Positions 1 to 64,000 of a DNA stretch of 64,000 nt are shown here, piece by piece. The notes beneath the pieces were generated by a model. It did not search any database. It was given only the letters and a program-made list of their open reading frames with translations, and was not told the DNA's origin. This DNA is from Sergeia podlipaevii (lineage: Eukaryota > Euglenozoa > Kinetoplastea > Trypanosomatida > Trypanosomatidae), in contig JASANZ010002183.1 in assembly GCA_030849805.1 (NCBI GenBank), positions 1-64,000 of the forward strand, given 5' to 3'. The position numbers and the translations under genes were made by a program. Each line of letters opens with the position of its first letter. Positions within the stretch are counted from its first letter, which is position 1.

Positions 1-28
1 GGAGGGGAGGGGGGAGGAGGAGGGAGGA
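1..28 (-). promoter_or_regulatory. Pyrimidine tract 3' of the first gene
   Basis: The plus strand is almost pure G/A here, so the transcribed strand carries C/T only. It lies just downstream of the stop codon of the first gene. In kinetoplastids such a tract usually guides polyadenylation of the upstream gene and trans-splicing of the next one, which would lie outside this window. The function is inferred from position and composition. Confidence 0.35.
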
Positions 29-59
29 ACAATCACAGAAGCAACACACATACTCGCTG

Positions 60-1343
60 TTACTGAATGCCAGAAACACTGCTGTAGGCGTTTCCCTCGT
101 GTTGCTGCTCGTGAAGCCAGCTAGACACTGCACAATCGCGATGGCGCCTCTGCTGCTGCTGTTGCTTTATTGAACCCACTCTAGCCCCAGGTGGATGCTC
201 TATAGGAGCAAATTGATCGTCAATACGTGAACCGCTTGTGTTCTGTTGCCGAGTGCGTAGTGTGGAGCTGAGAAGTGGAGAGACGAGCGAGAGCTTCGTT
301 GTGCGAGGCTGATTGCGTCGCACCCCAGTGCCATCCTCGTCGTGGTCGCTGCCATCGGAGCCGGATGCATCATTCGCCTCGGCAAGAGTGCCGGAAATTG
401 CAATATTAGCAGAGCGCTGCGTCTCCACAATAAACACAGGTGGAGCTACGGGAATGGCGTCGCTGGCGTCCTCGTTAGCACCACGTCCACTCGGCACTTC
501 TGGTAATGACACGTCGTCGTTCATTCCACAGTGACAGTAGCAGCGGGTTTCCGTCACTACCCCAGCCAAATCCGTATCGGAGTCCGAGTCCTCAAAGCCG
601 TCACGTGCGCCGCCGTCATAAAGACCGTCGTCCTCCCTATCATCGCTTAGATCGCTTCCCTCAAACTTTTCAGGATGCCCCGTAAGCTCCCGAGAACTCA
701 TGTGAGCCCCTTGCATGCCTGCATCCTTTGGACGTATCGGCCGCTGGCAGTATGTGCACATGTGCACCTTCTGCTTCCCCCATGGCAGTCGCCAGTAGTT
801 CACGCCGCCTTGCTGCATCTCCGGCACGCCTGCGATGCTCCCATTCTTCGCGAGACCGGCAATGCTGTGGTTGCTGACGCGCGTGCCGCTGGCCGCTGCC
901 ATGCCGCCGCCTCCCCCTCCTCTGTGATGATAACTCGGGGCACTGGCGGCGGTAAAATGGGAAGGGCTGCTGACCTGGTGGCGATGATGGGAGGCCACAA
1001 AGCTGCCGTTCATACGTGGAGGAGAAAGCGGGGTGGCACCCGAGGCCCCGAAAGAGCTTGAGTCGTAGGAACAGCTTGCGTTGATCGCAAGGCCGCCTGG
1101 AGCAGCTGGAAAGCTAGCGTTGTTACGAAATGACCTTGGCACTGGGTCACTGCGGATGGTCTTGGAGAGGACATTGGCGGTGGAGGTGTCATCGTCGTCC
1201 TCATCGTCGTCGTGCGGGTACTTGGGGCTCTCCTTGGAGTGTCTGCCGGGCACAGGGATGCTGGTAGATCCACTGCTACTAAACGTCTTGGACTTGTTCT
1301 TTTTAAATGAGCTGCTGCCAAAGATTTTATCAATGAGCGACAT
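60..1343 (-). CDS. Low-complexity acidic protein with cysteine clusters, function unknown
   Basis: A 427-residue protein that I do not recognise. The start is the ATG at 1343 (MSLIDKIFGS). The frame stays open to 1436, but a T-run and AG acceptor at 1355-1375 lie between, so the shorter form is preferred. The N-terminal third is rich in Ser and Lys with a D/E run. Gly- and His-rich stretches follow. A short better-ordered segment holds VNYWRLPWGK and CTYC, and about 80 residues later a CYCHC cluster appears, which could complete a metal site. The C-terminus has a Gln run and Arg-rich residues. No signal peptide or membrane segment is seen. It may be largely disordered. That it is a gene rests on the long frame with non-repetitive conserved-looking core and the splice signals. 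Confidence 0.75.
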   Translation of the reverse strand: MSLIDKIFGSSSFKKNKSKTFSSSGSTSIPVPGRHSKESPKYPHDDDEDDDDTSTANVLSKTIRSDPVPRSFRNNASFPAAPGGLAINASCSYDSSSFGASGATPLSPPRMNGSFVASHHRHQVSSPSHFTAASAPSYHHRGGGGGGMAAASGTRVSNHSIAGLAKNGSIAGVPEMQQGGVNYWRLPWGKQKVHMCTYCQRPIRPKDAGMQGAHMSSRELTGHPEKFEGSDLSDDREDDGLYDGGARDGFEDSDSDTDLAGVVTETRCYCHCGMNDDVSLPEVPSGRGANEDASDAIPVAPPVFIVETQRSANIAISGTLAEANDASGSDGSDHDEDGTGVRRNQPRTTKLSLVSPLLSSTLRTRQQNTSGSRIDDQFAPIEHPPGARVGSIKQQQQQRRHRDCAVSSWLHEQQHEGNAYSSVSGIQ

Positions 1344-2222
1344 TTGGAACTGTCCTGCACTTTGGAAAAAAAAAACAATTGTAAAACGAGTAATCTTCTT
1401 TCCTTGTTTGTCTATCTTTGAAAAAGATTTAGTCAACTACTTCTAAATTCAGCGTTGTCACGCTTATCTCCTTATTTTCAAAAAAAAAAGCACACTATAG
1501 TCTTTCAGTTGGAAAAAAAGCAGTGTTCTTACTTACACTACGCCGTACTAGTACTAATCTTACGATTGCTCAATAATACACTTAGACACGTTTTCCCGCT
1601 TTTACATGTCAGTCAATGAACAACGACAAAAAAAGGAAGTGAGAAGTGAGATGAGGTATAGTGGATGCTTTTAAAGCGGATTCCCAAGCGTATATCTCAA
1701 GATAGGATCTTTTCCCATTTTCGCGCCTCATATCTACGCCGTGATGGCTGCATCACGATAGCGCGCTCATGGAGAAAAAAAAAAGATAGATACACAAGAG
1801 AAACAGAATTTCTATCATCGTAAATAACTAACAAACAGGGATTCAAAAAAAAGAAAAACGTAATTCACCATGTCACTCGCCCCCTTCTATAGATGTGTTA
1901 GAAAACAAACAAGCAAAGAAAATCAATTCAAACAACAAAAAAGACTCGTTCTCTCTTTTCTCTCTCTCTCTCTGATATGTAACAACAACAAAAAAACAAT
2001 GGTTTTTGAGTGCGTTCAGTGTGCGCAAGGCAAACCTCTACAGAGAAACACATACAAACACTTAACCGGCAAAAAAAAAGACATGTCGAAACTGCGTACC
2101 ACATGATATATCTATGTCAACAACCTTTTCTTTCCACACTGTACGAAAGAAAAACAAAACACAACAACAACAAAAAGAAAAAGAAAAAAAAAACGCGTTG
2201 CTATCACTGCTCTATTCAGATG
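1344..2222. other. Spacer between unknown gene and centrin
   Basis: No gene is seen. It holds the centrin 3' UTR and the 5' signals of the next gene. A T10 run on the coding strand at 1366-1375 is followed by TGCAG near 1355, a candidate splice acceptor 12 nt before the ATG. A CT-rich stretch (plus strand) lies at 1949-1973 and an A-rich block at 2161-2193. A 7-bp hairpin with a 4-nt loop sits at 1740-1757. Confidence 0.5.
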
Positions 2223-2786
2223 CTAATAGTCATCCTCTTCGAGCATGATGGCCAAGAACTCCTCTAGGTTAATCTCACCATCTTGGTCTACATCAAACTC
2301 ATCTATCATCGCCTGGAGCTCATCATCGCTCATGTTCTCGCCCAACTCACGCGCGACGCGACGCAGCGAGCGCAGAGAAATTTTGCCAGTGTTATTCTCA
2401 TCAAATAGCTGAAACGCCTTGATCATCTCTTGACGGGGGTCACGCTGCGCAAACTTCTCCGTCATGATGTCTGTAAACCCAGGAAGATCCATGAGGGCCT
2501 GATTGTTCTGATCGCGGGCAGCGCAGTCTTGCATCAGCTGCTGGATCTCTTCGCGCTTGGCGTCGAAGCCAAGCGCGCGCATGCTCACCTTCATTTCATG
2601 TGCGTCAATCAGCCCGTTCTTATCAGAGTCAAAGAGCTCAAAGGCCTCGCGGATTTCCTGACGCTGCTCCTCGGTCAACTGGAAGCGACGGCGTACGGGG
2701 GGAACTCCACTCGCGATGGCGCCGCTGCGGGCGGGAACTGAAACGCGTCCGGCGGTGTTGTTCATTGCTCTGCTGCCAGACTGCAT
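2223..2786 (-). CDS. Centrin (caltractin)
   Basis: A 187-residue EF-hand protein of the centrin family, which organises basal bodies, the bilobe and flagellum-associated structures in kinetoplastids. A ~33-residue Ser/Arg-rich extension precedes the classic centrin opening ([17 protein letters not shown]). EF-hand 1 (53-64, [12 protein letters not shown]) and EF-hand 4 (165-176, [12 protein letters not shown]) have complete Ca2+ ligands. EF-hand 2 (around 92) has lost its ligands and EF-hand 3 (129-140, [12 protein letters not shown]) lacks the position-12 Glu, so two Ca2+ sites are likely. The protein ends in acidic residues plus Tyr. Kinetoplastids carry several centrin paralogues; I cannot say which this is. 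The long N-terminal tail sets it apart from the ~150-residue short centrins. Confidence 0.93.
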
Positions 2787-3233
2787 AGGTTTCCTTGTTC
2801 TATATCTCCCTCACTGAGTGCTTTGTTTAAATAGTAATAAAAATAGTGATAATGGCGTATATATATGAGAGTGTATGTATGTATGTATGAGTTTCTATTC
2901 AAGACGCTCGCTAGATTTTCTTTCTACGTAGGTACTACAAAAGGAAAAAAAAAAGAAAAAAAAGGGTGAAAAACAGCAGGTGAAGCAATTATATATAACG
3001 AGATGCAAAAAGAGGCATTCCCAATCGTCTCCAAGCAATAGATATGCATAGTACAAAAGCAAACAGCACAAAAATGTGAACAATGAACTTTGACTGCTCT
3101 TTGCACAAGTATATCTCTCTACTGATAGCTATTTTATGATACCTAACACCTAAGTAGCAGTTGAGAAAGAAAGAATCATTCATTTGAATCATGCGTTTCT
3201 GTTCTGTACTTTGTTTTGACTTTTTTTTTTTTT
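2787..3233. other. Spacer, centrin 5' side
   Basis: No gene is seen. It is AT-rich with A-runs around 2945-2970 and a T-run at 3223-3234. Reading frames here are short and dominated by Phe, Leu and Tyr, as expected from T-rich spacer. Confidence 0.45.
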
Positions 3234-4238
3234 TCAAAACCACCGCCCCACACGGCGTTCGTCAACTGTGAACGGCTCAACTGTGATTGCATACCTACAT
3301 GTATTGTCAGCGTCATCCGCTAGTTCTGACAGCGTCGCCTTAGACAGATCTGCCTTCTGGAAAAGTGTAACAAGGAAATCAAAATAGTTATCCTCACTGT
3401 TAAGTGTGACAGTGAGTGGGGTACCCTTTTCATCAATGTAATCGTACACTTTCAATTGGCCACTATAAGGCTTGAGACCCAAGCGCAGATACAAGTCATA
3501 AAGCGTGACGCCATCGTGAAAGGGCAGCACCACTTCTTGTCGCACCGCCGTGTCATTCCGCACGATCCAGATACGTCTCATTTGATGAAGAAGTTTGAAG
3601 ATGGTCGCCATGGCGTCCTCCGATATCCCAGCGTAGTCCAGTACGCGGCCCGACAGCTGATCCATGTTTGCTTCATCTAAGTACGCTGTTGACCAACACT
3701 CGGGATTCATTGCAATGAGGGCGGCGTCATCGAGAAGATACTCCTTCTTAAGGACCTCACCAATATCCATCGGCACGTGCACGACCTCGAGCACCTCATC
3801 CAGTAGTCTGGTAGACCCTAGTTTGATGCGGGCCCTCGGGGCAAAGGAGGCTGGTCGACGATGGATCTCCTTCCACTTTTCATAATACGCACGGCTAAAG
3901 AGCAGCATCAGTTGGTGCTCTTCATCGGTTAGAATGCCAGGATCTAGATAGTCGGGATCCATGTTGTGATAAATCACCTGATCTGCAAGCGCAAAGTACG
4001 GGCACTTCTGCACCTTTTCCCTCACAGTCGGTACATCCCATAAGCTTTGAAACTTTTCACTGATGAGCCCAGAGCCACCCTGTTTAGGCGGTTGGTAGCT
4101 TTGTGAATCTACGCGGCCAACGTATATGTTACCGTAGAAGGGCAAGCCACCAGTGGTGCCCATGGGTGTCTGATTGGGTTGCGTGAAAGCCCGCTCACCT
4201 TCCATCGCCAATAAAATACGCGTTCGCTTGAGAAACAT
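3234..4238 (-). CDS. Conserved-looking hypothetical protein
   Basis: A 334-residue soluble protein that I do not recognise. It starts at the ATG at 4238, 11 nt after a candidate splice acceptor; an internal ATG at 4205 is the alternative. The composition is balanced, with no repeats, signal peptide or membrane segment. Residues ~55-130 are rich in aromatic and acidic residues (QSLWDVPTVREK, DPDYLDPGILTDEEHQLMLL). The rest appears mixed alpha/beta, including a segment with ubiquitin-like spacing near 240-290 (GVTLYDLYLRLGLKPYSGQL), which is only a weak impression. It is flanked by centrin and an aminotransferase-like gene, which says nothing firm about its role. Confidence 0.8.
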   Translation of the reverse strand: MFLKRTRILLAMEGERAFTQPNQTPMGTTGGLPFYGNIYVGRVDSQSYQPPKQGGSGLISEKFQSLWDVPTVREKVQKCPYFALADQVIYHNMDPDYLDPGILTDEEHQLMLLFSRAYYEKWKEIHRRPASFAPRARIKLGSTRLLDEVLEVVHVPMDIGEVLKKEYLLDDAALIAMNPECWSTAYLDEANMDQLSGRVLDYAGISEDAMATIFKLLHQMRRIWIVRNDTAVRQEVVLPFHDGVTLYDLYLRLGLKPYSGQLKVYDYIDEKGTPLTVTLNSEDNYFDFLVTLFQKADLSKATLSELADDADNTCRYAITVEPFTVDERRVGRWF

Positions 4239-5264
4239 TTACTACTCTCTGCAACGCACACTTTACTTTCAATGAACTTAAAAAAAAAATAAAAAAAAAT
4301 GTATGCTGTTTATCCCCCTTGTCTTTTTTTTTTTTTGCGAGCAAGGGGGCTGTTGCGCGGTAGGTATATATAAAGGAGCGCTAGAAAGCGTATAAGAAAG
4401 TCACGAAGTTGTGTTAATACTGAAGGTATCCTTCTTGTCCTTCTTCTTTTCCTCCTTCCTTCCTTCCTTCCTGTTGTCTAAAAAATAGTGGGAGAAGATA
4501 TGTATATGAGAAAAACACTTGCTATAAATGCAACTGTATATGATAAAAAAGGTGTACACACAAAAAAAAGTACTCGAGTACGAGCCGATCGCTTGTAAAT
4601 ACAGCACACGCACACTTGCGTCCTGTATATTTCCTTTAAAAAAAAAATGAAAGGGGACTAGTAACGAGTTTTTTTTTTAAAAAAAAGGAGCAGAAACGGA
4701 TGATAGCGAAACAACAACAACAACAAAAACTAATTTAAGTGGTTTCACTGAGAAAGTCAATGTCAGCATGAGCGCCACTCATACCGCGCTTAGCAAAAAA
4801 AAAAAAAAGAATAAGCGCAAATTAGCGGTAATGCTTCCCTGTTTGCAGTCATATGAAAGATGAAAGATGATATCCACGTACAGCATATGTCAATCATCAC
4901 TAAAGCAGATCTTGCGGTATGCATTATACCACGTGATCAAAGGTGTTGCCAACCAACAATAGTCATTAAATATATATATATGTATGTATGTGTATATATA
5001 GAACAAGAAAAGAAAGGGAGTACGCTTGAAAAATTTTAAAAGAGCAAGAAAGAAGCAAATTTCTTTTTTTAAAGTGAAAAAAAATAAACGGAAGAATAAA
5101 TCAAGAACACATTCCACCTCTATCAAAATAGCCACTTACCATTGATTTGCTATACGCATACAAAACCAACGTAATCCCCTGCAACAAAAAAAAAACATGA
5201 AACAAGCATATACTTACAACATTAATAAAATATATGTTGCGAAGAATCACTATTTTTTTTCACC
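4239..5264. other. Spacer with low-complexity sequence
   Basis: No gene is seen. Near its left end are the splice signals for the gene ending at 3234. The remainder has CTTC repeats at 4449-4472, A/T runs near 4640-4686 and 4797-4808, and a short AT-rich repeat at 4970-5000. Long frames on the minus strand here are Phe/Lys-rich spacer translations. Confidence 0.45.
4249..4299 (-). promoter_or_regulatory. Candidate trans-splice signal
   Basis: On the coding strand two T-runs (within 4279-4299) are followed by several AG dinucleotides, the last a GCAG ending at 4249. This lies 11 nt before the ATG at 4238. It matches the kinetoplastid pattern of pyrimidine tract then first suitable AG. The exact acceptor is inferred. 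Confidence 0.4.
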
Positions 5265-6461
5265 TTATAACATGGCTTCCCGAGCGTACTGTTCCATCAG
5301 CATCGTCACCGCCTCGCTCTGTACCTCAAACCGCAGTGCAGCTCCCTTCTTCTCTGGCATATGCACCACGTTCTTCAGCTTCGACACATCTACGCCACTC
5401 GCTGCTGCTACAACATCAAATTGATCACGAGTAGTGCAGCAGCTGCGGCCTCCTTTTTCGACTTCACCTTCACCGTAAAGAAGTACGCTCCGCACGGGCA
5501 ACACACCCGGACTCGTTCCCAGCATTACCATAGACTGCGCTTCACACAACTCTTTAAGTGTAAGCTTCTGGTGGATCACCTCGCTAGCACCACAGCGGCC
5601 ACGCGCGCGAGTTACGGCCTTCAGTGTCACACCCATCAGAATATCCTCCTCTTCTGAGCAGAGCACCCGGCCGTCGGGCATCAGTAACAAGTAATTTGAG
5701 CGCGAACCCTCGGGAATAATGAATCCGCTATCCTTACCATGTACCAGCAACACCTCAAACACACCCAATGCAGTTTGCATTTCCTTCGCACGAGTGCGAA
5801 GCTCTGCCTGAACAACCTTGGCGCTTGGGTTCTCTCTTTCAGCGTTCAGAAGCAACGCCACGTCTGTCCCAGTGCGATACCACGACGAAGGTGGAAAGAA
5901 GGACTTCACCAGAAAGACCACAAATGAGAGACCGCGCTCCGGGGTTGTTGGGGTTTGTCCTATGATGGTGCTGGTGGAGGTGCTCGGCACATGACATTGC
6001 CCCGAGTCCGGCAGCCATGCTATAAATTTGACATTATTGTCTTCGTCTGTACAACTCTCCCTTTCGCGCGGTGTGGTGACGGGGATATCAAGATACACGG
6101 AAGGATCATGGATGTACTCCTGCACCGCCGCCTTGACGCAAGACATGGCGGCACTCGATAAGCAATGCAATCCGTTGGCAGTCGCAACGCTGTTGTAGCT
6201 CCCCTCAATGCGCTCAAAGTGAGCGGAAGAGAACATGATGGCGGAGTCATGGACACGCATGACGTCGTACACAAGTTTCCACGATTTGGTTTTCATATCA
6301 ACGGGAGTGCTTGGTAAATTCAATAACGAGAGCGGCACAAGTACCCTGTCAAAGTTGACGAGCGAGCATACATACACAGCAGCACAAGCTGCCTCACTCT
6401 CAATAATATGTTGTACAGCCACCGGCACAGCCGCAGCCGCCGCGTACGGTGACAGTTTCAT
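5265..6461 (-). CDS. Class-IV aminotransferase-like (PLP fold type IV) protein
   Basis: A 398-residue protein with the layout of fold-type-IV PLP enzymes such as branched-chain aminotransferase, D-amino-acid aminotransferase and aminodeoxychorismate lyase. Visible signatures are the N-terminal YDVMRVHDSAIMF...HFERIEGS segment (64-88), a lysine at 215 at the position of the Schiff-base lysine, the hallmark EGSRSN (251-256) followed by the beta strand and DILMGVTL (273-280), and TSPGVLPV (316-323) matching the substrate/phosphate loop. These support PLP binding and transaminase-type chemistry. The substrate cannot be read from the sequence. There is an inserted Ser/Thr/Pro-rich stretch near 155-175 and a ~50-residue C-terminal extension. 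No targeting peptide is clear, so a cytosolic location is likely. The start ATG at 6461 is the first in frame. Confidence 0.8.
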   Translation of the reverse strand: MKLSPYAAAAAVPVAVQHIIESEAACAAVYVCSLVNFDRVLVPLSLLNLPSTPVDMKTKSWKLVYDVMRVHDSAIMFSSAHFERIEGSYNSVATANGLHCLSSAAMSCVKAAVQEYIHDPSVYLDIPVTTPRERESCTDEDNNVKFIAWLPDSGQCHVPSTSTSTIIGQTPTTPERGLSFVVFLVKSFFPPSSWYRTGTDVALLLNAERENPSAKVVQAELRTRAKEMQTALGVFEVLLVHGKDSGFIIPEGSRSNYLLLMPDGRVLCSEEEDILMGVTLKAVTRARGRCGASEVIHQKLTLKELCEAQSMVMLGTSPGVLPVRSVLLYGEGEVEKGGRSCCTTRDQFDVVAAASGVDVSKLKNVVHMPEKKGAALRFEVQSEAVTMLMEQYAREAML

Positions 6462-7102
6462 AACACCTTTTTTTTTTTACGCTCGTTTGTCTATGAAGCC
6501 TATATATATAATTGCTTATTTGAAGGAGAAACAAACAATAACGAAAAAAAACACGCAAAAATAATAATATCTGAAAAAAAAAGAAAATGTTTCCTTATCA
6601 AGAACAAAGTAATGTGGTGATATGGTTGTTATTTTGCGCTTCTGTGTGTCACAGAACAAAAAGAAACGTTTTAAAAATAAAAATAAGAGCAAAGTAGCAA
6701 ACAATTGGCGGTTCACCCAAATAAGGGTCTCAACTGTAATGTGTATATATGTTACAAAGCGACAGTTGTACCTCTGTTCAACTTTTGTTAAACGCGCCAA
6801 GTAGTGTTGAAGGAAAAAGGAAAACAAAAGAGGCAGAAAAATAGTCGATAAGTAATTAAGTGCAAGAGAGCACAGGCGCTCACATGATGAATCATCGCAA
6901 AAGAAAAAAAAAACCCACAAGAATGCGCAGAAAACAGATATTTTTCTTTTAAAAAAATGTAATGACAATACACATTTTCTTTTTATAAAAAGTGTCAAGA
7001 AGAAAGCCGAATACAATGCAAAAGAAAAATGAATAATAACCCATAGGCACATGATCAGATAGTTGAAGAGGTACTTCTTTTATGGGAAGTCATCCGATGT
7101 TG
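6462..7102. other. Spacer between aminotransferase-like gene and ALG2
   Basis: No gene is supported. A 178-codon minus-strand frame at 6516-7052 exists but is dominated by Phe, Leu, Tyr and Lys from T-rich sequence and matches no family. A-runs on the plus strand occur at 6545-6585 and 6900-6915. Confidence 0.45.
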
Positions 7103-8755
7103 TCAATCCGTCTTGTTCGTTGCATCAAGAGCAATCAGCTCGTCCGCAAGTGCCTCTTGCTCAGCTGTTACCATCTTTTGGATGCGAGCCACAAGCTGAT
7201 CGCTAAATTGGTCAAGCGTGAAGCATGCACGCGCTCGTCGCTTCCCGCATTCTCCAATCCAGTGTAAGTACTCGGGATCGCTACCAAATTTAATCATGGC
7301 ATCCGCAAAGGCCTCAGGGGTTGCTTCGCATAGCACCCCTCCCGCTGCGTTCTTCTCCTCTTTATCACCGACGCTCTCGCAGGGTCCTCCGTGCGCAACC
7401 GCTATAACAGGAAGCCCATGCCACATCGCTTCCACTGGGACAATGCCAAAGTGCTCGTTACTGGGGGTGTAAAGCAGCGCGCATGCATGACGAAGCAGTG
7501 CGGTCTTCTCAACGTCTCTGATGTTTTGCAGAAAACGGATGCATGTTTCAGGGAGGCGATAGTAATCAAAGGCAAGCGTACGAAGCTCTTTCATGCACTG
7601 CTCGTTCTCGGGGAGCCGGGGATCGTAACCGCCAGCAATAACTAGCAAAGGTGGCTTCGTCCACTTGGCCACCACATCGGCGCCTGTCGCTTTCTCTGCT
7701 TCATTCTCGAAGGGATCCTCCTTCTTTATATTGTCATTGCTTTCCTGCGCAGTGGTCGAAGAGTTGAAAGGAGGCAGTAGTCTTGCAAAGGCGTGAATGG
7801 CAAGCGCCACATCCTTCTTGCGTTCATATCGATTGATACTGACGAAAGCAGTATGGGTTCTTAATGTGGTCACTAGCTCTGTCAGTTTCTCTGCCTCCTC
7901 ACCCCCTTCCGATGAATCTTCTTCGACTTCCTTACCGTACTTGTCTGCATCCTCAGTGAAAGAAACAGGAGGGTACAGCACATCCTCGTCCGCATTTATG
8001 CTACCCATCAAATTAGGAAATGTGCGCAGTGTCACGCCGCACGTAAACCGCGAGTTACACACAATACTCGTCGCAAACGTCATTGCCCACTCTTCCAGTT
8101 GATCAAACACGCTGCGGTAGCTCCGGTGCGCCGCCCCAGTCACCGCATTACCACTCTTAAATGAGCCGTCCTCAGTGCGATTGGGATCGCACTTTTGATC
8201 TGGAAAGTGGCAGTAGAAGAGACGTGGAGTGCGAGGCGCAAAGGTGTGGAGTACTATCATCGCTGCCGCTACCTGATCCACCACAAAACAGTCCGCGTCA
8301 AAATCTGTCCAGCACGCCTGGAAAGCAGCAAGAGCCATGCGTACAGTGGCACACAACACGCTGCAGCGACCAAAGATGGAACGAGGAAACCAACCGCCGC
8401 AGACGGTGACATGCAGTGAGCCATCAGTGGTCTCTTTAAAAGCGCGCCTTTTGTCGTGGTGATTGGTGATAACATGCACGGTCACTGGTACTCGAGACTG
8501 ATGTGCCTTGAGACCCATCGCAGCATCCACCACTAGCCGCTCCGCACCCCCAATGCCAAGATCAGGGTGAAGAAACACTACCTTGAGAGGCTGCAATGGG
8601 GCGTCCGTGTTATCCCCCTCGCACCGCCGGGCTTTGGCAGCCTCAGCACGGGCAATATATACCTGCGACATGCGCAGCCTCAACTGCATTGCTATAAAGC
8701 AGATCAAGCTTGCAAAGGCAAAGCCATAGAGTAAAGCAATGTACATGAGCTTCAT
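7103..8755 (-). CDS. ALG2: Alpha-1,3/1,6-mannosyltransferase ALG2
   Basis: A 550-residue GT4-family glycosyltransferase that adds the second and third mannose to the dolichol-linked N-glycan precursor on the cytosolic face of the ER, using GDP-mannose. An N-terminal membrane anchor spans residues 4-24. The GT-B N-domain holds the family signature LHPDLGIGGAERLVVDAA (62-79), then VVDQVAAAM (158-166) and FYCHFPDQ (180-187). The C-domain holds SINRYERKKDVALAI (306-320) and the EX7E motif EHFGIVPVE (434-442). All of these match ALG2. Two acidic insertions (about 268-295 and 335-365) make it longer than yeast or human ALG2. The start at 8755 places the anchor at the extreme N-terminus, as expected. 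Kinetoplastids use ER N-glycosylation, so the gene fits the organism. Confidence 0.95.
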   Translation of the reverse strand: MKLMYIALLYGFAFASLICFIAMQLRLRMSQVYIARAEAAKARRCEGDNTDAPLQPLKVVFLHPDLGIGGAERLVVDAAMGLKAHQSRVPVTVHVITNHHDKRRAFKETTDGSLHVTVCGGWFPRSIFGRCSVLCATVRMALAAFQACWTDFDADCFVVDQVAAAMIVLHTFAPRTPRLFYCHFPDQKCDPNRTEDGSFKSGNAVTGAAHRSYRSVFDQLEEWAMTFATSIVCNSRFTCGVTLRTFPNLMGSINADEDVLYPPVSFTEDADKYGKEVEEDSSEGGEEAEKLTELVTTLRTHTAFVSINRYERKKDVALAIHAFARLLPPFNSSTTAQESNDNIKKEDPFENEAEKATGADVVAKWTKPPLLVIAGGYDPRLPENEQCMKELRTLAFDYYRLPETCIRFLQNIRDVEKTALLRHACALLYTPSNEHFGIVPVEAMWHGLPVIAVAHGGPCESVGDKEEKNAAGGVLCEATPEAFADAMIKFGSDPEYLHWIGECGKRRARACFTLDQFSDQLVARIQKMVTAEQEALADELIALDATNKTD

Positions 8756-10690
8756 TGTGCTACCCCACTTTCTCCTTCCCTTCTGGACTATATATGTATT
8801 TCTACCTTCGCGTAAACACAGATCGCGATTTACTGGACGGTAACGAGAAAGAGAAGAGAGTTAAAAGAGGGGGGGGGGAGTTTGGAAACAATTGACATGC
8901 TTCATAGATCAGAAGTCAACAGTTTTTTTAAGGCAGCAAGAAAAGACAGTAAAAGAGTCAATGGCAAAAAAAAAACTAATGGTGTGGCACTTGTTTGTGC
9001 AATCATCATCAACTCTTCCCTCCGTCCTGTGCTGTTTGTAAAAAAAAAAAAAAAATATGCCCCTTTATTTGCGGAAAAATAAAGCAAAACGATGTTTTTT
9101 GTTTTTTTCCATTCGTACTTATACAAGTGCATTTCTTTTCTCAGAAATGGAAAGAGATATATATATATCTAGGGAATACACAAAGAGGGTTGCCCTTGAA
9201 GCGCGCGCATGAACCCAAATCGCACATACACCACCGTCACCACATCATAATCATTATAATAATAACTATAGGTAAAGTCTTATCCATATGTGAAGGGGAG
9301 GTCAATGACTAATCTGCGTTGAGCCCCTACCCTTGCCATATACACACACACACACGCACTCACGCTTCTCCTCCTCTTTTTAATCTAGTAAAAAAAAAAA
9401 AGCGAAAGAGTGCACAGACGGTGGAAGAAGGGAAGTGTAGAAAGATACCATAATTCGTTAACAACAAACACCGTCAATGGTGTGATGTTTCCCTCAGCTT
9501 TCTGGAAAGAGACAGAAAAAAAAAAGGGAAGGAAGGAGGTCATAACGTCAGAGTTACTACATCAGCTTTCACTTCCTCCTACATGTTCCTTTTTTCTCTT
9601 TTCGGCGAAACAAAACAAAAATATTGAAACGCTTTGCATTACAGCATCACTAGGTAGGTGGCCAAGATGCATTTTTGCTTCGCCAAAGCAGTAAAAATAA
9701 ACATGCGTGCTCGTTAAAAAAGGGGGGAAGCAAAAAAAAAAAAAATGATGCCAGAGCAGCATCAATATATATATATATATATATATATATCAAGATCCGC
9801 AATATATAAAGAATCCTCTTTGGCCAATATATGACAAAGTATTTTTCTCTCCTACTCCATTTGAGTTTCTTAAGCGAGTTGAATTTCATGCTCTTCAAAA
9901 AAAAAAAACATAAAAGATGTGATAGAGCTGAAGCGCACTAACGTATATGCGATCACCTCTACCCTTCATAAAACTCTCAAAAAAGAAACACAAGTAGTGG
10001 GAAGAAGCGGTAAATATCTCTGTGTCACGGAAACAACAAAAAAGCATAGCAACAACAACAACAACAACAAGAATCAATAACAGTGTACAATCATTTTTTA
10101 TTCTTTAAAGGCTTCGTTGTAGCAAAATTCTTTTTCGATTCTACTACAATTTCACTTTTTCTTCCTTTCTCTCCTTCTGGCTTTTCGTCACTATGCAATA
10201 CGAGTGAAAAGCGACAAAAAAATTGGTACTACAGTCGTGTTTTAAACTCCACTGCAAAACGGACAGCAGTGACAAAAGAAAGGGGAAGATAAACATCTTC
10301 AGCCATCGATTCTACCGTATATATGTATATATAGCCAAAAGTGCATGCATATATGCAAAGATACATCCATACACAAACATAAGCATTGTGTATAGAAATA
10401 GACACAAAGATATTTATGGACTAAAGCGAAAAAAAAAGTTATATAGCAGGCATATATATATATGCTCATTGAACAACATACGAGCTTTTTAATCAAAGCT
10501 GAAAACTTGGCCAACAGATAATAATAATAACAATAATAGTAAGCAACAAACAACATGCAATAGCAACACCTCTACAAATTATATTTCATATTCTTTTTTT
10601 CTCTCTTTCCGTCGTCTGTCTTCTCTCTTCCTTTCTATGTATGCACATGAATGTAGCATTGTGTGCATATCAAGTAAACCAAAATAACAT
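8756..10690. other. 1.9-kb gene-free spacer
   Basis: No gene is supported on either strand. It contains a G-run near 8870, A-runs at 9041-9055 and 9390-9402, a CA repeat near 9345-9358, an (AT)13 microsatellite at 9765-9790 and a CAA-triplet run at 10050-10070. Most of it is presumably 3' UTR of ALG2's upstream neighbour. Confidence 0.45.
9765..9790. repeat. (AT)13 microsatellite
   Basis: Uninterrupted AT dinucleotides read directly. The tract lies in a spacer. Confidence 0.9.
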
Positions 10691-13105
10691 TTACCAGAAT
10701 CCCCCAGGGCCGGCACGCGTGCGCGTTTGACCGCGGAAGTAGTCGTTGGAGCTATATGTGCTGGCAAAACCAAAGCCCCCGCCGCCGCCACCACGCTTAA
10801 GACGCTGCTCGCGGTCAAACTTCAGATCATACGCACGGCGCTTCTCGGGGTCTGTTAAAGTCCCATACGCCTCATTAATCACCTTGAACTTGTGCTCAGC
10901 ACGCTCCTTCTCTATTTCGTCCAGGCCGACGCACTTGTCAGGATGCCACCGCAGCGACAGCTCACGAAACTTCAGCTTGATGTCCCGATCTGTCGACGTC
11001 CGCGTCACGCCTAGCTGATAGTAAAAGTCCTTCTCTTTCTCGGCCTCCTTGGCCAGCGCGTTCTCGGAATCCCGCAGCTCCTTGGCAAGTTCACTATCAT
11101 GTGGATCAAATTCAAGAGCCTTGCGGAAGTCCTTTACAGCGCTAAAATTGTCTGACAAACTGTAATGGCATCGACCGCGGCGCGCATAAGCCTTGAAGAA
11201 GTCTGGATCAATGCTAAGCGCCTTGGTGCAGTCCTCGATGCCCTCGCGATACCGCGCAAGCTCCTTGTTTGCCGCCGCACGGTTGCAGTAAAGAATACGT
11301 AATATTTGATCGTTGTTCGTAGCCTTTTCAATCGCGTTGGCGTAGTGCGCCACCGCCTCGGCAAAATTCTTCCGTGCAAAGTTGCTGTTTCCCTTCTGCT
11401 TGCCTTCGTCCACGACATCGATTAGCTGAAGCAGCTTCTCGCATTCCTCGTCAAAGCAGGCAGCGTCGCGGATGTACTGTCGTGCACGTTCAAAGTACTC
11501 AAAACCGGAGAGATACAGACACTCTGACATTATGCGGCACGCCTTGGGAGGGCGGTGCGAGGTGGAAAGAGCTTCGAGTGTTTCCACTGCGCGGAGGTAG
11601 TGCTTCTGCTGCATCAGCGACTCCGCAAAGCGTATGCGAAAGTGAACGTTATCACTGAACTGAGCTACAAGTATGCGGTAGCACTCATCTCCCTCTGACG
11701 TGCCAAACTTCTTCTCAGCTTTATTGAAATACTCAAGGCTGTCCTTGTACTTGGCTCGGTTACTTCGTGCGGTATTACTTACCTTATCGGCAGGGATCAT
11801 GTCCAAAATAGAAACCGCGCGATCAAGATCGCCCATTGTCGCCGCCGCCTTGGCAGCGCGCTCAATCATAGAAATGCTAGAGGGATCGATTTGAACCACT
11901 TTCAAACAGTCGTCAACGCACTCACGAAAGCGTTGCGTCATGAACTGTGCCGCGCTGCGGTTTCCGTAGAGCATTTTCAAGCTCGTCAGGCAGTCCATAG
12001 GCTGCATCTGTATCGCCTTGCTGTACAGCTCCACTGCGGCTGTGTACTCGCCATTTTCGTATTTGGCGTCTGCAGAGACCTTCAGCTGGCGACTCGTGAC
12101 CACGCCAGGTGTCTTGCGTCCCTTGCGCAGCACCTCAAACGCCTTGTTCTCCGCCGCCTCAATCTGATGCCGCTCGCTCAGCTCTGCCTTATCCAGCTGC
12201 TCTAGCAAGAGGGCCGCATCGCGTGGCGCTCCAGATGCGTCACTCCCGTCACGTTGCTTTCCGGTAGGGCTAGTAATGCCACTGGCAGACGAGCTGGTGG
12301 GAAAGTTGCGCTTGACGTGCACCTTCCGTCGTCCCATGATTGAGTCATCCACACTAGATACCGTAGTGGTAGCGGCTGCAGAAGTAGTAGTAGTAGTAGT
12401 AGTAACAGTGGTAGTAGGCATGACCTTCCCACTGCCGACAGGAGTCGCACCACGGCCTGAACACCGCATCACCTCCTCGATAAGAGCATTAAGACACGGC
12501 GGAAGCTCCTGCACAGTTGCGGAGTTCGCACCGGCGCCACGAACTGCGGTAGCGACGGTACTGCTACACGTCCGGCATGCAAGATGAGGCCCTGGAAGCA
12601 CCTGGACGACATCTGTGGATATCTTCCCACAGTTGCTGCAGGGCAAGAAGGTCTGAGCAAGCTTGCTAGCCCACTCTTTCGCAGGAGTAATACTCGTAGT
12701 AAACGTCTTGGGAGAGCTGGATCGATTTGGTATGCCTGAGGTGCCCACCGTTATTTGCTGTGGTGTTGGCTGCTGATGTAAGGGGCGACCCTTCGACTGC
12801 AACGTGTGCACAGGAAACCTATTCTCACTTTCCGCATCAATGTGCACGTTGGGTGTGAATTGCAGCTTCTCACGTGGTCCATCGTTTTTTTTCATGTAGC
12901 TCAAGCCTGCCGGCATTGCGGAACCTGGGGTGGCAGCATCGGTGCGCTTGGGCTTCTGGTTGATGTTCTCTATGGAAGAGTCAAGCAGGTTGGCCTTGCT
13001 GCTTTTCAGCGGCTCCACGGGACTCTTCGGTGTCTCGTTCGACATGTATGAAGATGAGTCCGAGGAGGATACCTGAGCGTTCTCCTCGGCTAATAGAGTA
13101 CTCAT
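10691..13105 (-). CDS. Zinc-ribbon/TPR/J-domain co-chaperone (DNAJC7/DNAJC3-like architecture)
   Basis: An 804-residue protein. A ~150-residue Ser/Pro-rich N-terminus leads to a four-cysteine zinc-ribbon-like element (C156, C159, C177, C180). Low-complexity sequence with a Thr run (231-241) follows. Two TPR groups are visible (about 340-410 and 565-680); the second has clear helices such as LYCNRAAANKELARY and KAYARRGRCHYSL. A C-terminal J-domain (692-763) carries HPD at 721-723 in LRWHPDK. A Gly-rich tail ends the protein. J-domains stimulate Hsp70 ATPase, and TPR-J proteins bind Hsp70/Hsp90 to pass clients between them, so a cytosolic co-chaperone role is likely. The zinc ribbon is not part of the usual DNAJC7 layout. 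The start at 13105 is the first ATG after a T10 tract at 13132-13141. Confidence 0.92.
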   Translation of the reverse strand: MSTLLAEENAQVSSSDSSSYMSNETPKSPVEPLKSSKANLLDSSIENINQKPKRTDAATPGSAMPAGLSYMKKNDGPREKLQFTPNVHIDAESENRFPVHTLQSKGRPLHQQPTPQQITVGTSGIPNRSSSPKTFTTSITPAKEWASKLAQTFLPCSNCGKISTDVVQVLPGPHLACRTCSSTVATAVRGAGANSATVQELPPCLNALIEEVMRCSGRGATPVGSGKVMPTTTVTTTTTTTSAAATTTVSSVDDSIMGRRKVHVKRNFPTSSSASGITSPTGKQRDGSDASGAPRDAALLLEQLDKAELSERHQIEAAENKAFEVLRKGRKTPGVVTSRQLKVSADAKYENGEYTAAVELYSKAIQMQPMDCLTSLKMLYGNRSAAQFMTQRFRECVDDCLKVVQIDPSSISMIERAAKAAATMGDLDRAVSILDMIPADKVSNTARSNRAKYKDSLEYFNKAEKKFGTSEGDECYRILVAQFSDNVHFRIRFAESLMQQKHYLRAVETLEALSTSHRPPKACRIMSECLYLSGFEYFERARQYIRDAACFDEECEKLLQLIDVVDEGKQKGNSNFARKNFAEAVAHYANAIEKATNNDQILRILYCNRAAANKELARYREGIEDCTKALSIDPDFFKAYARRGRCHYSLSDNFSAVKDFRKALEFDPHDSELAKELRDSENALAKEAEKEKDFYYQLGVTRTSTDRDIKLKFRELSLRWHPDKCVGLDEIEKERAEHKFKVINEAYGTLTDPEKRRAYDLKFDREQRLKRGGGGGGFGFASTYSSNDYFRGQTRTRAGPGGFW

Positions 13106-14715
13106 TATTTTATGTTTTTTTTTTCCTTACGAAAAAAAAAATGAATACTCGGGTTGTTGTTACCTTCTTTCTTCTCTTCTTTGCTATAAATAGTTTTTAT
13201 GATGAGAAGATGTGTAAATCAACAGTAGCAAACGAACAGAAAAAAAAGGTAGTGTGTATGATGCAATGCAAGCGCTCTCAAAAAAAACAAAAAAAACAGA
13301 TGTGCTTCTTTGTGACCGTACCCAGTCACAAGAATTGTATATAAAGGGGGGGGGGAAAGTGGGACGCAATCTATAGGAGCAAGTACCAAAATGACTGTTC
13401 CTCTTTCTTCCTATGCTATGCCGTTTTAGTGGCAAACACAAACTCACACACACACACAAAAAAAGGAAGAGCAATAGTTGCTGGGAAAAAAGGACCGAAA
13501 TAATATATTATTCTAACTGTGTTTCTTTTTTATGATAGAACAACAACAATAACAATAACAAAATGCTACCATGTCACAAAAAAGAAAAGAGAAAAGGATT
13601 TTTTTAAAAAAAAAAAGAAGAGTATTAAAGAGGAAAAAAAACGACAAATGTGTTGCACAGTTTGTGTTTGACACACCTCGGCCTACAGCCTCATATGCAT
13701 AGATATATGTTAGATAACAGAACAGTGTGAGAGAAAAAAGCAATGAAACAGCTCTTTACACGTTCTTATTTTTTCTTTTGAACACAAGAGGATATCACCA
13801 AAATTAGATATAAGGGAAGACAAGGAAAGTAGCTACCTACCTCGTAAGTGCAATTGCGTCAAGAGGGGAAGAGAGAATTTTTTTTTTTTTAAGCGGGGGA
13901 ACAGAACAGTATTGAATACATGCGCATGTTGAAAAGAGCAAACAAAACGTAACAACTAAATGTGTGATAAAGATGCACTTCACCAGATAATCATAACTCA
14001 AATATATATGTGTATATGGGGATCACAAAAGTAAAATGCAATAAGATGCGTCGGGGGAAAAAAGGCAGGAAAAAAAAATTATGAAGCAACCTAAACAACA
14101 TCGTTCAAAAGAGAGAGAAGCAAGTAAAGATGTATGTACTGTGAGGTGACCTATTTTTTTTGCTTTTCCTTTTCATTTTTTCGTGATGCATAATATACAT
14201 TAGCAATGATAATAGATACACACGTCAACTAGGCTTTAGTACACTTTTTTTTTGGTAATTTGCTCTCAGTAATACTGCTAATGTAAACACTTCTCTTCTT
14301 CTTTCTTTTCGTGGCAACGTTTGACCCTTCATCGGTTGCATCAGTAGATCATAATCTTTTTTAATCATTATATCCCCCGTCTTTCTATCCCTCACACATA
14401 CACACACATACAAAAATAAAAACAACCATGCATGCTGAAACGCCCCATAAAAAAAAAATGCCTCCAATTGTGACAACAACAACAACAACAATAACAAAGA
14501 ATGACGGCTTCATATCTTCTACCCAGAAGTTATATATATATATATATAACTATGTGGCATCCCAATACATATGAAAACAAAGGAACTACATAACAGGAGT
14601 CACACCCCTCTTTCTTTTCCTCTTTTTTTGACGCCATGCACTCTACCTTTTCCTTCCCTCTCCCGACCCCATTTAAAAAAAAAAACGAATTTCCGATCCT
14701 CCTCCATGGCGCGCG
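13106..14715. other. 1.6-kb gene-free spacer
   Basis: No gene is seen. A T10 tract on the coding strand (13132-13141) followed by AG at 13126-13127 is a candidate splice acceptor for the TPR-J gene. Other contents are A-runs near 13600, 13880 and 14455, a CA repeat near 13449-13459, and a perfect 24-bp AT palindrome at 14528-14551. Confidence 0.45.
14528..14551. repeat. Perfect 24-bp palindrome with AT core
   Basis: An (AT)n core is flanked by AGT on the left and ACT on the right, giving an exact palindrome. It could form a hairpin or cruciform. No function is known. Confidence 0.7.
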
Positions 14716-15279
14716 TCACTCACCCTTTATCGCTGATTGAAGCTTTTGAGCCTCTTGGCGCAGCCTCGCTGTCGATTTCTTTCCCTTGCACTCTTTACAC
14801 TTCCACCCATGCGACCGCGGCAGCATCCCCGGCACATTGAACCTGCCGCAGACAACACACAACTTTGGAAGCGTAGTCGGAGAATTTGAGGATGCACCAT
14901 CTCGACTGGAATTCGTTGAACGGTAACTCGTGGTGGTTGCCGTACCGAAGCTTCCCTGAAGATCTGTAGAGCACAGGTTCACCGCACGCTGCCCAACGGG
15001 GACCATAAATTCAATTGGAATAGACATGAACAGTGGGTAACGATAACCTGCACGAGACAGTGTATTCGGTCGGAACTGCAGCATCACCAGATTTTCTCCG
15101 GTATAACGCACCGCCACTCCCTCCAGCTTCCCCTCACATACCTGCTCCATCGCCTCACACCAGTAGCTGTCTGACAAGTGCCTGCGCAGTGAGTCGCTGG
15201 AAGCTAAGATCAGGTAAGACTCTCCTGGAGTCGCAAAGGAGGTGTTTCTCGGCGGCGGCCTCTCAATACGAAACGACAT
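14716..15279 (-). CDS. Small protein with C-terminal CxxC/CxxC zinc-binding element
   Basis: A 187-residue protein that I do not recognise. Residues 15-105 look like a compact mixed alpha/beta domain (SYLILASSDSLRRHL, GVAVRYTGENLVMLQF). A Ser/Thr-rich linker (about 110-138) follows. The C-terminus has CVVC (141-144), then CKEC (161-164), with basic residues after it, typical of a zinc finger or ribbon. A role in nucleic-acid or protein binding is possible but not shown. The start at 15279 follows a strong candidate splice acceptor at 15328-15329, and no other ATG lies between. Confidence 0.82.
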   Translation of the reverse strand: MSFRIERPPPRNTSFATPGESYLILASSDSLRRHLSDSYWCEAMEQVCEGKLEGVAVRYTGENLVMLQFRPNTLSRAGYRYPLFMSIPIEFMVPVGQRAVNLCSTDLQGSFGTATTTSYRSTNSSRDGASSNSPTTLPKLCVVCGRFNVPGMLPRSHGWKCKECKGKKSTARLRQEAQKLQSAIKGE

Positions 15280-15327
15280 TAGAAATGACTACTTTTTTTG
15301 GTTTATTAGTGACGGAGAAATGAGTAG

Positions 15328-15369
15328 CTAGAAAGAAAAGGGGAAAAAAAAGAAAAAAAAACACAGAAA
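15328..15369 (-). promoter_or_regulatory. Candidate trans-splice signal
   Basis: On the coding strand a ~39-nt tract of T and C (15331-15369) ends directly in CTAG, with AG at 15329-15328. The ATG at 15279 is 48 nt downstream. This is one of the clearest pyrimidine-tract/AG pairs in the window. Confidence 0.55.
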
Positions 15370-15552
15370 GGCTAATAGACGAAAAAGTGCGTATATGAGA
15401 GCGCAAGTTTCTTTTTGCTTTCTCTCTTTCTCTCTCCTCCCTCTCTCTGTCTGTGTGTGTGTCTATACGTAATTGTGTATTTGTGTGAACGTGTCCGTGA
15501 TGGGTCTTTGTTGTCTTTTTGCAAACCCTTTTTCTTTTTCCTTTTTGGAGCC

Positions 15553-15555
<3 letters not shown>

Positions 15556-15586
<31 letters not shown>
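15556..15586. repeat. (AT)n microsatellite, ~31 bp
   Basis: An uninterrupted AT dinucleotide run in spacer sequence. Confidence 0.9.
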
Positions 15587-15592
<6 letters not shown>

Positions 15593-16297
15593 CCAAAGAA
15601 AACCTGCACGAAAAATACTACACAAATCTACAAGATAAGAATACTAACAGATAAAATGACCAAGCGCAAAATACCAAAAAGAAAAAAATCGTCGCGGCTT
15701 TGGAAAAGAAAAAAAAAAGTGTGTACAATTTTTCACCTCGCTTTGCTTTATGTTCTCTGTTATATTATATTAGTTACAAAATATTTAAAAACAGTAAACA
15801 CGAAAACCCAAGTTAACCAAACGCAGACACACAAGAAAAGTATTTTAAGAATCAGTGATTTAAAAAAAACCTTTGAATACTCTTGCACAAGGTTGATCGA
15901 AAAGAAAAATGGATAACTGTGTCTATACCACCACTCTAAATGTATAGGAGGTAGATACTTTACTATGATGCTGATACGATAAAAAAAGGGGAAAAGGGGG
16001 GTGGAGGGAAACAATTTTCTGTTGCTGATTCAAATACAAAGCTAAATCATTTACACATTGTGTGCGCTAGTAGTGAGAGATTTCGTTTTTTACTTTGCAA
16101 AGCAGTAAAAGCAGAACACGGAGGGAAAAAACATACGGCAGGCTCCTTCCTTTCTGTTCGTGTGTGGTTTTAGGATTTTTATGTAGTTACCAAAAAAAAA
16201 GAGAAAAAATTACAAAAGACAAAATATTCGAATTAATAAAAAAGGGACTCAAATAATACAACATCCACACACACTCACATATATACACTCGAACCCA

Positions 16298-19200
16298 TTA
16301 CGTAGCAACAGCAGATACCGTTAATGATTCCATAAAATTCAACAGTGGCGCTGAAAAGTCAAAGGGCCGTACAAGATCCTGAGTCGATGACCAAAACTGT
16401 AGCGCGCTTCTCATAAACGTCTTCGGTGGCGCCGAATTGGGTGTGTCCGTCAACGTAGCAGCCATAACATAGACCATGTTCTTCACCGTTTCCTCCACCG
16501 CCTCACGCATTTGCGCTGCTTCATCCGCCAAACCAGCTGTGGAGGCTTCTTCTGGTGAGCTTGGGTACGCAGAGTACACCGCGTATAGTGTCCCAAGCAC
16601 CTTTCGCCACAGAGCCTGCAGTATCTCGGGTGCCTCGTCAAAGGCGGACGTGTACTGAAGTAGGGCCTTGGGCAAAAGGTTGATGACACGGCACTTGACC
16701 TCGATAGGGGCAATAGCAGACGAGGCTGCGCTCGCACATCCCGTTATCCCCACAGCGGCGCCATCCCGGCAACACGTGCAGAGACGGTCAACCAATGGGA
16801 ACAGCACCTCATCGTATACAGCGACGATAGCAGGGGCAGGGAACTCACGAATACCAGTGTCCAGAAGGGATCTCTGAAGGTTAAAGAGACCCTCTGTGCC
16901 ATCCCGCGCGGTCTGCGCGCAACACACAAGTGCGCAAAGACTCTTCAGTGAGAGTATCCACAACTTGTGCCAGTCAGCATCGCTGGAGGTAACCTGGCTA
17001 GCTCGGATGATGTTGCGGCTGCAGTAGCCAAGAATGTCGGCTGCGCTGCCATCCTCAAGGTGAGTGGGCGCCGCAATATTTAGCTGCACAGGAGCGCCGC
17101 CTACACATCCTGCTGGCTCAGCGTGGCGATGTCGTGACTCGCGAATAGCGCTCGTTGGCTGAGAGGAAAGGCACTGAGAGACTGGTGATATTGTATTCCC
17201 CCCATCTTGAGAGGCTTCTCGTGGGAGACATAGAGCTAGAGTCGCGTCGAGTATGCTCTCCGTGTGTGTCGCCACATCATACATGCAGTGCTTGGTGGTG
17301 TGGTAAACTATGGAACGTAGCTGCGGCACTGCATCGTTCTCGTATTCTTTTGGAGAAAGCCGTGTCACCACTGCAAATACAATCGACAGCAGGGTGTCAA
17401 CCTCGACAGACAGCGAAGCCGATGCCGCATATGCAGAAGCACCCGTAGAAACCGCATTGACCACTCTCTGGTTTTCCAGTCTCTGACAATGGCGAAGTAG
17501 CGCCTCATAGAGTGCAGCAGAGAGGATCGGGGCAATTGCGAGCGCAAAGGAACGCCCTCCCGGAGCACGCGTGATAAGAAGTGTGAGCGTCTGTTCCTGC
17601 AAAGAACGAAGAGCCCCGCTTGTGTGAGACACGCCGCTGTGTACAAGGCGCATAAGAAGACTGACCACTGCAGAGACCATGCGCTGTGCAACGGAGAGAT
17701 AATAATTGAACTCTCCAACGCTCAGCTCCGTGGACTGTTGTTGCTGGGAATCAACAAAGCGGTCTCGTCCCATGGTCGTTCGCTGTACAGACACTGGCTT
17801 CTCCAGCACCTTTAACGTCGGTATCAACTGCCTTTCCATACAGGAGAGAAGCATGCCCACTGTGCTGCTCATGCTGCTGTCATGGTGTTCATTACCCACA
17901 TCATGACCCTCACCACTACTGCTTCTGATGTTGGCCTCATTGGTGACGGGTGTGCACTCTGCGAGAGCCACCTCGGCCGCTACCGCACTCAGCACGTTTA
18001 TACCATACGATGCAAGGAAGCGTTCACGAAACGCTCTTGTCTGAAGAGCGTCCACTGCTGTGCACAACGCAGCCGCAAACCGTGCTGGAGCACCAGAATA
18101 ATTGCCGCTGTTCGCTGTATCCTGAGGTGTTCCCTGTGCGTGTGCCCAGAGACGATGATAGCGGGTGAGAGAGGCACCAAGAGAAGCCAGCAGCACGCGC
18201 GCGTCAGGGATGCATTCCTGCAATCGAGCATGCTGCACGAGCCGCTCTGCGCGTTGTGCCTTATCCTCCTGGGCTGCGTTGATAGCGCCGTTTCCACTAC
18301 CGAACAGCGAAGAAAACCACCCACCACCGCCTGAACTCCTGGCAGTCGCCGCAGCAGCTATGGTGCCATCAGGCCTGAGGTCGCCAGAGGACACAAAAAC
18401 AATACCAGGATCTTCGCACATCAGACCCGACACACATGCATTGGACGACGACAACGACGCTTCTTCAGTGGTGGTTGGCTTGCTCGCAACCATCCCAAGC
18501 ACATAGAGCTGAACAAGCAGATGCGAGAGCGGCTGCCAACTGTCTGACAAACAGCAGGTGACATCCACTGCAGATTTGTGTTCTCCACTGAGTCTTAGCA
18601 AAACAGAGAAGACCTCCTTCAATGTGAGCAGGGTTGGTAAACTTGTGTACACCATAGTGGCCACCTCATCAGCGACCGCAAATCCATCTTCAGCACCGCT
18701 GTGAGTCACGTTAATAAAAGAAAGACGAAAAAGAAGCTGGAGCACGCACTGGTCGCATACCTCCCACAATCCCAAGTCGCACGCTGCTTGTGCAAGACAG
18801 CCCACACCGGCCAATCCGGTCTCTAACGCAGCGAGCTCCATGGGGACTTTTCGGCGCACATCCTCGAGTGCATCACTTAGCGGTGATACGGAGGCAAGAG
18901 TCGAGGCAGAGCCACGCACACCTACGCGTGCAACAAAATCTGCTGCGTGATTGATCATACCACCAAAGACATCCAAGCACCGAGTCCACATTGCGCGGCA
19001 CACAAAACCTTCCACGACTTCCAGGGTCACATCTGCATCTGTCCTGCTGGTGCAGGCATGGTCAACTCCAGCGCCAAGCGTGAGATGGCTAAGCGTGTGG
19101 CTGTCCACGGACTCAATGCCGAGCGGTTCCATCGCCCAGTTCATTTCCAAGTTCCACGTAACATCATTGGAGAACCCGCGATTCATCATCTCCGCCATGA

Positions 19201-21958
19201 TGATTTCATGCTGTTTGACGTCCTCGTAAATCGCGCCAAGATAGTCCTCCGTCACACTCTTGCCACTATCGATGCCGCGGTTCATCATTTTGAAATCGCG
19301 GGGCCCCATGTGTTTGCGCATGCGGCCCGAGTGAAGGTCCGTGTTGAGCATAATAATCGCAAAGGACAGCACAAAAGCACCTGTTTCCGTTTCAAAGGGA
19401 TTGATAGCGAGGTCTACTCCTGGTGGGTTCTGTGCCATCCAGTGCTTGGCAAACGCTTCCATAACACGGTCAATTTTCTGAGACTCTCCCGGAAGGCACA
19501 AGCTGTACACCATCTCGCGAATCGACGCTAGTAGCGACTTGCCTGTAAAATTGAGCTGATGCACAAAGGCCTTGAGTTGCTCTTCGAAGAAGCGTATCGT
19601 GCCGGGCTTCAGGTGATCCGTCTCTCGTGTCTTCTCCCACTCCGCCAGCTCTGCCACTTGATCATCGGAGGGTTTCAGGATGGGGTCGCGGCCGAGATCG
19701 CCAATGTAGTCGCCTAGTGTGCGCTTGTCCAGCACCATGTTCAGTCGATACAAGCACTCTCCAACCTCAGCACCACCTGCTGGCTCAGCAAGCACGAGCC
19801 ATGTTTTGTACTGCGCCATTGCCGTGGCTTCCTGACCACGGGGTACACGCACCGCATGTTCAAGCAGGAAAACAACCCCCTTCTTTAAAGGTGATTCCTT
19901 GAAAAGGGCGGCAAACTGCTGAAGAAGCCTCTTCTGCTCTATCATGCCCTTGATCTGTGCTCCAACACGGCACGCTATCTCGCCGTGCTGCTGACCCTCC
20001 TCTGGTTGCACCTGCATATTATCCATAGAAGGCTTCACGGAGCTGCAACGGCGTGCACTACTCGCTCGTACCGCCAAGCCTGACACAAGATTGGCAATCG
20101 CGTCAAGAGCAGTCAGCTGCATGGAAGTGATACCCACAGCGCCGGATGAGGTCGATACGCCTGCTGGACTAGGTGACACCCCTCGGCTCCCAGAGCTCAT
20201 GCTCTGCTCCTCGATACGCCCAGCAAGAACAGAATTGTACGCTGCACCAGCAGCCCCACCAGCGACTGTACCCGCAAGTCCTTCAGCGCCGATTGCGATG
20301 CTCATGAGCACGTCGCAAATCTGAGGCAGCAGTGGTGCCCAGCGAAACGAAAGATCGTAATGCACGTAGCAGAAACTCGCAAAGCGGCTATCACTGCAAA
20401 ACTCAGCCAAACTCTCCAGAAGCAGCTCACGGCGCTCATGCATCTCAAGGATTTGCGCCTGCGTGAGACACGCCCTCTTCTTTTCAAACGCACCGCCAGT
20501 ACCAAGAGGGGACTGGGGCAAAAGCGCCGCAAATGTTGCGTTAACGCTCGCAGGTGGCGGGGAGGATGTTCCGCCAGGGGCACCGCCGCCAGGGCCCCCT
20601 CCTCCTCCTTCTATACAGCGAAGTTCCTCAGTAAGAGTGGCAAGCGGCACAAGGTGTAATGCCCGCAGAAAGGAAAACATCTGCCGCACCAACTGCCCAG
20701 AGGCACACTGGATCGCCAGGTGCACGGTACGTAAGATCTGCGAGAGCACGACCACATGCGTCGTGCGCACACCAGCAATGAGCAAGGCGCGGCTGAGATC
20801 ATCCTGAACGGCTCGGCGAAGTGGCCCGGCGGTCTGAACATCGTCGAGGCGATGTTTTACTGCCAGCAACGCAAACTGAGCCAAGTAAAGCCCCTCTAGC
20901 TGAATCGCAGTGCCACTGTCAGAGACAACTGCCACCTTCTGAGCGTAGGAAAGCGTCCCATTGTTCGGGGACCCCGTAAGGAGCACAGGAGAGCCTGGAG
21001 AGGTGGCGACGCTGTTTCCCCTCGGTGAGTCCGAGTTGACCTCTCCAACGCTGATGGAGTTGCCTGCCTCGTCAAGTGCGGTGATGTCGCCGCTTATAAG
21101 GGAACTAATGAACGCCAGCATGGGTGCGCCTGTTGGACGCCTTAATGGAGTACCACTGACAGCACTAGCTGCAACATCGTAATGGCCAGATCTATCCTTG
21201 CTTTCTGACTGTCCTCTTCTGCTGAGCGCCGCACCTACTCCTGCAGTGGGGGTATCTACAACACGCTTATAGAGCGTTGTGACAAGCGTATTCATGACAT
21301 TCTCGGCGCTGCGTTTGAGAAGCGGGCTCGCCTCGAGTCGCAGAGACACCACCAAGACACGACTAACAAGGCGAATATACGTCGCTTCAGGCATGTTTTC
21401 CGCCTCTCGGTGCCGCAAACACGCCGCAAAGACCGTTATCATGCGGCCAACAAGCACCTCATGCGAGACCGAGTCCGCAATATCACTGCGGGAATTCTCT
21501 GCGGCGTCAATGATTGTGTTTAAGCCATGTGCAGTAATGAAAGCGCACGGCGTTTCTACCATCGCGTGAAGCGCCGAGAGAGCGACGCTGGTGATCGTCT
21601 CGCTCGTGAGTGGACTGCGACACACCGTGCCAAAGGCAGATAGGATGGCTGACTCGGATGTCGTCTTGTCGTCTACGTCTCTGCCGTTGCTGCCGCCGCT
21701 ACTGCTTATACTATTGCCGCTGCCATCAGGGAAGACGCTGGTGGTGATGCTGGTAGCGGCAAGCACCTTCTTGCGAAGAGAGAGCATCATCTGCAGCAAG
21801 GGATGCCCCCCATTTTGTGGAGACAACTCAGAGAAACGAGTCTTGGAGCTGAAGCGCGTACTGGAGCGAAGCGCCAGCAATACATTTTGAATGTGCATCA
21901 GCACCAACTGCCTATCCACTTCCCATTGTGCAGCAGCTGGAAGAGGAGTCGGTGGCAT
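16298..21958 (-). CDS. Large Sec7-domain ARF guanine nucleotide exchange factor
   Basis: A 1886-residue ARF-GEF that loads GTP on ARF at Golgi or trans-Golgi membranes. A helical N-terminal region (DCB/HUS-like, about 1-650) contains a degenerate HUS element (HYDLS near 533). The pre-Sec7 linker has KKGVVFLLE and LDKRTLGDYIGD (about 692-754). The Sec7 domain lies at about 780-920 with the glutamic finger E825 in LCLPGESQKIDR, plus MLNTDLHS (870-877) and MMNRGIDSGK (891-900). A long helical C-terminal region (HDS-like) follows. The size and layout fit the BIG/GBF1 class. A Gly-rich loop at 451-463 and several Ser-rich loops interrupt the N-terminal half. The Sec7 motif uses FA rather than YS at the brefeldin-sensing pair. 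The start ATG at 21958 lies downstream of a long pyrimidine tract. Confidence 0.95.
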   Translation of the reverse strand: MPPTPLPAAAQWEVDRQLVLMHIQNVLLALRSSTRFSSKTRFSELSPQNGGHPLLQMMLSLRKKVLAATSITTSVFPDGSGNSISSSGGSNGRDVDDKTTSESAILSAFGTVCRSPLTSETITSVALSALHAMVETPCAFITAHGLNTIIDAAENSRSDIADSVSHEVLVGRMITVFAACLRHREAENMPEATYIRLVSRVLVVSLRLEASPLLKRSAENVMNTLVTTLYKRVVDTPTAGVGAALSRRGQSESKDRSGHYDVAASAVSGTPLRRPTGAPMLAFISSLISGDITALDEAGNSISVGEVNSDSPRGNSVATSPGSPVLLTGSPNNGTLSYAQKVAVVSDSGTAIQLEGLYLAQFALLAVKHRLDDVQTAGPLRRAVQDDLSRALLIAGVRTTHVVVLSQILRTVHLAIQCASGQLVRQMFSFLRALHLVPLATLTEELRCIEGGGGGPGGGAPGGTSSPPPASVNATFAALLPQSPLGTGGAFEKKRACLTQAQILEMHERRELLLESLAEFCSDSRFASFCYVHYDLSFRWAPLLPQICDVLMSIAIGAEGLAGTVAGGAAGAAYNSVLAGRIEEQSMSSGSRGVSPSPAGVSTSSGAVGITSMQLTALDAIANLVSGLAVRASSARRCSSVKPSMDNMQVQPEEGQQHGEIACRVGAQIKGMIEQKRLLQQFAALFKESPLKKGVVFLLEHAVRVPRGQEATAMAQYKTWLVLAEPAGGAEVGECLYRLNMVLDKRTLGDYIGDLGRDPILKPSDDQVAELAEWEKTRETDHLKPGTIRFFEEQLKAFVHQLNFTGKSLLASIREMVYSLCLPGESQKIDRVMEAFAKHWMAQNPPGVDLAINPFETETGAFVLSFAIIMLNTDLHSGRMRKHMGPRDFKMMNRGIDSGKSVTEDYLGAIYEDVKQHEIIMAEMMNRGFSNDVTWNLEMNWAMEPLGIESVDSHTLSHLTLGAGVDHACTSRTDADVTLEVVEGFVCRAMWTRCLDVFGGMINHAADFVARVGVRGSASTLASVSPLSDALEDVRRKVPMELAALETGLAGVGCLAQAACDLGLWEVCDQCVLQLLFRLSFINVTHSGAEDGFAVADEVATMVYTSLPTLLTLKEVFSVLLRLSGEHKSAVDVTCCLSDSWQPLSHLLVQLYVLGMVASKPTTTEEASLSSSNACVSGLMCEDPGIVFVSSGDLRPDGTIAAAATARSSGGGGWFSSLFGSGNGAINAAQEDKAQRAERLVQHARLQECIPDARVLLASLGASLTRYHRLWAHAQGTPQDTANSGNYSGAPARFAAALCTAVDALQTRAFRERFLASYGINVLSAVAAEVALAECTPVTNEANIRSSSGEGHDVGNEHHDSSMSSTVGMLLSCMERQLIPTLKVLEKPVSVQRTTMGRDRFVDSQQQQSTELSVGEFNYYLSVAQRMVSAVVSLLMRLVHSGVSHTSGALRSLQEQTLTLLITRAPGGRSFALAIAPILSAALYEALLRHCQRLENQRVVNAVSTGASAYAASASLSVEVDTLLSIVFAVVTRLSPKEYENDAVPQLRSIVYHTTKHCMYDVATHTESILDATLALCLPREASQDGGNTISPVSQCLSSQPTSAIRESRHRHAEPAGCVGGAPVQLNIAAPTHLEDGSAADILGYCSRNIIRASQVTSSDADWHKLWILSLKSLCALVCCAQTARDGTEGLFNLQRSLLDTGIREFPAPAIVAVYDEVLFPLVDRLCTCCRDGAAVGITGCASAASSAIAPIEVKCRVINLLPKALLQYTSAFDEAPEILQALWRKVLGTLYAVYSAYPSSPEEASTAGLADEAAQMREAVEETVKNMVYVMAATLTDTPNSAPPKTFMRSALQFWSSTQDLVRPFDFSAPLLNFMESLTVSAVAT

Positions 21959-23383
21959 TTATGTCTACGCCTGTATGCACACAACAGTAATTGTCTGCCT
22001 CTCGCTCTCTTTCTCTTTGAATCTTTATATGTGCACGCGAACTAGTAATCCCCTTTAACAGAAGAGGAGGAGGAAAGGAGGGGGAGGGATAGCAAAACTG
22101 AGTAAGAGCGTCCTAGGGGAAACTAGCGAACAGTCAACGACACACAAAGAGAAAATTTAAAACAAAAAAAAAATGTACGATTGTACACCTCCGTAAAAGG
22201 TCTCAATAACAACAATAAAATAACCAAAAAAAATTTTACAAAAGCAAACAATATACTCGCTCAAGTTAATAACAAGTAGATCCTAATCTGCTTTACTATA
22301 TCGTATAAAGAGATTTGAAAAAAAAAAAGAGAGTATAAAAAACATGTGTGCGCATGTGAACAGGAAGTCTTTCGCAGATCAAGATGCAGTTGACGGCGGA
22401 GCGATAGTAGCCATCCATGATAGCAAAAGAAACCAAAAGGGAAAAAAAAAATGATAGCTTCACACCTGCTGTCATATTCGTTCGCGCGTGCAAATGTGTA
22501 GTCTTTGCAACGTTACAATGCTTGTTCTTTATCGGCAAAAACTATATATATATATAATTAAAAGTAATACAACTGCGTCACAGCTAGTAATAGCAAGCAT
22601 TGCAAGGAAAAAAAAAACAGGTGCCATTTTAAACGCTCCATCCACTACATATGTCTGCTAGTGATGAGAAGCATAAACTCCAGAAATTCAAGAATATAAA
22701 TATATGAGAAAGCTCATATTCGCTCACTGGGAGGAAGGATGTATATCGGCGGCAAGTTCTAACACGAAGAAAAAAAAAAAAAAAACACACACACAATCAA
22801 GACCAATGATAACAACAAAAGAAAAAAAGCAGAATTTGTGTGTATAGCAAGGGGAGCAATATATACGCACAACAGCACGCGTAGCGTAACGTTTTGACTG
22901 CTACCGTAAAGCCTTGTATTGAATATTGATGGCACATACAGATGCTCACAAGTTGCAAAAACGCAAAAGAAAAAAAGAGAGAAGACCAACATCAAAAATG
23001 GCTTGCAAAGAAAGACGGGTTCATGGCCGCACTCTCTGACAAAATGATCGCAGCACAGCAATAAAAAAAAAGATAAATTTCCTTGTAGATAAAGCTCTTA
23101 TAATATTGAGGCTTGCAAGCCTCTCCCATTTCTTCTTTCTCACTCTTCTCACCTTCTCTTATAGAAAAAGACTACTTTCCACGCCATTTATTCGCACACT
23201 ATCTTGACACCTATATCCTAGAAACAAGATAAATACATCAAAACAAAAGCATGCACACACAAACAAAAAGATATATGTAGGGAAAAAATAAAGCCTGTGT
23301 TGCTCCACAAAAAAAAAGAGATATAACAGTAAAGTGAAAAAAAAAGCATCCCTTTTTCCCTTGATATGTTTTGTTTCTCTCTG
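21959..23383. other. 1.4-kb spacer
   Basis: No gene is seen. Candidate splice signals for the Sec7 gene lie near its left end. The rest is AT-rich with A-runs at 22318-22330, 22441-22451 and 22768-22785. Minus-strand frames here are Phe-rich translations of spacer. Confidence 0.45.
22042..22095 (-). promoter_or_regulatory. Candidate trans-splice signal
   Basis: The coding strand has a C/T-rich tract (22059-22090) followed by AG dinucleotides at 22053-22054 and 22042-22043, upstream of the ATG at 21958. The exact acceptor is inferred. Confidence 0.4.
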
Positions 23384-26300
23384 CTATCTCTTGCTATTCT
23401 CGCCAATGGTCTGTATAAGGGATAAGATAGCCCCCTCTACCCATCGCTTCTCCTTAGACTCCCCGCCGCGCCGCTGAGCGGCAAAAGCAGCTGCATCTGC
23501 CTCCTGTCTCTCGTTGAGTAAAAAAGCTATCAATCGCTCTATCGGCACCTCCTGCTCGCAAGGAAGCAAGCAGCGCTCCATCACCTCCTTACCGTACTTT
23601 GCAGTAATGGCCTCGCTAGACACAAACTCAGGCGGGACCTCTTTCTCTTGCGTGGCGAGTAGATCACGCGAGCGCTGCAGAAGAGCACGCTGTGCATAGG
23701 GGTAGCAAAATTCTCGCCAGCCAATGCCACAGCCCGACTTGGTCACGTCTAGAGACTTCTTCCATTGCTGAAACGCCTCTCGGTTAGGCAGCGGCTTGCC
23801 GTGGCTCCACTGGTAAAAGGTATCAATTTTCTCATCGTTCAAGCAGCCAACAATTCGTGGGTTAAGCGCGACCCACGCACCACGCAAGCCCTCCAGCTCA
23901 CGACTGTTGAGGCCGCGGCAATACGGAGCGTCCTCGCATTTTGCGGCCGCCTCGCTGATGGACGCGAGAATGTCATCCTTGTTTGGTAGAAATCGCTTCC
24001 TGGTGTATGTCTGGAAGAGGCGGTGAAGAGCCTCTGGAGAAAGCGCGCCAGCTGCCTCCATGAAAGCCTCGAGCTTTGCGTATTGCTTCTTCTGCAGTTG
24101 AATCATATCCCCTGTTCCCTCAGACTCATCAGGGGTGAGCATGCGGGGGTCAATTGACGACGACGTCACATAAGGGAAGTGAATCGTCATCAGTTCATCG
24201 CATGTGAGTGGACCCCTTCCAGAGATCAACCTTGCGTACTCCTTCGTGAGACGCTCCCCGAAAACTTTCTCTAAAAAGCTGACCGCGTCACGTCCCTGCA
24301 AGGTCATCCCCGGCTTGTCGCAGACTCGCTTGACCATCTCACGCACCACCTCCGCCTCGCGGTACGTGATAGGAACAACTGGGGCATGCGGGTCGCTCCT
24401 AAAGGAACGGCGCAGACGCCCGGTGCGTGAGATTTGTCTAAACCTCAAGCAGTAGAGCATGTTCAACATCGGTATAAGAACAAAAATAAAACCGCAGATG
24501 ATCGCCATCACGCCAATTGGCATGTAGTTCCTCGAGACGAATTCAAGAAAGCGTACTTGGCACGCATTCACAAAAATGTTACTCTCACACGCAGAAGGAC
24601 ACTCTGAGGAGTTGGTCATGAAGCAACCAGCATTATACCCGCTGCAGCTCAGCTCCTGCTGAATCGTGCAGATGTAACCGCTCCGCCCCTTCTCGATCGT
24701 GTTCACCCACAACCTTCCAAGCGAGTTGGAGAAGGCCACAGAGTCACTGTTTAAATGAGCCCAGAGAGCAAAAGTACCAATCGCAAAGAAGCCCATGCTG
24801 CATATAAAGAGCACCGCCGCACACACCACGCACCAAGCAAACCAGCGAAAGAGTGCACTGCAGAGGTTGGCAATGGATGCAGTGTAGGCGACCACGCCAA
24901 TGACAATGCTCGCAATAAAAATTTGAAGACCAAAAATAAACTCAATGGGGATATAAACAACGCTAAAGATCAGCATCAGCGATGTGATCACAATGGCTAC
25001 CACACAAAGGCAGCAGAGGACATTGTAAATAAAGGAGTCAAAGGGGCGAACATTTAGCACCTCGCGCGGCCGTGGTTTCACGCACTTGTAGTACACCACC
25101 ATGATCACCACAAAGGCAATGACAGCGACACACGATACCACACTTGCGATTGCGGCAACTTGGCCCTTGTTGTACTGAGGAGAGTGAGGGGAATCATCCA
25201 CGGGCCACGTAATCTCCGACCGATTAGTTGGGTCGCCAATCCGTGCACCGTTGTTGTTCCTCACATCAGCCCCCTCTGCCTTCTTCAGTGAATCCACCGC
25301 CGCAGACCCGATGCTGGTTGTGCACGGGGTGTATCCCGGCTCCAACGATTCAAAGCACGCAGGAGGATCTTCCTCGCATGTAGTGCTCTCCCGACATTCG
25401 TTAACTGAGAAGGACATCGTCACTGTATACACCTCGCCTCGCCAGTCGGGTCGCACGTAGGGGGTGTTGTCATGTACAGAGGCGCGAATCACCGTTGGGA
25501 AAGTCCAGCTCGAATAGTCTTCCACGCGCAACTGCGCGACATCGGTGGCAAGTGTAGAGCCATCAGCGGCGTACCACCTCACAAAAACATCGTCCTGCTC
25601 GGCAAAAGGCCCAACTGAAAGAATGAGGTCCTCTCCGCTGCCGGGGATGACGCACACGGCGCGGTTTTGTGGCGGGCATCTGCCACTCGCCAAGTTGATG
25701 CGTGCGGTGGAAGGGCTACGCAGGAGACTATTCGCCACTCCGTTGTCAAACAATGCGCTGTTGAGTGTCTCACGGCAAACAGGGCACATCGCACTGACTG
25801 TACTGTTGCGCATGAGGCAGTCGTTCGTTGTGGGAGCAACAAAATTGGAAAAACTGCAGCCGTGTCCAAGAAAGCCCGTAATCGGAGACCCACCGGCAAA
25901 GGGCTTGTCATCCCAGTAGGACCACTGCTTGACCTTCTCAGAGTTGGGTAAACCACAGTTAGGACCGCCAAAGTCAGCGGCAGCATCGTGCTCTGCAAAG
26001 CCAAGGCTGTACTCCTCATGAAGCTCGGCAATCGCGCGGTTGAGGTAGTGGATAAAGAGAAAAACCATGAAGTCGGGGTCATTTGTGATGTACGCAACGC
26101 CGTTGCTGGCAGTGCCGGAGGGTTCGGCGTCGTTGACGATCACGACCGCGATGTCTTGCTCGGGACCATAGGTGGCTAACTCAAGCACAGAGTTGATGTT
26201 GCAGAATATTAGGTGTGGGTTGGGGGAGCCAAAGGCGCAGCCAAGGTTGTTGTTGACGTTGCGAGCCTTGCAATCGTGCATGTAACTGCAGTCATGCACT

Positions 26301-26647
26301 CGCTCCACGATGCGACTTGCACCAGCATCCACAGAGTACTGATACACCGCATACACATTAAGAAGCATGGCGTAGCGTGGCCATGGATCAGAAACAATAC
26401 CTGCTGAGACGTTATATAAGCCACCAACGCACGTGCGCACATCTCGAAGGAAGATCTCCTTGTCCTGATACCCAGAGGATAAAAACGTGATGGATCGTGT
26501 AGAAACAGGTGGGTCGAAAGACTGGATCGTAATCAGAGTAGGTGGGTCACTTGATACTTGTGCGGAGGCGGGGGCATTGCTAACACATGCAACTAACAAA
26601 GAAAGCAGCACAAACGCGTACACTCGCGGAAGCCCTGAAACCGTCAT
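23384..26647 (-). CDS. Membrane protein: degenerate M64-peptidase ectodomain plus tetraspanin-like bundle
   Basis: 1087 residues from the ATG at 26647; an in-frame TTG at 26659 is not used here. A signal peptide covers about 1-30. The ectodomain follows the M64 (IgA-peptidase) pattern: SSGYQDKEIFLRDV, LLNVYAVYQYSVDAG and VVIVNDAEPSG. Where the family has HExxH then a DEY-type motif, this protein reads HYLNR (200-204) then EEY (211-213) with identical spacing. The catalytic Glu and second His are therefore missing, and peptidase activity is unlikely. Cysteine-rich sequence continues to ~445. Five membrane helices follow (about 497-521, 540-566, 569-596, 598-631, 708-734). The last four, with a six-cysteine loop at 632-706, resemble a tetraspanin. 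Positive residues flank the predicted cytosolic ends. A ~350-residue cytosolic tail with weak EF-hand-like stretches ends the protein. It is probably a surface or endomembrane receptor-like protein; no ligand is known. Confidence 0.85.
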   Translation of the reverse strand: MTVSGLPRVYAFVLLSLLVACVSNAPASAQVSSDPPTLITIQSFDPPVSTRSITFLSSGYQDKEIFLRDVRTCVGGLYNVSAGIVSDPWPRYAMLLNVYAVYQYSVDAGASRIVERVHDCSYMHDCKARNVNNNLGCAFGSPNPHLIFCNINSVLELATYGPEQDIAVVIVNDAEPSGTASNGVAYITNDPDFMVFLFIHYLNRAIAELHEEYSLGFAEHDAAADFGGPNCGLPNSEKVKQWSYWDDKPFAGGSPITGFLGHGCSFSNFVAPTTNDCLMRNSTVSAMCPVCRETLNSALFDNGVANSLLRSPSTARINLASGRCPPQNRAVCVIPGSGEDLILSVGPFAEQDDVFVRWYAADGSTLATDVAQLRVEDYSSWTFPTVIRASVHDNTPYVRPDWRGEVYTVTMSFSVNECRESTTCEEDPPACFESLEPGYTPCTTSIGSAAVDSLKKAEGADVRNNNGARIGDPTNRSEITWPVDDSPHSPQYNKGQVAAIASVVSCVAVIAFVVIMVVYYKCVKPRPREVLNVRPFDSFIYNVLCCLCVVAIVITSLMLIFSVVYIPIEFIFGLQIFIASIVIGVVAYTASIANLCSALFRWFAWCVVCAAVLFICSMGFFAIGTFALWAHLNSDSVAFSNSLGRLWVNTIEKGRSGYICTIQQELSCSGYNAGCFMTNSSECPSACESNIFVNACQVRFLEFVSRNYMPIGVMAIICGFIFVLIPMLNMLYCLRFRQISRTGRLRRSFRSDPHAPVVPITYREAEVVREMVKRVCDKPGMTLQGRDAVSFLEKVFGERLTKEYARLISGRGPLTCDELMTIHFPYVTSSSIDPRMLTPDESEGTGDMIQLQKKQYAKLEAFMEAAGALSPEALHRLFQTYTRKRFLPNKDDILASISEAAAKCEDAPYCRGLNSRELEGLRGAWVALNPRIVGCLNDEKIDTFYQWSHGKPLPNREAFQQWKKSLDVTKSGCGIGWREFCYPYAQRALLQRSRDLLATQEKEVPPEFVSSEAITAKYGKEVMERCLLPCEQEVPIERLIAFLLNERQEADAAAFAAQRRGGESKEKRWVEGAILSLIQTIGENSKR

Positions 26648-27884
26648 GAAATCCAACAATAGTAGTGAATTTAATTTTTAAAAAAAGAAAAAAAGGAGAT
26701 CTTTTCCTGGTGGTCAACCGAAGTACTATTTACAAAGTGTGTCGGGATACACTTACAAAAAAAAAAACCTTCAGAGGAAGCTACCACTGGTAAACAGAGA
26801 GAAATAAAAAAAAAAACGGTTGTTGAAAGATGTTTCAAGAAAGCCTATCGACAAAAAAAAAATGGGTCTTCCCTCTACCTACCCTTTTGAAATTTCAAAA
26901 AGAAACGCCACTGCACTTGTCTTTTCCTCTTTCCTTTATTTTTCTTATGGTAGAAAGCCAGAAAGGAAAGAAAGGGCACTAGCAAGGTACGCAAAAAAAA
27001 AAAAGAAGAAGAAGAGAAGGAAAAAAAAAGTAGGATAGTGCAACAACAAGAGAAGCGTAAGTAGTTTTCTGAGAATGGTAAAATAAAATGTCAAGGCTCC
27101 CTTTCTCCCCTTTGGGGAAAAAAAAAACGGGGAAGATAGTAGTGATAATAGAAAGCATACATTTTTCATGTTGTGGAATATGCACAAAGGATCAAGTGCT
27201 CTGGCAAGCCAATGTGAACCATATATATATATATATATACCCGCGCGTGTTGCTCATCTCATCACTTTGGCATATACCAACCGGTGAGCAGAATGAAAAC
27301 AACCATAAAAGGAAGCTCTTAAAAATAATGATAACAACAGAAAAGCAATTCACGCATTTGCACTGAAAGTAACCAGGTATCTAATGTATTTGAAATATAA
27401 ATGTATAAGTGATGTCATAATAGGGTGAAAAAGGTACTTTCAAGTATATATGAATACATATAATGGTCTAACAATTCATATATATGAAGAGAAAAAAAGG
27501 TTGATTAAAAGCAAAACTCAAAAAAAAAAGGCAACAACTAGAAATAATCATCAAAAAAAAAATCTCCTTGCCTGGGTGTAGCTGCACTACAATTTGGTAC
27601 TGCATACAGAAAATACATACTGGGCAGCCAATATATAATATGTTTTGAAATAATAAGCGAAAAGGCAAGATAAATAGTTATCTACACAACACTTTTTTTT
27701 TAAAAAAAAAAAGCTCACCTATAAACTGATCCCACCAACAAAAAGCAAAAATCTTTAGTTCTAACGCACAATATGTAATAAAATATCGCCAAATTATTCT
27801 TCCGTCAAAACAAAAACAAAAAAAGAGAAAGGAGAGGCCTTCCTAAATTCGGCACACAGCGAACATATATATGCGAACGACTCT
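26648..27884. other. 1.2-kb spacer
   Basis: No gene is seen. It is AT-rich with A-runs at 26757-26767, 26990-27005 and 27545-27560, an (AT)n tract at 27221-27239 and a T/A inversion at 27692-27711. The coding-strand pyrimidine run at 26681-26698 has no AG before the ATG at 26647, so the acceptor of the neighbouring gene must lie farther upstream. Confidence 0.45.
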
Positions 27885-30338
27885 CTACCCTTCTCTCGTT
27901 TGCGTCGTCGTGGTAATATGTCCTGCTGCCACGCCGTTTGGAGTCCACTGCAGTACTAAAGGCGCATCCGCCACGAGTACCTCAGGCGCAAACATCAGCT
28001 CGCACACAACATCAAAGCGTTCCTCCCCTTCCTCGACAAACCTTGTGCAAGACAAGATGCGCACGGCCTGTCGTACATTCCGTGTGTACAAGATGGGCTG
28101 CAGTTGCTGCGTGATTTGCTGCGCGAGAAGCTGCACACGAGCGCAAAACATCCGTGTTGGGCGTGGAGCAACAACAGCAGCAGCACCGCTGCCATTGCGT
28201 AACTGCGGAAACACGCGATGGTGATGGGAAGGAGGTTGCAGTAACAACTTTCCTTTCCGAGTGCAATCAATGGCATCTGGCAGACAGTCCAGCGCAAAGG
28301 TGCACTCATCGTGGGTCAGTGCCTCATTGACGTGCGCGCCGTCAACGTGTACACCACGAATCACACAATCGTGAAACTGTCCGGCATCATCGGGGCCTAC
28401 GAGGCACGCACTGCCCACACGCACAGCGCCAGCTGTGACTCGGCCACGCACAACAGGGCCCACATCCTTTGCAATGAAGGCAAAATCAATGAAAACTTCG
28501 AACCCACGCTCACGCGGCTGATACGCCAGCACCTGCTGCTGCTGGTGCTCCTGCTTTTCTTGTTGTTGTTGATCCAGCTTTGCATGGGGAAGGGAAGAAA
28601 GGAAGCCGCGGAGAGTGTCCAGGCCCGTTCCAGTGACCGATGACACACACAGTATCGGCACACAACCCCTTTGTTCCTTCGCATAACCACTATGAAGGTT
28701 CACATTTCCCTGCTCACAGTAATCAGTTGCCATGGCTGGCGTCTCTACTACTTCGCACGCACAACCAACGCGGTCAAGCTCAGCCGCGAGTTCCATGAGG
28801 AAGCTGTCCACTTCGAAGTCCTCGAGTAGATCGCACCTCGTCACGACCACAAAAAACTGGATGCGAACCGCCAGGCACAAGCTCGCGTACACCGACACAC
28901 CGTCGGGTGGGACATCCGCAGCGACGCAGATGCACACAAATTCTGGACTGCGGCTCATGAGACCAAAGAGCATGCTCTTGCCCATGTCACCCCCCGTGTC
29001 CATCAAAGTAATGGAACGCTTCGGCTGCACAGCATGCTGGTGTGTTGCACCGTTGCCAAGCGTCCTGCAATGAGTCTCAGAATTGGGACTTGTATGGCGG
29101 CTGCTACTGTTATGTTCACCACCGCTGCTGCCACCGCCGTGATGCTCCGACAAAGATATGTTTGACGAAAGTCCATCGGAGCTCACCGCGCGAGCGACGC
29201 ATGAAGAAGAAGTCTTTGATATCATGTTTTCATGCTGCAATATAAACTCCTCTTGTTGCTGCTGCTGATGTTGGTGCATAACGTCACCGTCCTCAAGAGG
29301 CCACACACGAGTCGTGATACTCGTAGTACGACCCGAGTCGACTTCGTGTTTGTGATTAAACAGCAACTGTCGCACAAAACCATCGCCGTCATCGAGTGTA
29401 GAACTGAGTACGACGCTCATCAGAGTTGACTTACCACTCCTAATGGCGCCACAGAAGGCAACGCGGATATCGTGCTGCTGCTGCATAGAAGTAGCTGCGT
29501 GCCGTCGTGTTACGAGTATTTCGCCACACACAAGGCGGCCAGCGCTGCCAGTGGCGGTTGCGTGTGAGGTACGACTTCTCGAAAAGCTCACTTTCGAAGC
29601 GGTTGGAGCCACTGCATGATCTTCATGGTACTGTCTTGCCTCCTTGGCGTTCCCTTTACCGTTTTCATTGTCTCCCTCAGGCATAGTTGCCTCGCGCACC
29701 ACACAACGTTGTAGTACCGTACAGTCAAACTGCAGCGCATCCGCCATGCGTGCAATCGTCCGCACTGATTCGCCAAATTCCTCTTCAGATATGCCCCGTG
29801 GCACGCCATCGTCGGCCACGCCGAGCTGGTACAGACACTGTCCGCTTCCTTCCGTGACGCGAAACTGCATCTGCGTAACTAAATGCTCAAAGCGTGTATC
29901 TGAAATGCCAGTAAGACGCCACTTATACTCCACGTCGCCTTCGTCATCCTCAGCGGCGAGTCGCTCACACCCACAAGAGGGCGGCGGGGCAACCGTTTCC
30001 GCCGTCATAGACTGTCGTTGTTGCTGCTGCTGAGAAGGTGTCTTCTGAAGGAAAGGATCACCATTGTAAGGAACAGCCCTGGATGGAGAAAGTGGTATGT
30101 TTGCTGCCGCATCAGTGGCAGTATTGTGCTTCATAGATGACAAAACGGTACAAGCGGCACCGGCTGGAAAGGGTGTAAGCCGACGAGACGCGCTGAAGCA
30201 TGACACACGGTGCACGAGAGCATCGCGTGATGCAGCAGCAGCGGTGGGGCTCACGGGACTTGTTATTGTAGGCTCATTCTCGTTGAAAGCGCGGGTGTCC
30301 GCGCAGTCACGTATTCGGAATCCCTCTCTTCGAGACAT
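27885..30338 (-). CDS. GTPBP1/GTPBP2-like translational GTPase with degenerate G3 motif
   Basis: An 817-residue protein of the GTPBP1/2 (GP-1) branch of elongation-factor-type GTPases, which act in ribosome rescue or mRNA surveillance in animals. The family's N-terminal domain is clear at 138-212 (EYKWRL, FEHLVTQMQFRV, YQLGVADDG). The G-domain has G1 GAIRSGKS (297-304), G2 region HEVDSGRTTS (331-340), G3 DTGGD (447-451), G4 TRCD (500-503) and a G5-like SSVTG (566-570). A beta-barrel domain II starts near 612 (FEVFIDFAFIAKD). The usual His after DxxG is Asp, and G4 has Arg for Lys. A ~90-residue His/Gln/Ser-rich insert (350-440) separates G2 from G3, and a Gln-rich insert follows G5. GTP binding is likely but hydrolysis is doubtful. 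The N-terminal ~130 residues look disordered. Confidence 0.9.
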   Translation of the reverse strand: MSRREGFRIRDCADTRAFNENEPTITSPVSPTAAAASRDALVHRVSCFSASRRLTPFPAGAACTVLSSMKHNTATDAAANIPLSPSRAVPYNGDPFLQKTPSQQQQQRQSMTAETVAPPPSCGCERLAAEDDEGDVEYKWRLTGISDTRFEHLVTQMQFRVTEGSGQCLYQLGVADDGVPRGISEEEFGESVRTIARMADALQFDCTVLQRCVVREATMPEGDNENGKGNAKEARQYHEDHAVAPTASKVSFSRSRTSHATATGSAGRLVCGEILVTRRHAATSMQQQHDIRVAFCGAIRSGKSTLMSVVLSSTLDDGDGFVRQLLFNHKHEVDSGRTTSITTRVWPLEDGDVMHQHQQQQQEEFILQHENMISKTSSSCVARAVSSDGLSSNISLSEHHGGGSSGGEHNSSSRHTSPNSETHCRTLGNGATHQHAVQPKRSITLMDTGGDMGKSMLFGLMSRSPEFVCICVAADVPPDGVSVYASLCLAVRIQFFVVVTRCDLLEDFEVDSFLMELAAELDRVGCACEVVETPAMATDYCEQGNVNLHSGYAKEQRGCVPILCVSSVTGTGLDTLRGFLSSLPHAKLDQQQQEKQEHQQQQVLAYQPRERGFEVFIDFAFIAKDVGPVVRGRVTAGAVRVGSACLVGPDDAGQFHDCVIRGVHVDGAHVNEALTHDECTFALDCLPDAIDCTRKGKLLLQPPSHHHRVFPQLRNGSGAAAVVAPRPTRMFCARVQLLAQQITQQLQPILYTRNVRQAVRILSCTRFVEEGEERFDVVCELMFAPEVLVADAPLVLQWTPNGVAAGHITTTTQTREG

Positions 30339-31087
30339 AACTCCTCCCTAGCTTGTAAGTACAGTAATGATAGCTGATGCTGCCGCTTTGTTTTCCTTTA
30401 GAGCTTCTTTTGTTGTTATCAGGGAGATTTCTTTCTTTTTTTTTTCCTTACCCTTATTCCTTTTTCTTTTCTGCTTGCTATCGTTGGACTAAATATATAC
30501 ACGTACAGACAACTAGAAAGAAAAAAAACAAGAAATGTGTGCGGGTGAGTGAGTGAGAGAGAGAGAGAAAAATAGAGAAAAAGAGAAAGAGAAGATTCCC
30601 CTAAGTGAGAGTATGCTTTGCTTCACTTGAATATATGCACAACCTATTTATGTATATTAAAGAAAAAGAGAAAAGGGGCATTTAAAAGTTATAAGAAGAA
30701 AATAATAAGAGAAAGAGGGCAGTGATGACAATGAGAATACTAGATATCTACTGCACAGGGCTTCAAGTGCATAAACGCATCGTTGTGGTCTACAACAAAG
30801 AAAAAAAAAAAGCGCACAGAAAAGAAAGATCGCTTCCCTGCCGGCGACATAATTGTCGTCAATTTGTTCCTAAATGATATATGTACTTTTTTTGTGTGTC
30901 TGTTTTAAAAGAATAATAATGATAGTAACAGAAAAGAATTTGTTGCTGCTTAAGCTCGCATTTGTGATGTGAGCTGGTTCAGTTCAAAAATCCATATTCT
31001 CTCTCAGCCCATTTAAAAGCTAACTAGTTTAACTCCCTTCGTCGTTCCTTTGGCAGAAAACACATTTGGAATCATCCTGAGTAAGCT
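30339..31087. other. Spacer upstream of the GTPase gene, including the eL33 3' UTR
   Basis: No gene is seen. It contains a GA-rich stretch at 30544-30595, A/G-rich sequence at 30655-30720 and an imperfect hairpin near 30954-30975. Confidence 0.4.
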
Positions 31088-31522
31088 TTAAATGCGGCTA
31101 GGGTAGAGGTAGACACGCACGCGGCGGCCGATGGCGTGGGCCGGGATGGACGCACCGTTGAACTTGGCGCGGATCATACCAGCGTTACCGTGGGGGCGAG
31201 TGACGCGGCCCCAGATGGCGCGGGTGGTGCTGCGGCGAGCGGGAGCCTTGCTCCAGCGCACGCAACGCTTCACCTTCTGGCCGTGGTAGACGTAGCACAC
31301 GCGCTTGCCGACGTAGAAGGTGGCATCCTCGCGGGTGTTCACATTCTCGATGCGGACCAGGGCGGTCTTCTTGGTCTGGCCGTAGAGACCACGAGTGTAG
31401 CCGGCGAGGGTGGCCTTCATGTAGAGACGGGGAGCCTTGCGGTTACGAGTCACAGTGCTCTTCTTCTTGGAGAGCTGGTGAATCTTCTTGCTGCGCTCAG
31501 CGTGCACCTTGGAGGTCGTCAT
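31088..31522 (-). CDS. RPL35A: 60S ribosomal protein eL33 (L35a)
   Basis: A 144-residue protein of the large ribosomal subunit. The eL33 core is unmistakable: PRLYMKATLAGYTRGL (31-46), TKKTALVRIENV (50-61), a YVGKRVCYVYHGQK stretch (71-84), then IWGRVTRPHGNAGMIRAKF and a C-terminal RVYLYPSRI. A ~30-residue Lys/Arg/Ser-rich N-terminal extension is present. Third codon positions are almost all G or C, a bias far stronger than in neighbouring genes and typical of highly translated mRNAs. The start at 31522 follows a long pyrimidine tract and an AG at 31555-31556. Confidence 0.97.
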   Translation of the reverse strand: MTTSKVHAERSKKIHQLSKKKSTVTRNRKAPRLYMKATLAGYTRGLYGQTKKTALVRIENVNTREDATFYVGKRVCYVYHGQKVKRCVRWSKAPARRSTTRAIWGRVTRPHGNAGMIRAKFNGASIPAHAIGRRVRVYLYPSRI

Positions 31523-32068
31523 TTTCTTTGATATGGCTACTGTAGAACGTGCAGCTATATTTCAAAAATATGAAAAAATTGAAAGTGAAAGAACAAAGGT
31601 TGGGGAAGAGAATAAAAGGAAGGGCGACAGTAAGGAGAGAAGGAGAGCATAAGTGCAAGTGAGAAAAAAAAAATGACTTTCGCGCATCGCGGAAATATTC
31701 CCCCCAAAAAAGAAGAGTGCATTCATCTTTATGAGACAATGTGCACATGTGATTAAAAAAATTGTCTTCGCTACTGACTTGTTTTTTATTTTTGCTGTCG
31801 TTTTGCAGACAAAGAAAAGCGCAGACGCGCATTTCCACCGCTACGGAGGATATCTGCATGCGACATATATAGAAGTGTGTGTGTGTGTGTGGTGTGTGTA
31901 AAAAATAATAATTAAGAAAAACAATAATACCACAATCCTCTTCGTGCTTTTGTCACTCCTACTTCACATGAATAAGCAAAATACTTAGTGTTGAAGCAAG
32001 CGCCAACAACGAAAAACGCAAACATGACGGTAAAACAGATAGCTAAGAGAGAATAAAATATATGTAAA
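31523..32068. other. Spacer upstream of eL33
   Basis: No gene is seen. It holds the eL33 splice signals, a GT repeat at 31874-31898 and the 3' UTR of the small membrane protein. A 120-codon minus-strand frame at 31497-31859 overlaps these signals and is rejected. Confidence 0.45.
31555..31680 (-). promoter_or_regulatory. Long pyrimidine tract and AG upstream of eL33
   Basis: The coding strand is mainly C/T from about 31675 to 31583. It is followed by an AG at 31556-31555 within TATAGC and a second CAG nearer the start. This gives a 5' UTR of about 32 nt. Strong tracts of this kind are usual for ribosomal-protein mRNAs in kinetoplastids. The precise acceptor is inferred. Confidence 0.5.
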
Positions 32069-32473
32069 CTACATGACATGCGTCGTGCCATATGCCTCAC
32101 GAGTTGCACTAGCCGCACTCGCTGCATTGTGGTCACTACCACGACAGTGTTGTCGCCTTTCCAACAAAGGGGTTGATTCTTGCATATCTAAAATACCTTC
32201 GTACTCAGCAAGACGTGCCTCACGCTCCATCAGCTCTGCCGCCGCCACCTTTCTATCCTCTCGGATCGATTTCACTGTAAGAGCAATTCCCACAATCAGA
32301 TAGAGTACAGACGCTCGTCGGCAGGAGCGAGCCTTCTGTGCCGAGTCCCAGTGGCGCGTAGCTGACGTCACTGCCATCGATGTAATGCCAATGTCAAACA
32401 AATAGCCAACTAAGAATACGCAGGCAGCGTTCAGATAGCAAAATACAATGCAGGCTTTCGTACCAAATCCCAT
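32069..32473 (-). CDS. Small two-helix membrane protein (LNAA/WD module)
   Basis: A 134-residue membrane protein of unknown function. Two hydrophobic helices are visible at about 5-27 and 54-68, joined by a loop with HWD (41-43) and KARSC (47-51). A charged, helical C-terminal tail with acidic and basic residues follows. Residues 6-60 align without gaps to residues 327-381 of the next gene upstream (33538-35061), sharing FC-x-LNAA, FL, S-x-A, WD, KA-x-x-C and a Tyr. That makes the two genes relatives. No signal sequence beyond the first helix is seen. The start at 32473 is the only sensible ATG because the helix begins five residues later. Confidence 0.8.
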   Translation of the reverse strand: MGFGTKACIVFCYLNAACVFLVGYLFDIGITSMAVTSATRHWDSAQKARSCRRASVLYLIVGIALTVKSIREDRKVAAAELMEREARLAEYEGILDMQESTPLLERRQHCRGSDHNAASAASATREAYGTTHVM

Positions 32474-32852
32474 TTTCTGTTTTCCTTTTGATTTGTTTTC
32501 ACGGTTTTTTTTTTGTTGTTGTTGGTGTTGTTCGTGCTGTTCTGCGTTCGTTTTGGTAGCTATCGTGAACTACAGGAGGAAGAAGGCGGAGAAAAGAAGT
32601 TATGTAACGCTTCCGGTGCTGTATGGTAAACCTCTCTTTCTCTCTCAATTTTTTTAGATTTTTTTTTTTAAAAAAAGACGATGTATTTAAACTAGTGGAT
32701 GTAACAAATACGCCGAAACTAATGACACGCACTCTCGCTCTCACAGAAAGATCTATCTCTAGCCAAAGCAAGAAAAAAAAATGCTCCTGGACGTGCTGTA
32801 CGTTTCCACAAGTTTTGATAGTCCGAAATTTTTCCTTTTTTCCTTGTGAAAA

Positions 32853-32889
<37 letters not shown>

Positions 32890-33537
32890 TATACGATAAG
32901 GCACAAGCTTACGTGATGCGTCGCCACAGGCACAAAAGCAAGGCAGGTTATGTACAATTGTCACACTTGAGCAAGGGAGTGCTGGCTCCTCAGCGGTGTG
33001 CAAGAAACTAAATGTAAAATGGATGCGATTTTTTTTTTCACCCAAATCTGGAAAGGATGTAAAGAAAGGAGCAGATAGCAGCACAGACTTGCCTTTCACA
33101 CAGTATCGCCGTCAATCAAAGCACAATAATGCTTCCTAACAAAAACAAAGAGGGGGGGGAGGGGGGAAGGGCATGGAAAAGACAGAAAAGAAAACAATTA
33201 AATGTATTTGAAAATAAATGTTTTGATATGGCAGTAGTTTGGTTCTCCTTTTTTTTCTTTTTCTTTACTTTTCACACGAGAGCAGTCATAAATAGATGAG
33301 AAAGTCCATGTCATGAAGCAGCAAATGCTTCCTGGGTAAGAGTAGATGCTTTTTCAAAAAAAAAAAAAAAAAAAAAAGATATGGATACGTTCGATTTGGC
33401 TTTTATCAAAATTACTATTATGTTTTGAGAAAGCCCGAAAAGCAAAAAATAATAATAATAATAATAGCAATTATCGAAAAGAATACAGCATAAGCTGATC
33501 TCTCTCTCTCTCTCACGCACACGCGCACACTCACCCA
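32474..33537. other. 1.1-kb spacer
   Basis: No gene is supported. It contains an (AT)n tract at 32856-32888, a long A-run at 33356-33377, an AAT run near 33450-33465 and a TC repeat at 33499-33514. A 126-codon minus-strand frame at 32719-33099 crosses the (AT)n tract and is rejected. Confidence 0.45.
32856..32888. repeat. (AT)n microsatellite, 33 bp
   Basis: An uninterrupted AT run in spacer sequence. Confidence 0.9.
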
Positions 33538-35061
33538 CTACAGAATCTGAACATTTTCCTGTTCGAAATCATGTCTTCTAGAAAACAGATCTCGAATCCT
33601 TCGTCCAAATGCTCTTATGCGCATCGCAGTGCGACTGCCTTCACTGGCGCTGTGGTCCGCCACGAGTGAGGGTGACCCTATCCGAGGCAGGCGAGATCGA
33701 ACGTCAAGGGCCGCGAGCCTTCCAGACGCATGCGCTGCTACCACTGAATACGCAAGCGAACGGCGGTGGCGCCGCAGCGCACCGTCCCGTGAGCGGTGTG
33801 TCTCAGAGCCCCTCCGCAAGCGCATATAGCAGAATTTTAAACGACTCGCCATGACGACTAGACCCTCCAGCACACGTCGCGCACGTGCCCAAACACCATC
33901 CGCGCTGCAGACGATGCAGAAAAGAGAATAGTAGAGCCCAGCCCACGCGCATGCCTTCGCTTTGACATCAGGATCCCAACCATGGGCAAACACTGCTAAT
34001 GCGAAAGAAATGTGGCGGCCTCGAAGCATCCATGAAAAGAGAAACAGGAGAGCAGCGTTAAGGGCACAAAAACATCCCATCGCAGTGCGTAGTGTCTTTC
34101 CACTGCTCAAAAAAGATCCCTTGCGACTTGCACCGCTACCGCGCATGATGGGAGAGGAACACGAGTAAGCTTCAGGGATATTTCGACTGCCTTGTATGCT
34201 CTGTCGTCGTCGTGCTCCACCTTGCACGTCATCGTTATCACCATCATAAGTCGCGAAGCTTCCTCCTTTCTCTACGTTCATTGCGACTAAGTGCTGTGAT
34301 CCTGAAACTAGTGTGGAAGACTGCCGCCGCTGCATCTCGTCAACGCAGGTACTAGGATACGACATTTCGCTTCCACTATGAGGGCTACCAGTGTAATAGC
34401 CGCCGCCAGTGTCGACATCTACGGAGCTGTAAGAAGGTGGAGAATGAGAAGACGTAGCGTTGCAGGTCGTGTCGGTTTTTTGTCTACACTTCAAGGTAAA
34501 ACCACCCCTCGCAAAGCCACTACTAGACTGTGACAGCTGCGAGGTTCCCAGTTGCGAGGTCCGTGGTGAGTACAATATTTGACCAACAGGCTTTAGAGAA
34601 ACCAACGAATGTGATAGAGGTGTACAAGTGGATACTGTCCGTCTAACTGAACCAAATGGCACCTCAGTAAAGCCCTCTTCACGCGCGCGAGAGACCAGGG
34701 GAAACGTCGACATTCGCACAATAGACGATGATAGCTGTACCTGTTCCTCAAACTCCTTTCGTTCCACGTCCACTATAACAGAAGTGCTCTTCATGGAAAG
34801 CGGCGAGGCAGTAGTGCCAGGAAGACCAACAATAGAAGTGCCAACTTGTCGGCGTACCCCAACCCAATCAATGCGGTTCTCTTCGCCCGGCTCGACTACA
34901 GACAGTCCAGTATAATTAGAGGATTGAGCAGGCCGCTCCCCTAGTGCATGTTCCGAGTCATGCCTGCCATCACTGCCGCCGTCACTACTGTTATCACTCT
35001 CACTATCGTCGCAGCGACTGGACACTAGAAAGAGTCTTTGTGCTGCGTCATCTCTCTCCAT
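33538..35061 (-). CDS. Two-helix membrane protein with long Ser-rich N-terminus (LNAA/WD module)
   Basis: A 507-residue protein. The first ~320 residues are Ser/Thr-rich, acidic at the start and without clear folded domains, so probably disordered and cytosolic. Two membrane helices follow at about 326-346 and 372-388, joined by a loop with GWD (361-363) and KAKAC (367-371). This module matches the neighbouring small protein (32069-32473) without gaps. The C-terminal ~110 residues are strongly Arg-rich (RMRLRRGSE-like stretches) and end in an acidic segment. A membrane-tethered scaffold or regulator is possible, but no function is known. The start at 35061 is the first ATG of the frame. Confidence 0.8.
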   Translation of the reverse strand: MERDDAAQRLFLVSSRCDDSESDNSSDGGSDGRHDSEHALGERPAQSSNYTGLSVVEPGEENRIDWVGVRRQVGTSIVGLPGTTASPLSMKSTSVIVDVERKEFEEQVQLSSSIVRMSTFPLVSRAREEGFTEVPFGSVRRTVSTCTPLSHSLVSLKPVGQILYSPRTSQLGTSQLSQSSSGFARGGFTLKCRQKTDTTCNATSSHSPPSYSSVDVDTGGGYYTGSPHSGSEMSYPSTCVDEMQRRQSSTLVSGSQHLVAMNVEKGGSFATYDGDNDDVQGGARRRQSIQGSRNIPEAYSCSSPIMRGSGASRKGSFLSSGKTLRTAMGCFCALNAALLFLFSWMLRGRHISFALAVFAHGWDPDVKAKACAWAGLYYSLFCIVCSADGVWARARRVLEGLVVMASRLKFCYMRLRRGSETHRSRDGALRRHRRSLAYSVVAAHASGRLAALDVRSRLPRIGSPSLVADHSASEGSRTAMRIRAFGRRIRDLFSRRHDFEQENVQIL

Positions 35062-35591
35062 GCATAGCCTACAGCCAATGTATGTATAATTATTTATATA
35101 TTTTTACAAAAACTGTGTATAGACGTACTTACATTTCAAAAAAAAAAAAGAAAAGAAGAATAGGAAAGGAAGAGGAAGGGAGGGTAAATAAATAATAGTC
35201 GCGCAATTGCTATCCAGTCATAATGAGACAGCTACACACACAAAAAAAAGTAAACGTTGTGAGTGTTTCGGTAGTGGCTACTGATTCCTTTTGCGTGTTT
35301 TTTTTTTTTTTTTTTTGGGGGGGGGGGGGGAATGATACCCTTTACTTTTGCTCTTACTATCGATGACCATACTTGAAATTTCTCTTTCATTAAAGTTGAT
35401 CATGGTAAATATGCATTTTCGTAGTCTAAAAGTGAATCTACGTCACGCTAATATATAAAGCGTCTAAGCCTAACAACAGAAACCTCTTTCTCTATGTATC
35501 TATCTATTTATCTATATAGGAATACATATAGCAATCACTGTACAACAACGAAAGAGGAGGAGTGAGACTTTTCTCTATATAATGTCCCCTC
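35062..35591. other. Spacer with T19/G14 block
   Basis: No gene is seen. It holds a T-run of 19 followed at once by a G-run of 14 (35298-35330, plus strand), A-rich sequence at 35139-35165 and TATC repeats near 35498-35512. Confidence 0.45.
35298..35330. repeat. T19 then G14 homopolymer block
   Basis: Read directly: 19 T (35298-35316) followed by 14 G (35317-35330). Homopolymer lengths depend on the sequencing method. Confidence 0.8.
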
Positions 35592-36791
35592 CTAGTGGTA
35601 CACTGGTCCGCGCAATGCAAATTCTAGCCTTTGAATCCTCCGTAGCAGTTTCTCCATCGCCTCTTCTTGAGCAGAGGGTGGGCATGCTGTGAGAGATGGC
35701 TCGTTGGGCACCGTCGCGCTGGGTTTCACGCTGTCACCTTGATGGCACAAGTACTCAGTTCGATACGTCGCGTATGCCCTCCACGCCGACGACTCTCCAT
35801 CCTTGCTATGAGTGAGAGCGGCGGCTGTGCTGCTGCCTTCACCACTTTCCCCAACGACACCGGCAACTTTCTCGCCTGCACCTCCCGCATCACCTTCAGT
35901 GCCCATATTCTTTGGCAGCCACGTTTTTGGCCTTGAACTAACCTGGCTTAACAGTGGGCATGCACAGCACCTCTCATGCGAACTCTCTAGTCTAATGTGC
36001 ATTTCCGGAGCAGGTGCGCCTGCGGCAGAAAAGCAGCTGTTGATGTCTGTGTTGGTGATATGTGTTACGATCATACGAGAAGGAGCACAGCATATGTGGT
36101 CCCCATGCCACAAGAAACGGCCGCCATTGCCACCTCCTGCCCTGTTATCCTGATCGTGTGAATCTTCCAGGTCAGATCCGTCAAATCCAAAGCGATGCGT
36201 GTAAAAGTTTTGCCACTTGGCAAATGCCTCAGCGCGACGATGTAGTTGTTCCTCAACCGTTGGCTGCGCTGCTGCTATAGGAGATAAAGAAGACTGAAAT
36301 GCCAGCGCGCCAGACTTGCACGTACACACGTTTTGTGTCTGACGCAGCTGAGAATTGTACGAGCACGGTCTTACCTCCACTGTGGCACCACTCTCCTCCT
36401 CTGGCACTCCGCTCTCTTCATCTTCAGGCATTTCACTGTCCCCCTCCAGCACCGCAAAGGGCATGTCATCGCTCCATTCCCCAGGAAGACACAGCTGTAA
36501 GATATCCCCGGCGGCTAAAGGGACGGGACCGCGCTCGTAAATAACGCCGTTCAATAGCAGAGAAAATGCAGCAGGGTCCCACGCGCTGGCCACTAGCATC
36601 TTCTGGTGTGATACGGAAGAAGAAGAAGAGGAAATCGCTTCAAGCACTACGCGAACAGATCGAGTGGCATCCCTCGTCAATACGGCGAAGTCACCGTGAC
36701 TGCGAAGTGTGACAGCCGTCGCTTTGGCGTCAAAGCAGGCCGTTAGCGTATAGCACGACGTGGTCATGCCCGAACTAGAGCGCGCTGCCAT
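35592..36791 (-). CDS. Hypothetical protein, possible FHA-like N-terminal fold
   Basis: A 399-residue protein that I do not recognise. Residues 10-120 look beta-rich. A stretch with LLLNG, then PLAAGDILQLCLPG (about 83-107), has the spacing of the second half of an FHA domain, and VSHQ lies where FHA proteins have their S-x-x-H. This resemblance is weak. An acidic, Glu/Pro-rich linker (118-136) follows. The middle contains several Cys and His residues. The C-terminus ends in a short amphipathic helix (EKLLRRIQRLEFAL), perhaps a coiled coil. No signal peptide or membrane helix is seen. Starts at Met1 (36791) and Met9 are both possible. Confidence 0.78.
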   Translation of the reverse strand: MAARSSSGMTTSCYTLTACFDAKATAVTLRSHGDFAVLTRDATRSVRVVLEAISSSSSSVSHQKMLVASAWDPAAFSLLLNGVIYERGPVPLAAGDILQLCLPGEWSDDMPFAVLEGDSEMPEDEESGVPEEESGATVEVRPCSYNSQLRQTQNVCTCKSGALAFQSSLSPIAAAQPTVEEQLHRRAEAFAKWQNFYTHRFGFDGSDLEDSHDQDNRAGGGNGGRFLWHGDHICCAPSRMIVTHITNTDINSCFSAAGAPAPEMHIRLESSHERCCACPLLSQVSSRPKTWLPKNMGTEGDAGGAGEKVAGVVGESGEGSSTAAALTHSKDGESSAWRAYATYRTEYLCHQGDSVKPSATVPNEPSLTACPPSAQEEAMEKLLRRIQRLEFALRGPVYH

Positions 36792-36934
36792 GTAAGCTGG
36801 TACTGCTATTTTTTCTTTTTACTAGAGTCTTATATATTCCGCTTCTTTTGAAACTCAAGAATGATTGTAAAGTGTGAGATACGAGATGTGCCACCTTACT
36901 TGCTCAAAAGGATAGAACACAATAGCCTACAAGC

Positions 36935-36956
36935 GAGAGAGAGAGAGAGAGAGAGA
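36935..36956. repeat. (GA)n microsatellite
   Basis: A GA dinucleotide run on the plus strand, so pyrimidine on the transcribed strand. It lies upstream of the unknown gene ending at 35592. Confidence 0.85.
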
Positions 36957-37621
36957 AAAAAAGGAGCAAACACAACATGATAAAGAAAATACTTCATTGA
37001 TCTGAAAGCACGCGTTCTATGAAAAAGATCACATCACAGACAAAAATTTAGTCCTTCAATCAGCTGGTGACAAGGTGCAACAGCAATCATATGTTATTAA
37101 AAAAAGGATGATAATTTTTGCTTTGTTTTTATAATATTGAATAAAAAAAAAATAACAATAATAACACAAATATGGAAATATGTGTCCAATCATGTAACGT
37201 GGTATCCATATATAAAAACAAACAAAAAAAAAGAAGAAGGAGACGAACAGTAGATGCAAGGTTCATTTTCTTTTTGTTGTTATTGTTGTTTCATTGTTGT
37301 TGTTTACATAGTCGCACAAATGTTCACCTCCTTCGTGCATAAAAGGACAGAGAGAGAGAGAGAGAGAAAAAAAAAAAAATGAACCAACTCTATACACCAC
37401 ACGCCAAAACAACCATTCAGTCACATGCAATCATTCATGTTCAGTAGCAGCAGCAACAAAGAAAATATAAATGTACCACGTAGACACTTCAGCAGGTTAC
37501 GCTACGCTACAACAACAACAACGAAAAACTATACATTCTGCACACAAGTACACGCGGTGACAAAGCTGCAATCCAAGCTAGCAAGAAAGGAAAAGAACCC
37601 CCCCCCCCAAAAAAAAAAAAA

Positions 37622-37700
37622 ATGATAACTGTGGAGGAGAAACAAAAGCGCTCACGTCCANATGATAACTGTGGAGGAGAAACAAAAGCGCTCACGTCCA
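37622..37700. repeat. 39-bp direct repeat around an N (likely unmerged contig overlap)
   Basis: Positions 37622-37660 and 37662-37700 are identical and separated only by the N at 37661. The simplest reading is two contig ends joined without collapsing their overlap, just after a C11/A14 homopolymer block that would hinder assembly. Confidence 0.85.
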
Positions 37701-37729
37701 ATGTATTGCTATTTTTCTTTTTAAGCTCC

Positions 37730-40700
37730 TTATCGTGACTGAGCAAACACACGCGACGGGTCATTTCGCTGGCTAAGACGCGTCTGTCCACTTGGAGTAG
37801 TCTGACGTGAGCTTCTTGGACGCCCCTCCTCGCCATCTGCGCCGCCACCACTGCGCCTGCCACTGGTCGCGACAGAGCTGCTGTAGACTTCAGCAAGTAT
37901 GGAACCTGGCGAATACACCTCAGACGTATTCAATTGCGGACCGTCCTCTTGTTCTTCCTGATGCTGGTGCTGTCCGACCCTTGGGAGTGGGGAAGCGTGC
38001 CGCACCTCAGCCCCGGCCGCCGTTGCCGCCACCCACGCCTCCCCACCGCCGAATCCCACGCCCTTTGAAGTCGTACGAGCCGACGCGCACCCCTTCATGG
38101 CAGCCGCTGAAAACGTAACCACTGGCAACGAAGGCTTGAAAGGAGCAAAGGGGCCGTACGGTCTAGGAATGCCAAGATCGTGCTCCGGTATATAAGCGTT
38201 CGGGCGAGGTACTGCTGTTGTGGCTATTGTATTAGGACCAATTTGCGGCCGCTGCCGCTCATCGCGCTGGCGCTGAAACATCTCCGCATACCGCCGGTTG
38301 CTCTCCTTTTCGCGCTCGTACTCTTCCTCTGCCTCTGCGAAAGGAACATCGCCCGCTTGCAGTCTCTCCTCAGCCTCGGCTACTACCGCCTCAAGCCTCT
38401 GAACCTCCTGCTGAAGTTGAATGCTCGAGGCTTGAAAGAGCGAAAGCTCAGAGATAGTCGCCATCATCTGTCGTGTGCGCTGTCGGATGCCACTCTGCTG
38501 CGAGTTCACCTGCTTCGCAAGTGCCAGCGTGAACTCACGCCCTGTCCGTGCCTGCCCGCTGATACTCTCCGAAAGCTCGGTCACCTCCTCTAAGATAAGC
38601 TCCTTCTCGCGCAGCTGCTCCCCAATAGCGTTTACGCGAGCCTCGAGGTCCTGGCAGCGAGCCTGCAGTCGCACATATTCCTCCGAGGGGCCCTTCTCGT
38701 GCAATATGGCCGCTGCGTCTCCAGTGACACCGACTCCGCCCATGTTGGCAATGCCCTCTATGTGGGAGGAATTCTTTACGTCACTGCCCTTGTCGGCAAA
38801 AGAGCCAGCAGCAGCAGCGGCAGCGACTGCGGAAGAGGTTGGGTTGGATGGTGCCGGGGGCAGCGGTGGTGGCACAGCGGCATTACCCGCACTGATGATA
38901 GCGTCGATCTTGCGCCAGCGATGCGGATTGTTAGGATCGGTGAGGTCGTTTTCTAGTACTTCTGTTCTCCAGCGCTCGTCGTCAATCTCCTCCGTCAGTG
39001 CGGCGAGCTCTTCCTCGAGCTCGCGGATCTTGGGAATGCTCTTTTGGCACGTCTGAAGTGCCCGCACAAGGTCAGCAAGCTGCACCTTGAGAGCCTGGAT
39101 TTCCTCTGCCTTACTGTTCGTGAAGGCTATACCGTGAGCAAGCGCCACCTCTTGTGCCTTGACCTTCTCCACAAGAAGAGCGAGCTCGTCATTGCGGTCA
39201 ATAAGCTGAATGCCCGTTTGATTTCTACCCTCCACCGCCTGCTCGTACGTGTCACGAAGTCCAATCATAGTGTCCTCCACGGTAGCAATATCGGTGTTGA
39301 ACCGGCGCACTTGAGCCTTGACCTCCTTTTCTGCATCCGTGGCGACCTCCAGTCTCTTGCGCTGCTTGTTCTTCTCCAGCCGCAGGTTAGTGCAGCCCTG
39401 GCTAACCTCATGTGACTGCCGCTTCTTCTTGACAAGCTCCTTCTCCTTCAGCGAAGACTCTCGCAGCAGCACCTCGAGTTCATTCTCCAAAATATTGGTC
39501 TTCTCTGCCACCTCCGTCATCTTCTGCGTAATGCCTTGAATTTGGGCAGCCTTTTGACTTCGCTCATTCTTCACCCCGTGGAACACGTCCATCAGCGATG
39601 ACAGGCGTCGGTTGAGTTCCTCGTACTGCCTGCGAGCCTCTCTACTGTACATGTCCTTTGTGTGAAGCTCCTTCTTCATCATCAACAGCCTGCTAGCCTC
39701 GCGCGCGCTATCGCGATTCATGTCTTGTCGACGCATAGTAACCGCCAATAGCTCACGCCGCTTCACCTCCTCTTGACGAGACTTTTCAGCGATAAGGTCC
39801 TCCACGCTACGAATATCTGAAAGAAGAACGTTGGCCTCACCCGTAAACTGCACCTCCTTCGTCTGCTCCTTCAGCAAGCGCCTTGTACGCTGCTCAATGT
39901 CCTTCTTACCAGCATCCATCTGCTTCTTAACCTCCTTGCGGCTGTGCCCAAGTTGTCCCACGTCCTTCTTCACGAGAGAAATCTGATCTTTGAGAGAATT
40001 GAATTCGTGAATGAGATCCTGTTGAGCCTGCTGGAGTGCTGTAAATTCACGAACGCAGCGCTCCTTCTCACGGTGCAGCCGCTCCACCCCATCGGCCTCC
40101 TGCTTCTCTGATATCTTTGTTGCCTTGATAAGTTGCTCGAGATTCTGCTGGCACTCCTGGTAAGATTGTCGTGCTTCCAGCTCTACCTCAAGAGAGGTGT
40201 TGATCGTCGCGAGCGTCTTGCGCTTGCTTTCTATCTCGTTGCGAACGTTCTGCAAATTCACCTTGGCCGCAGCGTAGTCGTTAGAGCGGTTACCGTGTTG
40301 CTGTTCCATCTTGTGAATAATGTCCGTCTGCGTGGCTATTTTCTCATCCAGACCCGCAATCTCCTTCTGCGCGCCTGCAAGACCGTGAGTGATGAGCTGC
40401 AACTGCTTCTTGGCACGGTCGGGGTCGTGCTCCACGTTGATATACATCTGGCGGGTCTGATTGAGAACAGAAGTGAAGTTAACAATTTCAGACTTGCACT
40501 CCTCTTCGGCAGCGACGACGTCAGCAAGTTTCTTCTGCATGTCCTGATGCGTCGTCATCATTTCCTTGATCTGCGCACTCATGTCCTTGATTTCCGCCTG
40601 CACGCTCTCCATCTTTGGACGAAGCCTCGCCTCCTCAGCAGCCATGGCGTCCTCACGCTCGAGAATCAAGTTTTGCTTCCGTCGATCAAGCTCTAACGCC

Positions 40701-41059
40701 TCTACCTGCAAGATGCTTTCCCGCTGCTGGGCAGAAGTAAGGTCCTTTTCAAGTTCAATTAGATTTCGCTTCAGCTTCTGTATATCCTCATCATCCTTTC
40801 GAGCCACTTCTCCACGCGACTGCACACGCTGCCGCCCAACGTCAAGTTCATTTCGCAAGTACCGTGCACGCTTCAGAAGAGTGTTGTCGCGCTTGTATAT
40901 TGCGAGAACACGAGAGTGTATCTCCCTGAACTTCTGCTTCAAGTACTCCGCACGCTCCTCTACAATTTGACCTTCCTCAACGAGGGTATTGAGCACGACA
41001 AACGCAGTTGAGTGTGTGACGTCGGAGGCGTCATCGTATGAGCTTGTCACATCAGCCAT
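37730..41059 (-). CDS. Long coiled-coil protein, CCDC146/MBO2-like
   Basis: A 1109-residue protein, mostly alpha-helical coiled coil from about 30 to 690 and again near 770-920. Heptad-type Leu/Ile spacing and high Glu, Gln, Lys and Arg content show this. The opening segment (AFVVLNTLVEEGQIVEERAEYLKQKF) resembles the N-terminus of CCDC146/MBO2 proteins of basal bodies and axonemes, a resemblance seen by eye only. An Ala/Pro-rich break lies near 700-735. The last ~180 residues are Pro/Gly/Ser-rich, with motifs such as PRPNAYIPEHDLGIPRPYG. No motor head, membrane helix or enzyme motif is present. A cytoskeletal role at basal body or flagellum is likely. Generic coiled-coil similarity is the main alternative explanation. 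Confidence 0.85.
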   Translation of the reverse strand: MADVTSSYDDASDVTHSTAFVVLNTLVEEGQIVEERAEYLKQKFREIHSRVLAIYKRDNTLLKRARYLRNELDVGRQRVQSRGEVARKDDEDIQKLKRNLIELEKDLTSAQQRESILQVEALELDRRKQNLILEREDAMAAEEARLRPKMESVQAEIKDMSAQIKEMMTTHQDMQKKLADVVAAEEECKSEIVNFTSVLNQTRQMYINVEHDPDRAKKQLQLITHGLAGAQKEIAGLDEKIATQTDIIHKMEQQHGNRSNDYAAAKVNLQNVRNEIESKRKTLATINTSLEVELEARQSYQECQQNLEQLIKATKISEKQEADGVERLHREKERCVREFTALQQAQQDLIHEFNSLKDQISLVKKDVGQLGHSRKEVKKQMDAGKKDIEQRTRRLLKEQTKEVQFTGEANVLLSDIRSVEDLIAEKSRQEEVKRRELLAVTMRRQDMNRDSAREASRLLMMKKELHTKDMYSREARRQYEELNRRLSSLMDVFHGVKNERSQKAAQIQGITQKMTEVAEKTNILENELEVLLRESSLKEKELVKKKRQSHEVSQGCTNLRLEKNKQRKRLEVATDAEKEVKAQVRRFNTDIATVEDTMIGLRDTYEQAVEGRNQTGIQLIDRNDELALLVEKVKAQEVALAHGIAFTNSKAEEIQALKVQLADLVRALQTCQKSIPKIRELEEELAALTEEIDDERWRTEVLENDLTDPNNPHRWRKIDAIISAGNAAVPPPLPPAPSNPTSSAVAAAAAAGSFADKGSDVKNSSHIEGIANMGGVGVTGDAAAILHEKGPSEEYVRLQARCQDLEARVNAIGEQLREKELILEEVTELSESISGQARTGREFTLALAKQVNSQQSGIRQRTRQMMATISELSLFQASSIQLQQEVQRLEAVVAEAEERLQAGDVPFAEAEEEYEREKESNRRYAEMFQRQRDERQRPQIGPNTIATTAVPRPNAYIPEHDLGIPRPYGPFAPFKPSLPVVTFSAAAMKGCASARTTSKGVGFGGGEAWVAATAAGAEVRHASPLPRVGQHQHQEEQEDGPQLNTSEVYSPGSILAEVYSSSVATSGRRSGGGADGEEGRPRSSRQTTPSGQTRLSQRNDPSRVFAQSR

Positions 41060-41799
41060 GGATCAGCTCCTATATACCCCTGTAGCCCTTTCGATTCTAT
41101 TTACAATATAATTGTGCTCTATATAGGGGGGGGGAAGGTATGCAAGTAGGTTACGCCCGTATAGAAAATGAGTGGGACGCACTGGAGAAAAGAAGAAGAC
41201 GAAAAAAAAAAAGCCAACAAACGAGAGCCGCTAATTGTAAAAGGAGCAGTTGCTCCAGCCTTCTTATGTGTTCTCTTTTTTTTTGCCGTGCTGCGCTTTG
41301 CGTTTGATTGCTTCCTTCCTATTGTCCTATAGAAACAACTATACTATTGTAAAAGCAAAAGAAGCAAAACAAAATGATAAAGTGTGTGAAGGAAGAAAAG
41401 AAAAGGGATATTTTTTTTTTAAAAAAAAGATATGCCATTTGTCATAATTAAAGATAAAGAAAAAAAGCAGCTCTACATTTGGTGTGAGCCCGAGAAGCAG
41501 CAAAAATTGCTAAGTCAGCCCACTAGTTCCCCCCCCCCCCACAGTGCAGGGGGATGATACATGCGTGTGTGTGTGTGAGAGAGTGTGTATTCGTTACGGA
41601 TTCCTTTTTCTCTTGTGTGTGTCTTTAATCGGGTATAGAGTAAGCATTTTAAAATAATAAAAAGAGAAAAAGAAAAGTGAAACAAGTTCAAAAGTGGCTT
41701 AGCGAACATAAGAAAAAAAAAAAAAGCACACGCTTTCGTCTCCATCTCATCTGCATTCTTTTCGCATTTTTTATTATTTTATTATTTCTTATTTTGTTT
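41060..41799. other. Spacer, 0.7 kb
   Basis: No gene is seen. Contents include a G-run near 41128-41136, A/T runs around 41410-41428, a C12 run at 41529-41540, a GT/GA repeat at 41561-41590 and an ATTATTT-rich end near 41770-41800. Confidence 0.4.
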
Positions 41800-42831
41800 T
41801 TACGGGCTCTTCTTGATGTGCTGCTTTGCCAGTGTCAAGGAGACATAGTGCGGCAACCCTTTCCCAAGCACTGAAGTGCCAACAGCGCCGATGCTGTTCT
41901 CGTTCAGATTAAGGAAAAACCCGTTCTCGCGACGTTGTGAAGCGTCCATCTGCATTCTAACTGCCGCCTCCGCGGATATGGACGCAGGTGCTGGGCGTTG
42001 CCGCAGCAGTTCTGATATGGGAGACGCCCCGGCGTCATCAATCGCTACTCCCTTCAGAATCACTGCACGAATTGTGGAATTGCTGCGAAGAGATCTCAAG
42101 AGGTGAATTGCCCCAACGTTCCCGATGGATGGATTATAGCTGAGATCGAGCAGCTCCATGCAAGACGTAGCGTAGCGCTCGGAAACGCTGCTGCCGCTGC
42201 TAGTGAGCGCACTGCACCCAGCTGGACCACTCGAGTCACCTTCCCCTGACTTGGCATCGCATCCTGCTAGCCCGCTAGAGTGAGAGCGGCCACGAGGCCC
42301 TGAAAGCTCTAGCAGATCGCACAATGTCGCCACATCTGCTGCGGTAAGACGATTGCGCGAGAGATCCAACGTGCGTAATGCAAAACGATGAAAAGCAATC
42401 TTTGGGAAGAAAAAATACAGCCCGGTGGGTCCATCGCATCCGATCTGAAGCCGCAGCTTGCGTAGTGGGTTCTGCATAAAGGCCTCATCAAAGTATCTCG
42501 CTGCACGCTGGCAGTGTGGGGTCATAAACTTACACTTGACCACTTCCAGCATATCGGAGCGTGGCATGGCATGCATGATGCGGTAGATTGGGTCATGCTC
42601 GGGGGTGTCGAATGAAGAGGCGGTGTCGGCTGCTGCTTTCTGCGAAGAGGGGCTTTGAGGGATGGAGCTGCTCTTCGACTGTGCTAGCAATGACAGCGTC
42701 GGTTTCATCGACCTCGGCGCGCCGCTGCGCTCTTCAGACTTGATGGTAGGTCGTGTTGCTGCTTTTGACGCCCGTGCACCGACAGCTTGATTCCCCCTCC
42801 TTTGCTGTCCTTCAGCGGATTTGAACACCAT
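41800..42831 (-). CDS. Leucine-rich-repeat protein (RNI-like)
   Basis: 343 residues from the ATG at 42831; an in-frame TTG at 42855 is not preferred. The first ~80 residues are basic and Ser-rich. LRR units of the ribonuclease-inhibitor type follow: LRTLDLSRNRLTAADVATLCDLL (about 152-174), MELLDLSYNPSIGNVGAIHLLRSL (225-248), IRAVILKGVAIDDAGASPISELL (254-276) and FFLNLNENSIGAVGTSVL (305-322). A Ser/Gly-rich insert (about 177-220) separates the first two. The fold suggests protein-protein binding. The partner is unknown. Such proteins are common in kinetoplastid genomes and often associate with the cytoskeleton, but nothing here proves that. Confidence 0.85.
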   Translation of the reverse strand: MVFKSAEGQQRRGNQAVGARASKAATRPTIKSEERSGAPRSMKPTLSLLAQSKSSSIPQSPSSQKAAADTASSFDTPEHDPIYRIMHAMPRSDMLEVVKCKFMTPHCQRAARYFDEAFMQNPLRKLRLQIGCDGPTGLYFFFPKIAFHRFALRTLDLSRNRLTAADVATLCDLLELSGPRGRSHSSGLAGCDAKSGEGDSSGPAGCSALTSSGSSVSERYATSCMELLDLSYNPSIGNVGAIHLLRSLRSNSTIRAVILKGVAIDDAGASPISELLRQRPAPASISAEAAVRMQMDASQRRENGFFLNLNENSIGAVGTSVLGKGLPHYVSLTLAKQHIKKSP

Positions 42832-43362
42832 TTCTATTTTGTCTTTGAAAAACAAAAAGTTCCCTCGTCTTCTTTCCTGTTTTTTGATGTATAACTACCA
42901 AAAAAAAATATTGTATTCTGCTGCTTATACATATATAATATATATATATATATAGGTGAGACAATACTACAAAGTGAAGAACTTGCAATATGTGTCTAAA
43001 GGTGCGACGGGCCCAGTCAATACCACTCACTGCGTTTCTGAAGCTTTCGCTAACACCCCCCTCTCCTTTGATGCTAAGAGATTCAATTTGGCGCGTTTTT
43101 TTTTTTAAAAAAAAAGAAGGAAGAGAAAAAAAGGGGGGGAGGCAAAAAGCAGTCACATAATTCACTGCAAACCAAATGAGCATAGAATGAGAAAAGTGCG
43201 CAGTAACCCTTCAACGTGTTTGCTTAATCTCTTCTTCACCTTACTTGCATATCTATAATGAACAAAGGAGGGCGATAGCTCACCAATCCAGCAAAGAAGA
43301 AACGAAGGCAAAATCTTCAACGTAAAAATTTTACAGGACATAGTCACAACCTCCCTCATAGC
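42832..43362. other. Spacer, 0.5 kb
   Basis: No gene is seen. It has an AT-rich repeat at 42931-42954 and a T-run followed by an A-run at 43098-43115. Confidence 0.4.
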
Positions 43363-45027
43363 TCACTTCATGTTCACTGCATGGTACGGATGCACAGAGG
43401 ATACACGCCTCACCGATACCTTTAGCACTGGCTGTATAGCGCCAGCTCCACTACCCGCACCAGGTGTCCTGCTAGATGCACCGGCACTCTGAGGTAGAGC
43501 GGAAAGTCCACCGTCGCCTATGACAGCAGATTTTTGATAAATAGCATCTATAGCCCAAATATGTACTGAGCTGTCCAAGTGCGAGGTCACAAAACGCGTA
43601 CCGGTGGTGTTCCACGACAACTTCGCGATGTCTTCGCATTCAACGGAGACAGTTTGCAGAGGCACCAGCGTTTCAATATGTGCCTTGGACCTCCGCGTGC
43701 GTTGAGCGCTGGTGACAATCTTCACCAGCCCCATGTGCCGTGGCCTCTGAAAGAGGTGAAGAACGACGCGGTTTTCAAACACAGTAGCAAGAATGAGATA
43801 GCTGCGACCTGCGAGCGGCGACCATATCACCTGCAGACAGTCACAGCTGCCACCTACATTGCCTGGAGAGCCGCCAGGGCCGCTGCTAGTGGTGCTCGAT
43901 GCTGCCATCGCTGCTGTTGTTGTTGCAGACCCCCCCTCAGAGATAGTGGCAACTACATTGCCAATCCCAGCGCCGTTAGTAGCAACGGCAAAGACACTCA
44001 CATCACCACCTTGTTCTCCAACCGCAAGCAACGTGCCTGACTCGTCAAACCCAACACACGTGTAGTTGTGGCGTGTCTTGTGTCCTTGCTGCTGCTGTTG
44101 AGTCTCCCGAGGGCGAGATTTAAAACCTCCAGTCGCCATCGACGTGGCCAACGACGGCGGCTCCTGGGGTGGATGCTGACTCCCTGCTTGCTCTCCCCCG
44201 AGGCTGCTTGCTACCACCCACATACAGTCCTCCTCCGCACTCGCAACAGCGCGGCGGCTCAGCAGCACCACCCGATCTCCACTAGCGCAGGCCAGAATAA
44301 AGTGGACAGAAAATGCACATGAGACAGCGCCAGGGGTCGGTATCGACTCCTCCAATGCCCAGCGTCCATGTGAGTAGTGGTAAAGCGTCACGCAGCGGCC
44401 TGGGCAGACACCGGCAAGATACACACCATGCTGCCAAGGGGCCCAGAGAATCTGGGAGATTGGAAACCGTAAACGATCAACTAGCACAGATGCAGCGGCG
44501 GGGTCCCAGTCCAGCAAGCGCTCATCCATCGGAGGTGCGTGTTGGGCCGCAAAGGGATCTTCATTCGCGCTCTCCACACCCATGTTTTCAATTACCGGAG
44601 TGAACTGCGTAACAGTAACATAGATTTCATTCCTCGAGGTGGCGATAGCAAGCAGCTTGCAATGGTTATTATGCTCCATCGCCACAATCGTGGTGTCATG
44701 CGCGGCAAAATGAAAAATAGGGGACATGTAAGAAACCGTTGCCCCTCGCGAGGCAACGGGTGTGGGATCACCTGAAACATCAGGTAATACAAACCCACCA
44801 GTCCCTCCTCCTCCTGCCATTGCAGATATCGCTGGTGCACTCATTAACCCTGCACCGCTGTGAAACCCAGAAGATGCGGGTCCCTGCAGTCGCGGTGACG
44901 GTGCACTGCCATTGACGACGTGCACAGCAGCAGTCCCAGACATTGGAGACACGGATGAATCACGAAGGCCGCTAGGAACAAAACCGTTCACAAGGGGCTT
45001 GGCTCCACCGTTGCTGCCACCGTACAT
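43363..45027 (-). CDS. WD40 protein of Seh1/Sec13 type
   Basis: A 554-residue protein with a ~95-residue Gly/Ser-rich N-terminus, then WD40-like blades. Clear blade strands lie at 101-141 (IFHFAAHDTTIVAM, LLAIATSRNEIYV), 183-220, 321-348 (TCVGFDESGTLLAVGEQGGDVSVF), 397-427 and 466-494 (DIAKLSWNTTGTRFVTS then VHIWAID). The last blade's SWNTTGT followed by a hydrophobic strand and a basic or acidic W-x motif is characteristic of Seh1 and Sec13, which belong to the nuclear pore outer ring and, for Seh1, the SEA/GATOR complex. Poor-complexity inserts (about 272-318 and 362-393) separate blades. Which complex it serves cannot be decided here. A strong splice acceptor lies only 8 nt before the ATG. 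Confidence 0.82.
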   Translation of the reverse strand: MYGGSNGGAKPLVNGFVPSGLRDSSVSPMSGTAAVHVVNGSAPSPRLQGPASSGFHSGAGLMSAPAISAMAGGGGTGGFVLPDVSGDPTPVASRGATVSYMSPIFHFAAHDTTIVAMEHNNHCKLLAIATSRNEIYVTVTQFTPVIENMGVESANEDPFAAQHAPPMDERLLDWDPAAASVLVDRLRFPISQILWAPWQHGVYLAGVCPGRCVTLYHYSHGRWALEESIPTPGAVSCAFSVHFILACASGDRVVLLSRRAVASAEEDCMWVVASSLGGEQAGSQHPPQEPPSLATSMATGGFKSRPRETQQQQQGHKTRHNYTCVGFDESGTLLAVGEQGGDVSVFAVATNGAGIGNVVATISEGGSATTTAAMAASSTTSSGPGGSPGNVGGSCDCLQVIWSPLAGRSYLILATVFENRVVLHLFQRPRHMGLVKIVTSAQRTRRSKAHIETLVPLQTVSVECEDIAKLSWNTTGTRFVTSHLDSSVHIWAIDAIYQKSAVIGDGGLSALPQSAGASSRTPGAGSGAGAIQPVLKVSVRRVSSVHPYHAVNMK

Positions 45028-45035
45028 TCAACCTG

Positions 45036-45068
45036 CTGAAAAAAAAAGAGTTGAAAGAAAAATAAATG
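45036..45068 (-). promoter_or_regulatory. Candidate trans-splice signal of the WD40 gene
   Basis: On the coding strand a mixed C/T tract with a T9 run (45039-45047) ends in CAG, AG at 45037-45036. The ATG at 45027 follows after only 8 nt. This is a textbook acceptor and supports that ATG as the first usable start. Confidence 0.55.
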
Positions 45069-45714
45069 ATTGGAAGCACACCTTCGCGACTATTGGTTAA
45101 AAAAAAAAAACCTCTTTTTCAATTCTGTAGAACTAGTCGTTGCGCATACGCAAGACTTCTTCCTTTCTCTCTCCTATGAAGTAAAAGAAAACATTTTGGA
45201 CGCAAAAAAAGAAAAAGAAAAAGAAAAAAAAAAGAGCGATAGTGAGAAAGTATTAAGTGAGCAGTAGATTGCATCAGAGGCGAAGATTCTGCCAATGGAA
45301 TCCTCATCGTCATCATCTACCGTATCTGAAAATTAATTGTTTGTAGCCAACCGTTTACTTTTCTTATTTTTGAAAAAAATAAAATAAAAAACAACATAGT
45401 TATAATCACATGAAAAAATCGTCATACACGCCCCGGGTTTGGCGCTTACTTCAAAATTCACTTTCTCTCCCTCGTACGTTCACATACACGCGCACACTCT
45501 TCATTGCTATAGACCAACGTACTTGCTCTGGTAGAAACTGAAAAGAAAGAAAAGGCACACAAAAATAAATGAATTTGAAACAAAGGCAAACCAATATATA
45601 TATATATATATATATATACGATAAGCATTATGCACATCTTTACACAAAAGAAACCAGGCTAGCTCGACAAACAAAAAACAGTGGCAAAAAGCGTTGATAA
45701 ATGAATAGTAACAG

Positions 45715-45726
45715 TAATAATAATAA

Positions 45727-45757
<31 letters not shown>

Positions 45758-45758
45758 A
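45715..45758. repeat. AAT/AAAT short tandem repeat
   Basis: Several AAT units pass into about eight TAAA/AAAT units, read directly on the plus strand. Confidence 0.85.
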
Positions 45759-46220
45759 GCATATGCGCCAGTTAAGAAAAAAAAAAAGGGAAGGGAGCGC
45801 ACCACCGGGGAGCTGTGCTCTCTCAAAGAAAAACAACCAATCACAAAGCGTGCGAATATGTACATACACAGAAAAAAAAAATAAGAGTATTGCATGCAAG
45901 TGTCTCTCTCTTCCCTCATATGTATAGCCAATGTCTTTCAATCTCCACCTTAATCTCATTTGATCTTTTTCTGTTTGCATAGAAGACTACATACACGTAC
46001 GAACTGGCGTTTTACCCAAAAACAAAAAAAAAAGGTGCACCTGCATGTGGTTTCTCAACATTATTGTTTTTACCATCGTATTTACCACAATATTCACAGG
46101 TACGCACCAAAACAGAAGCGCTCACGCACGCACGCACACAAAAATATGTACATTTGCAATTACATAAACTTTCCAATTATAAATTGCATTCTCCGTCAAA
46201 ATCACAGCAGAGATGTTGGT

Positions 46221-46252
<32 letters not shown>

Positions 46253-48737
46253 CGATTGTGTGAATCATTCATGTGTGCGTTCTTGCTACTTATGTTTTCA
46301 TTCCTTCTTGCTGCTCCTTCAATCTTTCTATTCAATCTGCAAAAAAAAAAAAAAAACTGTAGTAATCATCATATTCCCCACAGCATTTTGAAGAGAAAAA
46401 ATACAGTATCTTTGATGTTTCAAATCAAAAAAAAAAAAAACTGTGCTCTTTGAAAGAAGAAAAAGAAATGTCTTCGTGGTGCTAACGTTCTCTGTTTATT
46501 TATTCTTTTCCATCAGCGTTCTTGCCCGCTGCAAGACCAAAGACCGAGCAAGGGATCCACTGCCAAGAAGGTGCTTAAAGAAAAAGCATATAAAGCAATA
46601 TGCACTCCGGATTGGGGTGATATTTCTTTTATATATCTTTTCATAAATACATTTTCGTCTTTCTACTTTCGCATCTCCTCCAGCACTGTTTTCTTTCTTC
46701 CTTTCCAGAAACAACATCCTTTGATTTCTTGCTTGATATGCAGGACAAACAATTTTCCTCTCCCTTCAAAAATAAAAATGGGCACATCCTCAACATCCGT
46801 CAACTACTTCGTCGGATGCACATGGGGGAGACCCTACCACAGGATATAAAGGCATACTATTCTGATGGTAAAAGGAAAAAAGAAAGAAAAAATTCACGAG
46901 GCTTCCTCGCCGCACATACACATAACACCATTCCTCAAAAAAGAATATATATATGCCCACCAACTTCCTCATGTGAAAATCAAACATGAGAAGAAAAAAA
47001 ATGTTTATGTCGGTGACAACAAATATATGTACAGCACAATAAAAATAAAAAGAAAACATTGACCATAGGCACATGTCTCGCACTCTTCAGAAAAGAGAAA
47101 ACAAAATGCCGCAAAACAAAATGTACTCTAATCTAGAGCACTTAGAGGGAACCTCACACGCGCACAAACAACACTATTTTTTTTTCTGCGTGAGTTTTGC
47201 TTTCTTTTTGAAGGTTTCGACTCGTACACAGCCAATAGACATTCATTTTTCTTCATTTTTAAATGTGAAACAACAGCAAAAATTATAATAACAAAAAAAA
47301 ATAGAGATATATAGAGCTCGCAGATGTCTTTTAAACACAAATTTATTCTCCTCATTTTCATATTAAAAAAACAACAACTCTGTCTCTTCTCCTCGTTGGC
47401 CCTCATATAGCTCAACAAGAAAAAAAGCAGATTTAAAAAAAAAAGAAAGCACACGCAAAGCAATAGAAAGTAGAACAACCCCCTAAATGAAACAAAGGAA
47501 TCAATATATATACAAAAAATGAATGCGGTACTGGCAATTTACACTATCAGCATTTCAGTCCTCCTTATCCAAACAAAAAAAAAGGAACGCTAAAATGCCT
47601 TTGATCTACGCTAGCACTCTTGACAATGCCAAAGCCGGCCCCATGACTCCCATTTATGCTAAGGAAACAACAAAAGAAAAAATGCGTTAAACACCGGCTC
47701 AAGGTGTATTGAAAGCCCATAAAGTATTCAAGGTGTATAGCCTATACACATCGCATACAACGTAATCATATGGTTCCTCCATAAGAAGAGGAAGGGGAAC
47801 ATGCAATGGCTAAGATCAAAGAAAAAGAAGACAACGAAAAAGAAAAAAAAAGTTCCAAAAGGTAAATCAAAGCTCTACTTCATCTTTTTTTCTTTCATTG
47901 TGACTTGTTTCAATAGTAAAAGAAACAACGCAACTTGTAAAAAAAATAATAAAAAAATAATAAAAATAAAATAAAACCGTAATGCTATATTGGGGACGAG
48001 ACAGAGAGAAAAAAAAAAGCAAATAGTACATTTGCTCCTCCCCCCCTCCCCTTACTGATACAGTGCACATAGTTGCACTGTCAACAGGGCAGGGGGGAAA
48101 ACAAAACAAAAAAAAAAGAAAAATGAAATGTTGAGCAATAAGCACCCTCCCCTTCAATATAAGTGAGAGTGCCATACATTGGGTAAGTAAATATACACCA
48201 AATGCACAAATGTGTGTGTATACTTAAATATATACAAGGAAAGAAAAGTAATAAAGATCACCGGGAAAAAAAAAGAGATGATAATAGTAAAGATGAATAG
48301 CCATATGTACATGATTGAAGCTTTTCAAAAACAGCAAACGATTCAAAGAGAAAACAAAAATAGGAGTTTAAAAAAAAGTAACACTCATCAAATTTATAGT
48401 AAAAAAGAATAGAATGCAGTAGTACAAACACATCTACACAGAATTGCTTCCTAGTGTGCTTGCTAGCGTGTTTACCCTCCTCTTTGCTTTTCCTGTATCT
48501 TGCAAAGCACATTCATTGTAAGCAGATAGCAAGCACATTCTTGGTCTACATTCTTGCACTTCATAACGAGATAACTTCAAAAAAAAAAGAAAAAAAAAAA
48601 CAGAGTTAAATAATACTATATATAAATATAAATACTTCTTGTTCCAAAGAAAGAAAGAAATAAGCAGACTATAATTTTCTTTGAAAGCAAAAAACGAGCA
48701 CCGATCTATCCCTATTTTTTTTTTGTCAAACAGAATG

Positions 48738-49913
48738 TTATTTGTCGCTGTCGCTTCCCAGTGATGTCGGTTCCCTTCTGAAGGAGCAGTGCGCAGACTT
48801 GAGTAAGTTTGCAGATGACGCCAGGCTGTGACTCGTATCCACGCAGGAAACAAAAGCAACAGTTACGTTGTCCGTGGATCCTCGATAAACTGCTTCATCC
48901 ACCAGCTTTTCTGTAATCTCTCGAGGATTGAATCCTTGGTTGAGGAACTGAAGGCAGATTTCTACGACTTCTTGATACTGCATCACATCCCACAGGCCAT
49001 CACAGCCCATGACAATAAATGAATCGTGTGGTCCCAGCTCGATGGTACACGTGTCGGCCTCAGCGATAACACCAGATGGCTTACCCTCCGTGAACTCTGC
49101 AAGCTTGAAGCCGGCGTCGCCAATCGTACGCGATACAGCAAGTGTGCACGCACGCTGACTAAATTTAGGATGGCCGACTCGGTTACTAACGATGCGGCCG
49201 CCAGCAGCGATAACACGAGCGGCCTCAGCAGGGTTTCTGCGAGGACTGTGCCTCACCGTCAGCGGCACTGGCGCACCGTCGCGGCACAGAATTGCCTCAC
49301 AGTCTCCAACATTGCCAACTACGAGCTTACTTCCAACAATAACAGCAACTGTGCAGACACTACCGGAGTGCTTCTTGTCCTCGTCGCACTGGTCTAAGAA
49401 TATCCTGTCCGCCTCTAAGATAGACTCTCGGATGGCCTTCTCGGGATCAGTGAGAATGTCAGAGTGGCCACGAATCATTTCGTGAAGATTATCGCGCAGG
49501 TACTCCGCACAGTGAGAGCCACCATGACCGTCGTACACGCCAAAGAATGGAATACCATCTGAAAGCATAATGTGTTGGTCTTCCATCGTCTTGCGCGTGC
49601 CCTGCTCGGCGGTTACAGCAAACTCATGCGCACGCCAGGCACACATGCGTTTGCGTGCCACGTCAGAAAGACCGCTCACGTCACTCTGCGAGTCTGCTTC
49701 GGTGCTAAAGCCAGAACAGCCATCCATCTGTGGTTTCCTTTCACAGCAGGGAAACTCGATCTGATAAGGTGTCGTGAGTCCTCCGCCATTCAGGAGCAGC
49801 TCCGTAAAGGGAGAGCAACCACTGGCCTCACAGAGGGTGCTGATGCTCTTATTTACAGTGCAATCCTGAAGCATTTCTTCTTGCTGTGATTGTGGTAATA
49901 TGTTAATCTCCAT
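48738..49913 (-). CDS. Protein phosphatase 2C (paralogue 1 of 3)
   Basis: 391 residues from the ATG at 49913. The frame continues upstream, but that part is encoded by the pyrimidine tract and lies before the splice acceptor. A ~95-residue N-terminal region precedes the PPM/PP2C serine/threonine phosphatase domain (about 96-360). Metal-site and core motifs are intact: TMEDQH (109-114), FFGVYDGHGG (123-132), VGDCEAIL, TVRHSPRRNP, AAGGRI, SRTIGDAGFK, MGCDGLWDV and GSTDNVTV. It should be an Mn2+/Mg2+-dependent phosphatase. The substrate is unknown. It is the most divergent of the three clustered paralogues in the C-terminal half. Upstream and downstream spacers are unusually long. Confidence 0.95.
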   Translation of the reverse strand: MEINILPQSQQEEMLQDCTVNKSISTLCEASGCSPFTELLLNGGGLTTPYQIEFPCCERKPQMDGCSGFSTEADSQSDVSGLSDVARKRMCAWRAHEFAVTAEQGTRKTMEDQHIMLSDGIPFFGVYDGHGGSHCAEYLRDNLHEMIRGHSDILTDPEKAIRESILEADRIFLDQCDEDKKHSGSVCTVAVIVGSKLVVGNVGDCEAILCRDGAPVPLTVRHSPRRNPAEAARVIAAGGRIVSNRVGHPKFSQRACTLAVSRTIGDAGFKLAEFTEGKPSGVIAEADTCTIELGPHDSFIVMGCDGLWDVMQYQEVVEICLQFLNQGFNPREITEKLVDEAVYRGSTDNVTVAFVSCVDTSHSLASSANLLKSAHCSFRREPTSLGSDSDK

Positions 49914-51936
49914 CTGTGTATATCTTCTATACGATTTGGAGAGAGAAGAAAAAGAAAAAAAAAAAAGAAAGGGGGTGGTGTGCGGAGAGGCTCTCACTTT
50001 TCTTAATAATATGTACTTTTGCTTTTTTCAGAGAGTGGCCAAACGATGAAGAAAGAAACCTCACCGCACTGTGCGACCTACGATATATATATAGATGTAC
50101 GCCCACTTCCCCTATTCTTAGATACTTACTGTAGTTATTGATTTAAAGAAAAAAATGAGGTTGGAACTCCTCCCAAGTTTACAATGTTTCTTCTTTTTCG
50201 AAATATAAAACAAGTCAAAGGCAAAAATCACTTGCGTGTGTGTATATATATATATTTGCTGCTTTGTTCAAAAAGTTGTATTTATTTTTAAGAAGAGAAA
50301 AAACTTACTAAATAAAACAAGCAAAAAAGAAAGAAAGAAACGTGATTTTTTTTTTGTTTAAAATAAATTAACAAAGAAAAGGAAAAAAAAAGGAGGTAGA
50401 AAGATAACGATAGCACGCAAATACTAGATGAACAGCAAGCTCCACAATGAGCAACATTTTTCTTTTATGAAAGAAAAAAAATGAAAGACATGGCATACCC
50501 ATCTTCAGAAGCATTGTTAATCAGCGCGTCATGATCATACTCACATATATGCTTTACGTGTGCATGTTGACGTTTTGTTGTTTTGTTGTAGTTTTTGTAT
50601 TGAAACAGTTCTAGCGCCACATCACAGCAAAAAAAAGGAGACAGGATAAATACACGCTATCCAAACAGAATTTCTAGTACAAGCATCAACGCATATATAT
50701 ATAAAAGAGACTATCCCTCTCACCGCCTCTTTTTCTCTTTATGTTCTCTGTCTCCATTTTCTTCCTACCCCCACCCCCTCCCCTCATGGAGTAGACCCTC
50801 CATCACTATCCTCGTCAGATCCATCTACTTTCCGCTCATCAGTAACTGTCAACACACACACGTGCATTCACACATTAGCGTTGCCAAGGGGGTTCCGGGT
50901 AGTGCGCACACAAACGCAGCAAAGGGAAAAGCGAGGCAAGTGCGTCGACAATCACCACCTACGTGTCACCAGTGCGCGTTGAGGAGATAGAAAAAAAAAA
51001 CTAGCACAGAATCTCAGTTCGCCACAACATCAAAAAGAAAGATATATACACTCATGCATGACTTATCAGATCAAAAAAGCATACAACATAAAAGGTTTCT
51101 TGAGAGAGAAGAAGAAAAGGGGAGCTTGGTCTAAACAACTCTCAAATATGAAAGGAAAAGATAATATATAAACGAAAAAAAAAGCGCAACGCACAAGGCC
51201 TCTCTTAGAAAAGAAAGGAAGATTGAGATATAAACAATTCATACTGTAAGCTTACTACTACTCTTAAAAATCCCAACAAAAAAAAAAACGTCCCCTTCTC
51301 ATCATCATATAGACGGGACATATATGACAGTCCTTAAATATATGAAACAAAACGTCCTCTACGTTAATTACGTACAACGCACAGGAAAACATACTAGGAA
51401 TGACCATTTTTTCATTACACAGTACATCAGTACCGGATGCAATAAAAAATGAAAAGATAGGAAAGAGAGGTTTAGCAAAAAATAAACATATATATATAAT
51501 GAAGCACCACAACGATACATCTCCTGGAAAAAAAAAACAGAAAAAAAACAATACCATCATTTTCTAGTTGCTCATGGTATTTCCCTCCTCCCTCCCCTCT
51601 CCCCTTCGTTCTACCATGTAACTCACCAACGGACCGTACAAACAGTAATATGCCACCCACGAGCTCTCCTTTTTTTTTTCCAATCACCATATCTTCTCAC
51701 CTGCATAAAAAGAAAAAATGAACACCAACATTCAAATTCCTTTCAGACGTAGCGGTTGTAGCTCCTTTAGAGGATCGCAAACGTTACATAAACGCAGAAA
51801 AATTGATATCTGTGTATATGTTTTCTTAATAATAATAATAATAAACAAAAAAACATATACTGACTCATCGTGGTCAACTTCTTCACCGTAGATGCACCCC
51901 ATTCACGATTAGCCAGCCGGTTATCCTCCGGTATGA
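49914..51936. other. 2.0-kb spacer between PP2C paralogues 1 and 2
   Basis: No firm gene. The left end holds the splice signals of paralogue 1. A more complex island at about 50784-50985 contains a 27-codon minus-strand frame (stop at 50784) with an acidic C-terminal half. It is preceded on the coding strand by a T10 run near 50991-51000. The rest is AT-rich with A-runs and AT repeats. Confidence 0.4.
49927..49975 (-). promoter_or_regulatory. Candidate trans-splice signal of PP2C 1
   Basis: A ~38-nt tract of T and C on the coding strand (49938-49975) is followed by the first AG at 49928-49927. The ATG at 49913 is 13 nt away. It decides the start of paralogue 1 against the longer open frame. 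Confidence 0.55.
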
Positions 51937-52896
51937 CTACAGCTCATCGTGTTTGGAAAGCATGTCACTCATGTCGCGGCTAGAGGTGGATACAGCGGCA
52001 TCAGGAATAATATCACATCTACTACTACTACCATGACCGCGACCAGGCTTCAGTCGAACTATCATCGCAGTCACGTTGTCAGTGCTGCCCTTGGCGATCG
52101 CGGCCTGGGCAAGCTCCTTCGCGATGGACTGGGCAGAGTGACCCTTCTGGAAGCGACGACCACAAAAGTCAACCACCTCGTCGTACTTCATCACATCCCA
52201 AAGACCATCGCACCCAATCACAAAGAATTCGTCCTCTTCAGTCAACTTTGTCGTGCTAATATCAGGGTCTGCTATGATGCCTGATGGATTTCCGTCAGTG
52301 TACTCCTCCAGCTTGAAGCCCGCATCGCCGATTGCACGCGTGACCGCAAGGCTAACTACGCTGGGATTGAACTTGGGGTGCCCTACGCGATTGTTAAAAA
52401 TTCTGCCGCCCGCAGCAGTGACACGCTGCACCTCAGATGGATTGGATCTCAAGCTGTGTTTCACCGTCAATAAGATAGGCGTGTTGTTTCTGGACAAGAC
52501 CGCTTCACAATCGCCGACATTGCCAACAATCAGCTTATCCTCAATAATCAACGCCACTGCACACACGCTGCCAGACTCGTTCGTCTCTACTTCGGAGCGT
52601 TGGAGGAACGCCCTGTCTGCCTCAACAATAGATTCCCATACAGCCTTTTCAGGGTTCGTACGGATTTCAAGGTGGCTGAGGATCATTTTATGCAGGTGAT
52701 CGCGCAAGTACTCTGCGCATTGCGTACCGCCGTGGCCGTCGTACACACCAAAAAATGGAATACCTTCAGATATCATCACGTGCTGGTCCTCCATCGTTCT
52801 CCGGGAGCCTTGCTCCGCGGTCACAGCAAACTCATGCGCACTCCAGCGGCGCGAAAGCGTCTTCTCCTTCCCAGGCATATTGTTACACTGTGACAT
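51937..52896 (-). CDS. Protein phosphatase 2C (paralogue 2 of 3, mosaic)
   Basis: 319 residues from the ATG at 52896; the frame opens upstream with a GTG at 52950, which is not preferred. An ATG at 52878 is a further option. The N-terminal region before the domain is only ~20 residues. PP2C motifs are complete: TMEDQH, FFGVYDGHGG, VGNVGDCEAVL, TVKHSLRSNP, AAGGRI, TRAIGDAGFK, IGCDGLWDV and GSTDNVTA. A ~45-residue Ser/Asp-rich tail follows. The domain's opening AHEFAVTAEQG matches paralogue 1. Its C-terminal half is nearly identical to paralogue 3, also at DNA level (52070-52578 against 54936-55444). A Mn2+/Mg2+-dependent Ser/Thr phosphatase activity is expected. Confidence 0.94.
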   Translation of the reverse strand: MSQCNNMPGKEKTLSRRWSAHEFAVTAEQGSRRTMEDQHVMISEGIPFFGVYDGHGGTQCAEYLRDHLHKMILSHLEIRTNPEKAVWESIVEADRAFLQRSEVETNESGSVCAVALIIEDKLIVGNVGDCEAVLSRNNTPILLTVKHSLRSNPSEVQRVTAAGGRIFNNRVGHPKFNPSVVSLAVTRAIGDAGFKLEEYTDGNPSGIIADPDISTTKLTEEDEFFVIGCDGLWDVMKYDEVVDFCGRRFQKGHSAQSIAKELAQAAIAKGSTDNVTAMIVRLKPGRGHGSSSRCDIIPDAAVSTSSRDMSDMLSKHDEL

Positions 52897-53291
52897 GAGT
52901 GTAAGAAGGTCTCCCTTAGAGGCCCTAATGACAATTGTAGTACCAAACACACTACTAACGTAGCAATAGAGCCAAAAGTAAAAAAAGCACGTGGCAAAGG
53001 GGGGGAGGGGGGAATTGCCGCAACAACCTGAGGATTTCTAGTACTGTGTGGGCTTCCTCAATAAGATATAAAGCGAACAGCTACCTAAGCAGAGAAGGGG
53101 GTAAAAAAAAAAAAAAAGGAAGCAAATGTAATGCAAAAAAAATAAAAAAAAAATGCTTAACGCGCGTTTGGGTGTTTGAAAAAAAAAAAAAATTGCTGTA
53201 TATATGTGTGTGTTTCTTATGAATTGCCTAATGGAAACACATAAAAGAAGACACTTTTCGTACTTAATCATGCAGAGATGAATGAATTAAA

Positions 53292-53328
<37 letters not shown>

Positions 53329-54892
53329 ATAACAGCATTTAAGAGGCGTTGGACAAAAAAAAAATTGTGCAAATGTTATATATCTTACAAGTAAGTTTTT
53401 TGAAGCAGCAAACAAAATAAAAATTAATATGATAATAATGGTTTCTCTTTGCTACCAGAAAAAAAAAGAAAAGCAAAAAAAAAAAAATGACGGCATGTCG
53501 AACTGATAGCTAGTATCCTTGAGTTTTTCTTTTCCATTCATTTTTCCCCTTACCTCTTCACCGTGAATTCAGACAACAACAAAAAAAAACTTTTAGTGTA
53601 ATACACCATTGGGGAAACACATCCAGGTGAGAGCAAGATAACCTATGCGTATCATCCTTTAAAAGCACGTGCAAATCTCAAATAAAGGAGTTTAGAGGGC
53701 AAACAACAACAACGAAAAAAGAATATCGTGATTTAACTATTCCTCTTCTCTCCCCCACCCCTCCCCGTCAGGTATCTCTCCTAGTATAGCAAAAAATGAG
53801 AGGGGAGGAACAGTTGTAGCAAAAATAACACCAAAGTAATAATTTTAATAATAAATAAAACGTACATACATCCCTCTCTAAAGTGATCAAGATGCGCACT
53901 TTGCGATATTATCTTTTTTTTTATCTAAAAAAAAAAAAAAAAACGATCAACAAAAAAAAAAGAATAACTGCTCAATTGAGGCAAATTGTTTGTATCTCAT
54001 CATACATGTGCTCATGTTGGTAGAGAAGAAAGGGGGGAATGGTATCGCTTCTTTTTGCGAGTATTCTCCAAAATGTATTTTTCTAATTCTTTTCTTCTTC
54101 CCCTACACAGGAACAAAAATCTACATTTTTGGAGGAATCGGACGGAAGTGAGGTGCGCATGTAACACTAAATTTTCCCCATATAGGCAACTGTAACAGTG
54201 AAAAGAAAGGAAAAAGGTGGGAAAACGCTAAGTATCTAGCGTAAAGTAGATGGTACCGTGTAATGCATATTCACATCGCATCACATCCACACGTGTATAC
54301 ACGCATGACCAAGAAAAGTGGTAACGCACGACAACACCAAAAAAAAAGGCGTGTGGATAGCACTCTATCGTCGGCATCCACTCACTCACATCTACACCAT
54401 TGCACTACCTCATTTAATCTACTGTGGTGGAGCTCTCTTCAACAAAAAAGAAAAAGAGAAGAGAGAGAGAGAGAGAAAAGGAAAAGGAAGCCGCGACTGT
54501 ATCTCGCTAGAAGTACATCTAATTGACTGCCTCTACAATCAACTTGTGGAAAGTGCTCAAATAGTGTAGCTCCCGTTGCGATTTGGACACTCATAATTTT
54601 TTTATAAAGGAAGCCTTCTCTTCCTTAGTCCATTCGATGACAAAGTAAAAGAAAATAAAAAATAAAAAAGAAAAACCTACATTCTATGCGGAGCTACCTT
54701 GAGTCACAAACCAAAAGTAGAAAATCTTCAAAAGCGTATATGTTTACATTTGTGCCAATCAACAATAACAGTCTCATAAAGCGAATCATGATGTGTGCCT
54801 TGTATTTTCTCTCTAAAGCTTTCCTTCTCATTTTCTTTCACTGTTACCCCCTTGTACATGTGTAGATTAGTCGTGTACTTCGAAGAACAACT
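52897..54892. other. 2.0-kb spacer between PP2C paralogues 2 and 3
   Basis: No gene is seen. A coding-strand T-run near 52980 with AG at 52954-52955 is a weak candidate acceptor for paralogue 2. A (GA)n tract lies at 53295-53328. A-runs are frequent (53104-53118, 53478-53488, 53926-53943). No decayed PP2C copy was recognised. Confidence 0.42.
53295..53328. repeat. (GA)n microsatellite, ~34 bp
   Basis: A GA dinucleotide run on the plus strand, pyrimidine on the transcribed strand, in the spacer upstream of PP2C paralogue 2. Confidence 0.88.
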
Positions 54893-56056
54893 TCACCTTC
54901 CGCTATAAAACTTCTTCAGCTGCACCACCATGGCCGTCACGTTGTCAGTGCTGCCCTTGGCGATCGCGGCCTGGGCAAGCTCCTTCGCGATGGACTGGGC
55001 AGAGTGACCCTTCTGAAAGCGACGACCACAAAAGTCAACCACCTCGTCGTACTTCATCACATCCCAAAGACCATCGCACCCAATCACAAAGAATTCGTCC
55101 TCCTCAGTCAACTTCGTCGTGCTAATATCAGGGTCTGCTATGATGCCTGATGGCTTCCCATCAGTATAATCCTCCAGCTTGAATACAGCATCGCCGATTG
55201 CACGCGTGACCGCCAGACTAGCTACGCTGGGATTGAACTTGGGGTGCCCTACGCGATTGTTAAAAATTCTTCCGCCCGCAGCAGTGACACGCTGCACCTC
55301 AGATGGATTGGATCTCAAGCTATGTTTCACCGTGAGCACAACGGGAACATCGTTTCTGGACAAGACCGCTTCACAATCGCCGACATTGCCAACAATCAGC
55401 TTATCCTCAATAACCAACGCCACTGCACACACGCTGCCAGACTCATCCGTATCTGGTCCAGTACGTGACAGAAAGGCCTTGTCTGCCTCCACAATGCTCC
55501 TCGAGATTGCCGCTGTTGGATTAGTCAGCAAGTCAAGCTGACTGAATATTGACACATGAAGATTTTGACGCAAGTACTCTGCACATTGCGTACCGCCGTG
55601 GCCGTCGTACACACCGAAGAATGGAACCGCGTGGGAGAGCATAATATGCTGGTCCTCCATCGTTTTGCGAGAGCCTTGCTCCGCCGAGACCCCAAAATCA
55701 ATTACAGGAAACGGGGTCCTAAGGTTTGCTGCGTGAAGACGCTCGATCGCAGCCGTATATAGCTGCTCACGCTCACACGCCACCGTTGGGTTCGCGTCCA
55801 ACGCTGCTCCCTGTGACTCCTCCTTGTGGTCTCTTAAAGCATGCTGCTGAGCAGACCCTCGAGGTGTCGTCGTCATTTCTGCCGCTGCCGCAGGCGCGGA
55901 TGGCGGCACGCCGAGCTCTGAAGGATGTTTAAGTGGATCAAATGCATTTTCTGTATTCGCCGCTGGAGCGGGTTTTGCTTTGGGGGTAATATTGCGTCTC
56001 CGCATTGCCGACGCAGTGCTCCTCTCTGGGGTGGTATTGACTGGAGTATCGCTCAT
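54893..56056 (-). CDS. Protein phosphatase 2C (paralogue 3 of 3)
   Basis: A 387-residue PPM/PP2C phosphatase. A ~118-residue Ala/Pro/Thr-rich N-terminal extension (likely disordered) precedes the catalytic domain (about 119-383). Motifs are intact: TMEDQH (132-137), FFGVYDGHGG (146-155), VGNVGDCEAVL, TVKHSLRSNP, AAGGRI, TRAIGD, IGCDGLWDV and GSTDNVTAMVV. The usual glycine after TRAIGDA is Val (AVFK) here, unlike paralogues 1 and 2. The domain opens VIDFGVSAEQG, different from the AHEFAVTAEQG of the other two. The protein stops soon after the domain without the tail of paralogue 2. The start at 56056 follows a good splice acceptor at 56080-56081. Confidence 0.95.
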   Translation of the reverse strand: MSDTPVNTTPERSTASAMRRRNITPKAKPAPAANTENAFDPLKHPSELGVPPSAPAAAAEMTTTPRGSAQQHALRDHKEESQGAALDANPTVACEREQLYTAAIERLHAANLRTPFPVIDFGVSAEQGSRKTMEDQHIMLSHAVPFFGVYDGHGGTQCAEYLRQNLHVSIFSQLDLLTNPTAAISRSIVEADKAFLSRTGPDTDESGSVCAVALVIEDKLIVGNVGDCEAVLSRNDVPVVLTVKHSLRSNPSEVQRVTAAGGRIFNNRVGHPKFNPSVASLAVTRAIGDAVFKLEDYTDGKPSGIIADPDISTTKLTEEDEFFVIGCDGLWDVMKYDEVVDFCGRRFQKGHSAQSIAKELAQAAIAKGSTDNVTAMVVQLKKFYSGR

Positions 56057-56899
56057 TGACTACAGCGTGTACTATTTGCCTATAAAAAGAAGAACAGAAG
56101 TTTAACACAGCCAAGAAAAAAAAAATGTATAAAGAGAAAAAATGGGGTGAAAAAAAAGTTTTTTTTTTTAAGGTACCCCCTCCCACTAGTTCCTTTCTTT
56201 TTGTTTGTTTGCTTGTTGAAGATATGAAGCAATATACAGGTAAATGCTTACTTCAATTCAGGCACAAAGCACACAGAAAAAAAAAAAAAAGTGATAATAA
56301 TAACGGCAAAAAGTAAGATTAAAAAAAAAAAAGCACGTTAACACAACAGCTTTAAGGGCAAGAAAGGTAAATATATGCAAACTATTATACTATTCTTTTT
56401 TTTAAGTGACCTATATCCACTGTGCAATCTTGAATTGATATGTGTTTATGAAGAGATGAGGAAAAAATGCGCACTAGTGGCTATATATTGACGCTTAAGC
56501 GCGTTCGCTCCTCCTCTCCCTCTACTTATCACCTAATGACAACAAAAGAAAACTTTGGAAAACGTTTTTTTAATTAAGCATCAACAAAGAAAGAAGGGGA
56601 AAAAGGATACGCCTTTTTTAAAAGCAAATATCGATTTCAGTTCAATATTTAACTTATGTTTGCGTGTGAGTTTCTTTTTTGTGGGCGGAGTGAAATGGCC
56701 TTCCAGTCATGATAGTAACGGCACTAAACGCTGCGCACAGCCAACGTTAAGTACTCAAAAAAAAAAAAAGTAAGACAACAAAGAAAAGCACTGAATCAAA
56801 ATGCAACAACAACAATAAAAGTTCAGACTAAAAGCGGCATTTCGCTCTCACTACTCCACCGTCCCCCCCCCTCCTCTCTTCTTCATTTCGTCAATTTGT
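56057..56899. other. Spacer, 0.8 kb
   Basis: No gene is seen. The left end holds the splice signals for PP2C paralogue 3. The rest has A-runs (56277-56291, 56317-56331, 56757-56769) and a C-rich stretch at 56861-56878 on the plus strand. Confidence 0.42.
56080..56099 (-). promoter_or_regulatory. Candidate trans-splice signal of PP2C 3
   Basis: On the coding strand a TTCTGTTCTTC-type pyrimidine tract is followed by TATAG with AG at 56081-56080. The ATG at 56056 is 23 nt downstream. Confidence 0.5.
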
Positions 56900-59800
56900 C
56901 TACACAAAGCCTCCACTCACTAATCCAGGTTGCAGCGCGGTCCTTGCCTGAAGCAGACGCATGCACGCCAGCATCACCGGCTCCGTCGGCTTGCTGCAAT
57001 GTAAATCTAACTCTTCCCAGCAAGAACAAAAAAACTCGTGCGCGCAGGCTTCCTCCATAGAACTCGGTAGGTTGGGACACACAGTGAAGAGCGTCTCACG
57101 TGGCATCACAAGCATAAAAGTCGACCTCCGCTGTAACATCAATACGCACTGCAGTCCGACCACGTGGAGCAAATAAACCCACTCACTCCACGCGCGCGCA
57201 GACCCCGCAACTCCAGTGGTAGACGCATCTCCCGCGCTTTCTTCCTCTCGCACGAAGCGCTTGCCGGTCTGGAGAGGCGCGCGGCTTGCCTTGAACACGT
57301 CGGTAAAGCACTGACCCTTATAAGGTGCATATCGCTCGGAATCTATGTGGGCAACACGTTCCCTAGCGGAACAAAACAACTCCGCTTGCAGCTCCACACA
57401 CTTGCTCCTAGCATCAGCCATCGCAGCAAGAAATGACCCATAACGCTCGCGAATAAGGCCCTTGCAGTTTTCGTTGATGCTTGCTAGCGATACACCAGTT
57501 TGATCGCCATCGGCAGCACCGCTGAAGACAAACTCCAGCAGTACCCATGAATAAGGATGCACTAGCAAGTACTCTACTGGATAAGCGGTCTCTGATACAC
57601 TGGAAGTGAACGGTGACGGTGAGGACGAACCAGTGGGCTCGCTGAATGCAGAGGCATCAGTCGCATCAAGCAACATCATCAATCCTTCTACATCACGAGT
57701 CTTCATGTAATACCACGCCAGAGCTAGCATAACGCGGCGCAGCGAGCGACAAAGTCGCAAAGAGGTCTCACGATCAGAGCGGCAAAGTCTCATAGCCCGT
57801 TGGTGGCGGCCCAGGAGCCCTGCTGAGGTCAACGGGGCATCACACAAGGTGCTTTCGTTGGTTGAGACGCAAGGCGCAGCCAAACAGCTGAGAACTGTCT
57901 GACGCACCAGAGAAATGAGCGAGTACACCCGAAGTGCAGGGGCAAGCAACACCGTGGTCGTTGTGGCCGCAGCGGGTGTGTGATGCAGTTCCGTCCAGCC
58001 AGCGGTGCGCTTATAGCGCACAATATCCACCATACCCGTCTGTTGAATCTCGTGCGCAAGACCTGCAAAGAGTGGGGGCTGCCGCCCAGACACCCTGTTG
58101 GGGCTTGCAGACCTAGGCGCGCCTGCTCCTGTTCCGGTCGCGACCGTCGCGCTCACATTCGCCGTTGGAGGACTAACGAGTTCATTTGTCCCGGCTTCTC
58201 TTGGTACGCATGCGATGAAATCAACGCACGCGCGCAGCAGCACGTCTACTACGCCGCTCTGCAGGAGTTCCGGTGTGTAGTCCAGCTCGGTCACGAGAAA
58301 CTGAAGCGACTCGCACGCCAGCTCCAGCAAGTGCGGAGTGTCCATGCAGGAGAGAAGCATGCTTTTGAGAGCGACATAGACAAGGAGGCGATAATCAAAA
58401 CGGTCAAAACCAAAGTCTCTATCTGTCGCGGCGGTAACCGGAGAGGGCACCGGTGTACTTTGTGAAGCGGATGTGCTCGCCACGGCCTCTTCGGCAGTCT
58501 CCGATGGCATTGCTTCCGCGCCAAGTCTGGGGGAAGATTGCAGGATCAACGCCTTTGTGATAGGTCGAAGCATACCAACAAAAAGTGCATCCTGCACATC
58601 AGTAGCAAACACGCCGCCGTACTGTTTGAGAAGGGCCCATATGCTACACACCGCATGCGCTCGCACACGCGCCGAGGCGTGCATGACCACGATTGAGGCA
58701 AGCCCTTCCAGCAGAGGCATCCATAAATGATACCGAGTCTTGCTGAGCACATGTTGGGGCTTCTCTAGACGATTCATAGAGGTCAGTGGCTCCGTGGCCA
58801 GCGGCACACGCAAAAAACTTTTTCCTATGCGCTGCGCAGCCGCCGCCTCGTGCTCTGCGGATCGAAAACGACCTGCCCAACGCACAATAGTAGCTGGATC
58901 CCGCACGTCACGTGGTGGGGCTTCGAGTCCGTACTGAAGCCAATGAGCGCACGCCACCAGATATGAAATAGCGGTTAATGGAATAGTCTCATCCACGCTG
59001 TCAGAAGATGAAGTTCCCACTGCTGATGTCGCGCCGCCAACGCGCGCAGACGACGATGAACGCAATAGTGTTGATGGTAGCGGCGGCGGTGGCGAGTTGT
59101 AAGATGTGCTACCAGCTGATGATTTTATTGCCTTTTCCCCATCCACACTTTCTGCTGCTGCCGCCGCCGCTGCTGCGTCCTCCGCTCTTACTCCCTGAAT
59201 AGAAGCAAAAGACGTTAGGCAAAAAATAAGATTACCAAAGTACTCGCGTGCGCTCTCAAGATGAAGCCGCAAAACTCGCTCGCACACCTGCCAGGCGTGT
59301 GGCCCAACTACTGGAATGCCAGCAGCGTGGCTGAGGCACGAAAAAACCACGCTCCAGCCACTGACAAGGTGCCCAGCACGAAAGTCAATGAGCTCTGCCA
59401 CAATATCGATGACGCGACAGCGTATCTGCACGTCATGATTGGACATCAGAATGGCCTCAAACGGCCGCAGCATTTCACGCTGAAAAGAATAGTTAAGGAG
59501 CTCGCCGCGCATCTGGTACGTGAGTGCAATAAGACGCAACCCGTCAAGCGTGGAGTTCGCAATGTCGCTGTCACGGTTGACCGCTGCAATGATAAACACC
59601 GCACTCGCCTCCGTCCACAGTTCACGCCACTGCAGGCGACTAGCAGTGGAGGCACAGATCGCCACCACATCAAACAACTTCGTAAGAGAAAAAGTACGGT
59701 TGCACTGCAGCTCCTTCCGGCACACCTGCACCAGCCCGTTGGCCATCTGCAGTTGCGTTTCCACTGCGTACTGCGTCACATCATAAAGCTGATCCAACCA

Positions 59801-62800
59801 CACATCCACGGTGCTGCCGGGGATGCTGCGGAGCGACAACAGAATTGCCTGACGCTTCAGCACAGAGTGCCGCTCAATCGTTCGTGGGACCTCGCGTAGG
59901 TTGCCAAACCAGAGATCTGGCAATGGAGCCGCCGTAGTCGCCTCCGACGTTGCTGATGCCGCTGTTGTCGACTGTTGCTGTTGCAGCTTCATGAAACGTC
60001 TTCGCCACATTCCATCAATGCCGTTCGCCAATGCATCAATGAGGGAAACCGCTGCATACCCAGCGTGCCACGCGCGCGCAGTAAAGCAGCCCCCAAAGCG
60101 AGTGTATATATTGAGAAAGACTGTTAAAAGTCGAAGACGTGTGCGAGGGATGGCACACAAGACTGAGACATGCGGCATGGGCTTGGCTTGAATAATTACC
60201 GCCTGGCTGAGCTCCGTCATCTGATACGCCTGCTCCAGCAGAATCTCCGTGTGACGCACATTCCCAAACGAGCAGCACGCCTGCACGGTGTTACTGAGGC
60301 CACGCAGGAGTCCCTCAAAGTAAGGGCCGCTGTCTGTTTCGCGCAAATACGCCTCCACCGCCTTCTGCACGTGACTCTTTGGCGGAGGTGCCCTACCAGC
60401 GGCGGCATCACCACTCGCCTTCTTGGAAGCTTCCGAGGAAGCTGAGCTCGATGCCAAGGCACCTCCACGCTGCCCAGCAGTCCCAGTGGTGCTATCCACA
60501 GTAGAGACGTAGGCCTCGGATTCCTCAAACACACGTACAAGAGCACTCACGAGGCGACGACATAGCACGTTCACGGTAACCTCCCACATAGGCAACGCGC
60601 ACTCAATACTCGTTGCAATCACGTGGCGTTGCTGCCGCTGCTCCTCACCACGGCTACTGCTAGAAGCACTTGAAGATGCGGAAGAGCTGAGCCCCCCAGA
60701 CACGCTGGCAGATCCTGGTAGAGCATCCATTAAGTCTTGCAAAGCAGCGCGTAACTCCTCTTGACGATATCGATCGTCTCTGTAGCGCTGTGAGGGCGTT
60801 AGTGTATCGTCAGGAAGTTCAACCTTGTCGGTTACTCCAGCAGCAGCCCGAGCGCGTGGGGCGAGATGGCGCAGGAGTGGGATCGATTCCAGCACGCTTC
60901 TGTTCCCTGCAGCTTTCTGTGCAGCTTTCTCCGCAGCGGCGGCGGTGGCAGAGGCACTCGTGCGGCTAAGCGAGGTGAGCTTGGAGGACCGTCTGAGAAC
61001 AATCTCGCTGGAGGTAATACGCTCGTAAATCCCTTTGAGAAGCGCCGAATCGAGGTCATTGCCTTCATCAATGCCGCGGTTATTGGATATAAAGCCCTCA
61101 CATGTCATCTTATTCTTGACATGGACGCTGTGAGCGTCAGTGTTGAGCATACAGATAGAAAAAGACAAGATAAACGCAGTGTCTGCTGAGCTGAACACAC
61201 TAGGGTTCTGTGCGCAGTACTGCGCAGCGAAGAGTTCCATCGTTTTGTCCACTACCTGTGCCTCACCAAGAAGCTTGAAGCCGCCCAGAAACTGTCGAAG
61301 CGCCTCATCTAATGCCATCCCTGCGAAGTTGTGAAGTGAGATCCACTCCTCAAACACCAGTCGTGACTCAGCCTTGCGAAAACACTTTGCAAAGTAGTCG
61401 CCCAGCACCATCTTATCAATGTACTCTTCCGATTCTTTGAGAAATACAGCAACACGACGTGCGTCAGCGCGGTCCTCAGGAGTGGCAATGATGTCAGTTT
61501 CAGGTGCCCCCGCCGGAGTAGCAAAGGCATCAGGCGTGCCATCAGTACTGGCATCAACAGCTGTCTCTGCGGAAGATACTGCGGACCATTGGGTCACGGT
61601 TGCCGCCAAGCTTGATGACTCCTCAGTGCTCTCTTCCTTCTCTTGTAAAGCAGGCACCAAAACCGAGTTGCGCAAAAACGTGATGGCCAGTTCAGGCTTA
61701 GCCTTCTCATTAAACAAGAACAAGAACTTCTTGAAAGCATCCTTGTGCAGTCGCGCCTGCTTGAAAGGGTCATTGCTGTTGCTGCTGCTATTACTCGCAC
61801 GACCTCCTCCTTCTCCTCCACCCACAGCGACCGTCGATGCTTGCCGCTGAGAGTCCAAGATGGATTCATCCGCCGTAGGTCCGTCCACTTCATCGTCCGC
61901 CTCCGCAACACTAGTTGGACCATTGGCGTTGTGATTGCCGCTACTGCGAGCCGCATCGCTGTAACTCGCTGCTGCTGCTGCCGCCGCCGCTGCCTCATCG
62001 CCCTGATCGGTTTCAAAGCGTTCAATCCACTGTATGTTCGACTCCGTTACCAGCAGCAACGTCAGCAGAGCATCTCGCTGCAACCGCTCAGGAACCTTGT
62101 AAGCGAGCGTCACCGATGACGATCCTGTGGCAACACCAGCCGCAGAAAGCTCCGCCAAGGAAGCAGCCAACGCTGGATCGTCAGAGTCAACACCATTCCT
62201 TGCCCAAGTCTTTGCAGTGCTCTGGTCTTCACTTGTTGTGTTGAGTGGACGCCCAGTCAACGAAGGGACCTCTGGTGGCCCAGCAAGAGCTCCCAGATAG
62301 CCAATCATCTCTTCATAAATGCTCTGAGAGTAGGTATTGCAGTCATAATTGAGAAAAAGACCGATGAGATGCTGAGGCTCCTCGATGTAGTGCCTAAATA
62401 CCTCAATAACAAGAGTCTTCTGTGTAAGTGTTGTGTAAGTTGAGTCAATAACGCGGAAGTAGACGTGCTTAAAAATGGTGCTGGTCTCATCGACAAGATG
62501 CCCGGCAAAGCGAAAGCAATATGTTAGCAGCACATTCAGAGAAAGACGGAAGACATCTATCTCCGTCGATAAAGCCGTCCGGATGACCGCGGCGATCATG
62601 GTTTGCTTGATACACTGAGCCACAGACGGCGACATACGAAGTGTTGGTCCGCTATTCACCCCCAGCTGCAAAAGGAGACTGAGAGAGAGCTGAAGTGCTG
62701 GGAAGTTCTCGTGGAGAGCCAACGCATGTGGCTCGTGACTGCCAGCATTCGTGGCGCTTACTGATTCAACAGGGCTGCCACTAGAGGGTCCTGAGCCCGT

Positions 62801-63955
62801 CAGCGGAGCTGCAGAGAGCAAAGGTGCATTGCGCGCAATACTGCTGCATAGCTCCATCACCTTCACAACGTCTTCAGCGCCGCGCATAGTGGAGCAGGTC
62901 AGCCCAACTTCCTTCGTGGTCACAGCAGCAGCATTTCCTGATGACGAAGAGGGTGCTTGGGGCGACAAAGAAGAAGAGGATTGCTGCTGTGCAACGTAGT
63001 ACTTCTCCTCTTCAACAAACTTTGGCAGTGCCTTTGAAACACGGTTAATTGCCGTTCTCGACTCGTCGTGAAGAAGAGAGGAGATGTTGTTTCGCAGTGA
63101 GAGCACGGCAAATAGAATCTCCATGACCCGCACCAGACGCGTGCCGTGCAAAGACAAGCAATTAGTCTGTACTCGCGGTGCATTTACGTCCGCTGCTGCA
63201 GCTCGACTCACGCGCGGCACCGCCGCTGCAGAAAGCGCGGAGATAAAAGCAAAGCACAACGTATCACTCGACTCGCGGGTCCACACCATGTCTCGTGCTG
63301 CTAGCACAGCGTCTACGAGTGTCAGACGCACATTATCACCTCCCGCCTGGATACCTGGGGTGGAGGCAGCGCCTCCACTCATCTTCTCGTCACATTCGCT
63401 GCTATTTACCGCCAGTCTTGCCGTGTTAGCCATCGTGGAGGAACCCAAGAGCTTAGAGAAAAATACCTGCGCGCCACTTGACGCTTCATGTGAGAACTGA
63501 TACGCCGGAGGGGAAGAAACGAATTCATTGGGGACAATTCCGCAGTCAAGCAGCAAGGCAGCCAGCTCAAGTGCTGCGGTGAGCGCCTTTGCTGATCCCC
63601 GAGCAATACTCCCGCCACCACCACTAACGCCACGGCTGCCGTCATTAGCATCAAACGAATCCCCGACAATCGCAATACGACATGCGTAGCTCAGCTGATT
63701 GATAGCATCCTCTGAAGAGGCGAATTGCTGCAAAGAAGAAGACATAACCTGCCTCTTGGACTCGCTTGACGCAGCGTCGCCTGCATCGCCACTCGACGAT
63801 GGCACCTGAGATTTCTCCTCGTTAGCGCACACCTTGCACCGCGCGGTGAGATAGCGTACCACCTCTGCCATAATAAGACGTTCCTTGGTCCCATTCTTAC
63901 CTTCAACAAGAACCTTCTTGCAACTGTTGGTGATTTCCTCAAGGGGCCACTCCAT
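56900..63955 (-). CDS. BIG-type Sec7-domain ARF guanine nucleotide exchange factor
   Basis: 2351 residues from the ATG at 63955; an in-frame TTG at 63991 is not preferred. An N-terminal DCB-like helical region opens with EWPLEEITNSCKKVLVEG. The HUS box NYDCN lies at 536-540. The pre-Sec7 element FLFLFNEKAKPELAITFLRNS (about 744-764) precedes an inserted low-complexity stretch. The Sec7 domain lies at about 855-985, with the glutamic finger E898 in LLGEAQ, FILSFSICMLNTDAHS (928-943) and NNRGIDEGND (958-967). A very long helical HDS-like C-terminal region completes the protein. It loads GTP on ARF at trans-Golgi or endosomal membranes. Several Ala- and Ser-rich runs explain its size, larger than the ~1700-1850 residues usual for BIG proteins. 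The distance from the other Sec7 gene in this window is about 35 kb. Confidence 0.95.
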   Translation of the reverse strand: MEWPLEEITNSCKKVLVEGKNGTKERLIMAEVVRYLTARCKVCANEEKSQVPSSSGDAGDAASSESKRQVMSSSLQQFASSEDAINQLSYACRIAIVGDSFDANDGSRGVSGGGGSIARGSAKALTAALELAALLLDCGIVPNEFVSSPPAYQFSHEASSGAQVFFSKLLGSSTMANTARLAVNSSECDEKMSGGAASTPGIQAGGDNVRLTLVDAVLAARDMVWTRESSDTLCFAFISALSAAAVPRVSRAAAADVNAPRVQTNCLSLHGTRLVRVMEILFAVLSLRNNISSLLHDESRTAINRVSKALPKFVEEEKYYVAQQQSSSSLSPQAPSSSSGNAAAVTTKEVGLTCSTMRGAEDVVKVMELCSSIARNAPLLSAAPLTGSGPSSGSPVESVSATNAGSHEPHALALHENFPALQLSLSLLLQLGVNSGPTLRMSPSVAQCIKQTMIAAVIRTALSTEIDVFRLSLNVLLTYCFRFAGHLVDETSTIFKHVYFRVIDSTYTTLTQKTLVIEVFRHYIEEPQHLIGLFLNYDCNTYSQSIYEEMIGYLGALAGPPEVPSLTGRPLNTTSEDQSTAKTWARNGVDSDDPALAASLAELSAAGVATGSSSVTLAYKVPERLQRDALLTLLLVTESNIQWIERFETDQGDEAAAAAAAAASYSDAARSSGNHNANGPTSVAEADDEVDGPTADESILDSQRQASTVAVGGGEGGGRASNSSSNSNDPFKQARLHKDAFKKFLFLFNEKAKPELAITFLRNSVLVPALQEKEESTEESSSLAATVTQWSAVSSAETAVDASTDGTPDAFATPAGAPETDIIATPEDRADARRVAVFLKESEEYIDKMVLGDYFAKCFRKAESRLVFEEWISLHNFAGMALDEALRQFLGGFKLLGEAQVVDKTMELFAAQYCAQNPSVFSSADTAFILSFSICMLNTDAHSVHVKNKMTCEGFISNNRGIDEGNDLDSALLKGIYERITSSEIVLRRSSKLTSLSRTSASATAAAAEKAAQKAAGNRSVLESIPLLRHLAPRARAAAGVTDKVELPDDTLTPSQRYRDDRYRQEELRAALQDLMDALPGSASVSGGLSSSASSSASSSSRGEEQRQQRHVIATSIECALPMWEVTVNVLCRRLVSALVRVFEESEAYVSTVDSTTGTAGQRGGALASSSASSEASKKASGDAAAGRAPPPKSHVQKAVEAYLRETDSGPYFEGLLRGLSNTVQACCSFGNVRHTEILLEQAYQMTELSQAVIIQAKPMPHVSVLCAIPRTRLRLLTVFLNIYTRFGGCFTARAWHAGYAAVSLIDALANGIDGMWRRRFMKLQQQQSTTAASATSEATTAAPLPDLWFGNLREVPRTIERHSVLKRQAILLSLRSIPGSTVDVWLDQLYDVTQYAVETQLQMANGLVQVCRKELQCNRTFSLTKLFDVVAICASTASRLQWRELWTEASAVFIIAAVNRDSDIANSTLDGLRLIALTYQMRGELLNYSFQREMLRPFEAILMSNHDVQIRCRVIDIVAELIDFRAGHLVSGWSVVFSCLSHAAGIPVVGPHAWQVCERVLRLHLESAREYFGNLIFCLTSFASIQGVRAEDAAAAAAAAESVDGEKAIKSSAGSTSYNSPPPPLPSTLLRSSSSARVGGATSAVGTSSSDSVDETIPLTAISYLVACAHWLQYGLEAPPRDVRDPATIVRWAGRFRSAEHEAAAAQRIGKSFLRVPLATEPLTSMNRLEKPQHVLSKTRYHLWMPLLEGLASIVVMHASARVRAHAVCSIWALLKQYGGVFATDVQDALFVGMLRPITKALILQSSPRLGAEAMPSETAEEAVASTSASQSTPVPSPVTAATDRDFGFDRFDYRLLVYVALKSMLLSCMDTPHLLELACESLQFLVTELDYTPELLQSGVVDVLLRACVDFIACVPREAGTNELVSPPTANVSATVATGTGAGAPRSASPNRVSGRQPPLFAGLAHEIQQTGMVDIVRYKRTAGWTELHHTPAAATTTTVLLAPALRVYSLISLVRQTVLSCLAAPCVSTNESTLCDAPLTSAGLLGRHQRAMRLCRSDRETSLRLCRSLRRVMLALAWYYMKTRDVEGLMMLLDATDASAFSEPTGSSSPSPFTSSVSETAYPVEYLLVHPYSWVLLEFVFSGAADGDQTGVSLASINENCKGLIRERYGSFLAAMADARSKCVELQAELFCSARERVAHIDSERYAPYKGQCFTDVFKASRAPLQTGKRFVREEESAGDASTTGVAGSARAWSEWVYLLHVVGLQCVLMLQRRSTFMLVMPRETLFTVCPNLPSSMEEACAHEFFCSCWEELDLHCSKPTEPVMLACMRLLQARTALQPGLVSGGFV

Positions 63956-64000
63956 ACTAAAAATAATTGTCGCAGAAATGAAATATATCAATTGAAGCCT
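63956..64000. other. Window edge, 5' side of the second ARF-GEF
   Basis: Only 45 bases remain. No AG acceptor can be assigned with confidence. Confidence 0.3.

What the first reader, a model, noticed from the sequence alone, without database searches (positions are those of the whole stretch)
23384..26647. M64-type pseudo-peptidase ectodomain fused to a tetraspanin-like bundle
Seen: the ectodomain keeps the M64 (IgA-peptidase family) scaffold, but the HExxH site reads HYLNR at 26036-26050 with the downstream EEY at the expected spacing. The catalytic Glu and second zinc-binding His are lost. After a first membrane helix come four more, with a six-cysteine loop between the last two, as in tetraspanins, then a ~350-residue cytosolic tail. 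Inference: a catalytically dead binding domain on a signalling-type membrane scaffold, a combination I do not know as described.
Basis: partly seen in the sequence, partly recalled or inferred. Interest (0 to 1): 0.8.

Follow-up and report, generated by a model that had tools for sequence, protein, structure and literature searches.

The report
Dead peptidase fused to a tetraspanin
A trypanosome-type cell carries a membrane protein whose outer part is a protein-cutting enzyme that has lost its cutting site, built in one chain with a tetraspanin-like membrane bundle and a calmodulin-like but probably calcium-blind tail, so it probably works as a receptor or scaffold rather than an enzyme.

Summary

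Sixteen homologues were found. Active-site states among the 17: HYL[NS]R..[ED] in 12, RELSK..S in 3, HQLNH..D in 1, intact HELNH..GLGDE in 1 (P0015). Rooted on bacterial M64s, the last two are sister to the other 15, so the fusion seems older than the loss, which happened at least twice. The structural zinc residues (Glu + 3 Cys) and Met-turn are kept in 17 of 17. In the 12-member clade the replacement motif is the most invariant six-residue stretch of the domain: re-use, not decay.

One printed sentence (PMC12402451) already says 11 trypanosomatid M64 proteins lack the catalytic residues. I found no mention of the tetraspanin fusion, the tail or the intact relative. Most likely a pseudopeptidase receptor/scaffold; function untested.

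The parts
23384..26647 (-). Whole gene: pseudo-M64 / extra membrane helix / tetraspanin-like bundle / EF-hand-like tail, 1087 aa
   Evidence: Open frame; single match in own genome; 16 homologues
26558..26647 (-). Signal peptide (residues 1-30)
   Evidence: Hydrophobic stretch 1-31; helix 6-23; inference from position, no signal-peptide predictor was run
25691..26530 (-). M64 (igalysin) pseudopeptidase domain, about residues 40-319
26036..26050 (-). Lost HExxH: H200 Y201 L202 N203 R204
   Evidence: H, Y, L and R invariant in the 12-member clade
26012..26017 (-). E211 (third zinc ligand, Asp changed to Glu) and E212 (structural-zinc Glu)
   Evidence: Alignment columns; ThomasA roles in PMC12402451 and PMC12237041 (passages)
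25775..25819 (-). Met-turn C277-L-M279 and structural-zinc cysteines C277, C288, C291
   Evidence: 17 of 17 conserved
25394..25675 (-). Beta-sandwich-like domain, residues 325-418
   Evidence: Strands in the model; the ThomasA alignment runs on to model residue 434
25169..25342 (-). Disordered stalk, residues 436-493
   Evidence: pLDDT below 50; residues 419-495 average 16% identity to 16 homologues
25079..25168 (-). First membrane helix, residues 494-523
   Evidence: hydropathy, helix
24407..25045 (-). Tetraspanin-like four-helix bundle, residues 535-747
24560..24751 (-). Large extracellular loop, residues 633-696, six Cys with a CSG motif
   Evidence: C668, S669, G670, C675, C683, C696 invariant in 17 of 17; C660 and C687 lost together in 3 of 17
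24164..24376 (-). EF-hand-like pair 1, residues 758-828
23651..23917 (-). EF-hand-like pair 2, residues 911-999

Best explanation
This is a conserved kinetoplastid-type membrane pseudopeptidase that most likely works as a receptor or scaffold. Shown by sequence or model: an M64/igalysin ectodomain without the full set of catalytic zinc ligands and without the general base, but with the structural zinc residues and Met-turn; a beta-sandwich and a flexible stalk; one membrane helix; a tetraspanin-like four-helix bundle with a Cys-rich loop; a tail of two EF-hand-like pairs without canonical calcium loops. Inferred: the old substrate cleft, re-set by a conserved HYL[NS]RA motif and perhaps by an R204-E211 salt bridge in place of zinc, binds a protein ligand without cutting it. 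The tetraspanin part packs the receptor with membrane partners and the tail docks cytosolic proteins without needing calcium. History: an M64 domain with an intact motif was already in one chain with the tetraspanin and the tail, and catalysis was lost afterwards, at least twice.
For: M64 fold. Catalytic motif broken in 16 of 17, structural zinc residues and Met-turn kept in 17 of 17. Intact motif in P0015 with the same layout. P0012+P0015 sister to the other 15 when rooted on 34 bacterial M64s, UFBoot 97, or 94 with the motif columns removed. HYL[NS]RA is the top-ranking six-residue window for invariance within the 12-member clade, 5 of 6 positions against 23 of 271 over the domain; that clade is recovered at 98 without the motif columns. 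The M64 domain is about as conserved (43% mean identity) as the tail (45%), while residues 419-495 are at 16%. Tetraspanin fold; EF-hand-like fold with 0 of 17 canonical loops. Precedent for pseudo-metzincins acting as receptors: ADAM22-LGI1 (PMC11266112 passages).
Against: No ligand, localisation, expression or zinc measurement exists here. The PF00335 score of this protein is below the curated cut-off and the loop motif is CSG, not CCG; Foldseek E for tetraspanins is at best 0.14 and for the tail at best 0.1. P0012 and P0015, which carry the history, are single metagenome contigs of unnamed organisms on a long branch, so long-branch attraction to the outgroup is possible.
Confidence: 0.65

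Rival explanations
1. The protein is still a peptidase, using an unusual site without the HExxH ligands.
For: H200 and an acidic residue at 211 remain in this protein. PMC12402451 reports that Asp to Glu at the third ligand occurs in two M64 clusters (passage).
Against: The general base and the second His are lost, and 3 of 17 members lose the first His too. The authors of PMC12402451 also describe the trypanosomatid cluster as lacking the catalytic residues.
Confidence: 0.05
2. It is a regulator or trafficking chaperone of another peptidase or surface protein, in the manner of iRhoms or dead metacaspases, rather than a receptor for an outside ligand.
For: Pseudopeptidases of other families act this way (PMC11266112, passages). 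TspanC8 tetraspanins promote ADAM10 trafficking and maturation (PMC4751363 abstract).
Against: The own genome shows only one PF09471 match, so no active M64 cousin is seen there; a partner would have to be of another family.
Confidence: 0.2
3. The membrane part is a convergent five-helix anchor, not a true tetraspanin.
Confidence: 0.12
4. The ectodomain is simply decaying after loss of catalysis.
For: The catalytic motif is broken in 16 of 17.
Against: Long open frames in diverse homologues. The M64 domain is about as conserved as the tail, and the substituted motif itself is nearly invariant within the 12-member clade.
Confidence: 0.03

Closest known systems
M64 / igalysin metallopeptidases (BF3526, BACOVA_00663, ThomasA/IgAse)
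   Same: Catalytic-domain fold, Met-turn, structural zinc residues (Glu + 3 Cys)
   Different: No HExxHxxxGxxD; carried by a tetraspanin-like membrane part with an EF-hand-like tail
Trypanosomatid M64 cluster CL-X of PMC12402451 (11 proteins, Pfam PF09471, no catalytic residues)
   Same: Very probably the same protein family (inference; the member list was not seen)
   Different: The main text holds 0 occurrences of 'tetraspanin'. A relative with an intact motif and the structural zinc pattern are added here
ADAM10 with TspanC8 tetraspanins (e.g. Tspan15, PDB 8esv)
   Same: A metzincin-fold ectodomain partnered with a tetraspanin
   Different: There two chains and an active enzyme; here one chain and, in 16 of 17, a broken site; the families are not the same
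ADAM22 / ADAM23 / ADAM11 pseudopeptidase receptors
   Same: Dead metzincin domain at the cell surface acting as receptor (the function is inferred here)
   Different: M12 family with disintegrin domains; single membrane helix (recalled)
Tetraspanins (CD81, CD9, peripherin-2/ROM1, uroplakin Ia/Ib)
   Same: Four-helix bundle, short and long outer loops, Cys-rich long loop
   Different: CSG not CCG; an extra helix and ectodomain in front, a 340-residue tail behind

Membership tests
M64 peptidase (igalysin) | Igalysin catalytic-domain fold | tested here: met
M64 peptidase (igalysin) | Zinc motif HExxHxxxGxxD | tested here: not met
   HYLNRAIAELHE. It is therefore a non-peptidase homologue, not an M64 enzyme
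M64 peptidase (igalysin) | Structural zinc (family-specific Glu + three Cys) and Met-turn | tested here: met
   E212, C277, M279, C288, C291 in 17 of 17, by sequence only; the metal itself cannot be tested here
M64 peptidase (igalysin) | Proteolytic activity | not testable with these tools
   No experiment possible
Tetraspanin | Four membrane helices with tetraspanin packing | tested here: met
Tetraspanin | CCG motif in the large loop (recalled hallmark) | tested here: not met
   CSG in 17 of 17; other loop Cys present
Tetraspanin | Score over the Pfam PF00335 cut-off | tested here: not met
   21.8 against 32.1 for this protein; met by homologues P0007 and P0012, not by P0015
EF-hand protein | Paired EF-hand fold | tested here: inconclusive
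EF-hand protein | Canonical calcium-binding loop | tested here: not met
   0 of 17 with a recalled PROSITE-type pattern; a looser pattern finds one loop each in P0003 and P0012, none in this protein
ADAM22-type pseudopeptidase receptor | Extracellular protein ligand | not testable with these tools
   Analogy only

The most novel reading that the evidence does not exclude
A metzincin and a tetraspanin became one chain in kinetoplastids, an in-cis counterpart of the ADAM10-TspanC8 pair that arose independently. After the fusion the catalytic zinc was given up and replaced by a conserved Arg-acid pair, turning the substrate cleft into a selected ligand-binding site on a tetraspanin platform with a calcium-blind calmodulin-like tail. 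The intact-motif relative P0015 would be the still-active ancestral type.
Probability: 0.35. Interest if true: 0.75.

Novelty: new variant of a known kind. Interest (0 to 1): 0.6.

Why it matters
It gives a graded series within one protein family, from intact motif to single change to full replacement, in which the fused membrane machinery stays the same. That makes the question of how a membrane peptidase turns into a receptor directly testable. I found no other single-chain metzincin-tetraspanin, so it may serve as a natural model for metalloprotease-tetraspanin pairing. It also corrects database names: the entries named as M64 peptidases in Angomonas deanei (P0005) and Trypanosoma melophagium (P0009) have broken catalytic motifs.

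Tried and rejected
Species: the kinetoplastid spliced-leader consensus (recalled) was not found exactly, and a 19-base piece gave one 2-mismatch hit only. Paralogues: none seen in the own genome by protein, by M64 family or by tail.

N-terminal extension: in P0012 and P0015 the M64 anchor starts at residue 249 and 241, against 12-128 in the 14 other members where it was found. A profile comparison of the extension with the N-terminal part of 72 bacterial M64s found nothing (only two query sequences, so weak). NCBIfam gave only chance-level hits.

Named trypanosomes: the three protein searches returned 16 homologues, none named T. brucei, T. cruzi or Leishmania; the searches score only the candidates sharing most words, so absence is not shown.

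Literature: the pairs 'peptidase M64' + 'tetraspanin' and 'kinetoplastid' + 'peptidase M64' gave 0 papers; 'M64 peptidase' + 'trypanosom' gave only PMC12402451; 'trypanosomatid' + 'M64' gave one unrelated paper. In the broader searches none of the rows listed describes such a fusion, but the lists were cut: 20 of 25, 15 of 1,547, 12 of 367; 3 of 3. Only titles and abstract starts were seen there, and the library holds open-licence papers only. Foldseek hits to GPCRs and immunoglobulins were set aside as low-score matches.

Of 120 pattern hits in them 82 were long enough, 68 remained after redundancy removal, and every second one (34) went into the rooted trees. That set was chosen by a motif pattern, so its HEFGH...DEY columns are invariant by selection. 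The 12 HY members were picked by H, Y and R; the same 12 form a clade without those columns. The window ranking included the N-terminally truncated P0006, which makes most positions before about 115 count as not invariant; the list without P0006 (36 invariant) has no window above residues 200-205 either. P0014 (C-terminus diverges as if frameshifted) was left out of the tail alignment.

Full report
What was checked. The finding lies on the - strand at 23384-26647, an uninterrupted frame of 1087 residues from an ATG. It is the only match of its kind seen in the 23.4 Mb own genome. All 17 ORFs of 250 or more residues listed in the window lie on the same strand, and polypyrimidine runs stand upstream of the start, as in kinetoplastid gene clusters (recalled). 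The species could not be named.

Active site. Active M64 enzymes read HExxHxxxGxxD, with both His and the Asp on zinc and the Glu as base/acid (PMC12402451, passages). Here the same 12 positions read HYLNRAIAELHE: base lost, second His lost, Gly lost, Asp changed to Glu. Among 17 family members the states are: HYL[NS]R with Glu or Asp at the third site, 12; RELSK with Ser, 3 (named by their sources T. grayi, T. melophagium, T. theileri); HQLNH with Asp, 1 (P0012); intact HELNHAVGGLGDE, 1 (P0015). P0015 has the same layout in one 1212-residue chain: M64 at 6e-22, tetraspanin at 1.6e-6 (28.4 bits, below the cut-off of 32.1) and a weak EF-hand match at 0.022.

The second metal site. IgA peptidase carries a structural zinc on E551, C606, C616 and C619, with C606 opening the Met-turn (PMC12402451; PMC12237041; passages seen). 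The matching residues E212, C277, M279, C288 and C291 are kept in 17 of 17. In 68 bacterial M64s C277, C288 and C291 are also the rule: 66, 59 and 66 of 68. So the residues of the fold-stabilising zinc site were kept while the catalytic ones went.

History. I rooted a tree of the M64 domain with 34 bacterial M64s, every second of 68 non-redundant ones. P0012+P0015 are sister to the other 15, whose clade has UFBoot 97, and 94 after the 14 motif columns were taken out. The 12 HY members form a clade at 98 either way. The simplest reading is that the fused protein began with an intact site and lost it on the stem of the 15 and, separately, by a Glu to Gln change in P0012. P0012 and P0015 are single contigs of unnamed origin, and they sit on a long branch, so long-branch attraction to the bacterial outgroup is not excluded; that an intact motif was regained seems far less likely.

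Re-use, not decay. Within the 12-member clade 23 of 271 M64 positions are invariant, and residues 200-205 hold five of them, the most of any six-residue window. Mean identity to this protein over 16 homologues is 43% in the M64 domain against 16% for residues 419-495; for the tail it is 45% over 15 homologues. R204 goes with an acidic residue at 211 in 12 of 12, K204 with Ser in 3 of 3. A salt bridge in place of zinc is a natural guess, not shown. Cys 137, 149, 231 and 264, which most of the bacterial M64s lack, are invariant in the 17, consistent with added disulfides.

How it probably works. The parts point to a receptor or scaffold: a stable but non-cutting metzincin domain on a flexible stalk, a tetraspanin-type platform in the membrane, and a protein-docking tail. 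[quoted passage not shown] Here both elements sit in one chain. Ligand, location and partners are unknown.

What is known. PMC12402451 states that cluster CL-X, 11 Trypanosomatidae proteins, lacks the M64 catalytic residues; its main text holds no mention of tetraspanin (passages). Eight library searches showed no description of the fusion in the rows listed; three of these lists were cut. The review of inactive metallopeptidases has no mention of M64 (term search). So the dead site is known in a sentence; the architecture, the conserved structural zinc residues in it, the tail and the intact relative appear new, within open-licence papers.

Noticed in passing
window 48738-49997, 51937-52950, 54893-56056 (-): Three tandem protein phosphatase 2C genes.
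   Followed up: no
window 16298-21958 and 56900-63991 (-): Two Sec7-domain ORFs in one 64 kb window, one with a weak GBF1-like repeat match, one with Mon2/BIG-type HUS and HDS domains: likely ARF exchange factors.
   Followed up: no
L003:1459-2478 (-), own genome contig C549: Stand-alone 339-aa tetraspanin-like ORF with a C-x-LQ...CSGY loop signature like that of the fusion protein.
   Followed up: partly
proteins P0012 and P0015, residues about 35-240: About 200 extra residues between signal peptide and M64 domain, longer than in the other members, with a His-rich stretch in P0012; placed like a prodomain, no family found.
   Followed up: partly
window 27885-30338 (-): Upstream neighbour, 817 aa, with a modest translational-GTPase match (E 3.4e-7) at residues 416-579 only.
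   Followed up: no
own genome: No exact kinetoplastid spliced-leader consensus in the assembly; the array is probably missing or variant.
   Followed up: partly
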